Origin: Streptomyces sp. CB02056
GTDB taxonomy: Bacteria; Actinomycetota; Actinomycetes; Streptomycetales; Streptomycetaceae
Assembly: GCF_001905545.1 (NCBI RefSeq)
Contig: NZ_LIPD01000009.1
Location: forward strand, 461,576 to 525,575
Length of the DNA stretch: 64,000 nucleotides
Direction: 5' to 3'
Shown: positions 1 to 64,000 of the stretch, in pieces
How the letters are laid out: every line of letters begins with the position of its first letter
Numbering within the stretch: position 1 is the first letter of the stretch
Made by a program: the position numbers and the translations under genes
Notes under the pieces: generated by a model
What the model saw: the letters and a program-made list of their open reading frames with translations, nothing else
Told to the model about the DNA's origin: nothing
Databases searched by the model: none

Positions 1-414
1 GCGGACCTCCTGGCCGTTGCGGACGAAGGAGTGGCCGACCTCCTCCGAGCCGATGAAGCGGGCCGAGCTGTCCGGCGTCCGGATCCGGTCCCAGGAGTAC
101 TCCTCGATCCGGATCCGGGCGCTGTGCACGACGCCGCGTTCGGTGTCGTCGACGAAGTGGCGGGCCAGGAGGATGCCGAACGCCTCGGCCGACTCGATGC
201 CGTGCTCCTTGGCGAAGGCGTAGACGGTGTTCTTGGTGGTGTCGGTGGGAAGGCAGTTGGCGTTGGACCCGGTGAGGTGGACGTCCTCGAACTCGCCGCG
301 GAGCGAGACCGAGACGTTCAGGTCCTTGATCTCGTGCCGGGTGGAGTCGCGGTGGATCCGGACGATGCGGTTCTCCGCCTTGCCGTACTGGTTCTGACCG
401 AGCACGTGGGCCAT
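1..414 (-). CDS. Urate oxidase (uricase), N-terminal part
   Basis: Oxidises urate to 5-hydroxyisourate with release of H2O2. Only the first 138 residues are present; the frame is open to the left edge, so the C-terminal half lies outside. The family's catalytic Lys and Thr are visible: Lys12 in a YGK motif and Thr57 in LPTDTTKNT. The ATG has an AGGAG ribosome site at 422-426, 7 nt upstream. It is the third gene of a leftward operon after OHCU decarboxylase and HIU hydrolase, 32 nt beyond the latter, and so makes the substrate for its upstream neighbour. The assignment is secure. Confidence 0.96.
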   Translation of the reverse strand, partial: MAHVLGQNQYGKAENRIVRIHRDSTRHEIKDLNVSVSLRGEFEDVHLTGSNANCLPTDTTKNTVYAFAKEHGIESAEAFGILLARHFVDDTERGVVHSARIRIEEYSWDRIRTPDSSARFIGSEEVGHSFVRNGQEVR

Positions 415-446
415 GACGTGGCTCCTAAGCTTTCCAGGTCGGTCCA

Positions 447-782
447 CTAGCTTCCGCGGTAGACCGAGTATCCGAACGGGTTGAGCAGCAACGGCACGTG
501 GTAGTGGTGCTGTTCGGGCGCGACCGTGAAGACGATCGAGACCTCGGGGAAGAACGGCGGCTCGGCGGACGTGGACGCGGAGTACGCGCCGGTGTCGAAG
601 AGCAGCCGGACGACCGAGCCCGCCTCCACGGCCGGCAGGTCCTTGACCCGGCCGTCGGAGTCCGTGGCGGAGGTGCCGAGCACCTGCCAGCCACCCTCGG
701 TGTGCAGTGCGAGCTCGACCGGGACGCCTTCGGCCGGTCGGCCGAGGCTGGTGTCGAGCACGTGGGTGGAGATGCCAGTCAT
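447..782 (-). CDS. 5-hydroxyisourate hydrolase (transthyretin-like)
   Basis: Hydrolyses 5-hydroxyisourate, the uricase product, to OHCU. The 111-residue protein has the normal length of the family. It opens with ISTHVLDTSLGRPA, containing the active-site His, has a second His-rich strand (EQHHYHVPLLLNPFGYS) and ends in the diagnostic YRGS tetrapeptide. ATG at 782 is chosen because it starts directly at the conserved MTGISTHVLD; the ribosome site is weak. It sits between OHCU decarboxylase (105 nt upstream) and uricase (32 nt downstream), the order expected for successive steps of urate breakdown. Confidence 0.96.
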   Translation of the reverse strand: MTGISTHVLDTSLGRPAEGVPVELALHTEGGWQVLGTSATDSDGRVKDLPAVEAGSVVRLLFDTGAYSASTSAEPPFFPEVSIVFTVAPEQHHYHVPLLLNPFGYSVYRGS

Positions 783-887
783 GGGTGAAGTGACCTTACT
801 GATGGCAGAGGTGATGGTGCGTCAGCATCAGTGGATGCCGGAAGTTTCTGGCAAGGAGAATGGGGGAGAGCGCGATATGACGGAGTG

Positions 888-1391
888 TCAGGAAGCGTCG
901 AGCAGGCGGTCGAGCCGGATGTCGTTGATCTTGCGCAGCTCCCCGCGGACGATCTCCGCCTCGGTGGCGGCGTCGTTGGGGTGGCGTTCGCGCAGGGCGG
1001 CGAGCATGCCGACCGCGGTGCGGCCGGTCGCGCAGATCAGGAACACGTGGCCGAACTTGGCCTCGTAGGCGGCGTTGGCCTCGTGCAGCGCGTCGAGGAC
1101 CGCCTGGTCCACGCCCTGGATTCCGGCCTGTTCGCGCTCGGAGACGGCGTCGCCGGCTGTCGGCCTGCCGATCCGGGCGTGGCCGGCCATCGCGTCGCGC
1201 AGGTCCTCGGTCGTCAGTGACGCCATGGCCGCCGCGTTGGCGGCGAGCAGGGTGTCGCGGTCGGACCAGGGCCGGGCCGCGGCGACCGCGGTGGCCCAGC
1301 GGGGGCTGGAGCAGACCTCCAGCAGGATCCCTTCCAGTGCCGCGGCATCGGTCGCGGCCAGGACGTCAAGGGTGTGGGGGTGGTTGGTCAC
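888..1391 (-). CDS. 2-oxo-4-hydroxy-4-carboxy-5-ureidoimidazoline decarboxylase
   Basis: Decarboxylates OHCU to S-allantoin, the last step of the uricase pathway. 167 residues, normal length. Visible family motifs are GHARIG (catalytic His), a following SEREQAG and FGHVFLICATGRTA near the C-terminus. GTG at 1391 is chosen because an AGGAGG lies at 1399-1404; a longer open frame back to 1529 runs through the promoter and operator and is not coding-like. First gene of the leftward OHCU decarboxylase-HIUase-uricase operon. Likely regulated through the operator at 1450-1467 that covers its -35 box. Confidence 0.95.
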   Translation of the reverse strand: MTNHPHTLDVLAATDAAALEGILLEVCSSPRWATAVAAARPWSDRDTLLAANAAAMASLTTEDLRDAMAGHARIGRPTAGDAVSEREQAGIQGVDQAVLDALHEANAAYEAKFGHVFLICATGRTAVGMLAALRERHPNDAATEAEIVRGELRKINDIRLDRLLDAS

Positions 1392-1425
1392 GGGTGGACC
1401 TCCTGAAGAGTGGTGCCACCCGGAA

Positions 1426-1454
1426 AAGCTAGATCGGCCCCACCCGGCCGTCAA
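1426..1454 (-). promoter_or_regulatory. Promoter of the OHCU decarboxylase-HIUase-uricase operon
   Basis: Read on the minus strand there is a -35 TTGACG (complement of 1449-1454), a 17-nt spacer and a -10 TAGCTT (complement of 1426-1431). This matches the main vegetative promoter pattern of streptomycetes and sits 35 nt before the GTG start. The -35 hexamer is the right end of the palindromic element at 1450-1467. Confidence 0.7.
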
Positions 1455-1467
1455 CACTTTGTTGAAC
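1450..1467. promoter_or_regulatory. Purine-operon operator, site 1
   Basis: GTCAACACTTTGTTGAAC is an inverted repeat (TCAAC / GTTGA around ACTTT). Read in reverse it is GTTCAACAAAGTGTTGAC. The same core TTCAACAAA-N-Y-GT recurs at 2439-2455 and 6032-6047, each at the promoter of another ureide or glyoxylate operon. Overlap with the -35 box suggests repression. The binding protein is not shown; the IclR protein at 10568 and the HTH protein at 1640 are the local candidates. Confidence 0.65.
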
Positions 1468-1639
1468 GGTTGGTGGTTACGTTTTGAACCGGGCCCCGAT
1501 GTCGGGCCCTTTCGTGTGCGATTCGCCAAGTGTGCCCCGCCGCAGGCCGATCCGGTCCTGTCGTGTCGGCGGGGTCACCCGTTCGGAGGCCCCCTGGGTG
1601 GGGGCGCGCACACGCCCCGGAGGGCGTCGAGCCGGAGTG

Positions 1640-2020
1640 TCAGGACGACTTCGCGCCGTCCTGGCGGTTCAGGTAGTTGTACACGGTGAAGCGGCTGACG
1701 CCCAGGGCGGAGGCGACGGTCTCCACGCCGTGGCGGACGGTGAAGGCGCCGCGCTCCTCCAGCAGGGCGACGACCCGCTGCTTCTCCAGGCGGTCGAGCT
1801 CGGCCAGCGGGCGGCCGTCGAACTGCCGGGTCATCTCGGCGAGCAGCCGGTCCAACGCGCTGCTCAGGTGCGGCAGTCGGACGGCCAGGGCCGGGGTGCC
1901 CTCCCACTCCAGGACCACGTCGTCGGGCTTCGCCTCGTCCAGCGGGACGTGCGTCGCGCCGACCGCGGCCAGCAGCGGCTTCACCGCCGCGGCGAGCGGG
2001 TGTTCCACGTTCTCGGTCAC
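1640..2020 (-). CDS. HTH transcriptional regulator with C-terminal DNA-binding helices
   Basis: 126 residues. The last 30 or so residues form a clear helix-turn-helix (VETVASALGVSRFTVYNYLNR), preceded by a leucine- and arginine-rich helical region that could dimerise. A comparable HTH protein occurs next to the uricase operon in other streptomycetes, so a role in ureide control is inferred. GTG at 2020 overlaps the TGA of the upstream gene by 4 nt, so the two are probably translationally coupled. It is read toward the uricase operon promoter. I cannot say which ligand it senses; the N-terminal part matches no domain I recognise. Confidence 0.85.
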   Translation of the reverse strand: MTENVEHPLAAAVKPLLAAVGATHVPLDEAKPDDVVLEWEGTPALAVRLPHLSSALDRLLAEMTRQFDGRPLAELDRLEKQRVVALLEERGAFTVRHGVETVASALGVSRFTVYNYLNRQDGAKSS

Positions 2021-2271
2021 GGCGTACCGTCCTCCTCGCCCAGCACGCTGACCTGGACCGAGATCCGGGTCGCCCCGGCGTCCAGGGTCTCCTTGAGCAG
2101 CTTGGTCACCGCGGCGAGGACCTGCTCGGCCCCGCCCTCGGCACCGGTGCCGAAGGGGCCGACCGAGACGTCCAGGCCGGCGTCGTCGACCACCCGGCGA
2201 GCCGCCGCGGCGTGCTCCGGGAACGTGTCCAGTTCGAACGGTTCTGTCGTGAACTCCACCATCAATCGCAC
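2017..2271 (-). CDS. MTH1187/YkoF-type thiamine-binding-like small protein
   Basis: 84 residues with the ferredoxin-like pattern of the MTH1187/YqgV (DUF77) family: MVEFTTEPFEL at the start, VSVGPFGTGAEG in the middle, and ISVQVSVL at the end. Members bind thiamine or related small molecules and form oligomers; the exact ligand here is unknown. GTG at 2271 gives VRLMVEFTTEP; the ATG at 2262 is an alternative, and neither has a strong ribosome site. It overlaps the HTH regulator by 4 nt, which suggests that the two work together, perhaps as a sensor and DNA-binding pair (inference). Confidence 0.7.
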   Translation of the reverse strand: MRLMVEFTTEPFELDTFPEHAAAARRVVDDAGLDVSVGPFGTGAEGGAEQVLAAVTKLLKETLDAGATRISVQVSVLGEEDGTP

Positions 2272-2349
2272 GGGGTCACTGTAGCGAGCGGGGGTGCGGG
2301 CGGGCAGGGGTCGGGGGATCGAACGGTCCGGCCCCCGCGGGCGGCGCGC

Positions 2350-2413
2350 CGCCGGTGTGGCCTCGGTGTGCCCTCGGTGTGCCCTCGGGGCTGCCCCGGT
2401 GTGCCCTCGGGGC
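2350..2413. repeat. Short tandem repeat, about 11-bp unit
   Basis: Upstream of the divergent HTH and hydroxypyruvate isomerase genes the unit CCTCGGTGTGC is repeated exactly at 2361-2371 and 2372-2382. Degenerate copies follow to 2413 and one partial copy precedes. It is noncoding in the chosen gene models. It may be simple slippage or a spaced set of protein contacts. Confidence 0.6.
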
Positions 2414-2438
2414 ATCCGGCAGGGCCCCTCGGGACTAC

Positions 2439-2455
2439 TTCAACAAAATGTTGCG
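2439..2455. promoter_or_regulatory. Purine-operon operator, site 2
   Basis: TTCAACAAAATGTTGCG shares its first 12 bases, allowing one change, with the elements at 1450-1467 and 6032-6047. It lies 7 nt upstream of the -35 box of the hydroxypyruvate isomerase promoter, so its geometry differs slightly from the other two sites, which overlap the -35. Confidence 0.6.
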
Positions 2456-2461
2456 ACTCCC

Positions 2462-2491
2462 TTGACACCCGCTCGACGGGCCGGAGATGCT
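2462..2491 (+). promoter_or_regulatory. Promoter of the hydroxypyruvate isomerase-GlxR operon
   Basis: A perfect -35 TTGACA (2462-2467) is followed after 18 nt by a -10-like GATGCT (2486-2491), 64 nt before the GTG start. The -10 is weak. An operator-like element lies immediately upstream at 2439-2455. Confidence 0.5.
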
Positions 2492-2554
2492 TCCACCACA
2501 CAGAATCCCTCTTCCGGATCGTGGAAGTTGTGGATGAAGGAAGAGAGATGAGAG

Positions 2555-3400
2555 GTGAGCGACGTGACGGCGGCTGCCAAGCACGGCTTCACGGTCAACC
2601 TGTCGATCCTGTTCGGCGAACTGCCGCTCCTGGAGCGCCCCGCCGCGGCCGCCGCGGCCGGCTTCACCGCCGCCGAACTGTGGTGGCCCTTCGGCGCGGA
2701 GCACGACCCCTCGCAGGCCGAACTGGACGCGCTGCGCAAGGCGTTCACCGACGCCGGCGTGCGGCTCACCGGCCTCAACCTCCTGGACGACCTGGGCAAG
2801 GGCGCCCGCGGAACCGTCTCGGTGCCCGCCGAGCGGGACCGCTTCCGCGCCAACCTCCCGGTCGCCGCCGAACTCGCCGCCTCGCTCGGCGCCACCGCGC
2901 TCAACGCGCTGTACGGCAACCGGGTCGAGGGCGTCGACCCGGCCGAGCAGGACGCGCTCGCGCTGGAGAACCTGGTGCTCGCCGCCCGGGCCGCGCACGG
3001 GATCGGCGCCGTCCTGCTGATCGAGGCCCTGAACAGGGCCGAGTCGCCGGACTACCCGCTGGTCTCGGCCGCCGCCGCGGTCGAGGTGGTCGACCGGGTC
3101 AACGCCGCCACCGGCCTGGGGAACGCCAGGTTCCTCTGCGACCTGTACCACCTGGCCAGGAACGGCGAGGACCTGGCGGCGGTCATCGACACCCACGCCG
3201 ACCGCATCGGCCACGTGCAGATCGCCGACACCCCGGGCCGCAACGAGCCCGGCACCGGCGAGCTGGACTTCGAGGACCTGTTCGCCCGGCTCACGGCCGC
3301 GGGCTACGCGGGCTCCATCGGTCTGGAGTACCGCCCCTCCGGCGGCGTCAGCGCCGACAGCTTCGGGTGGCTGCCGCGCGAACTGCGCGCCGCCCAGTAG
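2555..3400 (+). CDS. hyi: Hydroxypyruvate isomerase (TIM-barrel sugar isomerase family)
   Basis: Interconverts tartronate semialdehyde and hydroxypyruvate in glyoxylate salvage. 281 residues, typical for Hyi. The xylose-isomerase-like TIM barrel is visible: LLIEALNR (metal Glu), FLCDLYHLARNGED, RIGHVQIADTPGRNEPGTGELDF and IGLEYRP near the end, supplying the metal-binding Glu, Asp, His and Glu. Start GTG at 2555 follows a purine-rich GAGAG; an ATG at 2548 is out of frame. It precedes tartronate semialdehyde reductase by 107 nt and shares the operator-bearing promoter upstream. Confidence 0.93.
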   Translation: MSDVTAAAKHGFTVNLSILFGELPLLERPAAAAAAGFTAAELWWPFGAEHDPSQAELDALRKAFTDAGVRLTGLNLLDDLGKGARGTVSVPAERDRFRANLPVAAELAASLGATALNALYGNRVEGVDPAEQDALALENLVLAARAAHGIGAVLLIEALNRAESPDYPLVSAAAAVEVVDRVNAATGLGNARFLCDLYHLARNGEDLAAVIDTHADRIGHVQIADTPGRNEPGTGELDFEDLFARLTAAGYAGSIGLEYRPSGGVSADSFGWLPRELRAAQ

Positions 3401-3507
3401 CGGAGCCGCCCAGCCGCGCACCGCCGAGCAGTGCCCGGTTCGAGCGGCGGGCAGCGCACCGCCGACCCACCCGACCTCCCACCCGCACACGTAAGGAACT
3501 CGACGCG

Positions 3508-4395
3508 ATGAGCCGCAAGATCGCCTTCATCGGCCTCGGCATCATGGGCAGCCCGATGGCCGCCAACCTGGTCAAGGCCGGCCACCACGTCACCGGCTTC
3601 AACCTCACCCGGCCGCCGATCGACGCCCTGGTCGCGGTCGGCGGCCACGGCGCCGGCAGCATCGCGGAGGCGGTCGGGGACGCCGAGGTGGTCATCACCA
3701 TGGTCCCGGCCGACCCGCAGGTCGAGCAGGTCGTCCTGGGGGAGGGCGGCGTGCTGGAGAACGCCAGGCCCGGCACCCTGGTGATCGACATGTCCTCGAT
3801 CACCCCGCAGACCTCGATCAGGGTCGAGGCCGCCGCCAGGGCGAAGGGCGTCCGCACCCTGGACGCCCCGGTCTCCGGCGGTGAGGCCGGCGCCGTCGAG
3901 GCCGTCCTGTCGATCATGGTCGGCGGCGCGGCGGAGGACTTCGCCGAGGCCAGGCCGCTGTTCGACGCGCTGGGCACCACGGTCGTCCACGTCGGCCCGG
4001 CCGGCGCCGGCCAGACCGTCAAGGCCGCCAACCAGCTGATCGTCGCGGTCAACATCCAGGTGCTCGCCGAGGCCGTGGTGTTCCTGGAGAACGCCGGCGT
4101 CGACCTCGCGGCCGCGCTGGACGTGCTCGGCGGCGGCCTGGCCGGCTCCACCGTGCTCAACCGCAAGCGGGCGAACATGCTGAACCGCGAGTTCGCCCCC
4201 GGCTTCCGGATCGACCTGCACCACAAGGACATGGGCATCGTCACCGACGCCGCCCGCGCCGTGGGCGCCGCGCTGCCGGTCGGCGCCGTGGTGGCCCAGC
4301 TGGTCGCCTCCGCCCGGGCCAACGGCGACGGCTCGCTCGACCACTCGGCGCTGCTGCGCGGCGTCGAGCGGCTCTCCGGGCGCGAGGTCGCGTAA
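3508..4395 (+). CDS. glxR: 2-hydroxy-3-oxopropionate (tartronate semialdehyde) reductase
   Basis: Reduces tartronate semialdehyde to D-glycerate with NAD(P)H. 295 residues, standard for the beta-hydroxyacid dehydrogenase family. An N-terminal dinucleotide motif (IAFIGLGIMGSPMAANL) is followed by the substrate motif DAPVSGGEAGA, the catalytic lysine in GAGQTVKAANQ, and HHKDMGI near the C-terminus. ATG at 3508 is preceded by AAGGAA. The frame remains open far upstream through the isomerase gene, but that stretch is not coding in this frame. A strong hairpin terminator follows 4 nt after the stop. Confidence 0.95.
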   Translation: MSRKIAFIGLGIMGSPMAANLVKAGHHVTGFNLTRPPIDALVAVGGHGAGSIAEAVGDAEVVITMVPADPQVEQVVLGEGGVLENARPGTLVIDMSSITPQTSIRVEAAARAKGVRTLDAPVSGGEAGAVEAVLSIMVGGAAEDFAEARPLFDALGTTVVHVGPAGAGQTVKAANQLIVAVNIQVLAEAVVFLENAGVDLAAALDVLGGGLAGSTVLNRKRANMLNREFAPGFRIDLHHKDMGIVTDAARAVGAALPVGAVVAQLVASARANGDGSLDHSALLRGVERLSGREVA

Positions 4396-4398
4396 CCG

Positions 4399-4425
4399 CC
4401 GGGGGCTCCCGCGCGGAGCCCCCGG
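4399..4425 (+). terminator. Terminator after glxR
   Basis: A perfect 11-bp GC-rich stem (4399-4409 with 4415-4425) closes a 5-nt loop directly after the glxR stop. It ends the hyi-glxR operon and separates it from glycerate kinase. Confidence 0.75.
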
Positions 4426-4835
4426 CCCCGAACTCCTCCTGGTGGCGTGTACCTATCCGGTCGTGCCCGCGCCGCCAGGAGGCCGGACCCGACCGGCGTG
4501 CGGGCCGGGGCTCATCCGCCCGCCCGTCGGTCGATCCAAGCCGGTGACGCGTACGTCCCCCTGGGGGCACTTCGGTCGTGCCTGGTACGCGTCGCCAGGG
4601 CCCCTCCCCGCCGAGGGGAGCCCCTCGTACGTCGGAAGCGGGACGGGGGAACGGCGGGGAGGGGCGCACCCTCCTGGAGCGGGCCGCTCCGGACACCACG
4701 GTCACCCCCGACCGCTCCGGCCTCCCCGGCCGAGGCGCTGGCCACCCGGAGCACCCGGGCCCATGCTGGACGCACGTCAGCCGGACGCACGTCCCGGAAC
4801 CACCGCCAGACCCGTACGGAAGCGAGGAGCGCGCC
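4426..4835 (+). promoter_or_regulatory. Structured intergenic leader before glycerate kinase
   Basis: No gene is supported here. The stretch has several good inverted repeats: 4546-4554 with 4585-4593 (9 bp perfect, enclosing smaller C/G-rich arms), 4604-4609 with 4615-4620 (6 bp), and 4676-4682 with 4684-4690 (7 bp around one base). They could fold into a leader RNA for the kinase, or some could be protein sites. No known riboswitch consensus was recognised, and the shared purine operator motif is absent. Confidence 0.35.
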
Positions 4836-5978
4836 ATGCCCCCCACCCCCCACCAGGGCCATGTGGTCGTCGCCCCCGACAAGTTCAAGGGCAGCCTGGA
4901 GGGTGCCGAGGCGGCGGCCCGGATCGCGGCCGGCATCCGGCGCGCCGCGCCCGGCACCGAGGTGCGCGAACTGCCCGTCGCCGACGGCGGCGAGGGCACC
5001 CTGGCCGCCGCGCTCGCGGCCGGCTTCAGCCGGGTCCCGGCCAAGGTGGCCGGCCCGACCGGCCTGCCGGTGGACGCCGCGCTGGCCGTCCGGGACGACA
5101 CCGCCGTGGTGGAGCTGGCGCAGGCCTCCGGCCTCGCCCGGCTGCCCGGCGGCCGCACCGCCCCGCTCGCGGCCGGGTCCTACGGAGTCGGCCAGTTGAT
5201 CGCCAAGGCGGTCTCGCTCGGCGCCAAGCGGATCGTGCTGGGCCTCGGCGGCAGTGCCTGTACGGACGGCGGCGCCGGCATGGTGCAGGCGCTCGGGGCA
5301 CGGCTGCGCGATGCCGGCGGGGCCGAACTGCCGCCCGGCGGTGCCGCGTTGCGCCGGCTCGCGGAGATCGACCCCGGCCCGCTGGCCGAGGCCCTGGGCG
5401 GGGTCGAGGTCGTGGTGGCCTGCGACGTGGACAACCCGCTGCTCGGGCCGCGCGGCGCCGCCGCCGTCTACGGCCCGCAGAAGGGCGCCGACGGCGGGGA
5501 CCTGGTGGTGCTGGAGGCGGGGCTGACCCGGTTCGCCGACCTGGTCGCCGAGGCCACCGGGCGGGACGTCCGGGAGGCGCCCGGCGCCGGCGCCGCGGGT
5601 GGGGTGGGCTTCGCCGCCCTGGCCCTGCTCGGCGCGACCATGCGCCCCGGCATCGAGCTGCTGCTCGACCTGCTGGGCTTCGACGGGGCCGTGCGCGGGG
5701 CATGTCTCGTCGTGACCGGGGAGGGGTGTCTGGACGCCCAGACGCTCCACGGCAAGGCCCCGGCCGGAGTCGCCGCGGCGGCCGCCCGGGCGGGGGTCCG
5801 GGTGGCCGCGGTGGCGGGCCGGCTGGAGCTCTCCGAGCCCGAGTGGCGGGCCGCCGGCTTCACCGCCGCGATCGCCCTGACCGACCTGGCCGAGCGGCCG
5901 GGGGAGAGCATGACCAGGGCCGCCGAGCTGGCCGAACTCGCGGGGGAGCGGCTGGCCGAGGAGCTCCTGTCGCACTGA
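4836..5978 (+). CDS. Glycerate kinase (GlxK/GarK type)
   Basis: Phosphorylates D-glycerate, moving glyoxylate-derived carbon into phosphoglycerate. 380 residues, the usual size of this two-domain family. Start-proximal VVVAPDKFKGSL, then LPVADGGEGT, GLGGSACTDGGAG and VTGEGCLDAQTLHGK are all family signatures for substrate and nucleotide binding. ATG at 4836 is chosen because it begins just before VVVAPDKFKGS, with GAGGAG at 4824-4829. It has its own long leader and lacks the shared operator, so its control may differ from hyi-glxR just upstream. Confidence 0.94.
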   Translation: MPPTPHQGHVVVAPDKFKGSLEGAEAAARIAAGIRRAAPGTEVRELPVADGGEGTLAAALAAGFSRVPAKVAGPTGLPVDAALAVRDDTAVVELAQASGLARLPGGRTAPLAAGSYGVGQLIAKAVSLGAKRIVLGLGGSACTDGGAGMVQALGARLRDAGGAELPPGGAALRRLAEIDPGPLAEALGGVEVVVACDVDNPLLGPRGAAAVYGPQKGADGGDLVVLEAGLTRFADLVAEATGRDVREAPGAGAAGGVGFAALALLGATMRPGIELLLDLLGFDGAVRGACLVVTGEGCLDAQTLHGKAPAGVAAAAARAGVRVAAVAGRLELSEPEWRAAGFTAAIALTDLAERPGESMTRAAELAELAGERLAEELLSH

Positions 5979-6031
5979 GCCCCGGTGCGTGCGCGACCTT
6001 CCCGCGCGGTGATCCCTCGGACGTTCCTCCA

Positions 6032-6061
6032 TTGACGTTTTGTTGAAGGCGGGCCTAGGCT
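6032..6061 (+). promoter_or_regulatory. Promoter and operator (site 3) of the allantoinase operon
   Basis: -35 TTGACG (6032-6037), 18-nt spacer, -10 TAGGCT (6056-6061): a very good vegetative-type promoter, 64 nt before allantoinase. The operator-like TTGACGTTTTGTTGAA spans 6032-6047; in reverse it reads TTCAACAAAACGTCAA and matches sites 1 and 2. Its overlap with the -35 box points to repression. Confidence 0.7.
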
Positions 6062-6125
6062 CCCGGCAATCCCTCGCCTCCCCCGTGTTCCGTCACCCTC
6101 AACTCCCAGGTTCCGGAGGTCCCCC

Positions 6126-7532
6126 ATGCCTTTCAGCCAGCCGACGGTGATCCGCTCCCGGCGGGCGGTCCTGCCCGACGGCGAGCGCCCCGCGGACGTG
6201 CTGATCCAGGACGGGAGGATCGCCCGGACAGCCCCGTACGGCTCGCTCGCGGCCCGCGAGGGCGAGCTCGTCGACCTCGGCGACACCGCCCTGCTGCCCG
6301 GCCTGGTCGACACCCACGTGCACGTCAACGAGCCCGGCCGCACCGAGTGGGAGGGCTTCGCCACCGCCACCCGGGCCGCCGCGGCCGGCGGCGTCACCAC
6401 GGTCGTCGACATGCCGCTCAACTCGATCCCGCCCACCACCACGGTGGCGGGGCTGGCGCTCAAGCGGAAGGCCGCGGACGGCCAGGCCTGGGTGGACCTC
6501 GGCTTCTGGGGCGGAGCCGTCCCCGGCAACCTGGCCGACCTCGAACCGCTGCACCAGGCAGGGGTGTTCGGCTTCAAGAGCTTCCTCGCCCCCTCCGGGG
6601 TGGACGAGTTCCCGCACGTCGAGGCCGCCGACCTGGAGGCGGCGCTGGCCGAGCAGGCCAGGATCGGGGCGCTGGCGATCATCCACGCCGAGGACCCGGC
6701 CGTGCTCGCCGCCGCCCCGCAGCAACCCGGCGTCCACTACCGGGACTTCCTGGCCTCCCGGCCCGCCGACGCGGAGACCGCGGCCGTCGCCCGGCTGCTC
6801 GACACGGCCCGGCGCACCGGTGCCCGGGTGCACGTCCTGCACGTCTCCTCGGCCGCGGTGCTGCCGCTGCTGCGGCAGGCCCGCGAGGACGGCGTACGGG
6901 TGACCGCCGAGACCTGTCCGCACTACCTGACCCTCGCGGCCGAGCAGGTGCCGGACGGCGACACCGCCTTCAAGTGCTGTCCGCCGATCCGCGACGAGTC
7001 CAACCGGGACGCGCTCTGGGAGGCCCTGGGCCGCGGCGAGTTCATCGCCGTCGTCTCCGACCACTCGCCGTCCACCCCCGACCTCAAGCTGCTGCCCGAG
7101 TACGGCGGCAGCGGCGACTTCGCGGCCGCCTGGGGCGGGATCGCCTCGCTCCAGCTGGGCCTGCCGGCCGTCTGGACCGAGGCCCGCCGACGCGGCCACA
7201 CCCTGGCCGACGTGGTGCGCTGGATGTCCGCCGGACCGGCCGAACTGGTCGGCCTGAGCGGCACCAAGGGCGCCATCGCCGCCGGCCACGACGCGGACCT
7301 GGTCGCCTTCGACCCGGACGGCGGGTTCGCCGTCCGCGCGAGCGGGCTGCACCACCGCAACCCGGTGACCCCGTACGCGGGCCGGACCCTCACCGGCGCG
7401 GTGCGCGCCACCTGGCTGCGCGGCCGCGAGGTGGACCCGGCGGCCCGCCCCTTCGGCCGGCAGCTCGCCCGGCCGCAGGCCGACCCCACCCGCTTCACCA
7501 CCGCCACCCCCATCCCGTCCGAACGCGCCTAA
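6126..7532 (+). CDS. allB: Allantoinase
   Basis: Opens the hydantoin ring of allantoin to give allantoate. 468 residues of the cyclic amidohydrolase family. Metal-centre residues can be read in order: His64 and His66 in [18 protein letters not shown], the carboxylatable Lys151 in FGFKSFL, His187 in IIHAEDP, His239 in HVLHVSS and Asp312 in VSDHSP. The [13 protein letters not shown] signature separates allantoinase from dihydropyrimidinase. ATG at 6126 has GGAGG at 6116-6120. Allantoicase follows after 10 nt in the same operon under an operator-controlled promoter. Confidence 0.96.
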
Positions 7533-7542
7533 AGGAGAGTCA

Positions 7543-8739
7543 GTGACCACTGCCGACACCCCGAGTGCTCCCTTCACCGAGCTGGTCGACCTGGCCTCCC
7601 GACTGCTCGGGGCGGGCGTCGTCGCCACCAACGAGGACACCTTCGCGGACGCCGAGAACCTGCTGGTCGCCAAGCCGGCCGAGTTCCGCCCGCACACCTT
7701 CGGCCACAAGGGCCAGATCATGGACGGCTGGGAGTCCAAGCGCCGCCGCGGCGTCTCCGCCGACCAGCCGCACCCCACCGACGAGGACCACGACTGGGCG
7801 ATCGTCCGGCTCGGTGCCGCCGGGGTGGTCCGCGGCGTGATCGTGGACACCGCCCACTTCACGGGCAACTACCCGGAGACGGCCTCGGTCGAGGCCGCGT
7901 CCGTCCCCGGCCACCCCTCGCCCGAGGAGCTCCAGGACGCCGAGTGGACCACGATCGTGCCGCGCACCGCGCTCGACGGCGACACCGCCCACGAGTTCGC
8001 CGTCGCGGACGGCACCCGCTACACCCACGTACGGCTGAACATCTTCCCGGACGGCGGGGTCGCCCGGCTGCGGGTGCACGGCGAGGTGCTGCCCGATCCG
8101 CGCGAACTGGACGGCCTCACCTTCGACCTGGCCGCCCAGGAGTACGGCGGCGTGGCCGAGGCGGCCTCCGACCGCTACTTCTCCTCCCCGCACAACCTGA
8201 ACGCTCCCGGCCGCGCCTCCGTCATGGGCGACGGTTGGGAGACCCGGCGTCGGCGCGACAAGGCCAACGACTGGGTGCAGATCGCCCTGGCCGGGGGCGG
8301 TGAGGTCCTGGCCGCCGAAGTGGACACCTCCTACTTCGTCGCCAATGCCCCCGGCTGGGCCGACCTGATCGGCTTCGACGCCTCGACCGGGGCCGACCCG
8401 GCCGACGGCGAGTGGTTCGAACTCCTGCCCCGCACGCGGCTCCAGCCCGACACCCGGCACCGCTTCCGGCTCGCCGCCGGCCGCCCGGTGACCCACGTGC
8501 GCATCAACGTCCACCCGGACGGCGGCCTCGCCCGCCTCCGGCTCACCGGCCGCCTCACCGGGGCCGGCCGCGCGGCCCTCGCGCTGCGCTGGTTCAACGC
8601 CCTCCCGGCCGCCGAGGCCGTCGCGGCCCTCACCGGGGCCGGTCTCACCGCCGACGAGGCCGCCGCGCTGACCGCCGCCCGCCCGGCGGCCGACCCGGCC
8701 GCGGCCGCGACCGTCGTCCGGAGCCTGCTCGGAAACTGA
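7543..8739 (+). CDS. alc: Allantoicase
   Basis: Hydrolyses allantoate to ureidoglycolate and urea. 398 residues built of two homologous jelly-roll repeats, a hallmark of the family. Repeat one has [18 protein letters not shown] and [20 protein letters not shown]; repeat two has [17 protein letters not shown] and [20 protein letters not shown]. The C-terminal 60 residues are alanine-rich and resemble an OHCU-decarboxylase-like helical tail (weak impression). GTG at 7543 has AAAGGAGA at 7532-7539. Co-transcribed with allantoinase. The ureidoglycolate product needs a lyase that is not in this window. Confidence 0.95.
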
Positions 8740-8789
8740 CGACCCGTCGGATCCGCTCGTCGGGAACCCCAGGGAACCTTTTCCGGCGA

Positions 8790-8807
8790 ACGGATCTGAC
8801 GATCCGT
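8790..8807. promoter_or_regulatory. Inverted repeat upstream of catalase
   Basis: ACGGATC-TGAC-GATCCGT is a perfect 7-bp inverted repeat with a 4-nt spacer, 49 nt before the catalase ATG. A related palindrome CGGATCCG lies at 8748-8755. Candidate operator for an oxidative-stress or pathway regulator; no regulator gene adjoins it. Confidence 0.4.
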
Positions 8808-8855
8808 CACTTCACTCTCCACGCACCGCGCTTATCGACACCTGAAGGACCCTCC

Positions 8856-10316
8856 ATGCCCAAGATCCTGACCACGGAGTCCGGCGCCCCGGTCGCCGAC
8901 AACCAGAACTCGGCCTCGGCCGGCGAGTACGGTCCGCTGCTGATCCAGGACCAGCACCTGCTGGAGAAGCTGGCCCGGTTCAACCGCGAGCGCATCCCGG
9001 AGCGGGTGGTGCACGCCCGAGGCTCCGGCGCGTACGGCTACTTCGAGGTCACCGACGAGGTCGCGCGGTACACCCGGGCGGGCTTCCTCTCCGAGGTCGG
9101 CAAGCGCACCGAGGTCTTCCTGCGCTTCTCCACCGTGGCCGGCAACCTGGGCGCCAGCGACGCGGTGCGCGACCCGCGCGGCTTCGCGCTCAAGTTCTAT
9201 ACCGAGGAGGGCAATTACGACCTCGTCGGCAACAACACCCCGGTGTTCTTCATCAAGGACCCGATCAAGTTCCCCGACTTCATCCACTCGCAGAAGCGCG
9301 ACCCGTACACCGGCGTGCAGGAGGCGGACAACGTCTGGGACTTCTGGGCCCACTCGCCGGCCTCGACCCACCAGATCACCTGGCTGTTCGGCGACCGGGG
9401 CATCCCGGCCTCCTACCGCCACATGAACGGCTACGGCTCGCACACCTACCAGTGGGTCAACGCCGACGGCGACGCCTACTGGGTGAAGTACCACTTCAAG
9501 ACCAACCAGGGCATCCGCTGCCTGGACGGCGACCAGGCCGCCGAGGTGGTCGGCGGCGACGCCGACTCGCACCAGCGCGACCTCCACCAGGCCATCGAGC
9601 GCGGGGTGTTCCCGTCCTGGACCCTCTACGTCCAGCTGATGCCGGTCGCCGATGCCGCGGACTACCGCTTCAACCCCTTCGACCTCACCAAGGTGTGGCC
9701 GCACGCCGACTACCCGCTGGTCAAGGTCGGCCGCCTGGTGCTCAACCGGAACCCGGAGAACGTCTTCGCCGAGGTCGAGCAGGCCGCGTTCTCGCCGAAC
9801 AACTTCGTGCCCGGCATCGGCCCGTCCCCGGACAAGATGCTCCAGGGCCGCCTGTTCGCCTACGCGGACGCCCAGCGCTACCGCCTCGGCGTCAACCACA
9901 CCCAGCTGCCGGTGAACGCCCCGCGCGCCACCGAGGCCGCCAACTACGGCCGGGACGGCCAGATGGCCGCCAACAGCGCCGGCCGCGGCAGGAACTACGA
10001 GCCCAACTCGTACGACGGCCCGGCCCAGACCGGCGACGCGACGGCCGCGCCGGTCAAGGTGACCGGCCACACCGGCACCTACACCACCCCGGCGCACACC
10101 AAGGACGACGACTTCTTCCAGGCCGGCGAGCTGTACCGGCTGATGTCGGACGGCGAGAAGACCCGCCTGGTCGGCAACATCGCGGGCTTCCTGGCGCAGG
10201 TCTCGCGCGACGACGTGGTGGAGCGGAACCTCGCCCACTTCCACGCCGCCGACGAGGAGTACGGCGCCCGACTGGCCGCCGCCGTCGCCAAGTTGCGCGC
10301 GGGCGACGAGGGCTGA
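8856..10316 (+). CDS. Catalase (monofunctional haem, small-subunit type)
   Basis: Breaks down H2O2. 486 residues, the size of clade 3 small-subunit catalases. Active-site His53 lies in [13 protein letters not shown], followed by [13 protein letters not shown], the Asn-containing [24 protein letters not shown], and the haem-Tyr region [19 protein letters not shown] at 8856 is preceded by GAAGGA. It follows allantoicase by 116 nt, has its own upstream palindrome and ends at a strong terminator. Uricase makes H2O2, so co-location with the ureide genes fits detoxification of that by-product (inference). Confidence 0.96.
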
Positions 10317-10391
10317 CCCGCCCGCACCGCCCGCACCACCCTCCGCACCGCCACCCTCGTGGCCGCCGGGCCCGTACCCGGCGGCCGCGGA

Positions 10392-10429
10392 ACGGGCCCC
10401 TCCTCCCGGGCAGTGGGGGAGGGGCCCGT
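10392..10429 (+). terminator. Terminator after catalase
   Basis: A 12-bp perfect stem ACGGGCCCCTCC / GGAGGGGCCCGT around a short loop, 75 nt after the catalase stop and before the IclR gene. Confidence 0.7.
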
Positions 10430-10567
10430 CGCGTCCGCCCAGGTCGGCCGGTGGGCCTGCACGGATTGTCCACGGATATGTACGGACGGCAGTCGTCGGA
10501 GCCGCCGGGTCGATAGGCTGGTGTGCGCCCGCGGTCGCTCCGTGGGGGGACATCGGAAGGGGACGAC

Positions 10568-11347
10568 ATGTCGACACCAGCCCCGGGTCGTCACGCCGCG
10601 CTTGACCAGGGTCCGACGGGCCCGTTCACCTCCCTGCAGCACGCCCTCAGACTGCTGGAGGCGGTCGACCGCCACTCCGACGGAGCCACCCTGGTGGCCC
10701 TCGCCCGGGAGACCTCGCTCGGGCTGCCGACCGTGCGCCGGCTCGCCGAGATCCTGGAGGTCGAGGGCTACCTCCAGTGCCAGGACGGCGGTTGGCTGCT
10801 GGGCGGCACCTTCGCCCTGCTCGGCCAGCACAACCGGGAGCAGCTGGTGAAGGCCCGGCTCAACCGCAAGCTCGCCGAACTCCGGGACGAGTTGGGCGCC
10901 GCCGTGTACTTCACCCGGTACCACGACGGGGAGTTGTCGGTGGAGGCGGTCTCGGCCGCCGACTACGCCCCGGCCGTGCAGGAGTGGGTGGACTTCCGGG
11001 CCACCGCGCACGCCAGTGCGATCGGCAAGTGCCTGCTCGGCCAGCTGGACGCGGACGCCCGGCGCGACCACCTCTCCCGGCACCCGGTCGCCCGGCTCAC
11101 CTCCCGCACCGTCGTCGACGCCGACCAGCTGATGCACCGGCTGGAGCGGCAGCCGGCCACGGTGCCGGTGCTGGACATCCAGGAGTACGCGCTGGGCACG
11201 GTGTGCGCGGCCGTGCCGATCACGGCGGGCAGCACGGTCGGCTGCCTGGCCACCTCGATGCCGGCGGACAACATCCACAAGCTGAAGGCCGCCGCCGAAC
11301 TGCTGGCGGCCCGGGCGGCGCCGCTGATGCTGGCGATGGCGGTCTGA
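10568..11347 (+). CDS. IclR-family transcriptional regulator
   Basis: 259 residues with the two-domain IclR layout. An N-terminal winged HTH (residues about 18-75, with LVALARETSLGLPTVRRLAEILEVEGYL) is followed by the effector domain holding ATAHASAIGKCLLGQL and GTVCAAVPI. ATG at 10568 is preferred over an upstream in-frame GTG at 10523 because GGAAGGGGA lies at 10555-10563. IclR proteins (AllR type) repress allantoin genes in streptomycetes and enteric bacteria, so this is the leading candidate to bind the shared operator at 1450, 2439 and 6032. Its ligand cannot be read from sequence. Confidence 0.88.
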   Translation: MSTPAPGRHAALDQGPTGPFTSLQHALRLLEAVDRHSDGATLVALARETSLGLPTVRRLAEILEVEGYLQCQDGGWLLGGTFALLGQHNREQLVKARLNRKLAELRDELGAAVYFTRYHDGELSVEAVSAADYAPAVQEWVDFRATAHASAIGKCLLGQLDADARRDHLSRHPVARLTSRTVVDADQLMHRLERQPATVPVLDIQEYALGTVCAAVPITAGSTVGCLATSMPADNIHKLKAAAELLAARAAPLMLAMAV

Positions 11348-11378
11348 CGGCGGGGCGGCCGTCGCGCGCGTGACGTCG

Positions 11379-11412
11379 GGGAGGCCCCGCCGGGAGACCG
11401 GTGGGGCCTCCC
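11379..11412 (+). terminator. Terminator after the IclR gene
   Basis: GGGAGGCCCC (11379-11388) pairs with GGGGCCTCCC (11403-11412), a perfect 10-bp stem that can extend inward through GCCGG/CCGGT. It lies 31 nt after the stop. Confidence 0.7.
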
Positions 11413-11491
11413 GCATTTCCCGCGTTTCCCCATGGTGTTCGATCGCGTCCGACGGCGTCCGGCCGTGCGCGTCGCCCGACGGCGCGCGTCA

Positions 11492-11515
11492 CTTATTAGA
11501 CTCGATGTCGATAAG
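11492..11515 (+). promoter_or_regulatory. AT-rich inverted element and possible -10 before the PF10118-like operon
   Basis: CTTAT at 11492-11496 and ATAAG at 11511-11515 bracket a good -10 hexamer TAGACT (11497-11502), in an otherwise very GC-rich intergenic stretch. No clear -35 was found. A repressor site over a -10 is plausible but unproven. Confidence 0.35.
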
Positions 11516-11601
11516 GGGTGCCGAACCCCTTGTCCCGATGGCTACCCGCGAGTACGTTTCCCTGGAGCCGAGCCGCCGCCCCCAGGTCAGGAGGGCCTGC
11601 C

Positions 11602-12519
11602 ATGCCCCGTTCCACCCCCGTCCCCGCCCTCGCCGCGCCCGCCGCACGCGTGCACGAGAGCCTCGTGCTGGAGCCCCGGGACGTCCGCTTCGACTGGTCC
11701 CGGCTGCCGCTGCACTGGATCCCGGACGAGCCGATGGCCACCCACGTCATCAACGTGCTGCACCTGCTGCTGCCCGAGGGCGAGCGGTGGTTCGTCAAGG
11801 TGTTCAAGGAGGCGCTGCCGCTCATCCGGGACGAGCAACTGCGCGAGGAGGTCCTCGGGTTCATCGGCCAGGAGGCCATCCACGCCGAGGCGCACCAGGA
11901 GGTCCTGGACCACCTGCTCGGCCAGGGGCTCGACCCGCGGCCGTACGTCCGGCAGATCTCCTGGCTGTTCCAGCGCGTCCTCGGCGACAAGCCGGGGCTG
12001 TCGCCGGCCCGGCAGCGCGAGAACGTCATCGAGCGGGTCGCCTTCATCGCGGCGATCGAGCACTTCACCGCCTTCCTCGGCAACTGGGCGCTCAACTCCC
12101 CGGGCCTGGACCGCGCCAAGGCGGACCCGACGATGCTGGACCTGCTGCGCTGGCACGGCGCGGAGGAGGTCGAGCACCGCAGCGTCGCCTACGACCTGAT
12201 GGTCCACCTGGACCCGGGCTACCTCCGCCGGGTGCGCGGAATGGCCGTCTCCGGGCCGCTGCTGGTCCACCTCTGGGTGCGCGGCGCCCGGTTCCTGCTC
12301 GCCGCCGACCCCACCCTGGCGGGGCGCCTCAAGCCCACCTGGCGGGAGGCCGGCCGGATCGCCAAGCGCGGACTGCTGCCGGACCCGGTCAAGTCGGTCC
12401 GCTCCGGGCTGCGCTACCTGCGGCCGGGCTACCACCCGACCCAGGAGGGCTCGTCCAGCCAGGCGCTGGGCTACCTCGCCGCCTCCCCGGCCGCCCGCGC
12501 GGCCGCCGGGCGCGGCTGA
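11602..12519 (+). CDS. PF10118-like metal-dependent hydrolase / helical diiron-type protein
   Basis: 305 residues. Matches the PF10118 'predicted metal-dependent hydrolase' type by its LPLHWIPDEPMATHVINVLHLLLPEGERWF opening segment (residues about 35-64). Helices then carry a ferritin-like set of Glu/His: QEAIHAEAHQ (Glu91, His94, His98), IEHFTAF (Glu153, His154) and GAEEVEHRSVAYD (Glu188-His192). That spacing suggests a carboxylate-bridged metal centre rather than a classic hydrolase, consistent with the electron-transfer protein encoded next. ATG at 11602 has AGGAGG at 11589-11594. First gene of a four-gene operon. Confidence 0.8.
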   Translation: MPRSTPVPALAAPAARVHESLVLEPRDVRFDWSRLPLHWIPDEPMATHVINVLHLLLPEGERWFVKVFKEALPLIRDEQLREEVLGFIGQEAIHAEAHQEVLDHLLGQGLDPRPYVRQISWLFQRVLGDKPGLSPARQRENVIERVAFIAAIEHFTAFLGNWALNSPGLDRAKADPTMLDLLRWHGAEEVEHRSVAYDLMVHLDPGYLRRVRGMAVSGPLLVHLWVRGARFLLAADPTLAGRLKPTWREAGRIAKRGLLPDPVKSVRSGLRYLRPGYHPTQEGSSSQALGYLAASPAARAAAGRG

Positions 12520-12566
12520 CGCGGGCGACAGCCCCCTCTCCCCCCTCACCCCAAGGACCCCGCCGG

Positions 12567-13655
12567 ATGGACCCGCTCGCCCCGCCCCCCGACCTCTACG
12601 GCCGCCCCCGCGCCGACGGCTTCATGCGCCGGCTCACCGCCTTCGGCGACCGCTACTCCCCGGCCCTCGGCAGCCCCCTGCTGCGCCGCAACCCCCGGCG
12701 CCCGCTCAGCCGTCCCACCCCGCCGCTCCAGCTGGTCGTCGCCGAACGCCGCCGACCGGCCGCCGACGTCGTCGAGTTGCGACTCGCCGGCCCCTCCGGC
12801 GGCCCGCTGCCCGGTTGGCAGCCCGGCGCCCACCTGCGCCTCGTCCTGCCCTCCGGCCGCGAGCGCCACTACTCCCTCAGCGGCGACCCGGCCGACCGCG
12901 CCGTCTACCGCATCGCCGTCCGGCGGCTGCCCGAGGGCGGCGGCGGGTCCGTCGAGGTCCACGACGTCCTGCACCCCGGCACCCGGCTCACCGCCCGCCG
13001 CCCGCGCAACGGCTTCGCCTTCTGCGCCGAGCCCGCCGTCCTCCTGCTGGCCGGCGGCATCGGCATCACCCCGCTGCTCCCGATGGCCCGCGAGGCGCAG
13101 CGGCACGGCCTGGACTGGCGCCTGGTGCACGTCGGCCGCAGCGCCGACACCCTCCCGTACACGGACGAGCTGCGCGCCCTCGACCCGCACCGGGTGGTGC
13201 TGCGCACCGACGACGAGCACGGCGGCGTCCCCACCGGCGCCGAACTGCTCGCCCACGCCCCGCGCGGCGCCGCCGTCTACTGCTGCGGCCCGGCCCCGAT
13301 GCTCTCCGCCGTGCAGCGCGCCCTGGACGGCTCCCCGGCCGCCTCCCTGCACTTCGAGCGCTTCGGCGCCGCCCCGGTCACCGACGGCGAACCGTTCGCC
13401 GTCCGACTCGGCACCGACGGCCCGACCCTCGACGTCCCCGCCGACCGCTCCGCCCTGGACGTGCTGCGCGAGGCCCGTCCGGACCTCCCGTACTCCTGCC
13501 ACCAGGGCTTCTGCGGCACCTGCGAGGTCCGCCTGCTGGCCGGCTCGCCCGACCACCGGGACCGCAGGCTCACCCCCGAGCAGCGCGCCGCCGGCGCCCT
13601 GCTGCCCTGCGTCTCCCGGGCCGCCGAGGGTGAGACCCTCGTGCTCGACCTCTAG
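12567..13655 (+). CDS. PDR/VanB-type ferredoxin reductase with C-terminal 2Fe-2S domain
   Basis: Moves electrons from NAD(P)H through flavin to a 2Fe-2S cluster and on to an oxygenase. 362 residues: flavin-binding beta barrel with RHYSLS (100-105), nucleotide domain with GGIGITPLLPM (163-173) and YCCGPAPM (238-245), then a plant-type ferredoxin domain with Cys311, Cys316, Cys319 and Cys348 (CHQGFCGTC...LPC). An N-terminal 50-residue extension is unusual for phthalate dioxygenase reductases. ATG at 12567 has AAGGA upstream. The likely partner is the helical metal protein 47 nt before it. Confidence 0.9.
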   Translation: MDPLAPPPDLYGRPRADGFMRRLTAFGDRYSPALGSPLLRRNPRRPLSRPTPPLQLVVAERRRPAADVVELRLAGPSGGPLPGWQPGAHLRLVLPSGRERHYSLSGDPADRAVYRIAVRRLPEGGGGSVEVHDVLHPGTRLTARRPRNGFAFCAEPAVLLLAGGIGITPLLPMAREAQRHGLDWRLVHVGRSADTLPYTDELRALDPHRVVLRTDDEHGGVPTGAELLAHAPRGAAVYCCGPAPMLSAVQRALDGSPAASLHFERFGAAPVTDGEPFAVRLGTDGPTLDVPADRSALDVLREARPDLPYSCHQGFCGTCEVRLLAGSPDHRDRRLTPEQRAAGALLPCVSRAAEGETLVLDL

Positions 13656-13668
13656 AAGGAGCTCCGCC

Positions 13669-14565
13669 ATGGCGAAAGCGACCCCCGCCTTCCGCTACAC
13701 CGAGCGCGACCTCGCCCGCTTCCGCGAGACCCAGCAACTCGCCTACCACTGCGCCGAACAGGTCGCCGCCTGGATCGAACCCGGCGTCACCGAGCGGCAG
13801 ACCACCGCCGAGCTGCGCCGCCGCCTGGTCGCCGCCGGGGTGCAGGACTTCTTCCACGTCCCCTTCGCCTGGTTCGGCGACCGGACGGCGTTCCGGCACT
13901 TCCACACCCCGCTCCAGTTCTTCGCCGGCAACCGCCGGCTGGAGGAGGGCATGCCGTACGTGCTGGACTGCGCGCCCGTGGTGGACGGCTACACCGCCGA
14001 CATCGGCTACGGCGGCAAGGTCGGCGAGAACCGGGTCTGGGACCGGCTGGCCGCCGACCTGAAGGTCTACCGCGAGCTGATCCTCGCCGAGGTGCGGGCC
14101 CGCAGGCCGCTCGCCGAGGTGTACGCCGCGGTGGACGCCCAGATCGCCGCGCACGGCTACGACAACCGCCACCAGGTCTACCCGGGCCGGGTGATCGGCC
14201 ACCAGGTCACCCGCAACACCGCGCGCGGCCCGGCCGGGGTGAACGTCTTCGGCTTCGGCGTGCGCACCCTCCAGACCCTCGGCCGCGAGCTCGTCACCGA
14301 GCGGCTGCACGGCCGTTCGCCGCTCTGGGCCGACGGGCGGTCGTCCCGGCACGCGCCCACCCCGGGGCTGTGGGCGGTCGAGCCGCACATCGGCTTCCGG
14401 GGCGTGGGCATCAAGTTCGAGGAACTGCTGGTGGTCACCGAGGACGACGCCTACTGGCTCGACGACGACCTGCCGCACGTCCGCCGCTGGACCGCCGCCG
14501 CCACCGAGCCGGCCACCACGGAGCCGACCGCCGCCGAGCCGACCACCCTGGAGGCCACCCGATGA
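13669..14565 (+). CDS. M24-family (creatinase/aminopeptidase fold) protein
   Basis: 298 residues with the pita-bread fold metal ligands all present: Asp100, Asp111 (DCAPVVDGYTADIGYGG), His178 (VIGHQV), Glu238 (AVEPHIG) and Glu251 (KFEELLVVTEDD). It is therefore likely an active metallohydrolase, but members include prolidases, creatinases and non-peptidases, and the substrate is unknown. ATG at 13669 follows GAAGGAG. The C-terminal tail is a Thr/Glu/Pro/Ala low-complexity stretch (TEPATTEPTAAEPTT). It lies 13 nt after the reductase and overlaps the next gene by 4 nt (ATGA). Confidence 0.88.
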   Translation: MAKATPAFRYTERDLARFRETQQLAYHCAEQVAAWIEPGVTERQTTAELRRRLVAAGVQDFFHVPFAWFGDRTAFRHFHTPLQFFAGNRRLEEGMPYVLDCAPVVDGYTADIGYGGKVGENRVWDRLAADLKVYRELILAEVRARRPLAEVYAAVDAQIAAHGYDNRHQVYPGRVIGHQVTRNTARGPAGVNVFGFGVRTLQTLGRELVTERLHGRSPLWADGRSSRHAPTPGLWAVEPHIGFRGVGIKFEELLVVTEDDAYWLDDDLPHVRRWTAAATEPATTEPTAAEPTTLEATR

Positions 14566-16316
14566 CGTTCCCGACGAAGCCCCAGGCGCAGGCGAAGCCC
14601 CCGGTCCGCCGCCGGACCGTCCACTCCGGCGGCCTCCCGCTCGCCGTCTTCGAGCAGGGCGACCCGGCCGCCCCCACCGTCCTCCTCGTGCACGGCTACC
14701 CCGACACCCACACCGTCTGGGACGACATCGCCGCCGACCTCGCCCGCGACCACCACGTGGTCCGCTACGACGTGCGCGGCGCCGGGGAGTCGGCCGCCCC
14801 CGCCGACCGGTCCGGCTACCGCCTGGAGCACCTCGCCGAGGACCTGTTCGCCGTCGCCGACGCCGTCAGCCCCGACCGCCCGGTGCACCTGCTCGCCCAC
14901 GACTGGGGCTCGATCCAGTCCTGGGAGGCCGTCACCGCGTCCGGCGCCGAGCGCCGGATCGCCTCGTACACCACCCTGTCCGGCCCCAGCCTGGACCACA
15001 TGGGCCACTGGCTGCGCCACCGGCTGCGCCGCCCCACCCCCCGCCACCTGGGGCAACTGCTCCACCAGGGCCTGCACTCCTGGTACATCACCGCCTTCCA
15101 CCTGCCCTACCTCGCCCCCGGCGTCTGGCGCCTCGGCCTGGCCCGGGCCTGGCCGAGGGTGCTGCGCGACCTGGAGCACGTCACCCCGCGCGCCGACCAC
15201 CCGCAGCCCACCCTGCGCCGCGACGCGGTCCGCGGCATCGAGCTGTACCGGGCCAACTTCCGCCCCACCCTGGGCAGTCCGCGCGAGCGGCCGACCGAGG
15301 TGCCGGTCCAGCTGATCACCCTCACCCGGGACCGGTACGTCGGCACCTACCTCTCCGAGGGGCTGGAGCGCTGGGCGCCGAACCTGACCCGCAGGACGCT
15401 GCACGCCGGCCACTGGTCGGCGCTGCTGGAGAAGGGAGCCACCGTGGCCGGACTGGTCCGCGAGTTCACCACCCGCACCGACGAGGGCCGGGCCCGCCCC
15501 GAGGAGGGCGACGGCCGGCTGGTCGTGGTCACCGGCGGCGGCAGCGGCATCGGCCGGGCGACCGCGCTCGCCTTCGCCGAGGACGGCGCCCGGGTGGTGG
15601 TCTGCGACCTCGACCTCGCGGCCGCCGAGCGCACCGCCGAACTGGCCTCGCTGATCGGCCCGCAGGCGCACGCCTACCGGGTGGACGTCTCCGACGGCGC
15701 CGCGGTGGACGCCTTCGCGCAGACCGTCGCGGCCGAGCACGGGGTGCCCGACGTCATGGTCAACAACGCGGGCATCGGCCACTCCGGGACGTTCCTGCAG
15801 ACCACCGAGAAGGAGTGGCAGCGGGTCCTGGACGTCAACCTCTGGGGCGTGATCCACGGCTGCCGCGCCTTCGGCACCCTGATGGCCGACCGCGGCCAGG
15901 GCGGCCACATCGTCAACGTCTCCTCCGCCGCCGCCTACCTGCCGTCCAAGGCGCTCACCGCCTACGCCACCAGCAAGGCCGCGGTGTTCATGCTCTCCGA
16001 CTGCCTGCGCGCCGAGTTCGTCGGCCACGGCATCGGCGTCTCCACCATCTGCCCCGGCATCGTCAACACCAACATCACCCGCACCTCCACCTTCTCCGCC
16101 ACCACCTCCACCGAGCAGGCCGCCAAGCAGGCCCGCGCCGCGAAGCTCTACGCCCGCCGCGGCTTCCCCCCGGAGAAGGTCGCCACCGCCATCGTGACCG
16201 CCGTCCGCACCGGCAGGCCCGTCGTCCCCGTCACCCCCGAGGCCAAGGCCGCCCGCTTCCTCTCCCGCCTCAGCCCCGGCCTGCTGCGCCTCGCCGCCCG
16301 CCTCAACATCACCTGA
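14562..16316 (+). CDS. Alpha/beta-hydrolase fused to a short-chain dehydrogenase
   Basis: 584 residues in two catalytic halves. Residues 15-305 form an epoxide-hydrolase-like alpha/beta fold with oxyanion HGYP (44-47), nucleophile Asp114 in AHDWGS and His284 in AGHW. Residues 318-584 form an SDR with TGGGSGIG (325-332), NNAG (401-404), Ser454/455, and the YxxxK pair Tyr468/Lys472. Both active sites look intact, so the protein may open a ring or ester and then oxidise the alcohol. ATG at 14562 overlaps the M24 stop by 4 nt. Last gene of the four-gene operon. Confidence 0.92.
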   Translation: MTFPTKPQAQAKPPVRRRTVHSGGLPLAVFEQGDPAAPTVLLVHGYPDTHTVWDDIAADLARDHHVVRYDVRGAGESAAPADRSGYRLEHLAEDLFAVADAVSPDRPVHLLAHDWGSIQSWEAVTASGAERRIASYTTLSGPSLDHMGHWLRHRLRRPTPRHLGQLLHQGLHSWYITAFHLPYLAPGVWRLGLARAWPRVLRDLEHVTPRADHPQPTLRRDAVRGIELYRANFRPTLGSPRERPTEVPVQLITLTRDRYVGTYLSEGLERWAPNLTRRTLHAGHWSALLEKGATVAGLVREFTTRTDEGRARPEEGDGRLVVVTGGGSGIGRATALAFAEDGARVVVCDLDLAAAERTAELASLIGPQAHAYRVDVSDGAAVDAFAQTVAAEHGVPDVMVNNAGIGHSGTFLQTTEKEWQRVLDVNLWGVIHGCRAFGTLMADRGQGGHIVNVSSAAAYLPSKALTAYATSKAAVFMLSDCLRAEFVGHGIGVSTICPGIVNTNITRTSTFSATTSTEQAAKQARAAKLYARRGFPPEKVATAIVTAVRTGRPVVPVTPEAKAARFLSRLSPGLLRLAARLNIT

Positions 16317-16352
16317 CCGGGTGAACAACGGCCGGACGGGCCCCGTGGGGCC

Positions 16353-16386
16353 TGCGATATCGGATACGGTCGCACCCGATATCGCA
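16353..16386. promoter_or_regulatory. 11-bp inverted repeat, probable vapB operator
   Basis: TGCGATATCGG (16353-16363) and CCGATATCGCA (16376-16386) are perfect inverted copies 12 nt apart, each containing the palindrome GATATC. They lie 28 nt before the VapB start, where autoregulating antitoxins normally bind. Confidence 0.6.
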
Positions 16387-16413
16387 GACCCCGCTTCGCT
16401 CGGGAGGTTGGTC

Positions 16414-16611
16414 ATGGCCCGTACCGTGATGGACATCAACGACGACCTGCTGGCCGAGGCTGCGGAGATCTTCGGTACGACGACCAAGACCGCCACCGTC
16501 AACGCCGCTCTCGAGGATGCGGTGAAGCGTCGCAAGCGCCAGGTCTTCACGACCTGGCTCGAGGACGGTGGGCTGCCCGATCTCACCGGGCCGGTGGAAA
16601 AGGGTGAGTGA
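16414..16611 (+). CDS. VapB-family antitoxin, apparently orphan
   Basis: 65 residues with a ribbon-helix-helix start (MARTVMDINDDLLAEAAEIFG) followed by TTTKTATVNAALEDAVKRRKR, the pattern of VapB (DUF2191) antitoxins. The C-terminal 20 residues would clasp a VapC toxin. ATG at 16414 has GGGAGG at 16402-16407; an upstream in-frame GTG runs through the operator palindrome and is rejected. No VapC PIN-domain gene follows: a GTG overlapping the stop opens only 16 codons (16604-16654). It may be a silenced remnant or may act on a toxin elsewhere. Wobble bases are less GC-rich than neighbours. Confidence 0.85.
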   Translation: MARTVMDINDDLLAEAAEIFGTTTKTATVNAALEDAVKRRKRQVFTTWLEDGGLPDLTGPVEKGE

Positions 16612-16705
16612 GCGCTCCACCGAGTGGGTCGTCCCGCCGGGGTCGGCGGACTGAGCGACGGCCGTTTGACGACGCTCCTCCGGGGCTGTGAGAGCATCGA
16701 GGCCC

Positions 16706-17326
16706 ATGGAGATGACAACGGCCCTGTGGTCCTTCGCCCTCGTCGTGGGGCTGCTCACGCTCACGCCCGGGCTCGACACGGCGCTGGTCCTGCGGACCTC
16801 CGCGTTGGGGCGGCGCCGGCAGGCGTGGGGCGTCGTGCTGGGGATCCAGACCGGGACGCTGATCTGGGGGACGCTGACCTCGGCCGGGGTGACGGCGCTG
16901 CTCACCGCCTCGCAGGTGGCGTACGAGGTCCTGCGATGGGCGGGCGCGGCGTACCTGGTGTGGATGGGCATCGGGATGCTGCGCAACCGGGGCGGTGAGG
17001 CGGCGGCCGAGGAGGAGCCGGAGGACGGCGGCTTCGCGCACGGCTGGCGGCGGGGCACGCTGACCAATCTGCTGAACCCCAAGGTCGGGGTCTTCTACGT
17101 GGCCGTGCTGCCGCAGTTCATCCCGGTCGGCGTCCCGCACTTCGCCGCCGGTGTGGCGCTGACCTGCGTGCACGTCGTGGAGGGCCTGCTCTGGTCGACC
17201 GTCCTGGTGGGTTTCGCCCGGGTGCTGCGCGGCTGGCTGCGCCGGCCGGCCGCCCGGCGGTCGATGGACCGGGTGACCGGCGCGGTGGTGGTGGGCTTCG
17301 GCGTGAAGCTGGCGCTGACCGACTAA
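16706..17326 (+). CDS. LysE/RhtB-family amino acid exporter
   Basis: 206 residues with about six hydrophobic segments, the size and topology of LysE exporters. Family features are the N-terminal LTLTPGLDTALVLRTS, with its conserved TPG, and GWRRGTLTNLLNPKVGVFYVAVLPQF in the middle. An acidic loop (AAAEEEPEDGG) lies before that motif. ATG at 16706 (MEMTTALW) is chosen over a GTG 18 nt upstream; the ribosome site is weak either way. Substrate cannot be inferred. No clear operon partner. Confidence 0.88.
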   Translation: MEMTTALWSFALVVGLLTLTPGLDTALVLRTSALGRRRQAWGVVLGIQTGTLIWGTLTSAGVTALLTASQVAYEVLRWAGAAYLVWMGIGMLRNRGGEAAAEEEPEDGGFAHGWRRGTLTNLLNPKVGVFYVAVLPQFIPVGVPHFAAGVALTCVHVVEGLLWSTVLVGFARVLRGWLRRPAARRSMDRVTGAVVVGFGVKLALTD

Positions 17327-17345
17327 GGCGGGACGGCCCGGCGGC

Positions 17346-17639
17346 TCAGCGGCCGAGACGCTTCAGTCCTTCCATGAGTTCGTCCGCGTTCATGCAGATG
17401 TGCAGGTCGACGGTGGCGTTCAGCTGGGTCCAGAACGGCTCGGCGATGGACGGCAGCGAGGCCTCGTCCGGGACGTCGACGACCATGACCATGCCGCGGC
17501 TCCCGTTGCGGTTGAGGAAGTAGGCCGCCTCCGGCTTCAGTTGGGCCAGTATGCGCTGGACCCCTTCGGCCATCGTTCCGTCGCTGATCAGCTTGTTCGA
17601 GGCCGCGGTGTCGATTTCGACCTCCAGCAGGGCGCGCAT
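17346..17639 (-). CDS. Small conserved protein of unknown function
   Basis: 97 residues starting MRALLEVEIDTAASNKLI; the alternating strands and helices look like a dimeric alpha-beta barrel (ferredoxin-like) fold. ATG at 17639 has GGAAGGAG about 8 nt upstream; an earlier in-frame start adds a Pro/Arg-rich stretch unlike a folded protein. It follows xdhC by 100 nt in the same direction and may be transcribed with it. No catalytic motif is evident. It converges on the LysE gene. Confidence 0.75.
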   Translation of the reverse strand: MRALLEVEIDTAASNKLISDGTMAEGVQRILAQLKPEAAYFLNRNGSRGMVMVVDVPDEASLPSIAEPFWTQLNATVDLHICMNADELMEGLKRLGR

Positions 17640-17739
17640 GATGCCCGCTCCTTCCCCGGGCTCGGGGCGAGTCCGCAACTCCAGCCTCCCGCCGCGCCGG
17701 TGGCCACGCAACGTGAGCGGTGCCGGAGCCGCTCCCGGC

Positions 17740-18972
17740 TCAGGCCGCGTGGGTGCGGGGTGCCGGGCCGCCGGCCGCGTCGCCCTCGTCACCCTCCGTC
17801 CCCGTGCGCGACAGGTCGTGGTGGATCGGCCCGTCCGAGGCGCTCAGTGGCAGGCAGCTGCCGCCGCGCCGGTGGGCGACGATCTCGGCGGCGACCGAGA
17901 CCGCCGTCTCCTCCGGGGTGCGGGAGCCGAGGTCCAGGCCGATCGGGGAGCGCAGCCGGGCCAGTTCGGCCTCGGTGAGCCCCGCCTCGCGGAGCCGGGC
18001 GGCGCGGTCCCGGTGGGTGCGGCGCGATCCCATCGCGCCGACGTAGCCGACCGGCAGCCGCAGGGCGCGTTCCAGTAGCGGGATGTCGAACTTGGCGTCG
18101 TGGGTGAGCACGCAGAGCACGGTGCGTCCGTCGATCCGGCCGAGTTGGGAGTCCAGGTAGCGGTGCGGCCAGTCGACCACCACCTCGTCGGCCTCCGGGA
18201 AGCGGCGGGCGGTGGCGAAGACCGGCCGGGCGTCGCAGACGGTCACGTGGTAGCCGAGGAACTTGCCGATCCGCACCACCGCGGCCGCGAAGTCGATCGC
18301 CCCGAACACCAGCATCCGCGGCGCGGGCACGTACGACTCGACGAAGCAGGTGACGGTGCCCCGGCCGTGTTCGTCGCAGGGGCGGCCGTCCAGGCCGAGC
18401 ACCAGCCGGCCGGTGCGTCCGGCCTCCAGCATCGCCCGGGCCCGCACGACGATCGCCCGCTCCAGGGCGCCGACCGTCGAGGGGGTGGGTGAGAGCGCGC
18501 CGGCCACGCCGTCCGCGGTGACCGCCAGGGTGGCCCCGACCAGCCCGCCCGGTCCGCCTGCCCCGCCCGCCCCGCCCGGTCCGGCGATCACCCGGACCAG
18601 GGCCACCGGTGTGCCGGCCGCGATGTGCGCGATCCCGGTGTCCAGCCCGGCGTCGGCCCCCGGCACCACCGGCTGGACGAACACGTCCAGGACGCCGCCG
18701 CAGGTCAGACCCACCGCGAAGGCGTCCTCGTCGCTGTACCCGAAGCGTTCCAGCACCGGCTCGCCGCTCGCCAGGGCGGCCCGGCACAGCTCGTACACCG
18801 CGCCCTCGACGCACCCGCCGGAGACGCTGCCGACCGCCTCGCCGTCCGCGTCCACCGCCAGCGCCGCCCCGGGGTCGCGCGGAGCGCTGCCGGAGACGCC
18901 GACCACGGTGGCCACGGCGAAGGAGCGCCCGGACGCGTGCCAGGCCCGCAGCTGCTCGGCGATGTCCTGCAT
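17740..18972 (-). CDS. xdhC: XdhC/CoxI-family molybdoenzyme maturation factor
   Basis: Binds molybdenum cofactor and helps insert the sulfurated form into xanthine dehydrogenase. 410 residues. The N-terminal XdhC/CoxI domain has TVVGVSGSAPRDPGAALAV and GSVSGGCVEGAV; a Gly/Pro linker (IAGPGGAGGAGGPGG) follows. The C-terminal Rossmann domain has MLVFGAIDFAAAVVRIGKFLGYHV, THDAKFDIPLLERAL, VGYVGAMGSRRTH and GLDLGSRTPEETAVS. In the same direction as, but separated by a terminator from, the purine permease; the xdh structural genes lie farther upstream. The C-terminal 30 residues are low-complexity. Confidence 0.93.
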   Translation of the reverse strand: MQDIAEQLRAWHASGRSFAVATVVGVSGSAPRDPGAALAVDADGEAVGSVSGGCVEGAVYELCRAALASGEPVLERFGYSDEDAFAVGLTCGGVLDVFVQPVVPGADAGLDTGIAHIAAGTPVALVRVIAGPGGAGGAGGPGGLVGATLAVTADGVAGALSPTPSTVGALERAIVVRARAMLEAGRTGRLVLGLDGRPCDEHGRGTVTCFVESYVPAPRMLVFGAIDFAAAVVRIGKFLGYHVTVCDARPVFATARRFPEADEVVVDWPHRYLDSQLGRIDGRTVLCVLTHDAKFDIPLLERALRLPVGYVGAMGSRRTHRDRAARLREAGLTEAELARLRSPIGLDLGSRTPEETAVSVAAEIVAHRRGGSCLPLSASDGPIHHDLSRTGTEGDEGDAAGGPAPRTHAA

Positions 18973-19011
18973 GGGGGAGGCTCCTTACACGGTTTCGACA
19001 GTAGCGGGAGA

Positions 19012-19046
19012 CGCCGCCGTACGGGAAACGATCCCGTACGGCGGCG
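19012..19046 (-). terminator. Terminator after the purine permease
   Basis: A perfect 15-bp stem, CGCCGCCGTACGGGA paired with TCCCGTACGGCGGCG, around a 5-nt loop. It lies 61 nt beyond the permease stop and before xdhC, so xdhC probably needs its own promoter or read-through. Confidence 0.75.
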
Positions 19047-19106
19047 GTGGTGCCCAAGGCGGTCCTGCCCGAGGCGGGCGCGAACAGGGCGAAGGCGCCC
19101 GGGTGC

Positions 19107-20612
19107 CTAGTGCACGCCCAGCCAGGACTTGACCGGGGTGATCGCGAAGTACACCACGAACACCGCGGTGAGGATCCACATCAGCACCCCGGGCTCGCGC
19201 CAGCGCCCCAGCCCGGCCTTGATGACGGTGTACGAGATGACGCCGGCCGCGACGCCCGCGGTGATGCTGTACGTGAACGGCATCAGCACGCAGGTGAGGA
19301 AGGCCGGGACGGCCACCTCGCGGTCGGACCAGTCGATGTGCCGGGCCTGGCTCATCATCATCGAGCCGATCACGACCAGGGCGGCCGAGGCCACCTCGAC
19401 CGGGACGATCCCGGCGATCGGCGAGAAGAACAGCATCAGGGCGAACAGGGCGCCGGTGACGGTGGAGGCGAGCCCGGTGCGGGCGCCGTCGCCGACGCCG
19501 GTGGCGGACTCGACGAAGACGGTCTGCCCGGAGGCGCCCGCCAGGCCGCCGACCGCGCCGCCCGCGCCGTCGATGAACAGCGCCTTGGACAGTCCGGGCA
19601 TCCGGCCGCGCCGGTCGGCCAGTCCGGCCTCGGTGCCGACGCCGATGATGGTGGCCATCGCGTCGAAGAAGCCGGCCAGCACCAGGGTGAACACCGCGAC
19701 CGAGGCGCTGATCGCGCCCATGCCGTGGCCGCCGAACGCGCCGAACAGGTCGACGTGGCCGAACAGGCCGAAGTCCGGTGCGGAGACGGGGCTGCCGGGC
19801 CAGACCGGCACCGAGTTCCGCCAGGCCCCGGCGGGCACGTGGGCGGCCCGGTTGACGATCACCGCGAGCACGGTGCCGCCGGCGATGCCGAGCAGGATCG
19901 CGCCGCGGACGCCGCGCGCCATCAGCACGAAGATCGCCAGCAGGGTGACGCAGAAGACCAGCACCGGCCAGCCGGACAGCTCGCCGGTCGGGCCGAGCGA
20001 GAGCGGGGTGGGGCCGCCGGTGTGCATGAACCCGGCCTTGTAGAGGCCGATCACCGTGACGAACAGGCCGATGCCGATGGTGATGGCGTGCTTGAGCGGC
20101 AGCGGGATGCCGTTCATGATCCGCTCGCGCAGCCCGGAGACGACCAGCAGCACGATCAGCAGGCCGTAGATCACGCACAGGCCCATGGCCTGCGCCCAGG
20201 TGGTGTGCGGGACGACCAGCGCGGAGACCGCGCCGGAGACGGAGAGCCCGGCGGCGAGGGCGAGCGGCACGTTGCCGACCAGGCCCATCAGGACGGTGGT
20301 GACGGCGGCGGCCAGCGCGGTGGCGGTGGTCAGCGCGGCGGGGTCCAGTTTGGCGCCGGTCGCGTCCGCGCCGCTCAGGATGAGCGGGTTGAGCAGGATG
20401 ATGTACGCCATCGCCATGAAGGTGGTGACCCCACCGCGCAGTTCGTTGGCGAGGGTCGATCCCCGGGCCGAGATCTTGAAGTAGGCGTCCAGTGCGCCGG
20501 TGGGACGCGGGGCTTCCTGGGGCGACGTGCCGGGTTCGTTCCCGGCGGGTCCGTCCTCGGCGGGTCTGTCTTCGGTGGTGCCGGGCTCCGTGGGGATTCT
20601 GGTCATGTCCAT
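19107..20612 (-). CDS. NCS2 purine permease, AzgA type (guanine/hypoxanthine/adenine)
   Basis: 501 residues with 12-14 hydrophobic segments. AzgA-type signatures include ELRGGVTTFMAMAYIILLNP near residue 60, TALAAAVTTVLMG, FDAMATIIGVGTEAGL, ASGQTVFVESATGVGDGARTGL and VVIGSMMM. The first 40 residues are an acidic/Pro-rich cytoplasmic leader. Start codon is unsure: ATG at 20612, ATG at 20606 and TTG at 20624 are in frame, none with a good ribosome site. It brings purine bases in for xanthine dehydrogenase encoded just upstream; exact base preference cannot be read. Confidence 0.9.
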   Translation of the reverse strand: MDMTRIPTEPGTTEDRPAEDGPAGNEPGTSPQEAPRPTGALDAYFKISARGSTLANELRGGVTTFMAMAYIILLNPLILSGADATGAKLDPAALTTATALAAAVTTVLMGLVGNVPLALAAGLSVSGAVSALVVPHTTWAQAMGLCVIYGLLIVLLVVSGLRERIMNGIPLPLKHAITIGIGLFVTVIGLYKAGFMHTGGPTPLSLGPTGELSGWPVLVFCVTLLAIFVLMARGVRGAILLGIAGGTVLAVIVNRAAHVPAGAWRNSVPVWPGSPVSAPDFGLFGHVDLFGAFGGHGMGAISASVAVFTLVLAGFFDAMATIIGVGTEAGLADRRGRMPGLSKALFIDGAGGAVGGLAGASGQTVFVESATGVGDGARTGLASTVTGALFALMLFFSPIAGIVPVEVASAALVVIGSMMMSQARHIDWSDREVAVPAFLTCVLMPFTYSITAGVAAGVISYTVIKAGLGRWREPGVLMWILTAVFVVYFAITPVKSWLGVH

Positions 20613-20817
20613 CCCAAGTGTCAAAGGGGGTTGGGGTGGGCGAGCCGACCTGACCGCCGGTCAACGAAGCGGCGTAGGGGACGTATCGACTCACGGGGGC
20701 ACTCATGAGCAGCGGGGGAGTGCCCGCGGTGCATCAGAGGGTGGTGCGCACCGCTGCGGGCCCCGGCGTGGGCAGGGCAGCGGGTGTACGGGGACGCCTC
20801 CGGGCGGTGGGAGGTGT

Positions 20818-20854
20818 CCCCGGGGCGGCGGGGAAGACGGTCGCCGCCCCGGGG
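20818..20854 (-). terminator. Terminator after the xanthine dehydrogenase operon
   Basis: CCCCGGGGCGGCG (20818-20830) pairs perfectly with CGCCGCCCCGGGG (20842-20854) around an 11-nt loop, 17 nt past the molybdenum-subunit stop. A weaker hairpin follows near 20790-20821. Confidence 0.75.
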
Positions 20855-20871
20855 AGGACGAACTCCGGTCG

Positions 20872-23238
20872 TCAGAGCGGCCGTTCGGTGGTCAGGTGCT
20901 CCGGCCGGACCGGGATCCGGTTGAGCGCCAGCCCGGTGGCGTTGCGGATGGCGGCCACGATGGACGGCGTCGCCGAGACGGTCGGCGCCTCGCCGACCCC
21001 GCGCAGCCCGTACGGGGCGTTGGGGTCGGGCAGTTCGAGCACCTCCACCGGGATCGGCGGGGTGTCCAGGATGGTGGGGATCAGGTAGTCGGTGAAGGAG
21101 GCGTTGCGCACCTTGCCCTCCCGCACGATGATCTCCTCCATCACCGCGAGGCCCAGCGCCTGGGTGCAGCCGCCCTGGATCTGGCCGACCACGGAGAGCG
21201 GGTTGAGCGCCTTGCCGACGTCCTGGACGGCGGTGAGCTCGACCACCTTGACCAGGCCCAGCTCCACGTCCACGTCCACCACCGCGCGGTTGGCGCAGAA
21301 GGTGTACTGGACGTGGCCGAAGCCCTGGCCGGTCTCCTTGTCGAAGGCCTGGGTGGGCCGGTGGTGGTGCTCGCGGGTCTGCTCGACGGCCTCGTCGCCG
21401 AGCAGGTCGACGATGGAGACCAGCGCGCCGGCGCTCTTCGACACCACCTTGCCGTCGGCCAGCACCAGGTCGTCGTGGGTCCAGCCGTAGCGCCGGCGCC
21501 CCTTGTCGAACAGCTCCCGGCGGACCGCCTCGGCGGCCAGCTTCACCGCCCCGCCGGTCATGTACGTCTGGCGCGACGCGGAGGTCGAACCGGCCGACCC
21601 CACCTCGGTGTTGGCCGGGTGGATGGTGACCTGCTCGACGCCCAGCTCGGTGCGGGCGATCTGGGCGTGCACGGTGACGCCGCCCTGGCCGACCTCGGCC
21701 GCCGCGGTGTGCACCATGGCGACGGGCTCGCCGCCGATCACCTCCAGCCGCACCCGGGCGGTGGAGTAGTCGTCGAAGCCCTCGGAGAAGCCGACGTTCT
21801 TGATGCCGACCGAGTAGCCGACGCCGCGGACGATCCCCTCGCCGTGCGAGGTGTTGGACAGCGCGCCGGGCAGCCGGCGGACGTCGAGGTGCTCGGTGTC
21901 CAGCGGCGGCGGCAGCGGCATCTCCTTGGCCCGCCGCAGCAGTTCGGCCACCGGCGCGGGGGAGTCGATCTGCTGGCCGGTGGGCATGAAGTCGCCCTCG
22001 GACATCGCGTTGAGCTGCCGCAGCTCCACCGGGTCCATGCCCAGGGCGGCGGCCAGCTTGTCCATCTGCGACTCGTAGCCGAACGCCGCCTGCACCGCGC
22101 CGAAGCCGCGCATCGCCCCGCAGGACGGGTTGTTGCTGTACAGCGCGATGGCGTGCATCCGCACGTTGGGGATCACGTACGGGCCGTGCCCGAGCGAGGC
22201 CGCGTTGCCGACCACGGCGGGGGAGGCGGAGGCGTACGCGCCGCCGTCCAGCACGATCCGGCAGTCGGCGTAGACCAGCCGGCCGTCCCGGGTGGCGCCG
22301 TGTTCGTAGTGCATCCGCGCCGGGTGGCGGTGCACGTGGCCGAAGAAGGACTCGTCCCGGGAGTAGACGATCTTGACCGGCTTGCCGGTGTGCTGGGCCA
22401 GCAGGCAGGCGTGGATCTGCATTGACAGGTCCTCGCGGCCGCCGAACGCGCCGCCCACCCCGGCCAGGGTCAGCCGGACCTTCTCCTCCGGCAGGTCCAG
22501 CACCGGCGCCATCTGCTGGCGGTCGACGTGCAGCCACTGGGTGGCGATGTAGAGGTCGATGCCGCCGTCCTCGGCGGGCACCGCGAGGCCGGACTCCGGG
22601 CCGAGGAAGGCCTGGTCCTGCATGCCGACCTCGTAGTCGCCGCTGACGACCACGTCCGCCAGCGCCCGCACCTCGTCGGTCACGCCGCGGCCGGAGACCA
22701 GCCGCTGCTCGTGGCAGATGTTGCCGTACGCGTGGGACTTGTACTCGTGCGGCTCGTGCACGTACCCGTACGTCTCCGGGTCGAGGCACTGCTCCTCGGT
22801 GACGATCGGGGTGAGCACCTCGTACTCGACCGCGATCTTCTTCACCGCCCGGCGGGCCGTCTCCGGGTGGTCGGCGGCGACCAGCGCGATCGCCTCGCCG
22901 TGGTAGCGGATCCGGTCGATGGCCAGGACCGGCTGGTCCTGGATCTCCAGGCCGTAGTACTTCGAGCCGGGGATGTCCTCGTGCGTCAGCACCGCGTACA
23001 CCCCGGGCACCTTGAGCGCCTCGGAGACGTCCACCGACAGGATGTTCGCCCGGGGGTGCGGCGAGCGCAGCGCCGTGCCCCAGAGCATGTCCTCGTGCCA
23101 CAGGTCGGAGGAGTAGGCGAACTCGCCCCGGACCTTCAGGTTGCCGTCCGGGCGCAGCGGCGAGCCGCCGATGCCGTCCTTGGCCGCCTGGTTGATGTTC
23201 TGCAGGTTCTTCTGCCCCTGGATGGTCCGCGCACTCAC
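20872..23238 (-). CDS. Xanthine dehydrogenase, molybdopterin-binding subunit
   Basis: Holds the molybdenum cofactor and oxidises hypoxanthine/xanthine to urate. 788 residues. Cofactor-site motifs: GVGGAFGGREDLS, the GAMRGFGAVQAAFG loop with its conserved Arg, AEVGQGG, EVGSAGSTSASRQ, and YGLRGVGEAPTV near the C-terminus, which carries the catalytic Glu. GTG at 23238 overlaps the 2Fe-2S subunit stop by 4 nt. Last gene of the FAD-FeS-Mo operon, followed by a terminator. The three-gene split is the usual bacterial arrangement. Confidence 0.95.
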   Translation of the reverse strand: MSARTIQGQKNLQNINQAAKDGIGGSPLRPDGNLKVRGEFAYSSDLWHEDMLWGTALRSPHPRANILSVDVSEALKVPGVYAVLTHEDIPGSKYYGLEIQDQPVLAIDRIRYHGEAIALVAADHPETARRAVKKIAVEYEVLTPIVTEEQCLDPETYGYVHEPHEYKSHAYGNICHEQRLVSGRGVTDEVRALADVVVSGDYEVGMQDQAFLGPESGLAVPAEDGGIDLYIATQWLHVDRQQMAPVLDLPEEKVRLTLAGVGGAFGGREDLSMQIHACLLAQHTGKPVKIVYSRDESFFGHVHRHPARMHYEHGATRDGRLVYADCRIVLDGGAYASASPAVVGNAASLGHGPYVIPNVRMHAIALYSNNPSCGAMRGFGAVQAAFGYESQMDKLAAALGMDPVELRQLNAMSEGDFMPTGQQIDSPAPVAELLRRAKEMPLPPPLDTEHLDVRRLPGALSNTSHGEGIVRGVGYSVGIKNVGFSEGFDDYSTARVRLEVIGGEPVAMVHTAAAEVGQGGVTVHAQIARTELGVEQVTIHPANTEVGSAGSTSASRQTYMTGGAVKLAAEAVRRELFDKGRRRYGWTHDDLVLADGKVVSKSAGALVSIVDLLGDEAVEQTREHHHRPTQAFDKETGQGFGHVQYTFCANRAVVDVDVELGLVKVVELTAVQDVGKALNPLSVVGQIQGGCTQALGLAVMEEIIVREGKVRNASFTDYLIPTILDTPPIPVEVLELPDPNAPYGLRGVGEAPTVSATPSIVAAIRNATGLALNRIPVRPEHLTTERPL

Positions 23239-23723
23239 GCCGCGCCCTCCGTCCCCGCGCACGCGCGGGCCGAGGCCAGCCGCACCGCGTCCATGATCTT
23301 CTCGTAGCCGGTGCAGCGGCACAGGTTGCCGGACAGCGCCTCGCGGATGTCGTCGTCGCTCGGCTGCGGGTCCTCGGCCAGCAGCGCGTCGGTCTGCACC
23401 AGCAGGCCGGGGGTGCAGAAGCCGCACTGGACGGCGCCGGCGTCGACGAACGCCTGCTGGACCAGGCCCAGTTCGCCGTCCTCCGTGCCCAGGCCCTCGA
23501 CCGTGCGCACCTCGCGGTCCTGCACCTGGCCGGCCGCGACCAGGCAGGAGCAGACCGGGAGGCCGTCCAGGTAGACCGTGCAGGAGCCGCACTCGCCCTG
23601 CTCGCAGGCGTTCTTCGAGCCGGGCAGGCCGACCCGCTCGCGCAGCACGTACAGCAGGCTCTCGCCCTCCCACACGTCGTCGGCCTCGACGGGCCTGCCG
23701 TTGGCGGTGAAAGTGACCTTCAT
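23235..23723 (-). CDS. Xanthine dehydrogenase, 2Fe-2S subunit
   Basis: 162 residues carrying two 2Fe-2S clusters. The plant-type cluster uses Cys40, Cys45, Cys48 and Cys60 (CEQGECGSC...CSC), and the C-terminal helical cluster uses Cys100, Cys103, Cys135 and Cys137 (CGFC...CRCTGYEKIM). It passes electrons from the molybdenum subunit to FAD. ATG at 23723 overlaps the FAD subunit stop by 4 nt; its own stop overlaps the molybdenum subunit start. Both couplings suggest fixed stoichiometry. Confidence 0.96.
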   Translation of the reverse strand: MKVTFTANGRPVEADDVWEGESLLYVLRERVGLPGSKNACEQGECGSCTVYLDGLPVCSCLVAAGQVQDREVRTVEGLGTEDGELGLVQQAFVDAGAVQCGFCTPGLLVQTDALLAEDPQPSDDDIREALSGNLCRCTGYEKIMDAVRLASARACAGTEGAA

Positions 23724-24607
23724 GCCGCGCTCCTGATCTGCTTGCCGTAGTCGTTCCAGGTCCAGGTGAGGGTGCGGCGGGCCATCACGGCGAGCGCGTG
23801 CCGGCGGTAGTCGGCGGTGCCGCGGACGTCGTCGATCGGCGAGGCCGCGGCCTTCACCAGCTCGCCGAAGCGCTGGACCACCTCGGCTCCCAGCAGCTCC
23901 CCGGACTCCCACAGCCCGCGCTCGGCGAGCACGCCCTGGAGGTACTCCTCGGCCTCGACGGCGCGGCGCGGTGTGGGGGCGGCCGAACCGATGCCGGTGC
24001 CGACGGTCCCGTTCCGCGGGTGCAGGGCGAAGCCGAACGCGCAGACCGCGATCACCATGGCGTTGCGGGTGCCGATCTTCGAGAACTGCTGCGGCCCGTC
24101 CGCCACCGGGATGAGCACGGCCCGGATCAGCTCGTCGGCCTCCAGCAGGTTGCGCTTCACCCCGACGTAGAAGTCGTCGATCGGGATTAGCCGGGTGCCG
24201 CGCACCGAGGCCGCCTCGACGAACACGTCCCGCCCGGCCGCGAGCAGCGCCGGGTGCGAGTCGCCGGCCGGGGAGGCCGCGCCGAGGTTGCCGCCGACGC
24301 TGCCGCGGTTGCGGATCTGCGGCGAGCCGACGGTGTGGGCCGCCAGGGCCAGCCCGGGCAGCGGACCGGACAGCTCCGCGATGATCCGGGCGTACGGGAC
24401 CGCGGCGCCGAGCCTCACCACCTCGCCGTCGTTCGACCATTCGGCGAGTTCGGTGATGCGGTTCAGGTCGAGAATCGCGGGTGGCCGGTGCACGTCGAAG
24501 TTCAGCTCGACCATGACGTCCGTGCCGCCCGAAACGGGCAGCGCGGTCGGGTACTCGGCCTTCGCCGCGAGTGCCTCGTCCCAGGTGGCGGGCCGAAGGA
24601 ACTCCAT
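23720..24607 (-). CDS. Xanthine dehydrogenase, FAD-binding subunit
   Basis: 295 residues of the CO-dehydrogenase/XDH FAD family. MEFLRPATWDEALAAKAEYP starts the protein; ALPVSGGTDVMVELN and TVGSPQIRNRGSVGGNLG are the FAD-pyrophosphate loops; the C-terminal CoxM domain follows. ATG at 24607 has GAGGAG about 7 nt upstream (24615-24620). First gene of the xdh operon, divergent from the PucR regulator across 299 nt. Confidence 0.95.
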   Translation of the reverse strand: MEFLRPATWDEALAAKAEYPTALPVSGGTDVMVELNFDVHRPPAILDLNRITELAEWSNDGEVVRLGAAVPYARIIAELSGPLPGLALAAHTVGSPQIRNRGSVGGNLGAASPAGDSHPALLAAGRDVFVEAASVRGTRLIPIDDFYVGVKRNLLEADELIRAVLIPVADGPQQFSKIGTRNAMVIAVCAFGFALHPRNGTVGTGIGSAAPTPRRAVEAEEYLQGVLAERGLWESGELLGAEVVQRFGELVKAAASPIDDVRGTADYRRHALAVMARRTLTWTWNDYGKQIRSAA

Positions 24608-24906
24608 GCGGGTGTCTCCTCAAGTCGTCGCCCGCCGGGTGCCCGGCGGCGTGTCGCCCAGTGAACCGCCGCGACGCGGCCCGCTGGCAGTCACCGATGG
24701 CATGAAGCCCCGGCTGTGAGCCCGCCCGGCATCCTGTACGTTCCTCTAAGGAGGAGAACCTCGCAGCCCAGGTGTCCGCCGGGTGCTACCTACGACCGTA
24801 ATCCGGCCGTGACGCGCGGGCTACGGACCCGGGCGGACGCCCGGCCGGACAGGCCCTATCGTTACCCCTTCACCCTCCCCCCAAGCCCCCGTTAAGGAGT
24901 CCGCGG
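24608..24906. promoter_or_regulatory. Divergent xdh-pucR intergenic region
   Basis: 299 nt between divergent xdh and pucR. No gene. A -10-like TATCGT occurs at 24857-24862, before pucR. An imperfect inverted element (GTTC ... GAAC, 24740-24759) includes an AGGAGG-like core without an obvious gene. The ureide operator motif of the 1-6 kb block is absent, so xdh and allantoin genes are probably under different regulators. Confidence 0.35.
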
Positions 24907-26517
24907 ATGCGCGTCCGTGACCTGCTCGCCCCCGGCGCCCCGCGACTGCGCCTGCTCGCGGCCGAGGAAGAGCTGGACCGGCAGGTCAGCGGCGTGATGA
25001 CGACGGACCTCCAGGACCCGGGCCGCTACCTGCACGGCGGCGAACTGGTGCTCACCGGCATGCTCTGGCGCACCGTCCCGGCCGACTCCGAGCGCTTCGT
25101 CCGCACCCTCGCGGCCGGCGGCGCGGTGGCCCTGGCGGCCGGCGAGGCCGAGGTCGGCCCGGTGCCCGAGGACCTGGTCGAGGCCTGCCGCCGGCACCGG
25201 ATGCCGCTGCTCGCCGTCCCCGACGACATCGCCTTCGGCACCGTCACCGAGTTCATCGGCCGCCAGGTCTCCGCCGACCGCGCCGCCGACCTCGCCGCCT
25301 TGGTCGACCGGCACCGCCTGCTGGTCTCGGCGGCCGGCGGCGGCGGACTGGACGCGGTGCTCGACCTGCTCGGCGGCGACCTCGACCTGGACTGCTGGGT
25401 GCTCACCCCGACCGGCGCGGTGATCGCCGGCCCCGCCGACCGGCTCTCCGCCCAGGACCGCGACCAGCTGGTCCGCGCCCACCTCGCCGCCCAGCGCCAG
25501 CGCCGCCGCCCCCCGCACCGGGCCCGACTGGCCGCCGGCTCCTTCTCGCTGCTGCCCGCCCCGGCCTCCGCCGAGCACGACGAGCCGCCGGCCGGCGGCG
25601 GCCTGCTGGCCGACTGGGTGCTCGCGGTGGCCGGCGACGTCACCGAGTGGACCACCAAGCGCCAGCAGCTCGCCGAGAACCTGGCCCGGCTGGTCGCCGC
25701 CGAGCGCCACCGCCGCGACGAGGGCCGCCGGCTGCGCCGCCGCCTCGCCGACGAACTGCTCGCCCTGCTGCGCCGCGACGCCGACCCGGCCGAGGTCGGC
25801 CGCGCCCTGTACGCCTCCTCGGCGATGGCCGCCCGCTACGAGGGCCCCGGGGCCAAGTCCCAGGCGGAGGACGGCTCCTGGCTGGTGCTCAGCGCCGAGG
25901 GCACCGGCCTGCCGGAGGGCGCCGTACGGGCGGTGCTGGAGGAGGCGCTCGGCGGCGCCTCCGACCGCGCCCTGGTCGCCGGGACGGGCACCGGCGCCGT
26001 GGTGGTGCTGCCCGTCCTGGACGCCCCGGTGCCCGCCGACGCCCTGCGCGAACTGCTCGCCCCGCTGGAGGCCGGGCTCGGCTCGGAGGGCCGGATCACC
26101 CTCGGCGTCTCCGCCCCCGCCGCCGGGGCCGGCGGCCTGCGCGGCGCCCTGGAGGAGGCCCGGCACGCCCGCCGGATCGCCGCTTCCCGGGTCGGCCGGG
26201 TCTGCGTCGCGGGCCCCGAGGAGCTCGCCTCGCACGTCCTGCTGCTGGCCGCCGTCCCGGACGAGGTGCGCCGCGCCTTCCGCAGCCGGCTGCTGGACAC
26301 GGTGATCGCGTACGACATCGAGCACCAGGCGGACCTGGTCCGCACCCTGGAGGCCTTCCTGCGCTCGGACGGCTCCTGGACCCGCTGCGCCGCCCAGCTG
26401 CACGTTCACGTGAACACCCTGCGGTACCGGATCGGCCGGATCGAGGAGCTGACCGGGCGTGACCTCTCCCGGCTGGAGGACCGGGTGGACTTCTACCTGG
26501 CGCTGGAGCTGGCCTGA
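24907..26517 (+). CDS. PucR-family transcriptional regulator
   Basis: 536 residues. The N-terminal PucR domain (MRVRDLLAPG..., residues about 1-125) includes the usual VLTGMLWR. A GGDEF-like middle region follows, and a C-terminal PucR-type HTH has TLEAFLRSDGSWTRCAAQLHVHVNTLRYRIGRIEELTGRDL (about residues 475-515). PucR proteins control purine catabolism. ATG at 24907 has TAAGGAGT at 24892-24899. Its divergence from xdh makes that operon the likely target. Ends at a perfect 19-bp hairpin. Confidence 0.93.
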   Translation: MRVRDLLAPGAPRLRLLAAEEELDRQVSGVMTTDLQDPGRYLHGGELVLTGMLWRTVPADSERFVRTLAAGGAVALAAGEAEVGPVPEDLVEACRRHRMPLLAVPDDIAFGTVTEFIGRQVSADRAADLAALVDRHRLLVSAAGGGGLDAVLDLLGGDLDLDCWVLTPTGAVIAGPADRLSAQDRDQLVRAHLAAQRQRRRPPHRARLAAGSFSLLPAPASAEHDEPPAGGGLLADWVLAVAGDVTEWTTKRQQLAENLARLVAAERHRRDEGRRLRRRLADELLALLRRDADPAEVGRALYASSAMAARYEGPGAKSQAEDGSWLVLSAEGTGLPEGAVRAVLEEALGGASDRALVAGTGTGAVVVLPVLDAPVPADALRELLAPLEAGLGSEGRITLGVSAPAAGAGGLRGALEEARHARRIAASRVGRVCVAGPEELASHVLLLAAVPDEVRRAFRSRLLDTVIAYDIEHQADLVRTLEAFLRSDGSWTRCAAQLHVHVNTLRYRIGRIEELTGRDLSRLEDRVDFYLALELA

Positions 26518-26535
26518 CGCCGCGTCCGGACAAGC

Positions 26536-26575
26536 GGAAGGGCCCGCCGCGACCTCGGTCGCGGCGGGCCCTTCC
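26536..26575. terminator. Bidirectional terminator between pucR and the esterase gene
   Basis: A perfect 19-bp inverted repeat (26536-26554 with 26557-26575) with only TC between the arms, placed between two convergent genes. Flanks lack a long T-run, as usual in streptomycetes. Confidence 0.8.
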
Positions 26576-26601
26576 CGTACGGTTCGCTGTCGCCGGCCGG
26601 C

Positions 26602-27735
26602 CTACTGGACCGGGATGACCGAGGTCAGCCACTGGAAGGCGGCGGGGACCATCTTCTTCCACTGCTCGGTGGTGTGCGGGCCGGTGCCCTCCTCGACCTG
26701 GACGGTGGTCGGGGCCTTGGCCGCGGCGCGGATCGCCTCGCCGTCCTCGTAGCCGTCGCCCTTGGAGCCGCTGACCAGCAGGGCGACCTTCGGCGGCTGC
26801 GGGGCGGTCTTCAGGATGTTGACCGGGTTGTTGGCCTCGCGCAGCTTGGCGTCCTTGCCGACCAGGGAGTCCGGCTCCTGGGCCGGGTCGTTGTAGCCGG
26901 ACATCGCGATGGCGGCCCGGTACCGGTTGGGGTGGGCCAGCGACAGCTTGGCCGCGCAGTGCGCGCCGGCCGAGTAGCCGGCGATCGCCCAGCGGTCCGC
27001 GGACGGGTCCGCGCGGAAGTTGTCCAGCACCATCTGCGGGACGTCGCGGGTGACCCAGGCGTCGGCGTTGATCTTGCCGGGGATGTCGGTGCAGCCGGCG
27101 TCCTGGTTGTTCAGCAGCTTCGTGCGGGGCGAGACCAGGATGAACGGGGCGACCTTGCCCTGCTGCATCAGCGGCTTGAGCTGCTCGGAGACCTTGAGGG
27201 TGCCGTACCAGGTGGAGGAGGAGCCGGGGTAGCCCGGGATCAGCTCGACCACGGGGAACTTCTTGTCCTTGAACGCCGGGTCGTTGTACTGCGGCGGCAG
27301 CCAGACCAGCACCTCGCCGTCGACCCCGGACACCTGGCCCTTGAGCTCGGTCCGCTGCACGTCGTTCGGGACGAGCGGGTCGTTCACGCCGCCGAAGCTC
27401 TGCTTGACCTTCTGCGGCTCCTTGGCGGGCTCGGCGCCCTGGCCGCCGGCGGCGGCCGCGGCCGGGTCGACCGGCGCCACCACGGGCACCGCGCGGACGT
27501 GGTTGCCGGTGCCGAGCAGGTCGTCCCAGTTGCCGTAGATCAGGTTGGCGTTGTTGACCATCACGAAGACCATCAGGACGGCCGTGACCTGGCAGAACAT
27601 GATCATGACGATCCGGGTGAGGTAGCGTACCGGCTGCGGGCCGCCGACCTTCCCCCAGAACAGCAACGCCACTGTGATGGACACCGGCACCAGGATGACG
27701 GTGAGGAGGAAGAATGGCGTACCTGTCAGTTCCAT
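26602..27735 (-). CDS. Membrane-anchored esterase-D-fold alpha/beta hydrolase
   Basis: 377 residues. Two or three hydrophobic helices fill the first 75 residues (FFLLTVILVPVSITVALLF, then IVMIMFCQVTAVLMVFVMV); an Ala/Pro/Gln linker follows. The extracytoplasmic domain has LIPGYPGSSSTWYGT, the nucleophile in IAGYSAGAHCAAKL and a C-terminal His in GTGPHTTEQWKKM. It resembles the antigen-85/esterase D group, so a cell-envelope acyl substrate is possible but unproven. ATG at 27735 opens directly before the first helix. Converges on pucR; the other flank is a divergent region with a sugar ABC operon. Confidence 0.87.
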   Translation of the reverse strand: MELTGTPFFLLTVILVPVSITVALLFWGKVGGPQPVRYLTRIVMIMFCQVTAVLMVFVMVNNANLIYGNWDDLLGTGNHVRAVPVVAPVDPAAAAAGGQGAEPAKEPQKVKQSFGGVNDPLVPNDVQRTELKGQVSGVDGEVLVWLPPQYNDPAFKDKKFPVVELIPGYPGSSSTWYGTLKVSEQLKPLMQQGKVAPFILVSPRTKLLNNQDAGCTDIPGKINADAWVTRDVPQMVLDNFRADPSADRWAIAGYSAGAHCAAKLSLAHPNRYRAAIAMSGYNDPAQEPDSLVGKDAKLREANNPVNILKTAPQPPKVALLVSGSKGDGYEDGEAIRAAAKAPTTVQVEEGTGPHTTEQWKKMVPAAFQWLTSVIPVQ

Positions 27736-28046
27736 CGAGTTCTCGTATCCGGGTCGCACGCCGCCCGGGGCCCACTCGCCCGAACGCACGTCAATGGCAT
27801 CAGACGGCGATGGACCGGTGATCGGTTGCCGTCCGAATCTGTGCGGAACCTGAGAGGAACATCACTTTCTTGTGATGAACCGCCTTCGGATCGGCGCCTA
27901 GTCTGCCACCCGAACGGACGTCGTCCGGACCAGATGTTCAGCGAACTACCAGGAAAGGTCCCCCGGGGCACCTTACCTCCCAGGCCGTTCGCGCTGCCGG
28001 GCGAGGCGGTGCGATACCGCGCGGCACGGGCAGGGAGACTATGGGG
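27736..28046. promoter_or_regulatory. Divergent esterase / sugar ABC intergenic region
   Basis: 311 nt without a gene. The one clear element is CATCAC-N6-GTGATG at 27861-27878, a perfect 6-bp inverted repeat in an AT-richer patch, suitable as an operator for the sugar operon or the esterase. No -35/-10 pair stands out. Confidence 0.4.
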
Positions 28047-29066
28047 ATGAGCATCACCCGCTTTCGCCCGTCCCACCGCCTCTGGCCCGCGTGTGCCGTC
28101 CTGGCACTCGCGGTCGCCGTGGCCGGTTGCAGCAGTACTGGAGGCAGACGCGCCGAGGAGGCCCGCGCCAAGGCCGCGGCCACCGGCGGCGGCGCCGTCT
28201 CGACTCCGCGCTGGAAGGTCGCCATGGTGACCCACGCCGGAGCCGGCGACGCCTTCTGGGACACTGTGCGCAAGGGCGCCGAGCAGGCCGCCGCCAAGGA
28301 CAACATCACCTTCCTGTACTCCAACGACGCGCAGACCCAGAACCAGGTCCAGCTCGTCCAGGCCGCCATCGACCAGAAGGTCGACGGCCTGCTGGTCACC
28401 CTCGCCAAGGGCGACGCCATGGCGGACGTCCTCGGCAAGGCCAAGGCCGCCGGCATCCCCGTGATCACGATCAACTCCGGCCAGGAGTACTCGCAGAAGT
28501 TCGGCGCGCTGACCCACATCGGTCAGGACGAGTCCACCGCCGGCCAGGCGGCCGGTACCGAGCTGGCCTCGCGCGGCCGCAAGAACGTGCTCTGCGTGAT
28601 CCACGAGCAGGGCAACGTCGGCCAGGAGCAGCGCTGCTCCGGCGCCCAGTCCAAGTCCGGCGGAGCCTTCCAGGTGCTCTACGTCAACGGCGTCGACATG
28701 CCCGACGCCCGCGCCGCGATCTCCGCCAAGCTGCAGGCCGACCCGTCCATCGACACCGTGCTCACCCTCTCCGGCCCGATGGCCGCCACCGGCCTCCAGG
28801 CCGTCCAGGACGCCCACCGCGCCGTCGAACTGGACACCTTCGACCTGGGCACGCAGGTGGTGTCCGGGCTCAAGTCCGGCAGCGTCGGCTTCGCCGTCGA
28901 CCAGCAGCCCTACCTCCAGGGCTACACCGGCGTCGACCTGGTCTGGCTGTACAAGTACAACCTGAACATGCTCGGCGGCGGCAAGCCCGTCGAGACCGGT
29001 CCGCAGATCCTGACCAAGGACAACGCCGACGCGCTCGCCGAGTACGTCGCGAGGGGGACCAGGTGA
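28047..29066 (+). CDS. Sugar ABC transporter substrate-binding lipoprotein
   Basis: 339 residues. A lipoprotein signal peptide ends in a VAGC lipobox near residue 29, followed by a periplasmic-binding-protein fold of the ribose/xylose type: [50 protein letters not shown] and a hinge region [17 protein letters not shown] at 28047 is preferred to the ATG at 28041 because GGGAG at 28033-28037 is spaced 9 nt from it. Sugar type unknown. The permease overlaps its stop by 4 nt. Confidence 0.93.
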
Positions 29067-30109
29067 GCACCCCCGACCTCCTCGCCCACGACGGCCTGGT
29101 CGACGGCCGTCCGCCGGCCCTGCGGCGGCTCCTCGCCCGCCCCGAGCTGGGCTCGCTGATCGCCGCCGTCGCGGTCTTCACGGTCTTCGCCGTCGTCGCC
29201 GAACCGTTCCTGCGGGTCTCCTCGCTGGGCACCGTGCTGTACGCGGCCTCCACCATCGGGATCATGGCGGTGCCGGTCTCGCTGCTGATGATCGGCGGCG
29301 AGTTCGACCTGTCGGCCGGCGTGCTGGTCACCACCGCCGCGCTGACCTCCTCGATGGTCTCGTACCAGTTCACCGCGGTGACCTGGGTCGGCGTGCTGGT
29401 CTCGCTGGCGACCACGCTGGCCATCGGCGGGTTCAACGGCTGGATGCTCGGCCGCACCAGGCTGCCCAGCTTCATCGTCACGCTCGGCACCTTCCTGATG
29501 CTGACCGGCGCCAACCTGGGCGTCACCAAGGCGATCTCCGGCACCGTCTCCACCAAGTCGATCTCCGACATGGAGGGCTTCGCCGCCTGCCGCTGGCTGT
29601 TCGCCTCCGAGGTGACCGTCGGCGGGCTGACCGTCAAGGCCACCGTCTGGTGGTGGCTCGGCCTGCTCGTGGTCGGCAGCTGGGTGCTGCTGCGCACCCG
29701 CTTCGGCAACTGGATCTTCGCGGTCGGCGGCGACGCGGACGCGGCCCGCGCGGTCGGCGTGCCGGTCGCCCGGACGAAGACCCTGCTGTACCTGGGTGTC
29801 GGCTTCGGCGCCTGGGTGCTCGGCCAGCACCTGCTGTTCTCCTTCGACACCGTGCAGTCCGGCGAGGGCGTCGGCAACGAGCTGATCTACATCGTCGCGG
29901 CGGTCATCGGCGGCTGCCTGATCACCGGCGGCTACGGCTCGGTGGTCGGCTCCGCGCTCGGCGCGCTGATCTTCGGCATGGCCAGCAAGGGGATCATCTA
30001 CGCCCAGTGGAACCCGGACTGGTTCAAGTTCTTCCTCGGCGCGATGCTGCTGCTGGCCGCGCTGCTGAACGCCTACGTCAAGCGCCGGGCCGAGCGGGGG
30101 CCGCGATGA
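29063..30109 (+). CDS. Sugar ABC transporter permease (RbsC/BPD_transp_2 type)
   Basis: 348 residues with about eight to ten membrane segments. Family marks include [30 protein letters not shown] and the cytoplasmic-loop segment [25 protein letters not shown] at 29063 overlaps the lipoprotein stop (GTGA) and its TGA overlaps the ATPase ATG. Only one permease gene is present, as expected for homodimeric carbohydrate uptake-2 systems. Confidence 0.93.
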
Positions 30110-31050
30110 ACACGGACCTCACGGGGGCCGCGACGAACACGGAAGCGATGGGTACCGAACTGCTCTCCCTCGACGGCGTCGGCAAGAGCTACGGCACCGT
30201 CCGGGCGCTCCAGGACGTCTCGCTGACCCTGCGGGCCGGCGAGATCAGCTGCGTGCTCGGCGACAACGGGGCCGGCAAGTCCACCCTGATCAAGATCATC
30301 TCCGGGCTGCACCAGCACGACGAGGGCACCGTCACCGTCGGCGGCGAGGCGGTCCGCTTCGACTCCCCGCGCCAGGCCCTGGACCGCGGCATCGCCACCG
30401 TCTACCAGGACCTCGCGGTCGTCCCGCTGATGCCGGTCTGGCGCAACTTCTTCCTCGGCTCCGAGCAGGGCATGCGCCGCTGGGGCGGCCTGCGGCTGGA
30501 CGCCGAGGGGATGCGCGCCACCACCCGCGACGCGCTCGCGCGGATGGGCATCGACCTGTACGACGTCGACCGGCCGATCGGCACCCTCTCCGGCGGGCAG
30601 CGCCAGTGCGTGGCGATCGCCCGCGCGGTGCACTTCGGCGCCAAGGTGCTGATCCTGGACGAGCCCACCGCCGCGCTCGGCGTCAAGCAGTCCGGGGTGG
30701 TGCTCAAGTACGTCACCGCCGCCCGCGACGCCGGGCTCGGGGTCGTGCTGATCACCCACAACCCGCACCACGCGTACCTGGTCGGCGACCACTTCACCCT
30801 GCTCCGGCGGGGCCGGATGGCGGGCAGCCATCCGCGTGCCGAGATCAGCCTCGAACAGCTCACCACCGAGATGGCCGGCGGCTCCGACCTCGCCGAGCTC
30901 TCGCACGAGCTGGCCCGACCGTCGCTCTCCGACCCCCGCGGCTCCGCCCCCGGCGGCTTCGGCACCGGGCTCCCCGGTGGCGGAGAATCGGCTTCCGGAG
31001 AATCCGACCCCCGAGAACCCGACACCCGTGAGGAGCGTCCGCAGCCGTGA
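30106..31050 (+). CDS. Sugar ABC transporter ATP-binding protein, single domain
   Basis: 314 residues with one nucleotide-binding domain: Walker [10 protein letters not shown] (about residue 54), signature LSGGQRQ, Walker [12 protein letters not shown] and switch His in LITHNPHH. Typical CUT2 ATPases such as RbsA carry two domains; here there is one, followed by about 50 disordered, Gly/Glu/Ser/Pro-rich residues. ATG at 30106 overlaps the permease stop, and its stop overlaps the ROK GTG. Confidence 0.93.
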
Positions 31051-32153
31051 CCGGCTCCCAAGGCAGCACCCGGCCACCCGTCCTGCCGACCCTGCTCGGC
31101 CTCGGCCCGCGCGCCGAGCGCCGCCGCCGCGCCCTGCCCGCCGGGATACTGCGGCTGCCCACGATCGGCGTCGACATCGGCGGCACCAAGGTGGTCGCCG
31201 GGGTGGTGGACGGCGAGGGCAAGGTGCTGGAGAAGCTGCGCACGGACACGCCGCACAAGAGCAAGAGCCCCAAGGTGGTCGAGGACGTCATCGTCGAGCT
31301 GGTGCTCCAGCTCGCCGACCGGCACGACGTCCACGCCGTGGGCATCGGCGCGGCCGGCTGGGTCGACGCCGACCGCTCCAAGGTGCTGTTCGCCCCGCAC
31401 CTCAACTGGCGCAACGAGCCGCTCCGGGAGGCGCTCAGCGAGCGGCTGCGCTTCCCGGTGATCGTGGAGAACGACGCCAACGCGGCCGCCTGGGCCGAGT
31501 GGCGCTTCGGCGCCGGGCGCGGCGAGGACCACATGGTGATGCTCACCCTGGGCACCGGCATCGGCGGCGCGGTGGTCCGGGACGGCTACGTGGACCGCGG
31601 CAAGTACGGCCTGGCGGGCGAGTTCGGGCACATGCAGGTGCTGCCCGGCGGCCACCGCTGCCCGTGCGGCAACCGGGGCTGCTGGGAGCAGTACTCCTCC
31701 GGCAACGCCCTGGTGCGCGACGCGCGCGAGCTGGTCGCCGAGGAGTCGCCGGTGGTGCAGCCGCTGCTGGCCCGGGCGGGCGGCACGGTCGAGGGCATCA
31801 CCGGGCCGCTGGTCACCGAGGCCGCCCAGGAGGGCGACCCGGTCGCGACCGAGCTGCTCTACGAGGTCGGCACCTGGCTCGGCGTCGGCATCGCCAACCT
31901 GGCCGCCGCGCTGGACCCGGGCCGCTTCGTGATCGGCGGCGGGGTCTCCGAGGCCGGTGACCTGCTGCTCGGTCCGGCCCGGGACACCTTCCGCCGCACC
32001 CTCACCGGGCGCGGCTTCCGCCCGGAGGCCGCCATCGTGCACGCCGCCCTCGGCAACGAGGCCGGCCTGGTCGGCGCGGCCGACCTGGCCCGGCAGGTGG
32101 CGCGGCGCTTCCGCACGATCAAGCGGCGGCGGGTGGAGCGCAGCGCGCTGTAG
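31047..32153 (+). CDS. ROK-family sugar kinase (glucokinase-like)
   Basis: 368 residues. After a 35-residue leader come the ROK phosphate motif [29 protein letters not shown] (catalytic Asp), [17 protein letters not shown] and the zinc motif [15 protein letters not shown]. No DNA-binding domain, so it is a kinase, probably for the sugar taken up by the ABC importer with which it overlaps by 4 nt (GTGA). A similar importer-ROK gene order is known in Streptomyces coelicolor. Followed by a hairpin terminator. Confidence 0.93.
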
Positions 32154-32159
32154 CGGGGT

Positions 32160-32193
32160 GGGGGCGCCTGCCGGCTGTTCTCCTGGCGCCCCC
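32160..32193 (+). terminator. Terminator after the sugar importer-ROK operon
   Basis: GGGGGCGCC (32160-32168) pairs with GGCGCCCCC (32185-32193), 7 nt after the stop, with a 16-nt loop. Confidence 0.65.
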
Positions 32194-32292
32194 GCCCGCT
32201 CCGCCAACTACCCGTTGGTAGCGGCGCGGTGTGGTTGTCGGATCATCCCTCCTGTGGAACAACTGAGTTGACGCAGACTCAGGAGGATTCGG

Positions 32293-34083
32293 ATGAGGGC
32301 TCTGACCCGTCTCGCACCACCACTGCTGCTCGCCACCGCGCTGGTCTGGTCCGGCGTCGGACCGGCCGGCGCCGCGACCCCGCCGACGAAGGCGCCCGAG
32401 GCGGTGGGCCGGGGCGGAGCGGTCGCCACCGTCGACGCCGACGCCACCGCCGCCGGCATCGAGGTGCTGCGCAAGGGCGGCAACGCGGTGGACGCGGCCG
32501 TCGCCGCCGCCGCGGCCCTCGGGGTCACCGAGCCGTACTCCTCCGGCATCGGCGGCGGCGGGTACTTCGTCTACTACGACCACGCCACCGGCCGGGTGCA
32601 CACCATCGACGGCCGGGAGACGGCCGGGCGCACCGCCGACAGCGGCCTGTTCCTGGAGGACGGCAAACCGCTGGCCTTCGCCGACGCCGTCACCAGCGGC
32701 CTGTCCGTCGGAATCCCCGGCACCCCCGCCACCTGGGACGCCGCACTGCGCAAGTGGGGCACCCGCTCGCTCGCCCAGAACCTCGAACCGGCCGAGCGGA
32801 TCGCCGACCACGGCTTCGTCGTCGACGACACCTTCCGCGGCCAGACCGCCGACAACTACGCCCGGTTCAAGGACTTCCCGGCCACCGCCGCGCTCTACCT
32901 GCCGAACGGCAAGCCCCCCGAGACCGGCAGCGTGCTGCGCAACCCCGACCTCGCCGCCACCTACCGGCTGCTCGCCAAGGACGGCGTCAAGGCCTTCTAC
33001 CAGGGCGAGTTGGCCAAGGACATCGCCAACACCGTGCAGCACCCGCCGGTCGACCCGGCGTCCGGCCGCACCGCCCGCCCCGGCAGGGTCGACACCACCG
33101 ACCTCGCCGACTACCGGGTCCGCGACCAGGCGCCCACCCACGTCTCCCACGGCGCCTACGACGTCTACGCGATGGCCCCCTCCAGCTCCGGCGGCACCAC
33201 CGTCGGCGAGGCGCTCAACATCCTGGAGGACGGCGGCGACGTCTCCACGTACAGCGGCACCCAGTACTACCACCACTTCCTGGAGGCCTCCCGGATCTCC
33301 TTCGCCGACCGCAACCGCTGGGTCGGCGACCCGGCCTTCACCGACGTCCCCACCAGGGAACTGCTCTCCGAGCGCTACGCCGCCTCCCGGGCCTGCCTGA
33401 TCAGCCCGGACCACGCGCTGACCAGCCCGCTCGCCCCCGGCGACCCGCGCCACCCGGCCCCCTGCGCCGACACCGGCCAGGCCGTCCCCGAGCCGTACGA
33501 GGGCCCCAACACCACCCACCTGACGGTCGCCGACCGCTGGGGCAACATCGTCTCCTACACGCTCACCATCGAGCAGACCGGCGGCAGCGGCATCACCGTC
33601 CCCGGCCGGGGCTTCCTGCTCAACAACGAGCTGACCGACTTCGACTTCACCCCGCTCGCCCCGGGCGTCCCCGACCCCAACCTGCCGGGCCCGGGCAAGC
33701 GGCCGCGCTCCTCGATGTCCCCGACGGTCGTGCTGCGCGACGGCGAGCCGCTGCTGGCCACCGGCAGCCCCGGCGGCGCGACCATCATCACCACCACCCT
33801 CCAGGTGCTGCTCGGCCGGCTCGACCGGGGCCTGAGCCTGGAGCAGGCCATCGCCGCCCCGCGCGCCAGCCAGCGCAACAGCGCCACCACCCAGGCCGAG
33901 CCCGCCTTCCTGGCGCTGCCCGAGCGGGCCGCGCTGGAGGGCCTCGGACACAGTTTCGTCAACGGCGGCGAGATCGGTGCCGCCACCGGCGTGGAACGGC
34001 TGCCGGACGGCCGCTGGGTGGCCGCCGCCGAGCCGGTGCGGCGCGGCGGCGGCTCGGCCGCGGTGGTCCGGCCCGCGGGCTGA
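32293..34083 (+). CDS. ggt: Secreted gamma-glutamyltransferase
   Basis: Cleaves and transfers gamma-glutamyl groups, e.g. from glutathione-like thiols or glutamine. 596 residues: Sec signal peptide (residues 1-27, ending GPAGAA), large subunit, and autocatalytic site at Thr407 in GPNTTHLTVAD, which would start the small subunit. Substrate loops GLSVGIPGTP, PRSSMSP and GSPGGATIITT are intact. ATG at 32293 has AGGAGG at 32281-32286. A 6-bp inverted repeat (CTGAGT/ACTCAG, 32263-32282) touches the ribosome site and might modulate translation. Confidence 0.95.
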   Translation: MRALTRLAPPLLLATALVWSGVGPAGAATPPTKAPEAVGRGGAVATVDADATAAGIEVLRKGGNAVDAAVAAAAALGVTEPYSSGIGGGGYFVYYDHATGRVHTIDGRETAGRTADSGLFLEDGKPLAFADAVTSGLSVGIPGTPATWDAALRKWGTRSLAQNLEPAERIADHGFVVDDTFRGQTADNYARFKDFPATAALYLPNGKPPETGSVLRNPDLAATYRLLAKDGVKAFYQGELAKDIANTVQHPPVDPASGRTARPGRVDTTDLADYRVRDQAPTHVSHGAYDVYAMAPSSSGGTTVGEALNILEDGGDVSTYSGTQYYHHFLEASRISFADRNRWVGDPAFTDVPTRELLSERYAASRACLISPDHALTSPLAPGDPRHPAPCADTGQAVPEPYEGPNTTHLTVADRWGNIVSYTLTIEQTGGSGITVPGRGFLLNNELTDFDFTPLAPGVPDPNLPGPGKRPRSSMSPTVVLRDGEPLLATGSPGGATIITTTLQVLLGRLDRGLSLEQAIAAPRASQRNSATTQAEPAFLALPERAALEGLGHSFVNGGEIGAATGVERLPDGRWVAAAEPVRRGGGSAAVVRPAG

Positions 34084-34116
34084 CCGGGCCGGCCTGTCGG
34101 TGCCGGGCGGTATGTT

Positions 34117-34153
34117 CGGGGTGGGCCTCCCGCACGAGGGGCGGCCCACCCCG
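34117..34153 (+). terminator. Terminator between ggt and the exonuclease gene
   Basis: CGGGGTGGGCC (34117-34127) pairs perfectly with GGCCCACCCCG (34143-34153). It lies 33 nt after the ggt stop and 56 nt before the next start, so it could also be a hairpin in the exonuclease leader. Confidence 0.6.
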
Positions 34154-34209
34154 TCCGTATGCCCGACTGCATGTCCGTCCGCACCGAACCACCGGGAAGG
34201 CCGCCCGCC

Positions 34210-35013
34210 GTGACCGTCCGCATCGCCACCTGGAACATCAACTCCGTCACCGCGCGGCTGCCCAAGCTCCTGGAGTGGCTGGAGAGCGCCAAGCCCGACG
34301 TGCTCTGCCTCCAGGAGCTCAAGTGCGCGGCCGACGCCTTCCCGTACGAGGCGGTCCGCGAGCTCGGCTACGAGACGGCCGCGCACGGCAACGGCCGCTG
34401 GAACGGCGTCGCGATCGTCTCCCGGATCGGCCTGGACGACGTCGTGCGCGGCCTCCCCGACCAGCCCGGCTACTTCGCCGACGGCGCCCTGCTGCCCGAG
34501 GTCGAGCCGCGCGCCATCGCCGCCACCTGCGGCCCGGTCCGGGTCTGGTCGGTCTACGTGCCGAACGGCCGCGAGGTCGGCCACGCGCACTACCAGTACA
34601 AGCTGGAGTGGCTGGAGGCGCTGCGCAAGGCCGCCACCGAGGACGCCGCCGGCCCCCGCCCGTTCGCCGTCCTCGGGGACTTCAACATCGCCCCGACCGA
34701 CGACGACGTCTTCGACGCCGCCGCCTTCGAGGGCCTCACCCACGTCACCCCGGTCGAGCGCGCCGCACTGGCGGCCCTCGACGGGATCGGCCTCCAGGAC
34801 GTGCTGCCCCGCCCGCTCAAGTACGACCACCCGTACACCTACTGGGACTACCGCCAGCTGGCCTTCCCCAAGAACCGGGGCATGCGGATCGACCTCACCT
34901 ACGCCAACAAGCCCTTCGTCGAGGCCGTCACCGACAGCTACGTGGACCGCGAGGCCCGCAAGGGCAAGGGCACCTCGGACCACGCGCCGGTCGTGGTGGA
35001 CCTCGACCTCTGA
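34210..35013 (+). CDS. xth: Exodeoxyribonuclease III (AP endonuclease)
   Basis: Repairs abasic sites and trims 3' ends. 267 residues of the Xth fold: IATWNINSVTARL (Asn), LCLQELKC (metal Glu), GRWNGVAIVSR, YVPNGREVGH, VLGDFNIAPTDDDVF, MRIDLTYAN and GTSDHAPVVVDLDL (catalytic Asp-His). GTG at 34210 is chosen because the conserved VRIATWNINS starts there and GGAAGG lies at 34195-34200; an upstream ATG adds non-conserved sequence. Monocistronic, between hairpin and intergenic DNA. Confidence 0.95.
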   Translation: MTVRIATWNINSVTARLPKLLEWLESAKPDVLCLQELKCAADAFPYEAVRELGYETAAHGNGRWNGVAIVSRIGLDDVVRGLPDQPGYFADGALLPEVEPRAIAATCGPVRVWSVYVPNGREVGHAHYQYKLEWLEALRKAATEDAAGPRPFAVLGDFNIAPTDDDVFDAAAFEGLTHVTPVERAALAALDGIGLQDVLPRPLKYDHPYTYWDYRQLAFPKNRGMRIDLTYANKPFVEAVTDSYVDREARKGKGTSDHAPVVVDLDL

Positions 35014-35223
35014 GCCGCACCGCGTGAGCGCCACTCCGGGTGAGCGCCACGGGTGAGCCCCGCCGCGGGCGTCACGACGGGTCACGGGTCGTAACCCGAA
35101 CGGTCGTGAGCGCTGGCCGAGCGTGGGGCGCGTCCCTACCGTCGGTGAATGACCGGGTGCAGTTGCTCGACCACGTGGACATGGGAGTCCCCGGCTGCGC
35201 CCGAGAATCCCGGAGGTTCCGGT

Positions 35224-35847
35224 ATGCGCCCCATGCGTACGGCCGCCGCCGCCCTGATCGGCGCGACGGCGCTGACCGGCCTGACGGCCCCCCTCGCATC
35301 CGCCAGGGACGGTTCCGCGTCGGTCAGCCCGTCCCAGGCCGCACCGGGCCAGACCGTGACGGTCACGGTCTCCTGCGAGAAGTCGGACAAGCCCGACGCC
35401 AAGACCATCACCGCCCGCTCCGCCGCCTTCGAGGGAGGGCCGGCGACCCTCACCCTGGGCCCCGACGGCAAGCACAGCGGCTCCGCCCGGCTGGCCGGCC
35501 AGCACGCCGGGGACAGCAAGGTCGACGGCACCTGCCCGGACGGCGGGGCCTTCGCCACCAGCGTCACGGTCACCACCGTGGCCGTGCCCGACAGGGGCGG
35601 TGACAAGGGCGGCGACAAGAACCCCCAGAAGAACCCGGGTCTCGGCGAGTGGGGCGAGGCCGCGGGGGAGTGGGCCGGTTCGCTCGGGCAGTCCGGCGCC
35701 GGCAACCAGCAGGTCGCCCCGCACGGCGCCGTGCAGACCGGCCTCGGCGGTTCGGTCGCGGCGAACCCGGGGGAGCTGGCCGGCGGCCTCGCGCTGGTCG
35801 CGGGCGGTGTCGGCGGATTCTGGCTGCTGCGGAGGCGCGGTGCCTGA
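35224..35847 (+). CDS. Secreted/cell-surface protein with C-terminal membrane anchor, unknown function
   Basis: 207 residues: signal peptide (MRPMRTAAAALIGATALTG..., cut near APLASA), an Ig-like beta domain with SPSQAAPGQTVTVTVSCEKSD and a second Cys about 55 residues on, a Lys/Asp/Gly/Asn-rich linker, then a C-terminal hydrophobic helix (LALVAGGVGGFWLL) and RRRGA. No LPXTG motif, so a membrane rather than sortase anchor is likely. ATG at 35224 has GGAGG at 35212-35216. Similar proteins are common in streptomycetes, function unknown. Confidence 0.8.
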   Translation: MRPMRTAAAALIGATALTGLTAPLASARDGSASVSPSQAAPGQTVTVTVSCEKSDKPDAKTITARSAAFEGGPATLTLGPDGKHSGSARLAGQHAGDSKVDGTCPDGGAFATSVTVTTVAVPDRGGDKGGDKNPQKNPGLGEWGEAAGEWAGSLGQSGAGNQQVAPHGAVQTGLGGSVAANPGELAGGLALVAGGVGGFWLLRRRGA

Positions 35848-35955
35848 AGGCCTCGCGCCCCACTGCGCCCCTGCGCCGCGCCGCTGGATCCCGACGGGAT
35901 CGGCGGCGCGGCGGCGTGTCGGGACGGTGTGTCGGTTCTCCGGTGCGCCGGTGCG

Positions 35956-36675
35956 TCAGGCGGTCCGCGGTTCGGCGTCCTCGCGGTGCAGCTGGTCCTG
36001 GTGGCGGAGGGTGCCGTCGGCCAGCAGGTACTGGGCCAGCACATAGGTCGCCATGATCCAGAACTGATGGCCCGGCAGCTCCCGCCACTTCGCCAGCTGG
36101 GTGGCGATCAGCGTGTCGGAGAGCAGGAACAGCGCCCCGCCCAGCCCGGTCCGCCAGCCCAGCCCGGCCGAGGTGACGGCCGTCGACGCGAGCAGCAGGC
36201 TGTAGCCGGCCACCGGGACGCGCAGGTCCCCGAGGTCCGGCCAGAGCTGCCCGACCAGGGCCACCCAGGCCGTCGCGTACGCGGCCGCGACCACCAGGGC
36301 CCGGCGGCGGTCGGTGAGCGCGCCGCGCTGGACGAACATCGTCACGTAGCAGACGTGCGCCGCCGCGAACGAGCCCATGCCCGCGAGGAACGCGGGGTCG
36401 TTCTTCAGCTGGAGCAGCACGTCGCCGCCCGCGCTCAGCAGCAGCGCTGGCGCCAGCAGCTTCGGCGCCTCCCGCCCGGCCTTCGCGGCCGCCGCCACGC
36501 TGTGCGCGGCCAGCAGCGGCATCAGGGCCGGCTTGGTGGCGTTCTGGAGCACCGAGGCGCCGGAGGCGATCGCGCCCAGGTGCGCCGCCGAGGTGGCCGC
36601 GAAGCCGCCCAGCAGGCCGGTGGCCGAGCGCAGGCGTGCCCCGAGGCCGACGCGGGTGGTGGTACGGACGGTCAT
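35956..36675 (-). CDS. YhhN-family membrane protein (lysoplasmalogenase-like)
   Basis: 239 residues with about eight membrane helices. YhhN/TMEM86-family marks are NATKPALMPLLAAH early, LLLSAGGDVLLQL, GMGSFAAAHVCYVTMF and LFLLSDTLIATQL, which carry the conserved Lys, Asp, His and Asp. Relatives cleave vinyl-ether lysophospholipids; activity in this organism is inferred only. ATG at 36675 is the first start before the first conserved segment. The same frame stays open for kilobases upstream, which is a GC-skew artefact. Confidence 0.87.
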   Translation of the reverse strand: MTVRTTTRVGLGARLRSATGLLGGFAATSAAHLGAIASGASVLQNATKPALMPLLAAHSVAAAAKAGREAPKLLAPALLLSAGGDVLLQLKNDPAFLAGMGSFAAAHVCYVTMFVQRGALTDRRRALVVAAAYATAWVALVGQLWPDLGDLRVPVAGYSLLLASTAVTSAGLGWRTGLGGALFLLSDTLIATQLAKWRELPGHQFWIMATYVLAQYLLADGTLRHQDQLHREDAEPRTA

Positions 36676-36900
36676 GCGTGCGCCTCTCGGTGATCCGCTG
36701 CTTCGGACCGACCCTAGAGGAGCCGGACCGGCGGTGGAAGGGTCGGTTACCGGTGCGTAACCCGGGCGGGGTGCGGCGGATGACGGGGTGGCCGGTGAGC
36801 GGAGCGCGGGCGGCCGCTTCGAGGGCTCTTGCGGAGAGTTCCTCAGGAGGGCGGTTGCTGCGGTCGGGTGGCCCGGGCACCGTCTAGTCTGGACCCCGAC

Positions 36901-38661
36901 ATGGATCAGCAGGACTACGCGGTCGGCGCCACCCGGGTGGCCGCCGGCAGGCCGGACGGACGCACGGGCGGGGCAGGGCGGGGAACCGCCGCCGCCGTCC
37001 TCGCCGTACGCGAAGCCGGTCCCGAGGCTGGTCCCGACGCCGGTGGTGCCTCCGGTTCCGACGCGGGCCGCTCCTCCGGTCCCGCTGACAGGGCGCCGGG
37101 GGCGGCCATGGGGAGCGGTGCTGACGGCCCGCAGGCGTCGGCCGCTCCGGCCGTCGACACGACGCTCTCGCCCGATCCGGGGCTGCTGCGCCTGGCCCAC
37201 TGGTTCGCCGCCGCCACCCCCGGCACCGCCGACGACCTCTGCACCGCCTCCTTCGGCCTCTACCCCGCCCGCCACCTCGGCACCGCCGCCGAGCCCGCCG
37301 CCGATCCCGGCGTCAGCTGGTGGCACGGCCCCACCGCGCACTTGGCCACGCCCGTACGCCCCCGCGAGGACCGCACCGAGGGCGGACTGCGCCGCGCCCG
37401 GCGCGACGACGCCGCCCTGCCCGTCGTCCGGTCGGGGGCCAAGACGGGCCGGCCGGGCCGGCACCGCAGGCCCGAACGCACGCGGGTGGCACCGCCCACC
37501 GTCGTGGCGCAGGATCGTTCCGGCGAGGAGCTCCCGGCGGCCGAACGCCGGATCGCCGCCCGGCTGTTGCTCGCCCACCCGCTGGTCACCGCCTCCGGCC
37601 CGCACGCCGACGGCTTTCCGCTGATCCGCCGTCACCGCGACTGGCTCGCCGAGCGCTTCGACACCCTGCTCGGCTACCGCCTCGTGGTCGGCCCCTGGCA
37701 CGCCCGGCTCTGCAAGGCCGGCCTGGGCCCCGGCGCCGCGCGCCGCCTCGAACACCCCGTCACCGGCACTCCGTTCACCCCGGCCGGGTACGCCCAACTC
37801 GCCCTCGCGCTCGCCCTGTTGGTCGACGCCCCGGAGGAGCTCGGCTACCGGCGGCTGCTCGACGCGATGAACGCCGCCGCCCCCGAACTCACCGCCGAAC
37901 CGACCGACCTCGCCATGGCGCTGGCCGCGCTGGCCGGCTGGCAGGTGCTCGGCGAGCTGCCGGCCGAGGGCCCGGCCGACGACTCCTTCGTGCTGACCGT
38001 GGACCGCGAACTCGCCCGGGCCGTCCCGGCCGGCCCGCCCGCCCTCGCCGACGACGCCGCCGACCTGATCCGCCGCGCCGCCGAGGCCGAGCCCGCCACC
38101 GCCGTCCGCCGCCTGCTCGCCGAGACGCCCGCCGTCCTGGCCGCCGACCTCCCCGAGGACCACCGCGCCTGGCTGGAAGAGCACCGGCTCAGCGGACCGG
38201 CGGCGCTCGCCGAGTTCCTCGGACTGGAGGCCGAACTGCGGGCCGAGGGCGTCGCGCTGCTCGACCCGGCCGCCGAACTCACCGACCTCGCCCTCCCCGG
38301 CGGGGGCACCCTCACCCAGGCCGCCCTGCTGCTGGTCGAGCGCCTGGTCGAGGAGGTCCGCCCGCTGCCCGACGAGCCGGTGGCCGGCGACGTCCCGATC
38401 CCGGACGCGCTGATAGACGGCGTCCTCGGCGACATCGCGGACGAGTTCGGTCTCCCCGCCCGCTACCTCGCCGACCGCACCGCCCTGCGGCGGGACGCCC
38501 TCGACGTGCTCCACCGCCTCGCCCTGATCACCCCCACCCCCCATCCCACCCGCCCCCCGGCCTGGCGCCTGCGCCCCCCGGCCGCGCGCTACGCCCCGGC
38601 CCCCGACCTCCACCCCACGCCCGGCACCGGCCGCCACTCCCGCCCCGGACAGTCGGCGTAG
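36901..38661 (+). CDS. JetA-fragment/JetB fusion: DUF2397 remnant joined to TIGR02678 (DUF2398)
   Basis: 586 residues. Residues about 213-490 match the TIGR02678/DUF2398 pattern (JetB of type II Wadjet): ERRIAARLLLAHPLVTASG, FPLIRRHRDWLAERFDTLLGY, HARLCKAGLG, a helical block and LTQAALLLVERLVEEV. Residues about 93-145 (LLRLAHWFAAA, ASFGLYPARHL, SWWHGP) instead resemble the C-proximal part of DUF2397 (JetA). The first 90 residues are low-complexity. No JetC (SMC ATPase) or JetD (nuclease) adjoins. No ribosome site precedes the ATG; TAGTCT at 36885-36890 suggests leaderless expression. Assignment is from remembered family patterns, so moderate. Confidence 0.65.
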   Translation: MDQQDYAVGATRVAAGRPDGRTGGAGRGTAAAVLAVREAGPEAGPDAGGASGSDAGRSSGPADRAPGAAMGSGADGPQASAAPAVDTTLSPDPGLLRLAHWFAAATPGTADDLCTASFGLYPARHLGTAAEPAADPGVSWWHGPTAHLATPVRPREDRTEGGLRRARRDDAALPVVRSGAKTGRPGRHRRPERTRVAPPTVVAQDRSGEELPAAERRIAARLLLAHPLVTASGPHADGFPLIRRHRDWLAERFDTLLGYRLVVGPWHARLCKAGLGPGAARRLEHPVTGTPFTPAGYAQLALALALLVDAPEELGYRRLLDAMNAAAPELTAEPTDLAMALAALAGWQVLGELPAEGPADDSFVLTVDRELARAVPAGPPALADDAADLIRRAAEAEPATAVRRLLAETPAVLAADLPEDHRAWLEEHRLSGPAALAEFLGLEAELRAEGVALLDPAAELTDLALPGGGTLTQAALLLVERLVEEVRPLPDEPVAGDVPIPDALIDGVLGDIADEFGLPARYLADRTALRRDALDVLHRLALITPTPHPTRPPAWRLRPPAARYAPAPDLHPTPGTGRHSRPGQSA

Positions 38662-38792
38662 CGGACAGCCGGCGTAGCGGACCGCCGCCGTGGCGGCGGC
38701 GCCCACCGCGCCGCCCCGGCTCCTCCGCCGGTGAGCGGAAAGCAAGAAGCACCGGGCCCGGAACGGGACCGCGGTGCTGGGTGGAGCAGAGG

Positions 38793-38972
38793 CTACTTGC
38801 TGGCGGAGGCGCTCGCGAGGGGGCCGTGTTCGACGGTTTCCACGGTGGCGCCGACGCCCAGGGTGCCGAGGGCGATGGAGGTGAGTACGGCGGTGACGGC
38901 GAGCAGCCGGCGGTGCCGTTGGGGCAGGGGGAAGCGCGGTTCCTGGTAGGGCGCCTGAGGGCTGGCGTTCAT
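38793..38972 (-). CDS. Small single-helix membrane protein, unknown
   Basis: 59 residues: a Pro/Arg-rich cytoplasmic start (MNASPQAPYQEPRFPLPQRHRR), one hydrophobic helix (LLAVTAVLTSIALGTLGVG) and a short Ser/Ala-rich outer tail. No ribosome site is obvious upstream of ATG at 38972. It lies downstream of the BCCT transporter in the same direction (120 nt gap) and may be transcribed with it. Could equally be a non-annotated chance frame. Confidence 0.5.
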   Translation of the reverse strand: MNASPQAPYQEPRFPLPQRHRRLLAVTAVLTSIALGTLGVGATVETVEHGPLASASASK

Positions 38973-39092
38973 GACAGGGAGGTTTCCAGGGCGGCGTGAA
39001 CGGTCGGTACGTGCGGGTGAAGTCCGGACGGGGGTTGGGCGTCGGTTGGCCGCGTACGCCCCACCCGTCACCGGGCGGGACGTACGCGCAGG

Positions 39093-40724
39093 TCAGCGGC
39101 GTGTGCCCGACTCGCCGACGACCTCCCGGACGGCGTCCCGCAGGCCGTGCGGAGGGTGGAAGCGGGCGGGGGCGGCGGCCGGGTCCTCGCGGAGCTCCTT
39201 CACCAGCGAGACGCACAGCAGCAGCATCACGACCACGAACGGCAGCGCGACCAGGATCGTCGCGTTCTGGAGCGCGGTGAGCCCGCCGGCCAGCAGCAGG
39301 GCCGCCGCGACCCCGCCCATCAGCACGCCCCAGACCACCACCAGCCAGGTGCGCGGGTGCAGCGAGCCCCGGCTGGAGAGGGAGCCCAGCACCAGCGAGG
39401 CCGAGTCGGCGCTGGTGATGAAGAAGGTCATCACCAGCAGCACCGCGACCACGCTGGTCACCGAGCCGAGCGGCAGCGCGCGCAGCATCTCGAACAGCGA
39501 GGCCTCCGGGCCCTGCGGGATGGTCGCGACCAGGTCGGCCGCGCCGGTGGTGGACAGCCGAATCGCGGTGCCGCCCATCACGCAGAACCAGATGACCGTC
39601 GCCCCGCTGGGCACCAGCAGCACGCCGAGCAGGAACTGCCGGATGGTGCGGCCGCGCGAGATCCGCGCGATGAAGGTGCCGACGAAGGGCGCCCAGGAGA
39701 GCCACCAGGCCCAGTAGAAGATCGTCCAGGAGCCGAGCCAGCTCTCGTCGGTGAAGGCGCCGGTCTGGGTGGACATCCCGAGCAGGTCGGAGAGGTAGCC
39801 GCCGACCGAGGAGGGGATCGCGTCCAGGGCGAACACCGTCGGGCCGACCACGAAGACGAAGACCATGATCAGCGAGGCCAGCACGACGTTCGCCGTGGAG
39901 AGCCACTTCACGCCCTTGTGCACCCCGGAGAACGCGGAGACCACGAACGCGGCCGTCAGCGAGCCGATGATGATCAGCTGGGCGTTCTGGGTGTTGCGGA
40001 CGGAGGTGATGTAGCCGAGCCCGTCGGCGACCTGGAGCGCGCCGAGGCCGAGGCTGGTCGCGGAGCCGAAGACGGTGGCGAACACGGCCAGCAGGTCGAT
40101 CGTCCGCCCGGCCCAGCCGTCCGCGCCGCGCTGGCCGATCAGTGGGACGAAGGCGGCGGAGACCCGGTTGCCCCGGCCCTTGCGGAAGGTGGTGTAGGCG
40201 AGGGCCAGGCCGCCGACCGCGTAGATCGCCCACGGGTGCAGGGTCCAGTGGAAGAGCGAGAACTCCAGGGCCTGCTGGGCGGCGGCCGCGCTCTGCGGCT
40301 CCAGGCCGGAGCCCGGCTGTGGGGTGGCGAAGAGCTGGAGCGGCTCGCCGACGCCGTAGAACATCAGGCCGATGCCCATCCCGGCGCTGAACATCATGGC
40401 GATCCAGGCGAGGGTGGAGAACTCGGGCTCGTCGTCGTCGCGGCCGAGCCGGATCCGGCCGAAGCGGCTGAACGCGAGCAGCACGCTGAGCGCCAGGAAG
40501 ACGTCGGCGGCCACCACGAACAGCCAGCCGAAGTTGTGCAGCACCCAGCCGAGCGCGGTGTCGGAGGTGCGGCCGAGCGAGTCCTCGGCGAAGACGCCCC
40601 AGGCGACCACCGCCAGGACCAGGACGGCGCCGATGCCGAACACCGCCCGGTCGGCCGGAAGGGTCGCGGCGGGTTCGTCGGGCTCCTCCACGGGCTGGTC
40701 GGACTGGGGCGGCTGGCTGCTCAT
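39093..40724 (-). CDS. BCCT-family glycine betaine/choline/carnitine transporter
   Basis: Sodium- or proton-coupled uptake of osmoprotectant betaines. 543 residues, 12 membrane helices. Family marks: SAGMGIGLMFYGVGEP (the glycine-rich TM3 segment), FHWTLHPWAIYA, FTDESWLGSWTIFYWAWWLSWAPFVGTFIARISRGRTIR (betaine-box Trp cluster), and FITSADSASLVLG. ATG at 40724 starts a short acidic/Pro N-terminus; the C-terminal tail (about 35 residues) is shorter than in osmosensing BetP. Adjacent minus-strand MerR gene ends 134 nt upstream. Confidence 0.95.
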   Translation of the reverse strand: MSSQPPQSDQPVEEPDEPAATLPADRAVFGIGAVLVLAVVAWGVFAEDSLGRTSDTALGWVLHNFGWLFVVAADVFLALSVLLAFSRFGRIRLGRDDDEPEFSTLAWIAMMFSAGMGIGLMFYGVGEPLQLFATPQPGSGLEPQSAAAAQQALEFSLFHWTLHPWAIYAVGGLALAYTTFRKGRGNRVSAAFVPLIGQRGADGWAGRTIDLLAVFATVFGSATSLGLGALQVADGLGYITSVRNTQNAQLIIIGSLTAAFVVSAFSGVHKGVKWLSTANVVLASLIMVFVFVVGPTVFALDAIPSSVGGYLSDLLGMSTQTGAFTDESWLGSWTIFYWAWWLSWAPFVGTFIARISRGRTIRQFLLGVLLVPSGATVIWFCVMGGTAIRLSTTGAADLVATIPQGPEASLFEMLRALPLGSVTSVVAVLLVMTFFITSADSASLVLGSLSSRGSLHPRTWLVVVWGVLMGGVAAALLLAGGLTALQNATILVALPFVVVMLLLCVSLVKELREDPAAAPARFHPPHGLRDAVREVVGESGTRR

Positions 40725-40858
40725 CGGATGGACCCCTCGACATACTCGGCGTGCGTCGGCACGCTCGGATTCAAGCTGTATGTCGCACTATGTCCAGTCC
40801 GCTCCGTGAGCGGAGGGACGGCGCGCCGGGGAAGCGCGGGGTCGGGACCTACGTCCCG

Positions 40859-41290
40859 TCAGGCCGCCTGCTCCTCGCCGTAGTCGTGCCCGTCGTCGTG
40901 CCGGTGCCCGGGCCCGTGCTGCCGTCCGTGGTCGGGCCCGGAGTCGCGCGCGGTGGCGAGGTAGTGGGAGAGCGCCCGGCGGCTGCGGCTGAGGTCCTCG
41001 ATCCGGGAGTCCAGGTCGGCGAGTTCGCCGCGCAGGATGGCGAGCAGCTCCGGGCAGGCCTCCAGGACGGGGACCGGACCGGTGGCGCAGGGCAGCAGCT
41101 CGGCGATCACCCGGGTGCTCAGACCGGCTGAAAGCAGGCTGCGGATCTGCCACACCCGGACGGTGTCCTCCTCGCCGTACTCGCGGTAGCCGGCCGCCGT
41201 GCGGTCCGGCCGGAGCAGGCCCTGTTCCTCGTAGTAGCGGAGCAGGCGGGTGGACATCCCGGTCAGGCGGGCGAGTTCTCCGATGCGCAT
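40859..41290 (-). CDS. MerR-family transcriptional regulator with His-rich tail
   Basis: 143 residues. N-terminal MerR winged helix MRIGELARLTGMSTRLLRYYEEQGLL, then GYREYGEEDTVRVWQIRSLLSAGLS and a dimerisation helix. The conserved metal-binding cysteines of heavy-metal MerR proteins are not all present (Cys in LPCAT and EACPE). The last 25 residues are His/Asp/Gly-rich (DHGRQHGPGHRHDDGHDYG), which could bind metal. ATG at 41290 fits the conserved MRIGEL start. Upstream lies a degraded stretch rather than an intact target gene. Confidence 0.88.
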   Translation of the reverse strand: MRIGELARLTGMSTRLLRYYEEQGLLRPDRTAAGYREYGEEDTVRVWQIRSLLSAGLSTRVIAELLPCATGPVPVLEACPELLAILRGELADLDSRIEDLSRSRRALSHYLATARDSGPDHGRQHGPGHRHDDGHDYGEEQAA

Positions 41291-41820
41291 GACCGGGCGA
41301 ACGCCGCCGCCTGCCGGGGTGTTCCTCCGGGAGGCTCGGCTCCTGAGGAACTCCGGCAGTACGTCGCGCAGTTCGGGCGGCGCCCCGGCCACCGGCAGGC
41401 GCCCGTTGGGGAGTTCGGCCAGGCGTGTGCCGGGGATCAGCCCGGCCGGCGACCAGGGCGGGGACGGCTGTCGCGGCCGGTTCGGCGCGGACGTCGGTCC
41501 GGGCGGCGGGCCGGAACCGCTGCCGGAAGCCGTCCGGCACCGGGGACTTGGGATGTTCCCGCAGCGGGGCGAGCTCGTCCGGCTGGTCGGCCAGGTCGAT
41601 GAACAGCTCGGAGAGCGTCCGCAACCGGGCCGGGCCCCGGCCACGCCGGCGAGCAGTGGCAGCGAGCGGGCCCGCCCGGGGCGGCGGGTGGCGATCCGGC
41701 CAGATCGAAGGTGTCCGGGCGCCGGCCCCGGCCCCGTGGGCGAGCGGCGGTTCCGGGCCGGGACCCCGGACGATCCGGGCGGGCGGGGTGGCTGACATGG
41801 GGTGCTCCGCTGCGGGGCGG
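41291..41820 (-). pseudogene. Possible frameshifted alpha/beta-hydrolase remnant
   Basis: No intact gene is supported, but pieces on the minus strand read like an alpha/beta hydrolase split over different frames. MSATPPARIVRGPGPEPPLAHGAG has an HGAG-like oxyanion region after a GGAG ribosome site near 41800. LRTLSELFIDLADQPDELAPLREHPKSPVPDGF lies at about 41540-41640. PGTRLAELPNGRLPV...LRDVLPEFLRSR lies at about 41320-41440. Hydrolase genes often adjoin such MerR genes. The evidence is suggestive only; a GC-rich spacer remains possible. Confidence 0.3.
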
Positions 41821-41978
41821 GGTTTCGCCGACACAATGGGAACGGTAGGAGTCCACACCGGTGAGTAGGTCAGACCGGGGAGCGGAAGCCCGTCCAGGAC
41901 GGCCCGCGGGCCCCGGCGGCGGCCGCGGTCGCGCGCGGCGCCGAAACCGACCACGCTGAAACGGAAGGAACGCCGTTC

Positions 41979-43409
41979 ATGGACGACGAGGTCCGCACCC
42001 CGAACGAAGCAGTCCCGACACCGGCCGATCCGACGCCCGCCGACCGGAGGCAGACCGACCGGAGGCAGACCGACCGGAGGCAGATCGATCGGAGGCGGGC
42101 CGAGCCGACGCGGGCCGCCCGGGACGGCGCGCGTGCCGACGGCGTGGACCGCCGGACGCTGCTGCGGGCGGCCTCCGCCGCCGGGGCGCTCGCCGCGCCG
42201 GTCCCGGCCGCGCCGCTGGTCACCGCAGGCCGGGCGGCCGCCGAGGGGGTGTCCGGGCCGGCGTCCGGGGCGGTCTCCGGGGCCTCGTCCGGGCCCGTGC
42301 CCGGGATCGTCAAACCGCTGCCCGCCGAGTGGTTCGTGCCGCACGGCACCAACGCGGAGACGCGCTGGGACACCTTCCGCGGCGCCGACGGCGGCGCCGC
42401 CATCGGCCGCCACGTGCCGGTGGAGCGGTTCTTCGTCCGCAACCACACCAGCACCCCGCTGATCGACCCGGACACCTGGAGCCTCAGGCTCTTCGGCAGC
42501 GGCCTGCGCGGCGCCCCGACGGCCGGGCGCCCGGTCGAGTTCGGCCTGGACGACCTGCGGGAGCTGCCGTCCACCCGGATCAGCGCGCTGATCGAGTGCG
42601 CCGGCAACGGCCGCAGCTACTACTCCGGCCAGCAGGGCCAGCCCGTCCCGGGCACGCCGTGGACACTCGGCGGCGTCGGCTCGGCGAGCTGGCGGGGCGT
42701 CCGGCTGGCCGAGGTGCTGCGGGCCGCCGGGCTGACCGGGGCGGCGGTGGACGTGCTGCCCACCGGCCTGGACCCGGACTTCGTCGCGGGCGGCACCAAC
42801 TACGGCCCGGTGCGCCGCCCGCTGCCGATCGCCAAGGCGCTGGACGACGTGCTGCTCGCGTACGAGATGAACGGCGAGCCGCTGACCCCGGACCACGGCG
42901 CCCCGGCCCGGCTGGTGGTGCCCGGCTGGGTGGGCATCGCCTCCATCAAGTGGGTGGGCAGCGTGGAGGTCGCCGACCACCCGCTGTACTCGCCGTGGAA
43001 CACCGACTTCTACCGGATGTTCGGCCCGGACTACCCGCCCGGCGGGGGCGACCCGCTCACCGTCCAGGTGGTCAAGAGCGCCTTCGAGCTGGCCGCGGGA
43101 GCGCGGCTGGCGGCGGACCGCGAGCACCGGCTGCACGGGCGCTCGTGGTCCGGCGTGGCGGCGGTGCGCCGGGTCGAGGTCAGCACGGACGGCGGCCGGA
43201 CCTGGCGGCGCGCCGAGCTGCGCGACGAGCCGCGGGCCGACGGCTGGACGCGCTGGAGCTTCGACTGGCGCCCCGGGCGGCCCGGCCCGTACGAGCTGCG
43301 CGCCCGCGCGACGGACCGCCGGGGGAACACCCAGCCCGAGCGGGCGCTGTTCAACCGGGAGGGCTACCTGTTCGGTGCCGTGGTGGCCCACCCGGTGACG
43401 GTGGTCTGA
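41979..43409 (+). CDS. Sulfite-oxidase-like molybdopterin enzyme with Tat signal
   Basis: 476 residues. The SUOX-fold core includes VERFFVRNHTSTPLIDP, the molybdenum-ligand Cys207 in SALIECAGNGRSYY, WRGVRLAEVL, GVRRPLPIAKALDD-like loop (VRRPLPIAKALDDVLLAYEMNG), HGAPARLVVPGWVGIASIKWV and a C-terminal dimerisation domain (VRRVEVSTDGGRTW). A twin-arginine motif DRRTLLRAASAAGALAAP starts at residue 57, after an unusual 56-residue leader containing a DRRQT pentapeptide repeat. ATG at 41979. Exported sulfite or related oxidations are likely; the electron acceptor is not encoded nearby. Confidence 0.92.
   Translation: MDDEVRTPNEAVPTPADPTPADRRQTDRRQTDRRQIDRRRAEPTRAARDGARADGVDRRTLLRAASAAGALAAPVPAAPLVTAGRAAAEGVSGPASGAVSGASSGPVPGIVKPLPAEWFVPHGTNAETRWDTFRGADGGAAIGRHVPVERFFVRNHTSTPLIDPDTWSLRLFGSGLRGAPTAGRPVEFGLDDLRELPSTRISALIECAGNGRSYYSGQQGQPVPGTPWTLGGVGSASWRGVRLAEVLRAAGLTGAAVDVLPTGLDPDFVAGGTNYGPVRRPLPIAKALDDVLLAYEMNGEPLTPDHGAPARLVVPGWVGIASIKWVGSVEVADHPLYSPWNTDFYRMFGPDYPPGGGDPLTVQVVKSAFELAAGARLAADREHRLHGRSWSGVAAVRRVEVSTDGGRTWRRAELRDEPRADGWTRWSFDWRPGRPGPYELRARATDRRGNTQPERALFNREGYLFGAVVAHPVTVV
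42041..42100 (+). repeat. Four tandem 15-bp repeats inside the molybdoenzyme leader
   Basis: CGACCGGAGGCAGAC is repeated at 42041-42055 and 42056-42070 exactly, with one change at 42071-42085 and further changes at 42086-42100. In frame it encodes DRRQT, DRRQT, DRRQI, DRRRA, an in-frame expansion ahead of the Tat motif. Confidence 0.9.
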
Positions 43410-43426
43410 GCCGAGCGCCGGTCCGA

Positions 43427-43466
43427 GCCGCGCCAGGAGCCCCGGCGGCGGGGCCCGTGGCGCGGC
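43427..43466. terminator. Bidirectional terminator between molybdoenzyme and TetR genes
   Basis: GCCGCGCCA (43427-43435) pairs with TGGCGCGGC (43458-43466), and an inner GCCCCG/CGGGGC adds to the stem. Located between convergent genes. Confidence 0.65.
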
Positions 43467-43471
43467 GCGGC

Positions 43472-44131
43472 TCAGCCGGTGGACTGGACCTCGTACGGGG
43501 CCGGGTAGCGCGTCTCGTACGGGGTCAGCACCAGCCGCACCACGTCCTCCAGGCGCCGCCGGGCGTCCCCGAGGGTGGTGCGGCCGGTCACCCAGGCGGT
43601 CAGCTCGCCCTGCCAGGCGTGGGCCACGATGTGCCGCACCAGGTCGCTCGCGGCGGCCGGCACCTCGGCCGTCACCGCTTGCAGGGCGGTGCTGTCGGCC
43701 CGGGCCATGCCCTGCAGGGCCTCGCTGGCGAAGGGGTCGGTGGAGGCGGCCACGGCCACCCTTAGCCGGGCGAGTTCGGGCTGCCGCTGGTAGGCCCGCA
43801 TCCCGCCCCGGACGAACCGGACGGCCCGGTCGGTGGCCCCGAGCCCGGCCCTCGGTCCGCGCAGCTCGGCCACCAGGTCGGCCAGCAGCAGGCGGTGCCA
43901 TTCGGCGATCGCCGCAGCCAGGAGGTGGTCCTTGGAGGAGAAGTAGCGGTACGCCGTCCCCAGGGCGACTCCGGACCGCTCGCAGACTTGTTTCATCTGC
44001 ATACGCTCGACGCCGATCTCGTTCACCAGGGCGAGCGCGGCCGCGATCAGGCTTTCGCGGCGTTCGAGCTGACGCGGAGACATCGCCTCCACCGGCCGTG
44101 GTGACAGGTCAACCTTGGTCACCCGCACCAT
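43472..44131 (-). CDS. TetR-family regulator (KstR-like)
   Basis: 219 residues. HTH region: RRESLIAAALALVNEIGVERMQMKQVCERSGVALGTAYRYFSSKDHLLAAAIAEW, which closely follows the KstR-type pattern of lipid-degradation regulators. The C-terminal ligand domain is less conserved. ATG at 44131 gives a 20-residue leader; alternative GTG starts lie a few codons in, with no clear ribosome site. It sits 103 nt downstream of an acyl-CoA thioesterase gene in the same direction, which supports a link to fatty-acid or steroid metabolism (inference). Confidence 0.88.
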   Translation of the reverse strand: MVRVTKVDLSPRPVEAMSPRQLERRESLIAAALALVNEIGVERMQMKQVCERSGVALGTAYRYFSSKDHLLAAAIAEWHRLLLADLVAELRGPRAGLGATDRAVRFVRGGMRAYQRQPELARLRVAVAASTDPFASEALQGMARADSTALQAVTAEVPAAASDLVRHIVAHAWQGELTAWVTGRTTLGDARRRLEDVVRLVLTPYETRYPAPYEVQSTG

Positions 44132-44234
44132 GATACGGGCCGGGGCCGCTCAGGAGTATGACGCCGTCCGGCCCCCTTCCGTTCGTCCGGCGGTCACCGG
44201 GGTGCCGGAGGTGTGACGAGGGGGCCCTCGGGCG

Positions 44235-45143
44235 TCACGACGGGTCGCGGACCAGCGCCTCCTGGACGGCGGAGGCGACCAGCCGGCCGTCCAGGTCGTA
44301 GAACTCGCCGAGCGCCAGGCCCCGGCCGTCCGAGGAGGACGGGCTGCGCTGGGCGAACAGCAGCCACTCGTCGGCCCGGAAGGGGCGGTGGAACCACATC
44401 GCGTGGTCCAGCGAGGCCATCAGCAGCCGGGGCGGCTCGGTGCGCTGGAAGAAGTTCGACTGCACGTCCAGCCCGACGGTGGAGGCCAGGGTCAGGTCGG
44501 ACAGGTAGGCGAGCGCGCCGGCGTGCAGCAGCGGGTCGCCGTCCGGCAGCGGGGAGGCGGTGCGCATCCAGACGAACTGCTGGAGCAGCCCGGGGACGGC
44601 CGGCGGCAGCCCCGGGGTGTCCGCCGGGACGAACCGCAGGTCGAGGTCGCGGAAGCCGCCGGACGCGGCGAAGCCCCGGCGGACCTCCTCGGGCAGGAGG
44701 GCGACGGCGTTCGGCAGCGACTCCGGGTGCGGCAGCGGCGGGATCCGGCGCTGGCGGTCGGCGGCCGGCTCGGGGTGCTTGAAGGAGACCGAGAGGGTGA
44801 AGATCTCGTTCCCCCGCTGGAGCGCCGTCACCCGGCGGGTGGTGTACGACAGGCCCTCGCGGACCCGCTCGACCAGGTAGTCGATCGGGTGGCCCGGGGT
44901 GCCCGGCAGCAGGAAGTAGCCGTGCAGCGAGTGCACCGGGCGCTCGTCCTCGCAGGTGCGCCCGGCGGCGACGAGCGCCTGCGCGGCGACATGGCCGCCG
45001 AAGGCGCGCATCGGGGCGCCGGCGTGGCAGCAGCCCCGGAACGTGTTCTCGTCCAGCCGTTCGATCTCCAGCAGCTCGGCGAACGGGGCGGCCGGCACGG
45101 CGCGCCGTTCGGCCCGGACGTGCGGTTCGGTGAGGTCGGTCAC
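44235..45143 (-). CDS. tesB: Acyl-CoA thioesterase II (TesB type)
   Basis: Hydrolyses acyl-CoA to free acid and CoA. 302 residues with two hot-dog folds. Marks: FRGCCHAGAPMRAFGGHVAAQALVAA, VHSLHGYFLLPGTPGHPIDYLVERVREGLSYTTRRVTALQRG in the first fold, and LASTVGLDVQSNFFQ plus MASLDHAMWFHRPFRADEWLLF (catalytic Asp region) in the second. GTG at 45143 is chosen to begin at VTDLTEPHV; the longer open frame upstream is Arg/Pro-rich and not conserved. Ribosome site weak. Divergent from the SWIM protein. Confidence 0.93.
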   Translation of the reverse strand: MTDLTEPHVRAERRAVPAAPFAELLEIERLDENTFRGCCHAGAPMRAFGGHVAAQALVAAGRTCEDERPVHSLHGYFLLPGTPGHPIDYLVERVREGLSYTTRRVTALQRGNEIFTLSVSFKHPEPAADRQRRIPPLPHPESLPNAVALLPEEVRRGFAASGGFRDLDLRFVPADTPGLPPAVPGLLQQFVWMRTASPLPDGDPLLHAGALAYLSDLTLASTVGLDVQSNFFQRTEPPRLLMASLDHAMWFHRPFRADEWLLFAQRSPSSSDGRGLALGEFYDLDGRLVASAVQEALVRDPS

Positions 45144-45361
45144 GAGGCCATAGTGGCAGAAGCCAACCGTGTGGTGGTGTGACCTGGGTAACGCCGCCCG
45201 CGGGCTCGTGTGATGACATAGAACACGTTCCAGTCCGATCCCCGGCTCTGGCCCCGCGCCCGGCCGGGTCGAGGCCCTCCCGGCGCCCTCGCGAGGCCGC
45301 CCCGAGGCCGCCCCGCGGTCGTCCCGACGGATTGTCAGTGCCCTCACCTAGCGTGCTCGGC

Positions 45362-46747
45362 ATGACGCAATCCGCACACGCGTACGCCTATCTGCGCCCG
45401 TCGGCCGTCCTGGACGGCGCCGACGGCCGGCACCTCGACCTGGCCACCTCCGGCGGCGCCACCCCGCTCGGCGCCGCCGCCAACCCGCGCTTCTTCGCGG
45501 GCTTCCTGGCCGATCCGGCGCCGGCCGCCGCCGCGCTGCTCGCGGTCGCGGACGTCGCCGCCGCGCGCTACTACCAGCCGCGGCTGCGTGCCTCGCTCGA
45601 CCCGGTGGTCACCGCCAACGGGGACCGGCTGCGCTTCGAGTCCTTCTCGGGCTGCTGCGGCGTCTACGCCCGGCTCGATGTGCTCGGGGCCGGGCTCGAC
45701 GGGGACGAGATCGGCCACGGCACCACCAACGTGGACGTCAACAACCCGCTGCGCGAGGCGCTGACCAGGATCGGCCCGGCCGACCCGCTGCACCTCGCGG
45801 TCGGGCCGGACGCGCTGGAGGTCACCACCTTCGACGGCTCGCTGGTCGAGAAGAAGGTGCCGCTGCCGGAGCGCTGGCTGCGCGGCTTCGCCGAGACCCA
45901 GGTGGTCGCCGCCGGTTTCGAACCGCGCGCCGAGCTGCCCGCCGCCGAGGCGGTGCGGTTCCTGCGCTCGCTGCCGCGCGGCGGGCGGGCCGGCGTCGGC
46001 TGGGTCGTCCCGGCCGGGAAGACGCTGCGGCCGACCACCCGGCCGGTGCCCGGCGCGGTCTGCCTGCCCGGGCCCGACCGGCTGGTGGCGCTCCAGCGGG
46101 TGCTGCGGCACGCGCTCGCCCTGCGGGTCTACGGGCCGGTCGCGGCCGGGGAGCCGACCGCCTCCGCCTGGGAGGCGGTGCTGCCCGGCATGCGGCTGAC
46201 CCTGACGCTGTCGCCCGACGCCGCCCGGGGCTTCTCCGGCGAGGGCGGGGTGCTGGACGCGCTCGCCACCGGCACGGCCGAACAGGACGCCGAACTGATC
46301 GCGGTGCTGCTCGCCTGGGAGCCCCGGATCGAGGTCGGGGACCTCGCCGCCCAGTCCGGGCTGAGCCCCGAGCGGGTCCGCGCCGCGCTCACCCGGCTGG
46401 GCACCGCCGGGCAGATCGGCTACGACACCGCCGAGGCCGCGTACTTCCACCGGCAGCTCCCGTACGACGCCGGGCGGGCCGAGGCGGCCAACCCCCGGCT
46501 GCGGGCCGCCCGGGCACTGGTCGAGGCGGGCGCCGTACGGCTGGAGGAGGGCGGGGCGACGGCCGTCGTCACGGTGGACGAGCACATCCAGCGGGTGCGG
46601 ACGGACGAGTCGGGGCGGCTGAGCTGCACCTGCCTGTGGTGGGGCAAGTACCGGGGCGGACGCGGGCCGTGCAAGCACGCGCTCGCGGTCGGCATGGTAC
46701 GGGAGACGGCCGCCGGGGCGGCGGGGACGAAGGGGGCCGGAGCGTGA
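45362..46747 (+). CDS. SWIM zinc-finger protein
   Basis: 461 residues. The C-terminal SWIM finger is complete: Cys422, Cys424, Cys437 and His439 (CxC-x12-CxH), preceded by RVRTDESGRLS. The middle contains a winged-helix-like piece (LAAQSGLSPERVRAALTRLGTAGQIGYD). SWIM fingers bind DNA or proteins. ATG at 45362 is chosen because the conserved-looking YAYLRPSAVL starts there; it has no ribosome site but TAGCGT lies 7 nt upstream. The next gene overlaps by 4 nt, so the two work together. A SWIM protein (YehQ) also sits beside MoxR/vWA genes in the E. coli yeh cluster, but no such genes are here. Confidence 0.9.
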   Translation: MTQSAHAYAYLRPSAVLDGADGRHLDLATSGGATPLGAAANPRFFAGFLADPAPAAAALLAVADVAAARYYQPRLRASLDPVVTANGDRLRFESFSGCCGVYARLDVLGAGLDGDEIGHGTTNVDVNNPLREALTRIGPADPLHLAVGPDALEVTTFDGSLVEKKVPLPERWLRGFAETQVVAAGFEPRAELPAAEAVRFLRSLPRGGRAGVGWVVPAGKTLRPTTRPVPGAVCLPGPDRLVALQRVLRHALALRVYGPVAAGEPTASAWEAVLPGMRLTLTLSPDAARGFSGEGGVLDALATGTAEQDAELIAVLLAWEPRIEVGDLAAQSGLSPERVRAALTRLGTAGQIGYDTAEAAYFHRQLPYDAGRAEAANPRLRAARALVEAGAVRLEEGGATAVVTVDEHIQRVRTDESGRLSCTCLWWGKYRGGRGPCKHALAVGMVRETAAGAAGTKGAGA

Positions 46748-49464
46748 GCACGGTGGAGGGGGCCGACCGGCAGGGGCCGGTCGACGAGCTGCTGACGACC
46801 GTCCGGTCCGGGCGGCTGGCACGGATACCGGAGCTGCTGGCCGGGCTGGACGCGGCCCAGCGGCGGGCCGCCCTGACCGCGCTCAAGGCGCTGCGCAAGG
46901 AGCTGCGCGAGGAGTGGTCCCGGGAGGCGACCGAGACCAGGGGACGCCTGCTGGTGGCCGGGGCCGGCTGCCACTCCGGCCCGGCCGCCGCCGCCACCTG
47001 GCTGGCCGGCAGCGACTTCGGCGTCCGCGACTGGGCCCGGAACTCCGTGCTGCACCAGGTCGTCGAGGCGCAGCCGGTGGAGTGGCAGGTCGAGGTGGTC
47101 GCCCGGCTCGCCGTCCGGCCGGTGCGCAACCAGGGCTGGTCGATGTACCCGGTGATGGAGGCCGTGGTCCGGCGCACCGGCTGCGAGGTGCCGCGCGGCG
47201 AGACCTTCGTCCGGGGCTGGACGGACCGCGTGAGCGACTTCGGCAGCCGCGGCGCGCGTCCCACGCTGGCCGAGAAGCTGCGCCAGGACGCCTTCACCCC
47301 GGTGCTGCTGCCCGAGCTGCTCGAACTCGCGGACATCGGCTGGCAGCTGACGTACCGGCACAGCCCGCGCCCCGGCGACGTCTGGACCGAGGCGATCGGC
47401 GAACTGGCCGCGGCCGGCCTGGTCGACCGGGCCGAGCTGCTCGACCGCTGCCTGGCCCGGCTGCTGCGCGGCGGCAAGCCGGCCGACCAGCGGGCCCTCC
47501 TGGAGGTGCTGCGGGCGCTCGGCCCGACACCGGCCGAGTACGCGGCCCGGGTGCGCGACCTGGTGGCGCTGCTGGACGGCCAGTCGGTGCTCGCCGGGCA
47601 CGCCCAGGAGGTGCTCGCCGGGCTGGACGAGGCCGGCCTGATCGAGCCCGAGGTGCTCGCCGAGGCCTCGGCGGTGGTGCTGTTCCGGACCGAGAAGAAG
47701 CTGGTCCGCGCCCAGCTGGCCTGGCTGGACAAGGCCGCCCGGCGCGCGCCCGGGCGCTCCGGCCCGGTGGTGCTGGCCGCGGCCGAGGCCTTCGGGCACC
47801 CCGACGCGGCCCTCCAGGAACGGGCGCTGAACGTGGTGGCCCGGCACCTGAAGGCGGCGGGGGAGGCGGTGGTGGCGGAGCTGCGGACCGCCGCCGAGGG
47901 GCTGAACCCGGCCCACCACCTGCGCGCGGGCGACCTGCTCGGCGCGCCGGTCGGCGGCGACGGGGACGACCCGGACACCGGGTGGAACGCCTTCCTCCCG
48001 CCGGCCCCCGAACCGCGCCCGCTCGGCGCCCCGATCGGCTCGGCGGTGGAACTCGCGGAGGAGCTGTCCGCCCTGCTCGCCTCGGAGGAGCCCGCCGTGG
48101 CGGACTTCGAGCGGGTGCTGGACGGGCTGGTCCGGCTCACCCGCCTGGACCGGAGGGCGCTGGCCGAGGCGGTGGAGCCGGTCCGCCGGGTGCACCCGTG
48201 GCGCGGCACCAACAGCGTGGGCGACTGCACGCCCCGGGAGATCCTCTACGTGGTGGCCGCGGTGGCCGGGGAGACGCCGCCGTGGAAGGTCTGGGACTAC
48301 CTCGGCCGCAAGGGCCGCTCCGTGCTGCGCGGAGCGCACACCACCGTGCACGGGGCCGTCCTCGCCGCCCGCCTGGAGGAGGCCGCCTGGCAGGTCCACC
48401 ACGCCGGGCTGCCGTACCTGCTCGCCACCCCGACCGACGCCACCGGCGCACTGGACGCGGCCGAACTGGTCGAGCGGCTCGCCGGGTACGAGGCGGCGGG
48501 CGTCAAGCCGGGGAAGGCCGACCTGTCCCAGGCCCTGCTGCGGGTCGACGTGCGGGCCCAGGAGGCGGTGCTGAAGGCCGCCGAGGCGCTCACCTCCCCG
48601 GCCGGGCGGTGGCTGGCGCACTGGCTGCGCACCGGAGGCCTGCCCGGGCAGCCCTCCGAGCGGGTGGTGTTCGCGCCCGGCAAGGGGGTGCGGCACACCA
48701 ACGTGCACGGGGACCGCTGGTGGGAGGAGGTCGAGCGGATCGCCGTCGCCCAGCCGGGCATCGGCGCCGGACCGAAGGGGCCGGGCGGCGAGCGGCTCCC
48801 GGCCGAGCCGCGGGCCCTGCTGGACGGCACCGAGCCCAGCGTCGCCCGGGCCCGCACGGTGTACGGCTGGACGTGGCGGCCCGTCGCGCACTGGTTCGCG
48901 ATGCTCCCCTGGCACCGGGAGGAGCTGGCCGCGCGCTGGCTCGACCCCTTCGCCGGGGGCGCCGACCAGGACGAGCGCGGCGCCGCCCGCTACCTCCCGC
49001 TGCTCGCCGAGGCCGGCGGCCCGGCCGGGCTCGCGCTGCACCTCGCGCTGGCGTACGGCCTGGGCTCCCGGCACGCCGAGGACCGGACGGCGGCGGTGGA
49101 CGCCCTGCTGGTGCTCGCCGCGCGCGGCGAGCTGGACGGCGCGCTGCTCGGCCGCGAGCTCGGCGCCCTGGTGGCCTGCGGCACGGTGATGGGCGGCCGG
49201 CTGGGGGCGGCGCTCACCACGGCGGCGGAGACCGGTGCCCGGGCGACGGTCTGGTCGGTGCTCGGGGCGGCCCTGCCGGGCCTGCTGGGCGAGGCCGACC
49301 AGTCGGCGCGCGGGCTGGGCGACCTGATCGCGCTGGCCACCGACTGCGCCCGGCGCACCGGGGCCCGCGGGCCGGTCGCCGAGGTGACGGCGGCGGCCGA
49401 ACGCGGAGGCTCGGGCCGGGTGGTCAAGGAGGCCCGGGCGCTGCGGGACGTCCTCGCGGGCTGA
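46744..49464 (+). CDS. Large helical-repeat protein, DUF6493-like, partner of the SWIM protein
   Basis: 906 residues, almost entirely alpha-helical and Ala/Leu/Arg-rich, with HEAT-like helix pairs (LAAAGLVDRAELLDRCLARLL, ALLEVLRALGPTPAEYAARV, ALQERALNVVARHLKAAGEAV). The opening segment VDELLTTVRSGRLARIPELLAGLDAAQRRAAL resembles the DUF6493 start. No enzyme motif found. GTG at 46744 overlaps the SWIM stop (GTGA). The two form a fixed pair in this genome; function unknown, perhaps a DNA-linked scaffold or conflict system. The gene ends 28 nt before a perfect palindrome. Confidence 0.88.
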   Translation: MSTVEGADRQGPVDELLTTVRSGRLARIPELLAGLDAAQRRAALTALKALRKELREEWSREATETRGRLLVAGAGCHSGPAAAATWLAGSDFGVRDWARNSVLHQVVEAQPVEWQVEVVARLAVRPVRNQGWSMYPVMEAVVRRTGCEVPRGETFVRGWTDRVSDFGSRGARPTLAEKLRQDAFTPVLLPELLELADIGWQLTYRHSPRPGDVWTEAIGELAAAGLVDRAELLDRCLARLLRGGKPADQRALLEVLRALGPTPAEYAARVRDLVALLDGQSVLAGHAQEVLAGLDEAGLIEPEVLAEASAVVLFRTEKKLVRAQLAWLDKAARRAPGRSGPVVLAAAEAFGHPDAALQERALNVVARHLKAAGEAVVAELRTAAEGLNPAHHLRAGDLLGAPVGGDGDDPDTGWNAFLPPAPEPRPLGAPIGSAVELAEELSALLASEEPAVADFERVLDGLVRLTRLDRRALAEAVEPVRRVHPWRGTNSVGDCTPREILYVVAAVAGETPPWKVWDYLGRKGRSVLRGAHTTVHGAVLAARLEEAAWQVHHAGLPYLLATPTDATGALDAAELVERLAGYEAAGVKPGKADLSQALLRVDVRAQEAVLKAAEALTSPAGRWLAHWLRTGGLPGQPSERVVFAPGKGVRHTNVHGDRWWEEVERIAVAQPGIGAGPKGPGGERLPAEPRALLDGTEPSVARARTVYGWTWRPVAHWFAMLPWHREELAARWLDPFAGGADQDERGAARYLPLLAEAGGPAGLALHLALAYGLGSRHAEDRTAAVDALLVLAARGELDGALLGRELGALVACGTVMGGRLGAALTTAAETGARATVWSVLGAALPGLLGEADQSARGLGDLIALATDCARRTGARGPVAEVTAAAERGGSGRVVKEARALRDVLAG

Positions 49465-49491
49465 GGGGGCGGCGCGGGCCGGGTGGCGGCC

Positions 49492-49525
49492 TTCAGTGAA
49501 CAGATTTTGAAATCTGTTCACTGAA
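49492..49525. repeat. Perfect 16-bp-arm AT-rich palindrome between convergent genes
   Basis: TTCAGTGAACAGATTT (49492-49507), two central bases TG, and AAATCTGTTCACTGAA (49510-49525) form a perfect inverted repeat. It lies 28 nt after the DUF6493-like stop and encodes the last 10-11 codons of the convergent MBL gene. At about 32 percent GC it stands out from its surroundings. It could act as a bidirectional terminator, a strong protein operator or an element scar. Confidence 0.9.
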
Positions 49526-50785
49526 AGTCGTCGTCTGTTCGCGCGCCCCGGCCACCGCCTCCTCCGGCCGCTCGCCGACCAGCGGCGGGACGCCGTGCGG
49601 GCCGGCGGCGACGGCGCGCCACCACAGCCGTAGGGCGGGCGGGGCGGCCGGTTCGAAGGGCTTGCCGGGGCGGGGCACCGCGAGCCGGGCGCCGAGCGTC
49701 TGGGCGGCGGTGACCACCCGCTCGGCGGGCTCCTCCCAGGGGTGCGGCGCGAGGTTGAAGGTGCACCAGTGGATCGGCAGCAGCAGCTCGCCGCCCAGGT
49801 CCAGGTGCGCCCGTACACCCTCCTCGGGGGTCATGTGCACTTCGGGCCAGAAGTCGCTGTACGCGCCGACCTGCATCATCGTCGCGTCGAACGGGCCGAG
49901 CCGGCGGCCGATCTCGGCGAAGCCGGGGAAGTAGCCGGTGTCCCCGCTGTGGAAGATCCGCCGTCCGCCGCCGGCCACCACCCAGGACGCCCACAGGAAC
50001 AGCGTGCTGGTGCGCGGCCCGCGGCTGCAGTAGTGGCGGGCCGGCGTGGCGGTCAGGGTCAGCCCGGCGACCTCGGCCGACTCCCACCAGTCCAGTTCGA
50101 CGATCCGCTCGGCCGGTACGCCCCAGTGCTCCAGGTGCGCCCCGACCCCGAGCGGGACGGCGAACGCCGCGCCGGTCCCGATCAGCGCCCGGACGGTGCC
50201 CATGTCGAGGTGGTCGTAGTGGTCGTGGGAGATCACGACCACGTCCACCGGCCCGAGTTCGGACAGCGGCAGCGGCACCGGGTGCAGCCGCTTGGGGCCG
50301 GTCCAGGAGAAGGGGGAGCAGCGCTCTCCCCAGACCGGGTCGAGCAGCACCCGCCGTCCGTCGATCTCGGCCAGGACCGTGGCGTGCCCCAGCCAGGTCA
50401 GCCGCAGCCCGGACCGGGGCGGCGCGGCCAGGTCGACGGGGAGCAGCCGGTGCACCGGGACGGCGGCGGTCGGCGTCCGGCGGGTCTTGTCCCCGGTCAG
50501 CTGGGCCCGGGGGATCTCCAGCGGGCTGCGTTCGTACACCAGGCGGCGGGTCGGCACCGGGTTGCGGAAGGCGCCGTCGGCGAAGTGCGGGGAGCGGCGG
50601 ATGCGGGCCAGCCGTTCGCCCCGGGGCTCGGCGCCGAAGGCGTCGGTCCGGATCCGGTGCCAGGCGGACCGGGGCAGTCCGGCCAGCCCGGGGACGGCGC
50701 GCTCGGCCGCGGGGCCGGCGGACGGCGGGGCGAGCTGCGACGTCAGACCGGCGAGGCGGGAGATCCACGGGGCGGGGCGGGGCAC
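49493..50785 (-). CDS. Metallo-beta-lactamase-fold hydrolase (NAPE-PLD/UlaG-like)
   Basis: 430 residues. Metal motifs in order: LTWLGHATVLAEIDG, VVISHDHYDHLDMGTV (HxHxDH), FHSGDTGYFPGF and LPIHWCTFNLAPHPWEEP. This pattern is shared with NAPE-phospholipase-D-like lactonase/phosphodiesterase proteins. GTG at 50785 is chosen because GGAGGAG at 50788-50794 precedes it; a GTG 21 nt upstream has no ribosome site. The C-terminal TTTFSEQISKSVH is written by the palindrome at 49492-49525, so the protein end may be a recent addition. Substrate unknown. Confidence 0.9.
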   Translation of the reverse strand: MPRPAPWISRLAGLTSQLAPPSAGPAAERAVPGLAGLPRSAWHRIRTDAFGAEPRGERLARIRRSPHFADGAFRNPVPTRRLVYERSPLEIPRAQLTGDKTRRTPTAAVPVHRLLPVDLAAPPRSGLRLTWLGHATVLAEIDGRRVLLDPVWGERCSPFSWTGPKRLHPVPLPLSELGPVDVVVISHDHYDHLDMGTVRALIGTGAAFAVPLGVGAHLEHWGVPAERIVELDWWESAEVAGLTLTATPARHYCSRGPRTSTLFLWASWVVAGGGRRIFHSGDTGYFPGFAEIGRRLGPFDATMMQVGAYSDFWPEVHMTPEEGVRAHLDLGGELLLPIHWCTFNLAPHPWEEPAERVVTAAQTLGARLAVPRPGKPFEPAAPPALRLWWRAVAAGPHGVPPLVGERPEEAVAGAREQTTTFSEQISKSVH

Positions 50786-51037
50786 GGCTCCTCCAGGGAC
50801 GGTCACGGCTACCGGGCGTGCCGGGGCGCGCAGCACAGCGGCGGGTGGGGCTGCTGCGATACGACAACCATCTCGTCGGAGATTACTCGCCGTGGGCCGT
50901 CCGGACCTGGTGGAGAGCCCCGCGCGGTCCAATCGGCGTACCCGGGGAGGGCGGCCCGGGCCGGTGCCCGGGTTCGGCCCGGCGCGGGTCCGCGCCGAGT
51001 GGAGCGAGGGCCCGAGCGCCCGTCGGTCCGCCCTCCG

Positions 51038-51490
51038 TCAGGCGTAGAAGCGGGTGATCGTCTCCGCGACGCAGTGCGGCTTGGCGCTCCGCTCACTGGT
51101 CACGGTGAACCGCACCACCGCCTGGACCCCGCCCGGCACCTCGGTCGCCGAGAGCAGCTCGGCGGTGGCCCGGACCGCCGTGCCCACCGGCACCGGCGCC
51201 GGGAAGCGCACCTTGTCGGAGCCGTAGTTCAGCGCCATCCGCACGCCTTCGACGGCGTAGCACTCCTTCGCGAGCACCGGGATCATCGACTGGGTCAGGT
51301 AGCCGTGCGCGATGGTCGAGCCGAACTGGCTCTCCTTGGCCCGCTCCGGGTCCACATGGATCCACTGGTGGTCACCGGTCGCCTCGGCGAACAGGTCGAT
51401 CTGCCGCTGCTCGATGGTGTGCCACTGGCTGGTGCCCAGCTCGGTGCCGACGGCGGCGGTCAGCTCGGCGAGGGAGGCGAAGGTCGTCAC
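51038..51490 (-). CDS. MaoC-like (R)-specific enoyl-CoA hydratase
   Basis: 150 residues, single hot-dog fold. The catalytic Asp-His motif is in FAEATGDHQWIHVDPERAKES, followed by FGSTIAHGYLTQSMIPVL; together they form the hydratase-2 signature. C-terminal strand pattern VRFPAPVPVGTAVRATAEL is typical. GTG at 51490 starts a short leader before the conserved segment. Likely acts in fatty-acid metabolism or as a nodN-like dehydratase; no pathway partners adjoin. 252 nt upstream of the MBL gene in the same direction, with no gene between. Confidence 0.92.
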   Translation of the reverse strand: MTTFASLAELTAAVGTELGTSQWHTIEQRQIDLFAEATGDHQWIHVDPERAKESQFGSTIAHGYLTQSMIPVLAKECYAVEGVRMALNYGSDKVRFPAPVPVGTAVRATAELLSATEVPGGVQAVVRFTVTSERSAKPHCVAETITRFYA

Positions 51491-51565
51491 GGTGCGCTCC
51501 TGGTGGGGGACGGACCCGGGGAGGGATCAGGACGCCGGAAGCGTATGCCTACCCATCGGTATCTG

Positions 51566-52090
51566 TCAGGAGCCGAGCGGGAAACCGGTGTTCACGGGGC
51601 CGGTCCTCACGGGCCCCGCGCTCGTCGGCCCCGCGCCCATCGGCCGTCGCGTCTGGAGCCCCGGGGCGCCCGGGACGCCCGGTCCGGTCGGGAACAGCCG
51701 GCGGCCGCTCACCAGCTCCGGCACCAGCGCCACGAACAGCGGCTCCGGATCGCCCACCCACGGCCGCAGGCCGGAGCGCAGCACCCGCCGGACCTGCTCG
51801 GGGTCGCTCACCACGTCGGCCCGCCCGTGCACCAGTACGCTCCACCCGGTGCGGGTGACCGGGTCCAGCAGATCCGCCTGGAAGGCCACCACCGTGCCGT
51901 CCAGCCCGCGCGCGGTGGCACTTCCCCGGCGTACGGCGAGCACCAGCCGCCCGTCCAGGACCTCGAAGGAGACCGGCAGGACGGCCGGCAGCGCGTGCTC
52001 GGTGTACACCACGCGCCCGACGGGCACGGTGCTGAGCAGCCGCAGGCACTCGGCCTCGCTCAGGGTCTCCACACGGTCCTCACGCTCCAT
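51566..52090 (-). CDS. Pyridoxamine-5'-phosphate-oxidase-fold (PPOX class) flavin protein
   Basis: 174 residues. The split-barrel FMN-binding pattern is visible: EAECLRLLSTVPVGRVVYTEHALPAVLPVSFEVLDGRLVLAVRRGSATARGLDGTVVAFQAD followed by GWSVLVHGRADVV. This is the streptomycete F420/FMN-dependent PPOX type; substrate unknown. ATG at 52090 lies just before the conserved ETLSEAECL. The C-terminal 35 residues are Gly/Pro/Thr-rich with a GPVRTGPVNTG repeat and are probably disordered. Divergent from the unknown gene at 52232. Confidence 0.88.
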   Translation of the reverse strand: MEREDRVETLSEAECLRLLSTVPVGRVVYTEHALPAVLPVSFEVLDGRLVLAVRRGSATARGLDGTVVAFQADLLDPVTRTGWSVLVHGRADVVSDPEQVRRVLRSGLRPWVGDPEPLFVALVPELVSGRRLFPTGPGVPGAPGLQTRRPMGAGPTSAGPVRTGPVNTGFPLGS

Positions 52091-52231
52091 GCGTCCGATC
52101 GTCCTCGGTCGGTGCCCGCATCGATAGGGCCCATGGTCCCTGAGCGGACGGGCCGGGAGCCCCGTCGGCGGCCGTCCGGGGCGGTAGCCTGCCCGGCGGG
52201 TGGAGAAATGGTGCAGGAGGGGGACGGCCGG

Positions 52232-53098
52232 ATGGCGGGCGGGGTCGATCTGGTGGTGATCGGGGCGGACGGCGGGCCCGACCGGGCCTTCGGGGGTGCG
52301 GCGCTCGCGCCGGACGGTGCCCGGCAGCTCGCCGAGGTGCTGCCCGGGATGTGCTTCGACACCGGCGCGGCCGGCTGCCGGGTCACCACGGTGCCGCCGG
52401 ACGCGGACGCCAACGCCATGCTCACCGCCGTCCGGGACGCCGCCCTGCACCCCGGCCGCTGGCTGCTGGTCTGCCTGGTCGGCCAGCTGGTGGCCGATCC
52501 GCGCGGCCGCCGGCTCGCCCTGGTCACCGCCGGCAGCACCGCCGACAACGCCTACCGCCGGGGCCTGGCCTGGGACTGGGTGGTCAGCGCGATGGTGCAC
52601 GGGGACCAGGAGGAGGCGCTGCTGCTGGTCGACGCGGCGGTCGACCGGGACGCCTGGGCGGCGCTGGAGCGCGGCGAGGACGGCGCGGGCGAACTGCTGA
52701 GCTACTCGCGGGTCCCGCTGTGGGGCCGGATCGGCCGCTACAGCCCGGGCAGCCGCTACGCCCCGGGCAGACGCGGCCGGGACGCCGTCCTGCCGGGCGG
52801 GGAGGGCTCGTTCAGCCGGGCCCTGACCACCGTCCTGCGCGAGGGCGTCCCGGGTGCCCCCGCGGCCGTCTCCCCGCTCGATCTCCAGCCGGCCGTGGCC
52901 GCGCTGACGGACGGCGGGGAACCGGCCGGTAGTTCGGGTGCGCCTGGCGCGCGCCTGCTCGTTCCGCCGCACGCCGGGCGGCTCCTGATGCGCAATCGGG
53001 CCGCGGTTCGGGGCGCATTGGCCGGATTGTCGCTTTCCGAAGAACTGTTGGCCGTTCTGTGGCGGGAAAGTGCCCCGACGGAACCGCCTTCCGCGTAA
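52232..53098 (+). CDS. Unrecognised protein, possible caspase-like fold without catalytic residues
   Basis: 288 residues. I do not recognise a named family. The stretch RWLLVCLVGQLVADPRGRRLALVTAG...ARGL-like RRGLAWDWVVSAM...EALLLVDAAVDRDAWAAL has the strand-loop layout of peptidase C14 domains, where the first strand ends in GHG and a later one in DCCxSG; here these read GQL and VDAAVD, so both catalytic residues would be missing. ATG at 52232 has CAGGAGG at 52214-52220; ATG at 52208 is an alternative. Codon wobble is relaxed in the last 40 codons. The fold idea is speculative. Confidence 0.7.
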   Translation: MAGGVDLVVIGADGGPDRAFGGAALAPDGARQLAEVLPGMCFDTGAAGCRVTTVPPDADANAMLTAVRDAALHPGRWLLVCLVGQLVADPRGRRLALVTAGSTADNAYRRGLAWDWVVSAMVHGDQEEALLLVDAAVDRDAWAALERGEDGAGELLSYSRVPLWGRIGRYSPGSRYAPGRRGRDAVLPGGEGSFSRALTTVLREGVPGAPAAVSPLDLQPAVAALTDGGEPAGSSGAPGARLLVPPHAGRLLMRNRAAVRGALAGLSLSEELLAVLWRESAPTEPPSA

Positions 53099-53235
53099 GG
53101 TCAGGGGGCCTGAGGTGTTGCCGTGATGGGGTGGGTTGGCGAAGAATCGATCCCCAGCGGAAACACCGGTGGGACGGCGGAATTCTCCTGGCGGCCGTGG
53201 ATCACGGATCAGGTCGGTCGCAATGAGGTGGGGCC

Positions 53236-53859
53236 ATGCGGCAGCGCGGAAATGTGTTGCGCCCTGGGGCGGTTGGGGTCGGTGGGGCGGTTCTGGTGTT
53301 GCTGCTCGGTGCTTGTGCGGGCGGTGGTGCGGGCGGTTCCGTCGATCGCATCGGGTCGGCCGCGCCCACCGTCGCGGGAGTGAACCCGCTAACTCCTTCG
53401 AGTGGTTCGGCAAACGATTCGATCGCGCCGACCAGCGGTCCGGAAGGGGCCATGGCACGGCTGGCCCTGAAGGCGTATCAGGACTGGTGGCAGGCCCAGG
53501 CCGAGACGTTCGGGCGGTCGGATTCGGACGGTTACGGACTGGAGCAGTACTCCTCCGGTCGGGCGCTGTCCGACAGCCTGGTCAGCCTCCGGCAACTGCG
53601 CGACGCCAAAGTGGTGATGACCGGAACGCCGCGCAATTCCGCGGTGGTCAAGACCGTCGACCTGAAAGCCGATCCGCAGACCGCCGTGATCGAGGACTGC
53701 GTCGACCTGTCCGGCTGGCACCGCGTCGATGCCGTCACCGGGGCCGCCAAGGATCCCGGAGCACGCCTGAACCGGTACGTCGGAACCGCTTCCCTGCGCT
53801 GGTTCCAAGCACATTGGTTGATCTACGACTTCAAACGGGAGGTGGATCGGACATGCTGA
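53236..53859 (+). CDS. Secreted lipoprotein at the head of the Tad locus
   Basis: 207 residues. Lipoprotein signal peptide with lipobox LLLGAC (Cys about residue 27), a Ser/Gly/Pro-rich linker, then a compact domain (LALKAYQDWWQAQAETFGRSDSDGYGLEQYSSG... and VIEDCVDLSGWHRVDAVTG...RYVGTASLRWFQAHWLIYDFKRE) that looks NTF2/SnoaL-like. Function unknown. Codon wobble is clearly less GC-rich than neighbours, especially in the first 60 codons. Its stop lies inside the start of the next gene (7-nt overlap), so the two are coupled. Confidence 0.87.
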   Translation: MRQRGNVLRPGAVGVGGAVLVLLLGACAGGGAGGSVDRIGSAAPTVAGVNPLTPSSGSANDSIAPTSGPEGAMARLALKAYQDWWQAQAETFGRSDSDGYGLEQYSSGRALSDSLVSLRQLRDAKVVMTGTPRNSAVVKTVDLKADPQTAVIEDCVDLSGWHRVDAVTGAAKDPGARLNRYVGTASLRWFQAHWLIYDFKREVDRTC

Positions 53860-54800
53860 ACGCGCGGAAACCGGCCCGGCGAATCTCGGTCGTCGCGTCG
53901 ATGTCGGCCGGGTTGCTGCTGTCCTCGGCGGTGGGTGCGACCGCGGACGAACCGCCGAGCGGCGGGGCCGAGCAGTGCTACCCGAACGTGATCTGCGTGG
54001 ACGTCAATTCCGGGGGGACGACCACGACGCCCGGCGGATCGAAGCCCGGCGGTGGCGGCGGATCGGGCACCGGCCCGCAGCTGTGCAGCTACCACGACGT
54101 CCCCTGGGCCTGCCACGACCCCCAGCTGGGCTGGTTCAGCAGCGACAAGGGCTGCTACTTCCGCCCGCTGGACAACCCGCCGGCCGCCGGCGACCCGGCC
54201 TGGGGCGGCCACGACCCGAAGGACGGCTCGCTCTACACGAAGGTCTGCCCGCAGACCGACGGGGGCCTGGGCGGCGCCGAGGTCGTCTTCGAGCCCACCT
54301 CGCCGGACGGGCAGAACGTCAACGCGGAGGCCACGGCCATCCAGACCGCCTACGACCGGGTCCGCTTCCGGCCCCCGGTGGGCCGGGCCGCGCCCCAGAA
54401 AACGGCGGTGGTCAACGCCCCGGTCTGGCTCTGGGCGGACGACGCCGCGCTGCCCGCACCGGGCAACGCGTCGGTCGCGGGCATCTCGGTCACCGTCACG
54501 CCCCGGCTGGTGAAGGCGGACTGGAGCTTCGGCGACCACCTCCAGACCTCCTGCACCACGCCCGGCACGCCGTACGTCCCCGCATACGGCGACGCGAAGT
54601 CCCCGGACTGCGGCTACGAGTTCAGGACCAGCTCGGCCCGTGAGAAGAACGGCGTCTTCAGCGCCACGGTGACGATGCACTGGGAGGCCGCCGTGGTGGT
54701 CACCGGCGGGCCGAACCCGCGGAAGTTCACCATCCCGGGCATCAACCAGAGCAGCAAGCCCTTCGAGCTCAAGGTCGCCGAGATGCAGGTGCTCAACTGA
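53853..54800 (+). CDS. Secreted protein of unknown function, Tad-locus associated
   Basis: 315 residues: Sec signal peptide (to about residue 31, ATADE), a Cys-containing segment, a Gly/Thr-rich linker, then a domain with LCSYHDVPWACHDPQLGWFSSDKGCYFRPL and paired cysteines further on (TSCTTPGTPY...SPDCGYEF) suggesting disulfides. ATG at 53853 has GGGAGG at 53838-53843. It may be an adhesin or assembly factor for the pilus encoded downstream; that is inference from position and coupling. 100 nt separate it from the CpaB-like gene. Confidence 0.87.
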   Translation: MLNARKPARRISVVASMSAGLLLSSAVGATADEPPSGGAEQCYPNVICVDVNSGGTTTTPGGSKPGGGGGSGTGPQLCSYHDVPWACHDPQLGWFSSDKGCYFRPLDNPPAAGDPAWGGHDPKDGSLYTKVCPQTDGGLGGAEVVFEPTSPDGQNVNAEATAIQTAYDRVRFRPPVGRAAPQKTAVVNAPVWLWADDAALPAPGNASVAGISVTVTPRLVKADWSFGDHLQTSCTTPGTPYVPAYGDAKSPDCGYEFRTSSAREKNGVFSATVTMHWEAAVVVTGGPNPRKFTIPGINQSSKPFELKVAEMQVLN

Positions 54801-54900
54801 GCGCTCCGGCGCGGCGATCCGCGCACTGACCAGCCAGAAGAGCCAGACCGGCCGGACGAGCCGGACGAGCCAGAGACGAACGAGGGAAGGGCGGAACCCG

Positions 54901-55746
54901 GTGGAGAACCGTACGTTCGCGACGCCGGGATCCGGCACCTCCGCGGGCGCGGCGGCGTCCGTGGCACTCCCGGAGCAGCCGGAGCAGGGCGGCCCGGGCA
55001 AGGGCCGGGGGCTGCCGCACGCGCCCGGGCGGACCATGCGGGCGCGGCGGCGGCGCCCGGCGGTGCTGGCGATGGCGGTCGCGCTGATCGCGGCCGGCGG
55101 GCTGGGCGGGGCCGTCCTCTACAACAGCACCGGCCAGCGGGTCGCGGTGCTGGCGCTGGCCCGGGACGTGCCGTGGGGGCAGGTGATCACCGAGGACGAC
55201 CTGGTGGTCGCCCGGATCGCGGGGGACCCGGCGCTGCACCCGCTGGCGGCCCAGGACCGGACGAAGGCCGTCGGCATGCGGGCCGCCACCGACCTCAAGC
55301 GCGGCGCGATGCTCACCGGGGCCGACCTCGCGCAGGGACTGTCGGTGCAGCCCGGGCAGATCGTGGTCGGGGTGTCGGCCAAGCGCAGCCAGCTGCCCGC
55401 CAGCCGGCTCCAGCCCGGCGTGCAGCTGGTCGTCGTCTTCATCCCCGACAACGGCCGGGCCGACTCGCTGCCCGCCACGGTGATCACCGTCGGCCGGGTG
55501 GACACCGACGGCAGCCAGGTGATCGACGTGGCGGTCGGCACCGCCGACGGGCCCCGGCTGGCGCAGTGGGTGGCGAGCGGGCGGATCCAGGTGCTGCTCG
55601 CGCCGCGCGGCGGGGCGGCGGGCGGCGCCGCGCCGAACCCGGCGCCGAGCGGTGCGCCCTCGGCCGCCCCCGCCGCTCCTACCCCCGGGGCGACCACGCC
55701 GGGTGCCGCCACGTCCGGGGGACCGGCCGCGACGGGCGGCGCCTGA
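54901..55746 (+). CDS. CpaB/RcpC-like SAF-domain pilus assembly protein
   Basis: 281 residues. A cytoplasmic leader, one membrane helix (PAVLAMAVALIAAGGLGGAVLY), then a SAF domain: VLALARDVPWGQVITEDDLVVARIAGDP...GMRAATDLKRGAMLTGADL, and a C-terminal Pro/Ala/Gly/Thr tail. SAF domains in CpaB act in the outer sheath or pore of Tad systems; gram-positive homologues are membrane-anchored. GTG at 54901 is preceded by AAGGGCGGAA. The ATPase gene starts 1 nt inside its stop. Confidence 0.9.
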   Translation: MENRTFATPGSGTSAGAAASVALPEQPEQGGPGKGRGLPHAPGRTMRARRRRPAVLAMAVALIAAGGLGGAVLYNSTGQRVAVLALARDVPWGQVITEDDLVVARIAGDPALHPLAAQDRTKAVGMRAATDLKRGAMLTGADLAQGLSVQPGQIVVGVSAKRSQLPASRLQPGVQLVVVFIPDNGRADSLPATVITVGRVDTDGSQVIDVAVGTADGPRLAQWVASGRIQVLLAPRGGAAGGAAPNPAPSGAPSAAPAAPTPGATTPGAATSGGPAATGGA

Positions 55747-57170
55747 TGGCCGTGATCGCGGTGGTCGGCGGCCCGGGCGCACCGGGAGCCACCACCACCG
55801 CCCTGGCACTGCTGCTGTCCTGGCCGCTGCCGCCCGGCCGGCGGATCCTGCTGGTCGAGGCCGACCCGGACGGCGGCGCGGTGCTCGCCGGCGCCCTGGA
55901 GGGCCGGGTCGAGGCGGTGTACGGGTTGCGCAACCTGGCCGTCGCCGACCGGCGCGGGCTGCTCGCGCAGACCATCTGGGAGCAGCTGATCGACCTCTCG
56001 CCCGAGGGCAACGCCGAACGGCTGCTGCTGCCCGGGCTGACCGACCCCACCCAGGCGCCCGGCCTCGCCTACACCTGGGAGCCGCTCGCCGAACTGCTGC
56101 ACGGCGTGGAACAGCAGGGCTACGACGTGATCGTGGACCTCGGCCGCTCCGGCGCCACCGGCCACAGCGCGGTGCTGGCCCGCCGCGCCGACGCGGTGGT
56201 GGCGACCGTGCGCACCACGCTGCGCGGGCTGAGCGCGGTCCGGCCCCGGCTTGCCGCCCTGACCGAGGACCTGGCCGCCGCCGGCACCGGCGCGGACGCG
56301 CTCGGGCTGCTGCTGGTCGCCGAGGGGCCGTACGCCCGGGCGGAGGTGACCCGGGAGCTCGGGCTGCCGGTGCTCGGGGTGCTGCCGCACGCCCCCCGGA
56401 CGGCGAAGGTGCTCTCCGACGGCGGGGACACCACCGACCGGCGGTTCATCCGCTCGGAGCTGATGCGCACGGCGCGCTCGGCGGCGGACGAGGTGCAGCT
56501 GCTGGTCCGCCGCCGGCGCCAGCGGCTCGCGCCGGGCGCGGCGCCCGCCCAGCTGACGGCGGGCGGCCCGGTCGCGGGCCCGGTCGCGGCGGCGGTGCCG
56601 ACGCCGCCGGTCCCGGCCGCTCCGATGCCGGCGGCCCAGGCCCCGGCCCCGCCGATACCGACCCCGCCCGTGCCGATGGCGCCGCAGCCGTCGATGCCTG
56701 CGCCCGCGCCGGGCCCGTACGGGCAGTCGGCGTACGGTCCGGGCGGCCGGCCGGGGTACGGGCAGGGCGGTCACGGCCAGACCCCGTACGCGCCAGGCCC
56801 GCAGGCGCAGGGCCCGTACGCGCAGACCCCGCATGGGCAGGGACCGTACCCGCCGGGCCCGTACGGTGCGGCGGCCCACGGCCGCTCCGGGCCCGGCCGC
56901 TCCGGCTACGGGACGGCCGAGGGCGAGCAGCCCTCGTACGCCCCGCCGCAGTCCGTCCCACCGGTGATCACCACCGGACCGGTGGCGCCGCTGGCCGGGC
57001 TGGCGCCGCAGCCGGCCGCGCCGGCGCCGTTCCCGGCGCACGTCCAGTCCGCCCCGTACGGCGATCAGGATGACCAGTACCCGCTCCAGCAGCCGTTTGT
57101 GACAGACAGTCAGGACAACGTGAACGGGCCGTACCCGCACGACCCCGGGGAGGTGCTCCGTGCGCGGTAG
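55746..57170 (+). CDS. TadZ/CpaE-like MinD-ParA ATPase
   Basis: 474 residues. MinD-like domain to about residue 255: VIAVVGGPGAPGATTTALALLLSW occupies the P-loop, but its lysines are replaced (GAPGATTT instead of GGxGKTT), so ATP hydrolysis may be altered. LLVEADPDGGAV follows, and VIVDLGRSGATG is the Walker B region. The second half is a disordered Pro/Tyr/Gly tail with many PYG/GPYA units. In Tad systems TadZ localises the machine to the cell pole. ATG at 55746 shares one base with the previous stop; the next gene overlaps by 11 nt. Confidence 0.88.
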   Translation: MAVIAVVGGPGAPGATTTALALLLSWPLPPGRRILLVEADPDGGAVLAGALEGRVEAVYGLRNLAVADRRGLLAQTIWEQLIDLSPEGNAERLLLPGLTDPTQAPGLAYTWEPLAELLHGVEQQGYDVIVDLGRSGATGHSAVLARRADAVVATVRTTLRGLSAVRPRLAALTEDLAAAGTGADALGLLLVAEGPYARAEVTRELGLPVLGVLPHAPRTAKVLSDGGDTTDRRFIRSELMRTARSAADEVQLLVRRRRQRLAPGAAPAQLTAGGPVAGPVAAAVPTPPVPAAPMPAAQAPAPPIPTPPVPMAPQPSMPAPAPGPYGQSAYGPGGRPGYGQGGHGQTPYAPGPQAQGPYAQTPHGQGPYPPGPYGAAAHGRSGPGRSGYGTAEGEQPSYAPPQSVPPVITTGPVAPLAGLAPQPAAPAPFPAHVQSAPYGDQDDQYPLQQPFVTDSQDNVNGPYPHDPGEVLRAR

Positions 57171-58800
57171 CCCCCTGCACCAGCGTCCCAGCGCCGATCC
57201 GGCCGCGCTGCCCTGGGCGGGGCCGGTGACCGGGCCCGCGCCGGTGACCGGTCCGGTCGCCCCGGCGCACGGGTACCAGCCCGGCCCGGTCGCGCCCCAG
57301 CCCGGCCCGGCGCAGCCCGTCGCGCCGCAGCCCGTCCCGCCGGGTGCGGCCGCCGGGCCCACCGCCGTGCCCTCCCAGCTGCCCTCGCTGGACCTGCGCG
57401 GCTCCGCCACCCGGCCCGTCGTGGACCCGCAGGTCGCCCGCGAGCTCAAGCGCCAGGTCGCGGCCGAACTGCACCAGCAGATCACCCGGTTGACGCTCTC
57501 CTCCGGCTCCGAGCCGGACCGCGCCACCCGCCGCCAGCGCGGCCGGGCGCTGATCGAGGAGGCCGTCGCCCGGTGGTCCGACGCGTACGCCCAGACCCAC
57601 GGCATCCCGCCCACCCGGGATCAGGACCGCGCCCTCGCCGAGGCCGTCTTCGACCTGCTGTTCCGGGCCGGCCGGCTCCAGCCCTACCTGGACGACCCGG
57701 AGATCGAGAACATCCTGATCAACGGCTGTGACGACGTCTGGGTCTCCAAGGTGCACCAACCCCTGCGCCAGGTACCGCCGGTGGCCGACAGCGACGCCGA
57801 ACTCGTCGAACTGCTCCAGGATCTGGCCCGCCAGCACGGCGGCGGCGAGCGCAGCCTGTCCACCGCCAGCCCGACCCTCGCGCTGCGGCTGGAGGGCGGC
57901 ATGCGCCTCCAGGCGCTCACCGAGGTGACGCCCCGCCCGTACGTGGCGATCCGGCGCCACCGGGTGGCCTCCGCGACGCTCCCCGAGATGGTCGAACTCG
58001 GCACCCTGGACGCCACCTTGGCGGCCTTCCTGGCCGCCGCGATCCGGGCCCGGAAGAATGTGATGATCACCGGCACCCAGGGCGTCGGCAAGACCAGCCT
58101 GCTGCGCGCGATGGCCGCCGAGATCCCGCCGGACGAGCGGATCGGCACCCTGGAGTCGGAGTTCGAACTCTGGCTGCACACCCTCGGCCACCTGCGCCAG
58201 GTCGTCCCGATGGAGGCCCGCGAGGGCAACGGCGAGCGCGTCGAGGGGCGCCTGGCCGGGGAGTTGACCCTCGGCGACCTCATCCCGGCCGCGCTGCGGA
58301 TGACGCTCTCGCGGATCATCGTCGGGGAGGTCCGCTCCGGCGAGGTCGTCCCGATGCTGCGGGTGATGACCAACGGCGAGGGCGGCTCGATGTGCACCCT
58401 GCACGCCCGCGGCCCGCACATGGTCGTCGACCGCATCGCCGAACTCTGCCTGGAGTACGGCTCGCACATGACCGACTCACTCGCCTACCGGCTCACCGCC
58501 AACGCCCTGGACCTCATCGTGCACGTCACCATGGTCGACGAGACCGCCGTCGGCGGCCGCCGGCACCGCTTCGTCTCCCACGTCCTGGAGGTCACCGGCC
58601 TCGGGGAGAGCGGCCGGCCCGCGCTGAACACCGTCTTCGGCCCCCGGCCGGACCTCGGCGAGCCGCGGGCCGTCCCGCACACCCCGCCGCAGTGCCTGGA
58701 CGACCTGCGCCGGGCCGGCTTCGACGCCTCGCTGCTCGGCTCCCGGTACGGGAGTTGGGCCACCCCGCTGCAGCTGCGGATCGGCGGTGGCACCCGGTGA
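57160..58800 (+). CDS. tadA: TadA/CpaF secretion ATPase
   Basis: Motor ATPase for pilus assembly. 546 residues: Pro-rich N-terminus (about 75 residues), N-domain with DPEIENILINGCDDVWV, then Walker A GTQGVGKTS (305-313), Asp box region TLESEFELWLHTLG, Walker B RIIVGEVRSGEVVPML (385-400) and His box GGSMCTLHAR (408-417). GTG at 57160 overlaps the TadZ-like gene. The TadB gene begins within its stop. Full length, no sign of damage. Confidence 0.95.
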   Translation: MRGSPLHQRPSADPAALPWAGPVTGPAPVTGPVAPAHGYQPGPVAPQPGPAQPVAPQPVPPGAAAGPTAVPSQLPSLDLRGSATRPVVDPQVARELKRQVAAELHQQITRLTLSSGSEPDRATRRQRGRALIEEAVARWSDAYAQTHGIPPTRDQDRALAEAVFDLLFRAGRLQPYLDDPEIENILINGCDDVWVSKVHQPLRQVPPVADSDAELVELLQDLARQHGGGERSLSTASPTLALRLEGGMRLQALTEVTPRPYVAIRRHRVASATLPEMVELGTLDATLAAFLAAAIRARKNVMITGTQGVGKTSLLRAMAAEIPPDERIGTLESEFELWLHTLGHLRQVVPMEAREGNGERVEGRLAGELTLGDLIPAALRMTLSRIIVGEVRSGEVVPMLRVMTNGEGGSMCTLHARGPHMVVDRIAELCLEYGSHMTDSLAYRLTANALDLIVHVTMVDETAVGGRRHRFVSHVLEVTGLGESGRPALNTVFGPRPDLGEPRAVPHTPPQCLDDLRRAGFDASLLGSRYGSWATPLQLRIGGGTR

Positions 58801-59765
58801 TGCTGCTCTTCGCCCTGTGCGGGCTGGCGGTCGCGGGCGGCATGGTCGCCCTGGCGCTCTGGGCCCGCGGCAGCGAGCCCGGCGACGAGGACGAGGCCGA
58901 GCGGGCGGTCAACCCGCTGGCCGGCCGGCTCCACGTGTTCTGGTACGGCGCGCCCGGGACGGCCGGGCACCGGATGGTGCGGCTGCGCCGCGTCCAACTG
59001 CCGCTGGCGCTCGCCGGCGCGCCGCTGGCCTGGCTGTTCACCGGCATCCCGCTGACCGCGCTGCTGGTGCCGCTGGCCGTCTTCGGCCTGCCCTGGCTGT
59101 TCGACACCACCCGCCCGGACACCCACCGGATCGAGCGGCTGGAGGCGCTCTCCGAGTGGACCCAGCGGATCGCCGACGTGCTGCTGCTCGGGGTCGGCCT
59201 CAACCAGGCCATCGTCACCAGCCGGCGCACCGCCCCGGCCGCCCTGGAGGACGAGATCGGCGAGCTGGCCGCCCGGCTGCAGGCCCGCTGGCGGCCCGAG
59301 GAGGCGCTGCGCGCCTTCGCCGACAGCCTCGCCGACGCCACCGCCGACAAGGTGCTCGCCGCGCTCGTGCTGCGGGCCGGGGACAGCGGCCCCGGCCTGG
59401 CCCGCACGCTCTCCGACATGGCCGACTCGGTGCGCGAGGAGGTCCGCCAGCGCCGCGCCATCGAGGCCGACCGGGCCAAGCACCGGACCACCATCCGCTG
59501 GCTGGTCGGCATCATCGTGCTGGTCGTCACCGTCGGCTCCTTCAACACCGAGTACACCCGGCCGTACGGGACCTTCCTCGGCCAGGTGGTGCTCGCCGTG
59601 GTCGCCGCCCTGTTCGTGGCGATCATCGCCTGGATGCGGGCGCTGGCCTCCCACCCGCCGGTGCCCCGGCTGCTGACGCCCGACCGGCGCAGCAGGAGCG
59701 GACGGCGGACCAGCGCCGCGCCGACCGGGCCGGAGCCGGCCGAGCAGCTCGGGGAGGTCCGATGA
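58797..59765 (+). CDS. tadB: TadB inner-membrane pilus assembly protein
   Basis: 322 residues, T2SF-type. N-terminal helix (LLFALCGLAVAGGMVALALW), a second pair near residue 75, a cytoplasmic four-helix T2SF domain (EALSEWTQRIADVLLLGVGLNQAIVTSRRTAP, ADKVLAALVLRAGDSGPGLARTLSDMADSV) and two C-terminal helices. GTG at 58797 overlaps the TadA stop (GTGA); the ATG directly after it is an alternative start. Basic, Ser-rich C-terminus. Confidence 0.92.
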   Translation: MMLLFALCGLAVAGGMVALALWARGSEPGDEDEAERAVNPLAGRLHVFWYGAPGTAGHRMVRLRRVQLPLALAGAPLAWLFTGIPLTALLVPLAVFGLPWLFDTTRPDTHRIERLEALSEWTQRIADVLLLGVGLNQAIVTSRRTAPAALEDEIGELAARLQARWRPEEALRAFADSLADATADKVLAALVLRAGDSGPGLARTLSDMADSVREEVRQRRAIEADRAKHRTTIRWLVGIIVLVVTVGSFNTEYTRPYGTFLGQVVLAVVAALFVAIIAWMRALASHPPVPRLLTPDRRSRSGRRTSAAPTGPEPAEQLGEVR

Positions 59766-60640
59766 TCTCCCCCTGGTCCGTGCTGGCCGGCGCCGCCGCG
59801 GCCGGCGGCCTCGCCCTCCTGGTCGCCGAACTGCGGCCGGCGCCACCGGACCTGCGCCAGGCGCTGGACCGGCTGCACGCCACCCCCGCCGACCGCGAGC
59901 AGGACCCGGACGAGCGGCCCCGCTGGTACGACCGGATCGGCGAGCGGTCCGTCCACCTGCGCGGGGTCTCCGTCCCGCGCCGCGAGCTCGCCCTGATCGG
60001 CCGCACCCCGGCCCGGTTCATGGTGCACAAGCTGCTGTTCTCCGCGCTCGGCCTGCTGCTGCCCGCCTACCTGGGCGCGATGGCCGTGCTGATGGGCGTC
60101 GGCCTGCCGTTCGCCCTGCCGCTGGTCGCCGGGCCGCTGCTGGCCGGACTGCTCTGGTTCGTCCCGGACGCCGTCGTGCGCGGCGAGGCCAAGGAGGCGC
60201 GCACCGAGTACCTGCACGGCATCGCCGCCTACCTGGAGCTCGTCGCGATGGAGCGGGCCGCCGACTGCGGCCCCGCCGAGGCGCTGCGCCGGGCCGCCGC
60301 GGTCGGGCGGGGCGCGGTGTTCCGGCGGATCCGCGACGCGCTGGAGCGCGCGGCCACCGACCGGCTCCCGCCGTGGGCCGGACTCGACGCGCTGGCCGAG
60401 GAGTTGGGGCTCAGCCCGCTCCAGGACGTGGCCGACATCATGCGGCTGTCCGGCAACGACGGCGCCGCCGTGTACGACACCCTGCGGGCCCGCGCCAAGG
60501 GCCTGCGCGGGGAACTGCTCGCCGAGGACCTCGCCCGCGCGAACGCCGACAGCGAGCGGATGGTCGCGCCCGGGGCCGCCCTGACCCTGCTGATGACCGT
60601 CCTGATCGTCTTCCCCGCGCTGCACCAGATGCTCAACTGA
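59762..60640 (+). CDS. tadC: TadC inner-membrane pilus assembly protein
   Basis: 292 residues, the second T2SF-type platform protein. One N-terminal helix, a membrane pair near 100-150 (LLFSALGLLLPAYLGAMAVLMGVGLPFALPL), T2SF domain (YLHGIAAYLELVAMERAADCGPAEALRRAAAVG, LSPLQDVADIMRLSGNDGAAVYDTLRARA) and a C-terminal helix ending FPALHQMLN. ATG at 59762 overlaps the TadB stop (ATGA). Confidence 0.93.
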   Translation: MISPWSVLAGAAAAGGLALLVAELRPAPPDLRQALDRLHATPADREQDPDERPRWYDRIGERSVHLRGVSVPRRELALIGRTPARFMVHKLLFSALGLLLPAYLGAMAVLMGVGLPFALPLVAGPLLAGLLWFVPDAVVRGEAKEARTEYLHGIAAYLELVAMERAADCGPAEALRRAAAVGRGAVFRRIRDALERAATDRLPPWAGLDALAEELGLSPLQDVADIMRLSGNDGAAVYDTLRARAKGLRGELLAEDLARANADSERMVAPGAALTLLMTVLIVFPALHQMLN

Positions 60641-60699
60641 CAGCCGTCCCAGAGCAGCCGACACCACACCACACCGCCACGTCCCTCCGGAGAGACCCG

Positions 60700-61008
60700 A
60701 TGACCGTACGACTCGTCCAACTGGCAGACCGGGTGCTGCGCCCCGTCCTGCTACCGGTCCAGTTCGCACTCCTGCTGTTCACCCTGCGGCTCGGCCGGCT
60801 GCGGGCCGCCCGCGCGCGCGGCGACCGCGGTGCGATCAGCATCGAACTCGCCCTCGCCATCATCGCGTTGGTCTTCGTCGCGGGTGCCGTGGCGACCGCG
60901 CTCTACCTGCTGAAGGACAAGGTCGTCAAGAAGGTCGAGCAGGACCCGAACATGCCGGGTGCGGGCGGAGCGGGCGGAGCGGGCGGCGCGGGCGGCGCCA
61001 CCCCGTGA
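60700..61008 (+). CDS. Flp-type prepilin
   Basis: 102 residues. A 42-residue basic leader precedes DRGAISIELALAIIALVFVAGAVATALYLL: cleavage after Gly in RG-AISIE would put Glu at +5, the type IV prepilin rule. The mature protein is a single hydrophobic helix with a KDKVVKKVEQD segment and a (GAG)n-rich tail, fitting a Flp major pilin, though the leader itself contains a hydrophobic stretch. ATG at 60700 has CCGGAGAG at 60687-60694. The 59-nt gap before it is the only break in the tadA-tadE run, so it could have separate dosage control. Confidence 0.85.
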   Translation: MTVRLVQLADRVLRPVLLPVQFALLLFTLRLGRLRAARARGDRGAISIELALAIIALVFVAGAVATALYLLKDKVVKKVEQDPNMPGAGGAGGAGGAGGATP

Positions 61009-61421
61009 TGCGTGCCGCTCTCCGCCGCAGGGGCGACCGGGGGTCGATGAGCGTGAGCCTCGCCATCGTCTTCCCGGTCGTCCTGCTGCTCGTCCTGCTC
61101 GTCGTCCAGGCCGCGCTGTGGTGGTACGACCGGCAGGTCGCGCTCACGGCCGCCCGCGAGGGCGTGGACGCCGGACGGGTGCAGGGCAGCGCGACGGACG
61201 GCGAGAAGAACGAGGCGGCCCAGCGGCAGGCCCGCGACTTCCTCGACCGGCAGGGCGTGCACGGGTACACGGTGCGGACCGACGGCAGCACGGCGCAGAC
61301 CATCCGGGTCACCGTGCGGCTGACCCCGCCGCTGCTGATACCCGGGCTCAAGGCGCCCGACATCACCCAGTTCGCCGAGGCGCCCCGCGAGCGCTTCGTA
61401 CCACCGGCGGTGACACCGTGA
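61005..61421 (+). CDS. TadE-like pseudopilin
   Basis: 138 residues. RGSMSVSLAIVFPVVLLLVLLVVQAALWW is the TadE-type N-terminal helix, where the usual Glu at +5 is replaced (RGSMSVSL), followed by an Ala/Arg-rich helix (ALTAAREGVDAGRVQG) and a small beta domain. GTG at 61005 (or the adjacent ATG at 61008) overlaps the prepilin stop. Its own stop overlaps the next GTG. Minor pilin or assembly role. Confidence 0.88.
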   Translation: MMRAALRRRGDRGSMSVSLAIVFPVVLLLVLLVVQAALWWYDRQVALTAAREGVDAGRVQGSATDGEKNEAAQRQARDFLDRQGVHGYTVRTDGSTAQTIRVTVRLTPPLLIPGLKAPDITQFAEAPRERFVPPAVTP

Positions 61422-61903
61422 CGGACGCGCTGCGGACACCGGGCCCACGGCGGCGGTGGTCGGGGCTCCGGTCGCGACCGCGCAGGCCGGACCGGGGCGG
61501 GATCGCGATCGAGGCGGCGATCGTCGTGCCGGGGGTGGTCGGGCTGGTCCTGCTGGCCGTCGCCGCCGGACGGGTGCAGACCACGGCCGGCACCGTGGAG
61601 GCCGCCGCGCGGGCCGGGGCCCGGACCGCCTCCCTGCAGCGCAGCGTGGACGGGATGGACCAGCCGGCCAGGGACTCCGCCCTCGCGACGCTGCGCCAGC
61701 AGGGCGTGTGGTGCCGCGACGGGGACGTGCGGGTCGGCAAGGGGGAGCTGAACCTGCCCGGCGGACCGGTCACGACCGTCACCGTCACGGTGGTCTGCGA
61801 CGTGGAGCTGGCCGACCTGCTCGGCGGACCGTCCGGGATACCCGTGACGAAGCACCTCGTCGGCGAGTTCACCTCGGTGGTGGACCGTTACCGGGGCACA
61901 TGA
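61418..61903 (+). CDS. TadE/TadF-like pseudopilin
   Basis: 161 residues. The helix RGGIAIEAAIVVPGVVGLVLLAVAAGRV has the expected Gly and Glu(+5) of a prepilin-like start (G-IAIE), then VEAAARAGARTASLQ and a beta-rich region with paired cysteines (GVWCRDG, TVVCDVEL) that could form a disulfide. GTG at 61418 overlaps the preceding stop (GTGA). Together with its neighbour it makes the usual two-pseudopilin set of actinobacterial Tad loci. Confidence 0.88.
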   Translation: MTDALRTPGPRRRWSGLRSRPRRPDRGGIAIEAAIVVPGVVGLVLLAVAAGRVQTTAGTVEAAARAGARTASLQRSVDGMDQPARDSALATLRQQGVWCRDGDVRVGKGELNLPGGPVTTVTVTVVCDVELADLLGGPSGIPVTKHLVGEFTSVVDRYRGT

Positions 61904-62066
61904 CAGCGCGCGGCGCCGTCACCGGGAAGACAGGGGATTGGAGACGGCCCGTGCGGGGGAGACGCAAGCGGAGAGCGCTCGGGGGATGGCGGAACGGTAC
62001 CGAGCGGCGCCCGGTGGGGGCCGGTGGGGAGAGCGTCGTGCGAAGTGGGGGGAGGGGACGGAAGTG

Positions 62067-62513
62067 GTGAGCCGTCTGCGGCGACGGCTGTCGGCGCGCC
62101 GGTCCGACCGGGGCGCGGTGGCCCTCTTCGTGGCGATCTGCGCGGCCTACGTCGTGCTCGTCATCGCCCTGGTGATCGACGCCGGCGGCCGGCTGCGGGT
62201 CGCCGAGCGGACCGACGCCTACGCCCTGGAGGCCGCGCGGGTCGGCGGCCAGCAGCTCGACCGGGCGGCCGTCCTCCAGGGCAAGGGCTTCAAGGTCCAG
62301 GAGAAGTACGTGCGGGACGCCGCCGACGCCTACCTGGGCCTGTACGGCCTGCGGGCGGGCGGCATCGAGTTCTCCGGTGACGGCAGGGTCGTCACCGTCA
62401 CCGTGCAGGCCGACTACCGCCCGGTCCTGCTGGGCGCCCTCGGGGAGCGGAAGGTTACGGGCAAGGGCAGTGCGACCCTCGTCCACGGAGTAGAGAAAGC
62501 GGAGACCGACTGA
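62067..62513 (+). CDS. TadG-like pilus assembly protein
   Basis: 148 residues. RRSDRGAVALFVAICAAYVVLVIALVIDAGGRL is the TadG-type N-terminal helix with trailing DAGG, followed by AYALEAARVGGQQL and a small beta domain. GTG at 62067 has GGGGAGGGG at 62047-62056; an in-frame ATG at 61938 would add a 43-residue charged leader and close the 163-nt gap, so the start is not certain. Its stop shares a base with the next ATG. Confidence 0.85.
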   Translation: MSRLRRRLSARRSDRGAVALFVAICAAYVVLVIALVIDAGGRLRVAERTDAYALEAARVGGQQLDRAAVLQGKGFKVQEKYVRDAADAYLGLYGLRAGGIEFSGDGRVVTVTVQADYRPVLLGALGERKVTGKGSATLVHGVEKAETD

Positions 62514-64000
62514 TGGCCGCGCCACGTGCCAAGGACCAGGCCCGTACCGCCCAGGCCCGAAACGGCCAGGCCCCCAACGGCCGGGCCGGGACGTCCCATC
62601 GGGCCGGCGGTGCCCGAAGGCCCGCCGCCCCGGCGCCCCGACCACCCCGCGGCCGCGGCCGCGCCGTGATCACCGCGCTCGGCGCGCTGGTCGCCCTGCT
62701 CGCGCTGCTGTTCGGCGTCCCCGCGCTGCTGCTGTACGGCACCGACGCGGTCGCCGGGATGGGCGAGGTCGCCTCGGGCGGGGTGGGCGAGGCGCTCACC
62801 AGTCCGGACGACGGAAGCCTGTTCCTCTGGGCGCTGGTGGTGGTCGGCTGGATCGCCTGGGCCTGCTTCGCGCTCTCCGTCCTGCTGGAGATCCCGGCCC
62901 AGCTGCGCGGCCGGATCGCCCGCCGCATCCCGGCCTTCGGCTGGAGCCAGCGGCTCGCGGCCGGGCTGGTCGGCTCGGTGCTCGCCCTGCTCCCGGTGGC
63001 CGGCTCGGCCTTCGCGGCCGTCCCCGAGCCGAACCACAGCCCGGTCGTCCAGGCGCAGTTGACGCCGGGCGTGCAGCGCGCCGCACTGCCCGCCGCGCAG
63101 GCCGCGCCGGCCCTGACCCCGGCCGCCGAGCAGCAGAGCACGTACACCGTCCGGGACGCCCGGCCGGCCGACAGCCTGTGGTCCATCGCCGAGCGCCAAC
63201 TGGGCTCGGGGGAACGCTGGGTGGAGATCGCCAAGCTCAACGACGGCCGGGTGATGGGCGATTCGGGCATCCGCTTCGACGCCGACCGGCCGATCCAGCC
63301 CGGCTGGGAGCTGCTGATGCCGGCGGACGCCAAGCCGGACGAGGCGAGGACACCGGCGCCGCCCGCCCCGGCCCCCTCGGGCGACCCGGCGCAGGGCGCG
63401 CCGCAGGAGACGCCGCAGAGCGCTCCGCAGTCCGGGACGGAGGCCGGTGGGCCCGGTGGCGCGGGCGGTGCGGCCGGCTCCGGCGGCCAGCGGACCGTCA
63501 CCGTCCAGACCGGGGAGAGCCTGTCGGCCATCGCCCAGCGGGAGCTGGGGGACGGGGAGCAGTGGCCGAAGCTGTTCGAGGCGAACAAGGGGGCGCAGGC
63601 CCCGGACGGGACGCAGCTGACCGACCCGGACGTGGTGGTGCCGGGGATGGTGCTCACCGTTCCGGGGGCGGGGGGTGCCGCACCGGCGCCCGCACCGGCT
63701 CCCGCTGATCAGGCTCCGGCCGACCAGGCCCCGGCCCCCGCGCCGGCCCCCGCCGACCAGGCTCCGGCGCCGGGCGCTCCCGCGCCGGGCGCGCCGCAGT
63801 CGGCCCCGGCGCCCGCGCCCACGCACGCGCCGGCCCACGCGCCCGCCCCCGCCGCGCACGCCGACCCGGCCCCCAGCGACGACTACACCGTCGCCCTCTC
63901 GGCCTCCACCGTCGGCGTCCTGCTCGCGGCCGTCATGGTCGGCGCCGTCGCCCACAAGCGCGGCACCCAGCAGCGCGCCCGCCGCCCCCGGCACCGCATC
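62513..64000 (+). CDS. LysM-domain membrane protein, C-terminally cut by the window
   Basis: 496 residues visible, open at the right edge. A Pro/Arg/Ala-rich start is followed by three membrane helices (ALGALVALLALLFGVPALLL, LFLWALVVVGWIAWACFALSVLL, LAAGLVGSVLALLPVAGSAF). Two LysM peptidoglycan-binding repeats follow (YTVRDARPADSLWSIAERQLG... and VTVQTGESLSAIAQRELGDG...), then a long Pro/Ala stretch and a fourth helix (VALSASTVGVLLAAVMVGAV). In related loci such proteins often continue into a bacterial transcriptional activator domain; that part is not visible. It probably ties the Tad machine to the cell wall. Confidence 0.88.
   Translation, partial: MAAPRAKDQARTAQARNGQAPNGRAGTSHRAGGARRPAAPAPRPPRGRGRAVITALGALVALLALLFGVPALLLYGTDAVAGMGEVASGGVGEALTSPDDGSLFLWALVVVGWIAWACFALSVLLEIPAQLRGRIARRIPAFGWSQRLAAGLVGSVLALLPVAGSAFAAVPEPNHSPVVQAQLTPGVQRAALPAAQAAPALTPAAEQQSTYTVRDARPADSLWSIAERQLGSGERWVEIAKLNDGRVMGDSGIRFDADRPIQPGWELLMPADAKPDEARTPAPPAPAPSGDPAQGAPQETPQSAPQSGTEAGGPGGAGGAAGSGGQRTVTVQTGESLSAIAQRELGDGEQWPKLFEANKGAQAPDGTQLTDPDVVVPGMVLTVPGAGGAAPAPAPAPADQAPADQAPAPAPAPADQAPAPGAPAPGAPQSAPAPAPTHAPAHAPAPAAHADPAPSDDYTVALSASTVGVLLAAVMVGAVAHKRGTQQRARRPRHRI

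What the first reader, a model, noticed from the sequence alone, without database searches (positions are those of the whole stretch)
36901..38661. Orphan JetA-fragment/JetB fusion, possible Wadjet relic or repurposed protein
Residues about 213-490 follow the TIGR02678/DUF2398 (JetB) pattern and residues about 93-145 follow the tail of DUF2397 (JetA), in one open frame. Normal type II Wadjet systems have separate JetA, JetB, JetC and JetD genes. Here the JetA N-terminal winged-helix part, the SMC ATPase and the nuclease are all absent, yet the frame is intact over 586 codons with normal codon bias. Either a collapsed anti-plasmid locus is being retained for another task, or it works with components elsewhere.
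Basis: partly seen in the sequence, partly recalled or inferred. Interest (0 to 1): 0.75.

Follow-up and report, generated by a model that had tools for sequence, protein, structure and literature searches.

The report
Conserved leftover of an anti-plasmid system
A gene made from two fused pieces of a collapsed anti-plasmid machine (Wadjet) sits at the same chromosomal spot in every Kitasatospora genome examined, without the motor and the DNA-cutting enzyme that the machine needs, which suggests that bacteria kept a scrap of a defence system for another, still unknown, job.

Summary
ORF 36901-38661 (+, 586 aa) is a complete JetB/KITE domain (PF09661, E 2.6e-56) preceded by a short JetA/kleisin piece (PF09660 positions 303-384 of 483, E 3.4e-10). 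That piece is the middle of JetA, not its tail. It is not an isolated relic: a profile match was found in all 70 genomes of the genus searched. The fused frame is intact in 64 of 68 readable Kitasatospora genomes and 3 of 3 of a sister genus, at one syntenic place, with a conserved -10-like box before the ATG. The domains are under purifying selection; the linkers are not. Full JetC occurs in only 26 of 70 genomes, so the fusion does not depend on Wadjet, although the window's own genome holds two complete, distant Wadjet operons elsewhere. All fusions form one clade; their parent is a Wadjet II subtype with ~50% identical JetB. A third genus carries a frameshifted JetA-JetB-JetC operon beside the same xthA gene: the decaying ancestral state. 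Best reading: a domesticated, motor-less kleisin-linker-KITE protein. Its molecular task is unknown; SMC-independent binding or regulation is most likely. AlphaFold models were too poor to use.

The parts
36901..38661 (+). JetA-fragment/JetB fusion gene, 586 aa
   Evidence: orthologues, alignment A1; profile match in 70/70 genomes of the genus
36885..36890 (+). TAGTCT, -10-like box 10 nt before the ATG (leaderless-type promoter)
   Evidence: same box and spacing in nearly all clade-A orthologues (TAGTCT/TAGGCT), many clade-B ones, and TAGGCT/TACGCT before ATG in the sister genus; promoter function inferred
36901..36990 (+). conserved N-terminal motif MDQQ(D/E)YAVGATRV..GR.DGR.GGAG
   Evidence: related MEQHEYATG / MERHEAAAG in other clades
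37183..37416 (+). JetA (kleisin) fragment, model positions 303-384 of PF09660, with the SWWHGP block
   Evidence: SWWHG in frame in 67 of 71 proteins
37387..37485 (+). basic segment RRARR...GRPGRHRRPE (net +9 in 33 residues), partly JetA-derived
   Evidence: pN/pS 0.33 against 0.83-0.93 in the linkers of the same gene
37558..38598 (+). complete JetB (KITE) domain
   Evidence: PF09661 1-362; similarity to solved JetB 9qe0_D, E 2.4e-19 with the A2 profile
37780..38001 (+). winged helix 1 of JetB; largely deleted in one clade of orthologues
   Evidence: secondary structure of the locally confident part; deletions in clade B
38392..38589 (+). winged helix 2 of JetB
   Evidence: secondary structure; conserved columns
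35956..36675 (-). YhhN-family gene, divergent neighbour (syntenic anchor)
   Evidence: Pfam; synteny
34159..35013 (+). xthA-like exonuclease III family gene (syntenic anchor; also beside the broken Wadjet of G012)
39093..40724 (-). BCCT transporter, downstream neighbour; no functional link suggested

Best explanation
The gene is the surviving, re-used part of a type II Wadjet operon that stood downstream of xthA in an ancestor of Kitasatospora and its sister genera. The operon lost JetC, JetD and most of JetA. The middle segment of JetA (the kleisin stretch just before the C-terminal winged helix) became joined in frame to a whole JetB, and the product has been inherited vertically and kept by selection. 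Shown: the composition, single origin, synteny, decaying relative, selection, conserved start box, and persistence without JetC. Inferred: by homology with kleisin-KITE pairs, the kleisin segment folds onto its own KITE domain in cis, giving a self-contained KITE-kleisin unit without motor or nuclease. It would therefore act not by loop extrusion or cutting but as a binding protein (scaffold, nucleoid-associated or regulatory), perhaps helped by the conserved basic segment.
For: Domains. Orthologues: an A1-profile match in 70/70 genomes; fused frame intact in 64/68 Kitasatospora with a readable locus and 3/3 sister-genus genomes. Same place between YhhN and its neighbours. One clade, 99/94. 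Closest full Wadjets have 50-53% identical JetB. Broken JetA (two frames), JetB (frameshift) and JetC (three frames) beside xthA in G012. JetC over cut-off in only 26/70. pN/pS 0.21-0.38 in the domains against 0.83-0.93 in linkers of the same gene (other clades 0.30-0.62). Conserved -10-like box at fixed distance. 72 JetB columns are at least 90% the same in fusions and Wadjets. MksE-MksF (KITE-kleisin) is the strongest pair measured in the C. glutamicum complex (PMC10123090).
Against: No function was tested. AlphaFold models are too poor (mean pLDDT 48) to show that the kleisin piece packs on the KITE, and Foldseek gave nothing significant. No solved coordinates could be inspected to prove that this JetA segment is the JetB-binding one. 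The protein is acidic overall (net -15), so DNA binding is not evident, and in a type I JetABC-DNA structure the KITE does not touch DNA (PMC10586767). Constraint is weaker in the deepest clade (0.54-0.62). In four genomes the kleisin part is broken or lost, and in clade B winged helix 1 is largely deleted.
Confidence: 0.6

Rival explanations
1. It modulates Wadjet in trans: as a spare or competing KITE/kleisin piece it blocks or tunes resident or incoming (plasmid-borne) Wadjet complexes.
For: 26 of 70 genomes, the window's own included, have a JetC over the cut-off. Five genomes carry a Wadjet of the parental subtype beside an intact fusion. The parental subtype also occurs on Streptomyces plasmids.
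Against: 44 of 70 genomes have no JetC over the cut-off and still keep the fusion; breakage of the fusion is not linked to JetC (1 of 4 broken against 25 of 64 intact, p=1). The window's own Wadjets have JetBs only 29-30% identical. The parts that bridge SMC heads (both kleisin winged helices) are missing.
Confidence: 0.2
2. A slowly decaying relic without a function.
For: Four of 68 readable genomes have lost or frameshifted the kleisin part. Winged helix 1 is largely deleted in clade B. Constraint is modest in clade C. A related genus shows plain decay.
Against: The fused frame is open in 64 of 68 Kitasatospora plus the sister genus, with the SWWHG block invariant. Domains are constrained and linkers are not, in the same genes. 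The start box and its spacing are kept.
Confidence: 0.12
3. It serves another SMC complex (for example the housekeeping SMC-ScpA-ScpB) as an additional KITE.
For: KITE proteins work with kleisins, and Wadjet-group members without the nuclease took on chromosome roles (MukBEF; MksBEF) (PMC10586767, PMC7617805).
Against: The KITE is probably already occupied by its own kleisin segment (inferred). No SMC-head-binding part remains, and no SMC gene is nearby. Partner binding could not be tested here.
Confidence: 0.08

Closest known systems
Type II Wadjet (JetABCD), parental subtype such as G120:C14 / G033:C1 / G001:C37
   Same: JetB about 50-53% identical over its length for G120, G033 and G153 (A2); the JetA middle block SWWxGP is shared
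   Different: No JetC, no JetD, no JetA N- or C-terminal domains, JetA and JetB pieces fused in one gene, fixed chromosomal place
JetB/MksE/MukE KITE proteins (PF09661)
   Same: Full-length domain; profile match to solved JetB 9qe0_D
   Different: 69 columns near-invariant in the parental JetBs are relaxed in the fusions, concentrated around winged helix 1 and 414-438; winged helix 1 is largely deleted in one clade
MukBEF / MksBEF (Wadjet-group complexes without nuclease)
   Same: Precedent for a Wadjet-group complex leaving plasmid defence (PMC10586767, PMC7617805)
   Different: They keep the SMC motor and a full kleisin; here neither remains

Membership tests
Type II Wadjet system | JetB (PF09661/TIGR02678) | tested here: met
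   PF09661 E 2.6e-56, full length; TIGR02678 75.3 bits, under its cut-off of 124.65
Type II Wadjet system | JetA kleisin with N- and C-terminal parts | tested here: not met
   only model positions 303-384 of 483
Type II Wadjet system | JetC SMC ATPase in the operon | tested here: not met
   not among the neighbouring ORFs searched; nearest copies on other contigs
Type II Wadjet system | JetD nuclease in the operon | tested here: not met
   not among the neighbouring ORFs searched
Type II Wadjet system | restriction of circular plasmids | not testable with these tools
   needs an experiment
KITE proteins (JetB/MukE type) | sequence homology over the tandem winged-helix domain | tested here: met
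KITE proteins (JetB/MukE type) | tandem winged-helix fold | tested here: inconclusive
   secondary structure fits two winged helices (294-367, 498-557) but model confidence is low and no fold match is significant
KITE proteins (JetB/MukE type) | binds a kleisin | not testable with these tools
   inferred only from the fused kleisin segment
Kleisin (JetA/MukF) | N-terminal and C-terminal winged-helix domains bridging SMC heads | tested here: not met
   both missing

The most novel reading that the evidence does not exclude
A kleisin-linker-KITE fusion that works with no SMC motor: part of a plasmid-defence machine turned into a core chromosomal gene of Kitasatospora with a housekeeping or developmental role.
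Probability: 0.45. Interest if true: 0.72.

Novelty: new variant of a known kind. Interest (0 to 1): 0.52.

Why it matters
KITE and kleisin subunits are known as accessories of SMC motors. A pair that persists across a genus with neither motor nor nuclease would show that these subunits can have a task of their own. The locus series (full Wadjet, decaying operon, fused remnant, eroded fusion) also gives a readable case of defence-gene exaptation. Because the gene is single, syntenic and conserved, a deletion in a laboratory Kitasatospora strain would test it directly. It also warns that lone JetB or JetA hits in defence surveys are not evidence of a defence system.

Tried and rejected
AlphaFold2 on the full protein and on residues 89-570 with 15 sequences: mean pLDDT 48.5 and 48.0, not usable for packing; Foldseek against the PDB gave no significant match. 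More diverse sequences for the alignment were sought in viral contigs: none. A Wadjet operon around the window: no JetC or JetD among the neighbouring ORFs. The 1595-aa antisense ORF 35956-40743 is a spurious frame around YhhN. The 1037-aa ORF 40788-43901 has the wrong codon-position GC and is spurious; the molybdopterin oxidoreductase 41979-43406 on the + strand is the gene. A start at TTG 36829 was rejected because conservation and the -10-like box place the start at ATG 36901. A sequencing error or assembly join as the cause of the fusion is rejected by the many orthologues. Phage and plasmid origin: no phage hit; plasmid hits are only ordinary separate JetA/JetB genes. No paper found names these families or links Wadjet with Kitasatospora. 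A match spanning both parts in one frame was not clearly seen outside Kitasatospora and genus g12 in samples of 298 family and 395 class genomes.

Full report
Observation. ORF 36901-38661 (+) encodes 586 aa. Pfam DUF2398 (JetB) matches end to end (model 1-362 of 363, E 2.6e-56), and DUF2397 (JetA) matches only positions 303-384 of 483 (E 3.4e-10). NCBIfam gives TIGR02678 and TIGR02677 below their cut-offs, and PADLOC gives JetB2 and JetA2. Codon-position GC supports the frame from about 37050 on. The JetA piece is the stretch before the C-terminal winged helix: fusion LLRLAHWF...FGLYPARHLG...SWWHGP against JetA LLRLAAWF...FGLYGARHLG...SWWSGP. Both ends of JetA are missing.

Genome. The window is G000:C34:461576-525575. 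The same genome holds two complete Wadjet operons, on C2 and C3 (JetA, JetB, JetC; JetD; the C3 JetD resembles type I models best). Their JetBs are only 29-30% identical to the fusion, so neither is its parent or obvious partner.

Distribution. Named orthologues, all Kitasatospora or Streptomyces by record title, came from one scan; fifteen sequences including the window's align over the whole length (A1). A profile of A1 finds a match in 70 of 70 genomes of the genus. I could read the locus in 68 of them, because two are cut by contig ends. In 64 of the 68, and in 3 of 3 genomes of genus g12, the kleisin SWWHG block and JetB lie in one frame. Of the four exceptions, G045 and G181 have a frameshift between the two parts, and G081 and G205 have lost or scrambled the kleisin part. 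JetC over the TIGR02680 cut-off is present in only 26 of 70, and fusion breakage is unrelated to JetC (p=1). In samples of 298 family and 395 class genomes no clear match spanning both parts was seen outside these two genera.

Synteny and ancestry. In the Kitasatospora loci the fusion lies in the same neighbourhood: ROK, gamma-glutamyltranspeptidase, xthA-like nuclease, YhhN on the other strand, fusion, then usually BCCT and TetR. Two of three g12 genomes also have YhhN beside it. Genome G012 (genus g13) has, downstream of the xthA gene on the same strand, a broken Wadjet operon: JetA in two frames, JetB frameshifted near its end, JetC in three frames with its ends missing. In a tree of JetB domains the 71 fusions form one clade (99/94); the nearest rows are the G012 remnant (86/38, long branch) and the full Wadjet of G001 (92/98), within a Wadjet II subtype of Streptomyces and Kitasatospora. 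That subtype's JetB is 50-53% identical to the fusion, and relatives lie on Streptomyces plasmids as separate genes. So an operon collapsed at this place and left the fusion.

Selection. In clade A mean pN/pS is 0.21-0.38 in the JetA fragment, basic segment and JetB, but 0.83-0.93 in the linkers of the same genes, an internal near-neutral control. In other clades the domains show 0.30-0.62; the deepest clade is the least constrained. Extreme GC at third positions makes absolute ratios unreliable, but the contrast within the gene stands. A TAGTCT/TAGGCT box 10 nt before the ATG recurs across clades and before the g12 starts, which suggests a leaderless transcript (inference).

Anatomy. 72 JetB columns are at least 90% identical in both fusions and parental Wadjets, while 69 columns near-invariant in the Wadjets are relaxed in the fusions, many around winged helix 1; clade B has deletions through winged helix 1. 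A new N-terminal motif (M[DE]QQ[DE]YA...) and a basic segment (net +9 in 33 residues) are conserved.

Mechanism. Kleisin and KITE are the tightest pair measured in the C. [quoted passage not shown] In MukF, the middle domain and C-terminal winged helix bind the SMC neck and cap (PMC7617805); the fusion lacks the corresponding end domains. I infer that the retained piece occupies the KITE in cis, leaving a motor-less binding module. This could not be shown: AlphaFold models had mean pLDDT 48, the PDB fold search was empty of significant matches, and only sequence comparison links JetB to a solved structure (9qe0_D, E 2.4e-19). DNA binding is not evident from charge (net -15).

Verdict. Origin and retention are well supported (about 0.9 in my judgement); the molecular task is open. 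Novelty: a new variant of a known kind.

Noticed in passing
L108 (G012:C1:1205000-1224500), 6043-12932, - strand: Decaying type II Wadjet operon (JetA in two frames, JetB frameshifted, JetC in three frames) beside an xthA gene orthologous to window 34159-35013.
   Followed up: partly
L101, L102, L114, L132 and related loci (clade B fusions): About two dozen orthologues have lost most of JetB winged helix 1 but keep the kleisin block and winged helix 2; many of the proteins are only 460-500 aa long.
   Followed up: partly
L112 (G000:C3), 13703-14977: The nuclease of the second Wadjet operon matches JetD type I models best although its JetC is clearly type II: a mixed operon or a divergent JetD.
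   Followed up: no
L119 (G205), L117 (G081), L123 (G181), L137 (G045): Fusion genes with the kleisin part lost or frameshifted; possibly real losses, possibly sequencing errors.
   Followed up: partly
window 45179-49464: SWIM zinc-finger protein followed by a large protein with DUF7824/DUF7825, conserved in Kitasatospora; function unknown.
   Followed up: no
window 35149-35847: ORF of 232 aa without Pfam match, between xthA and YhhN, conserved in much of the genus.
   Followed up: no
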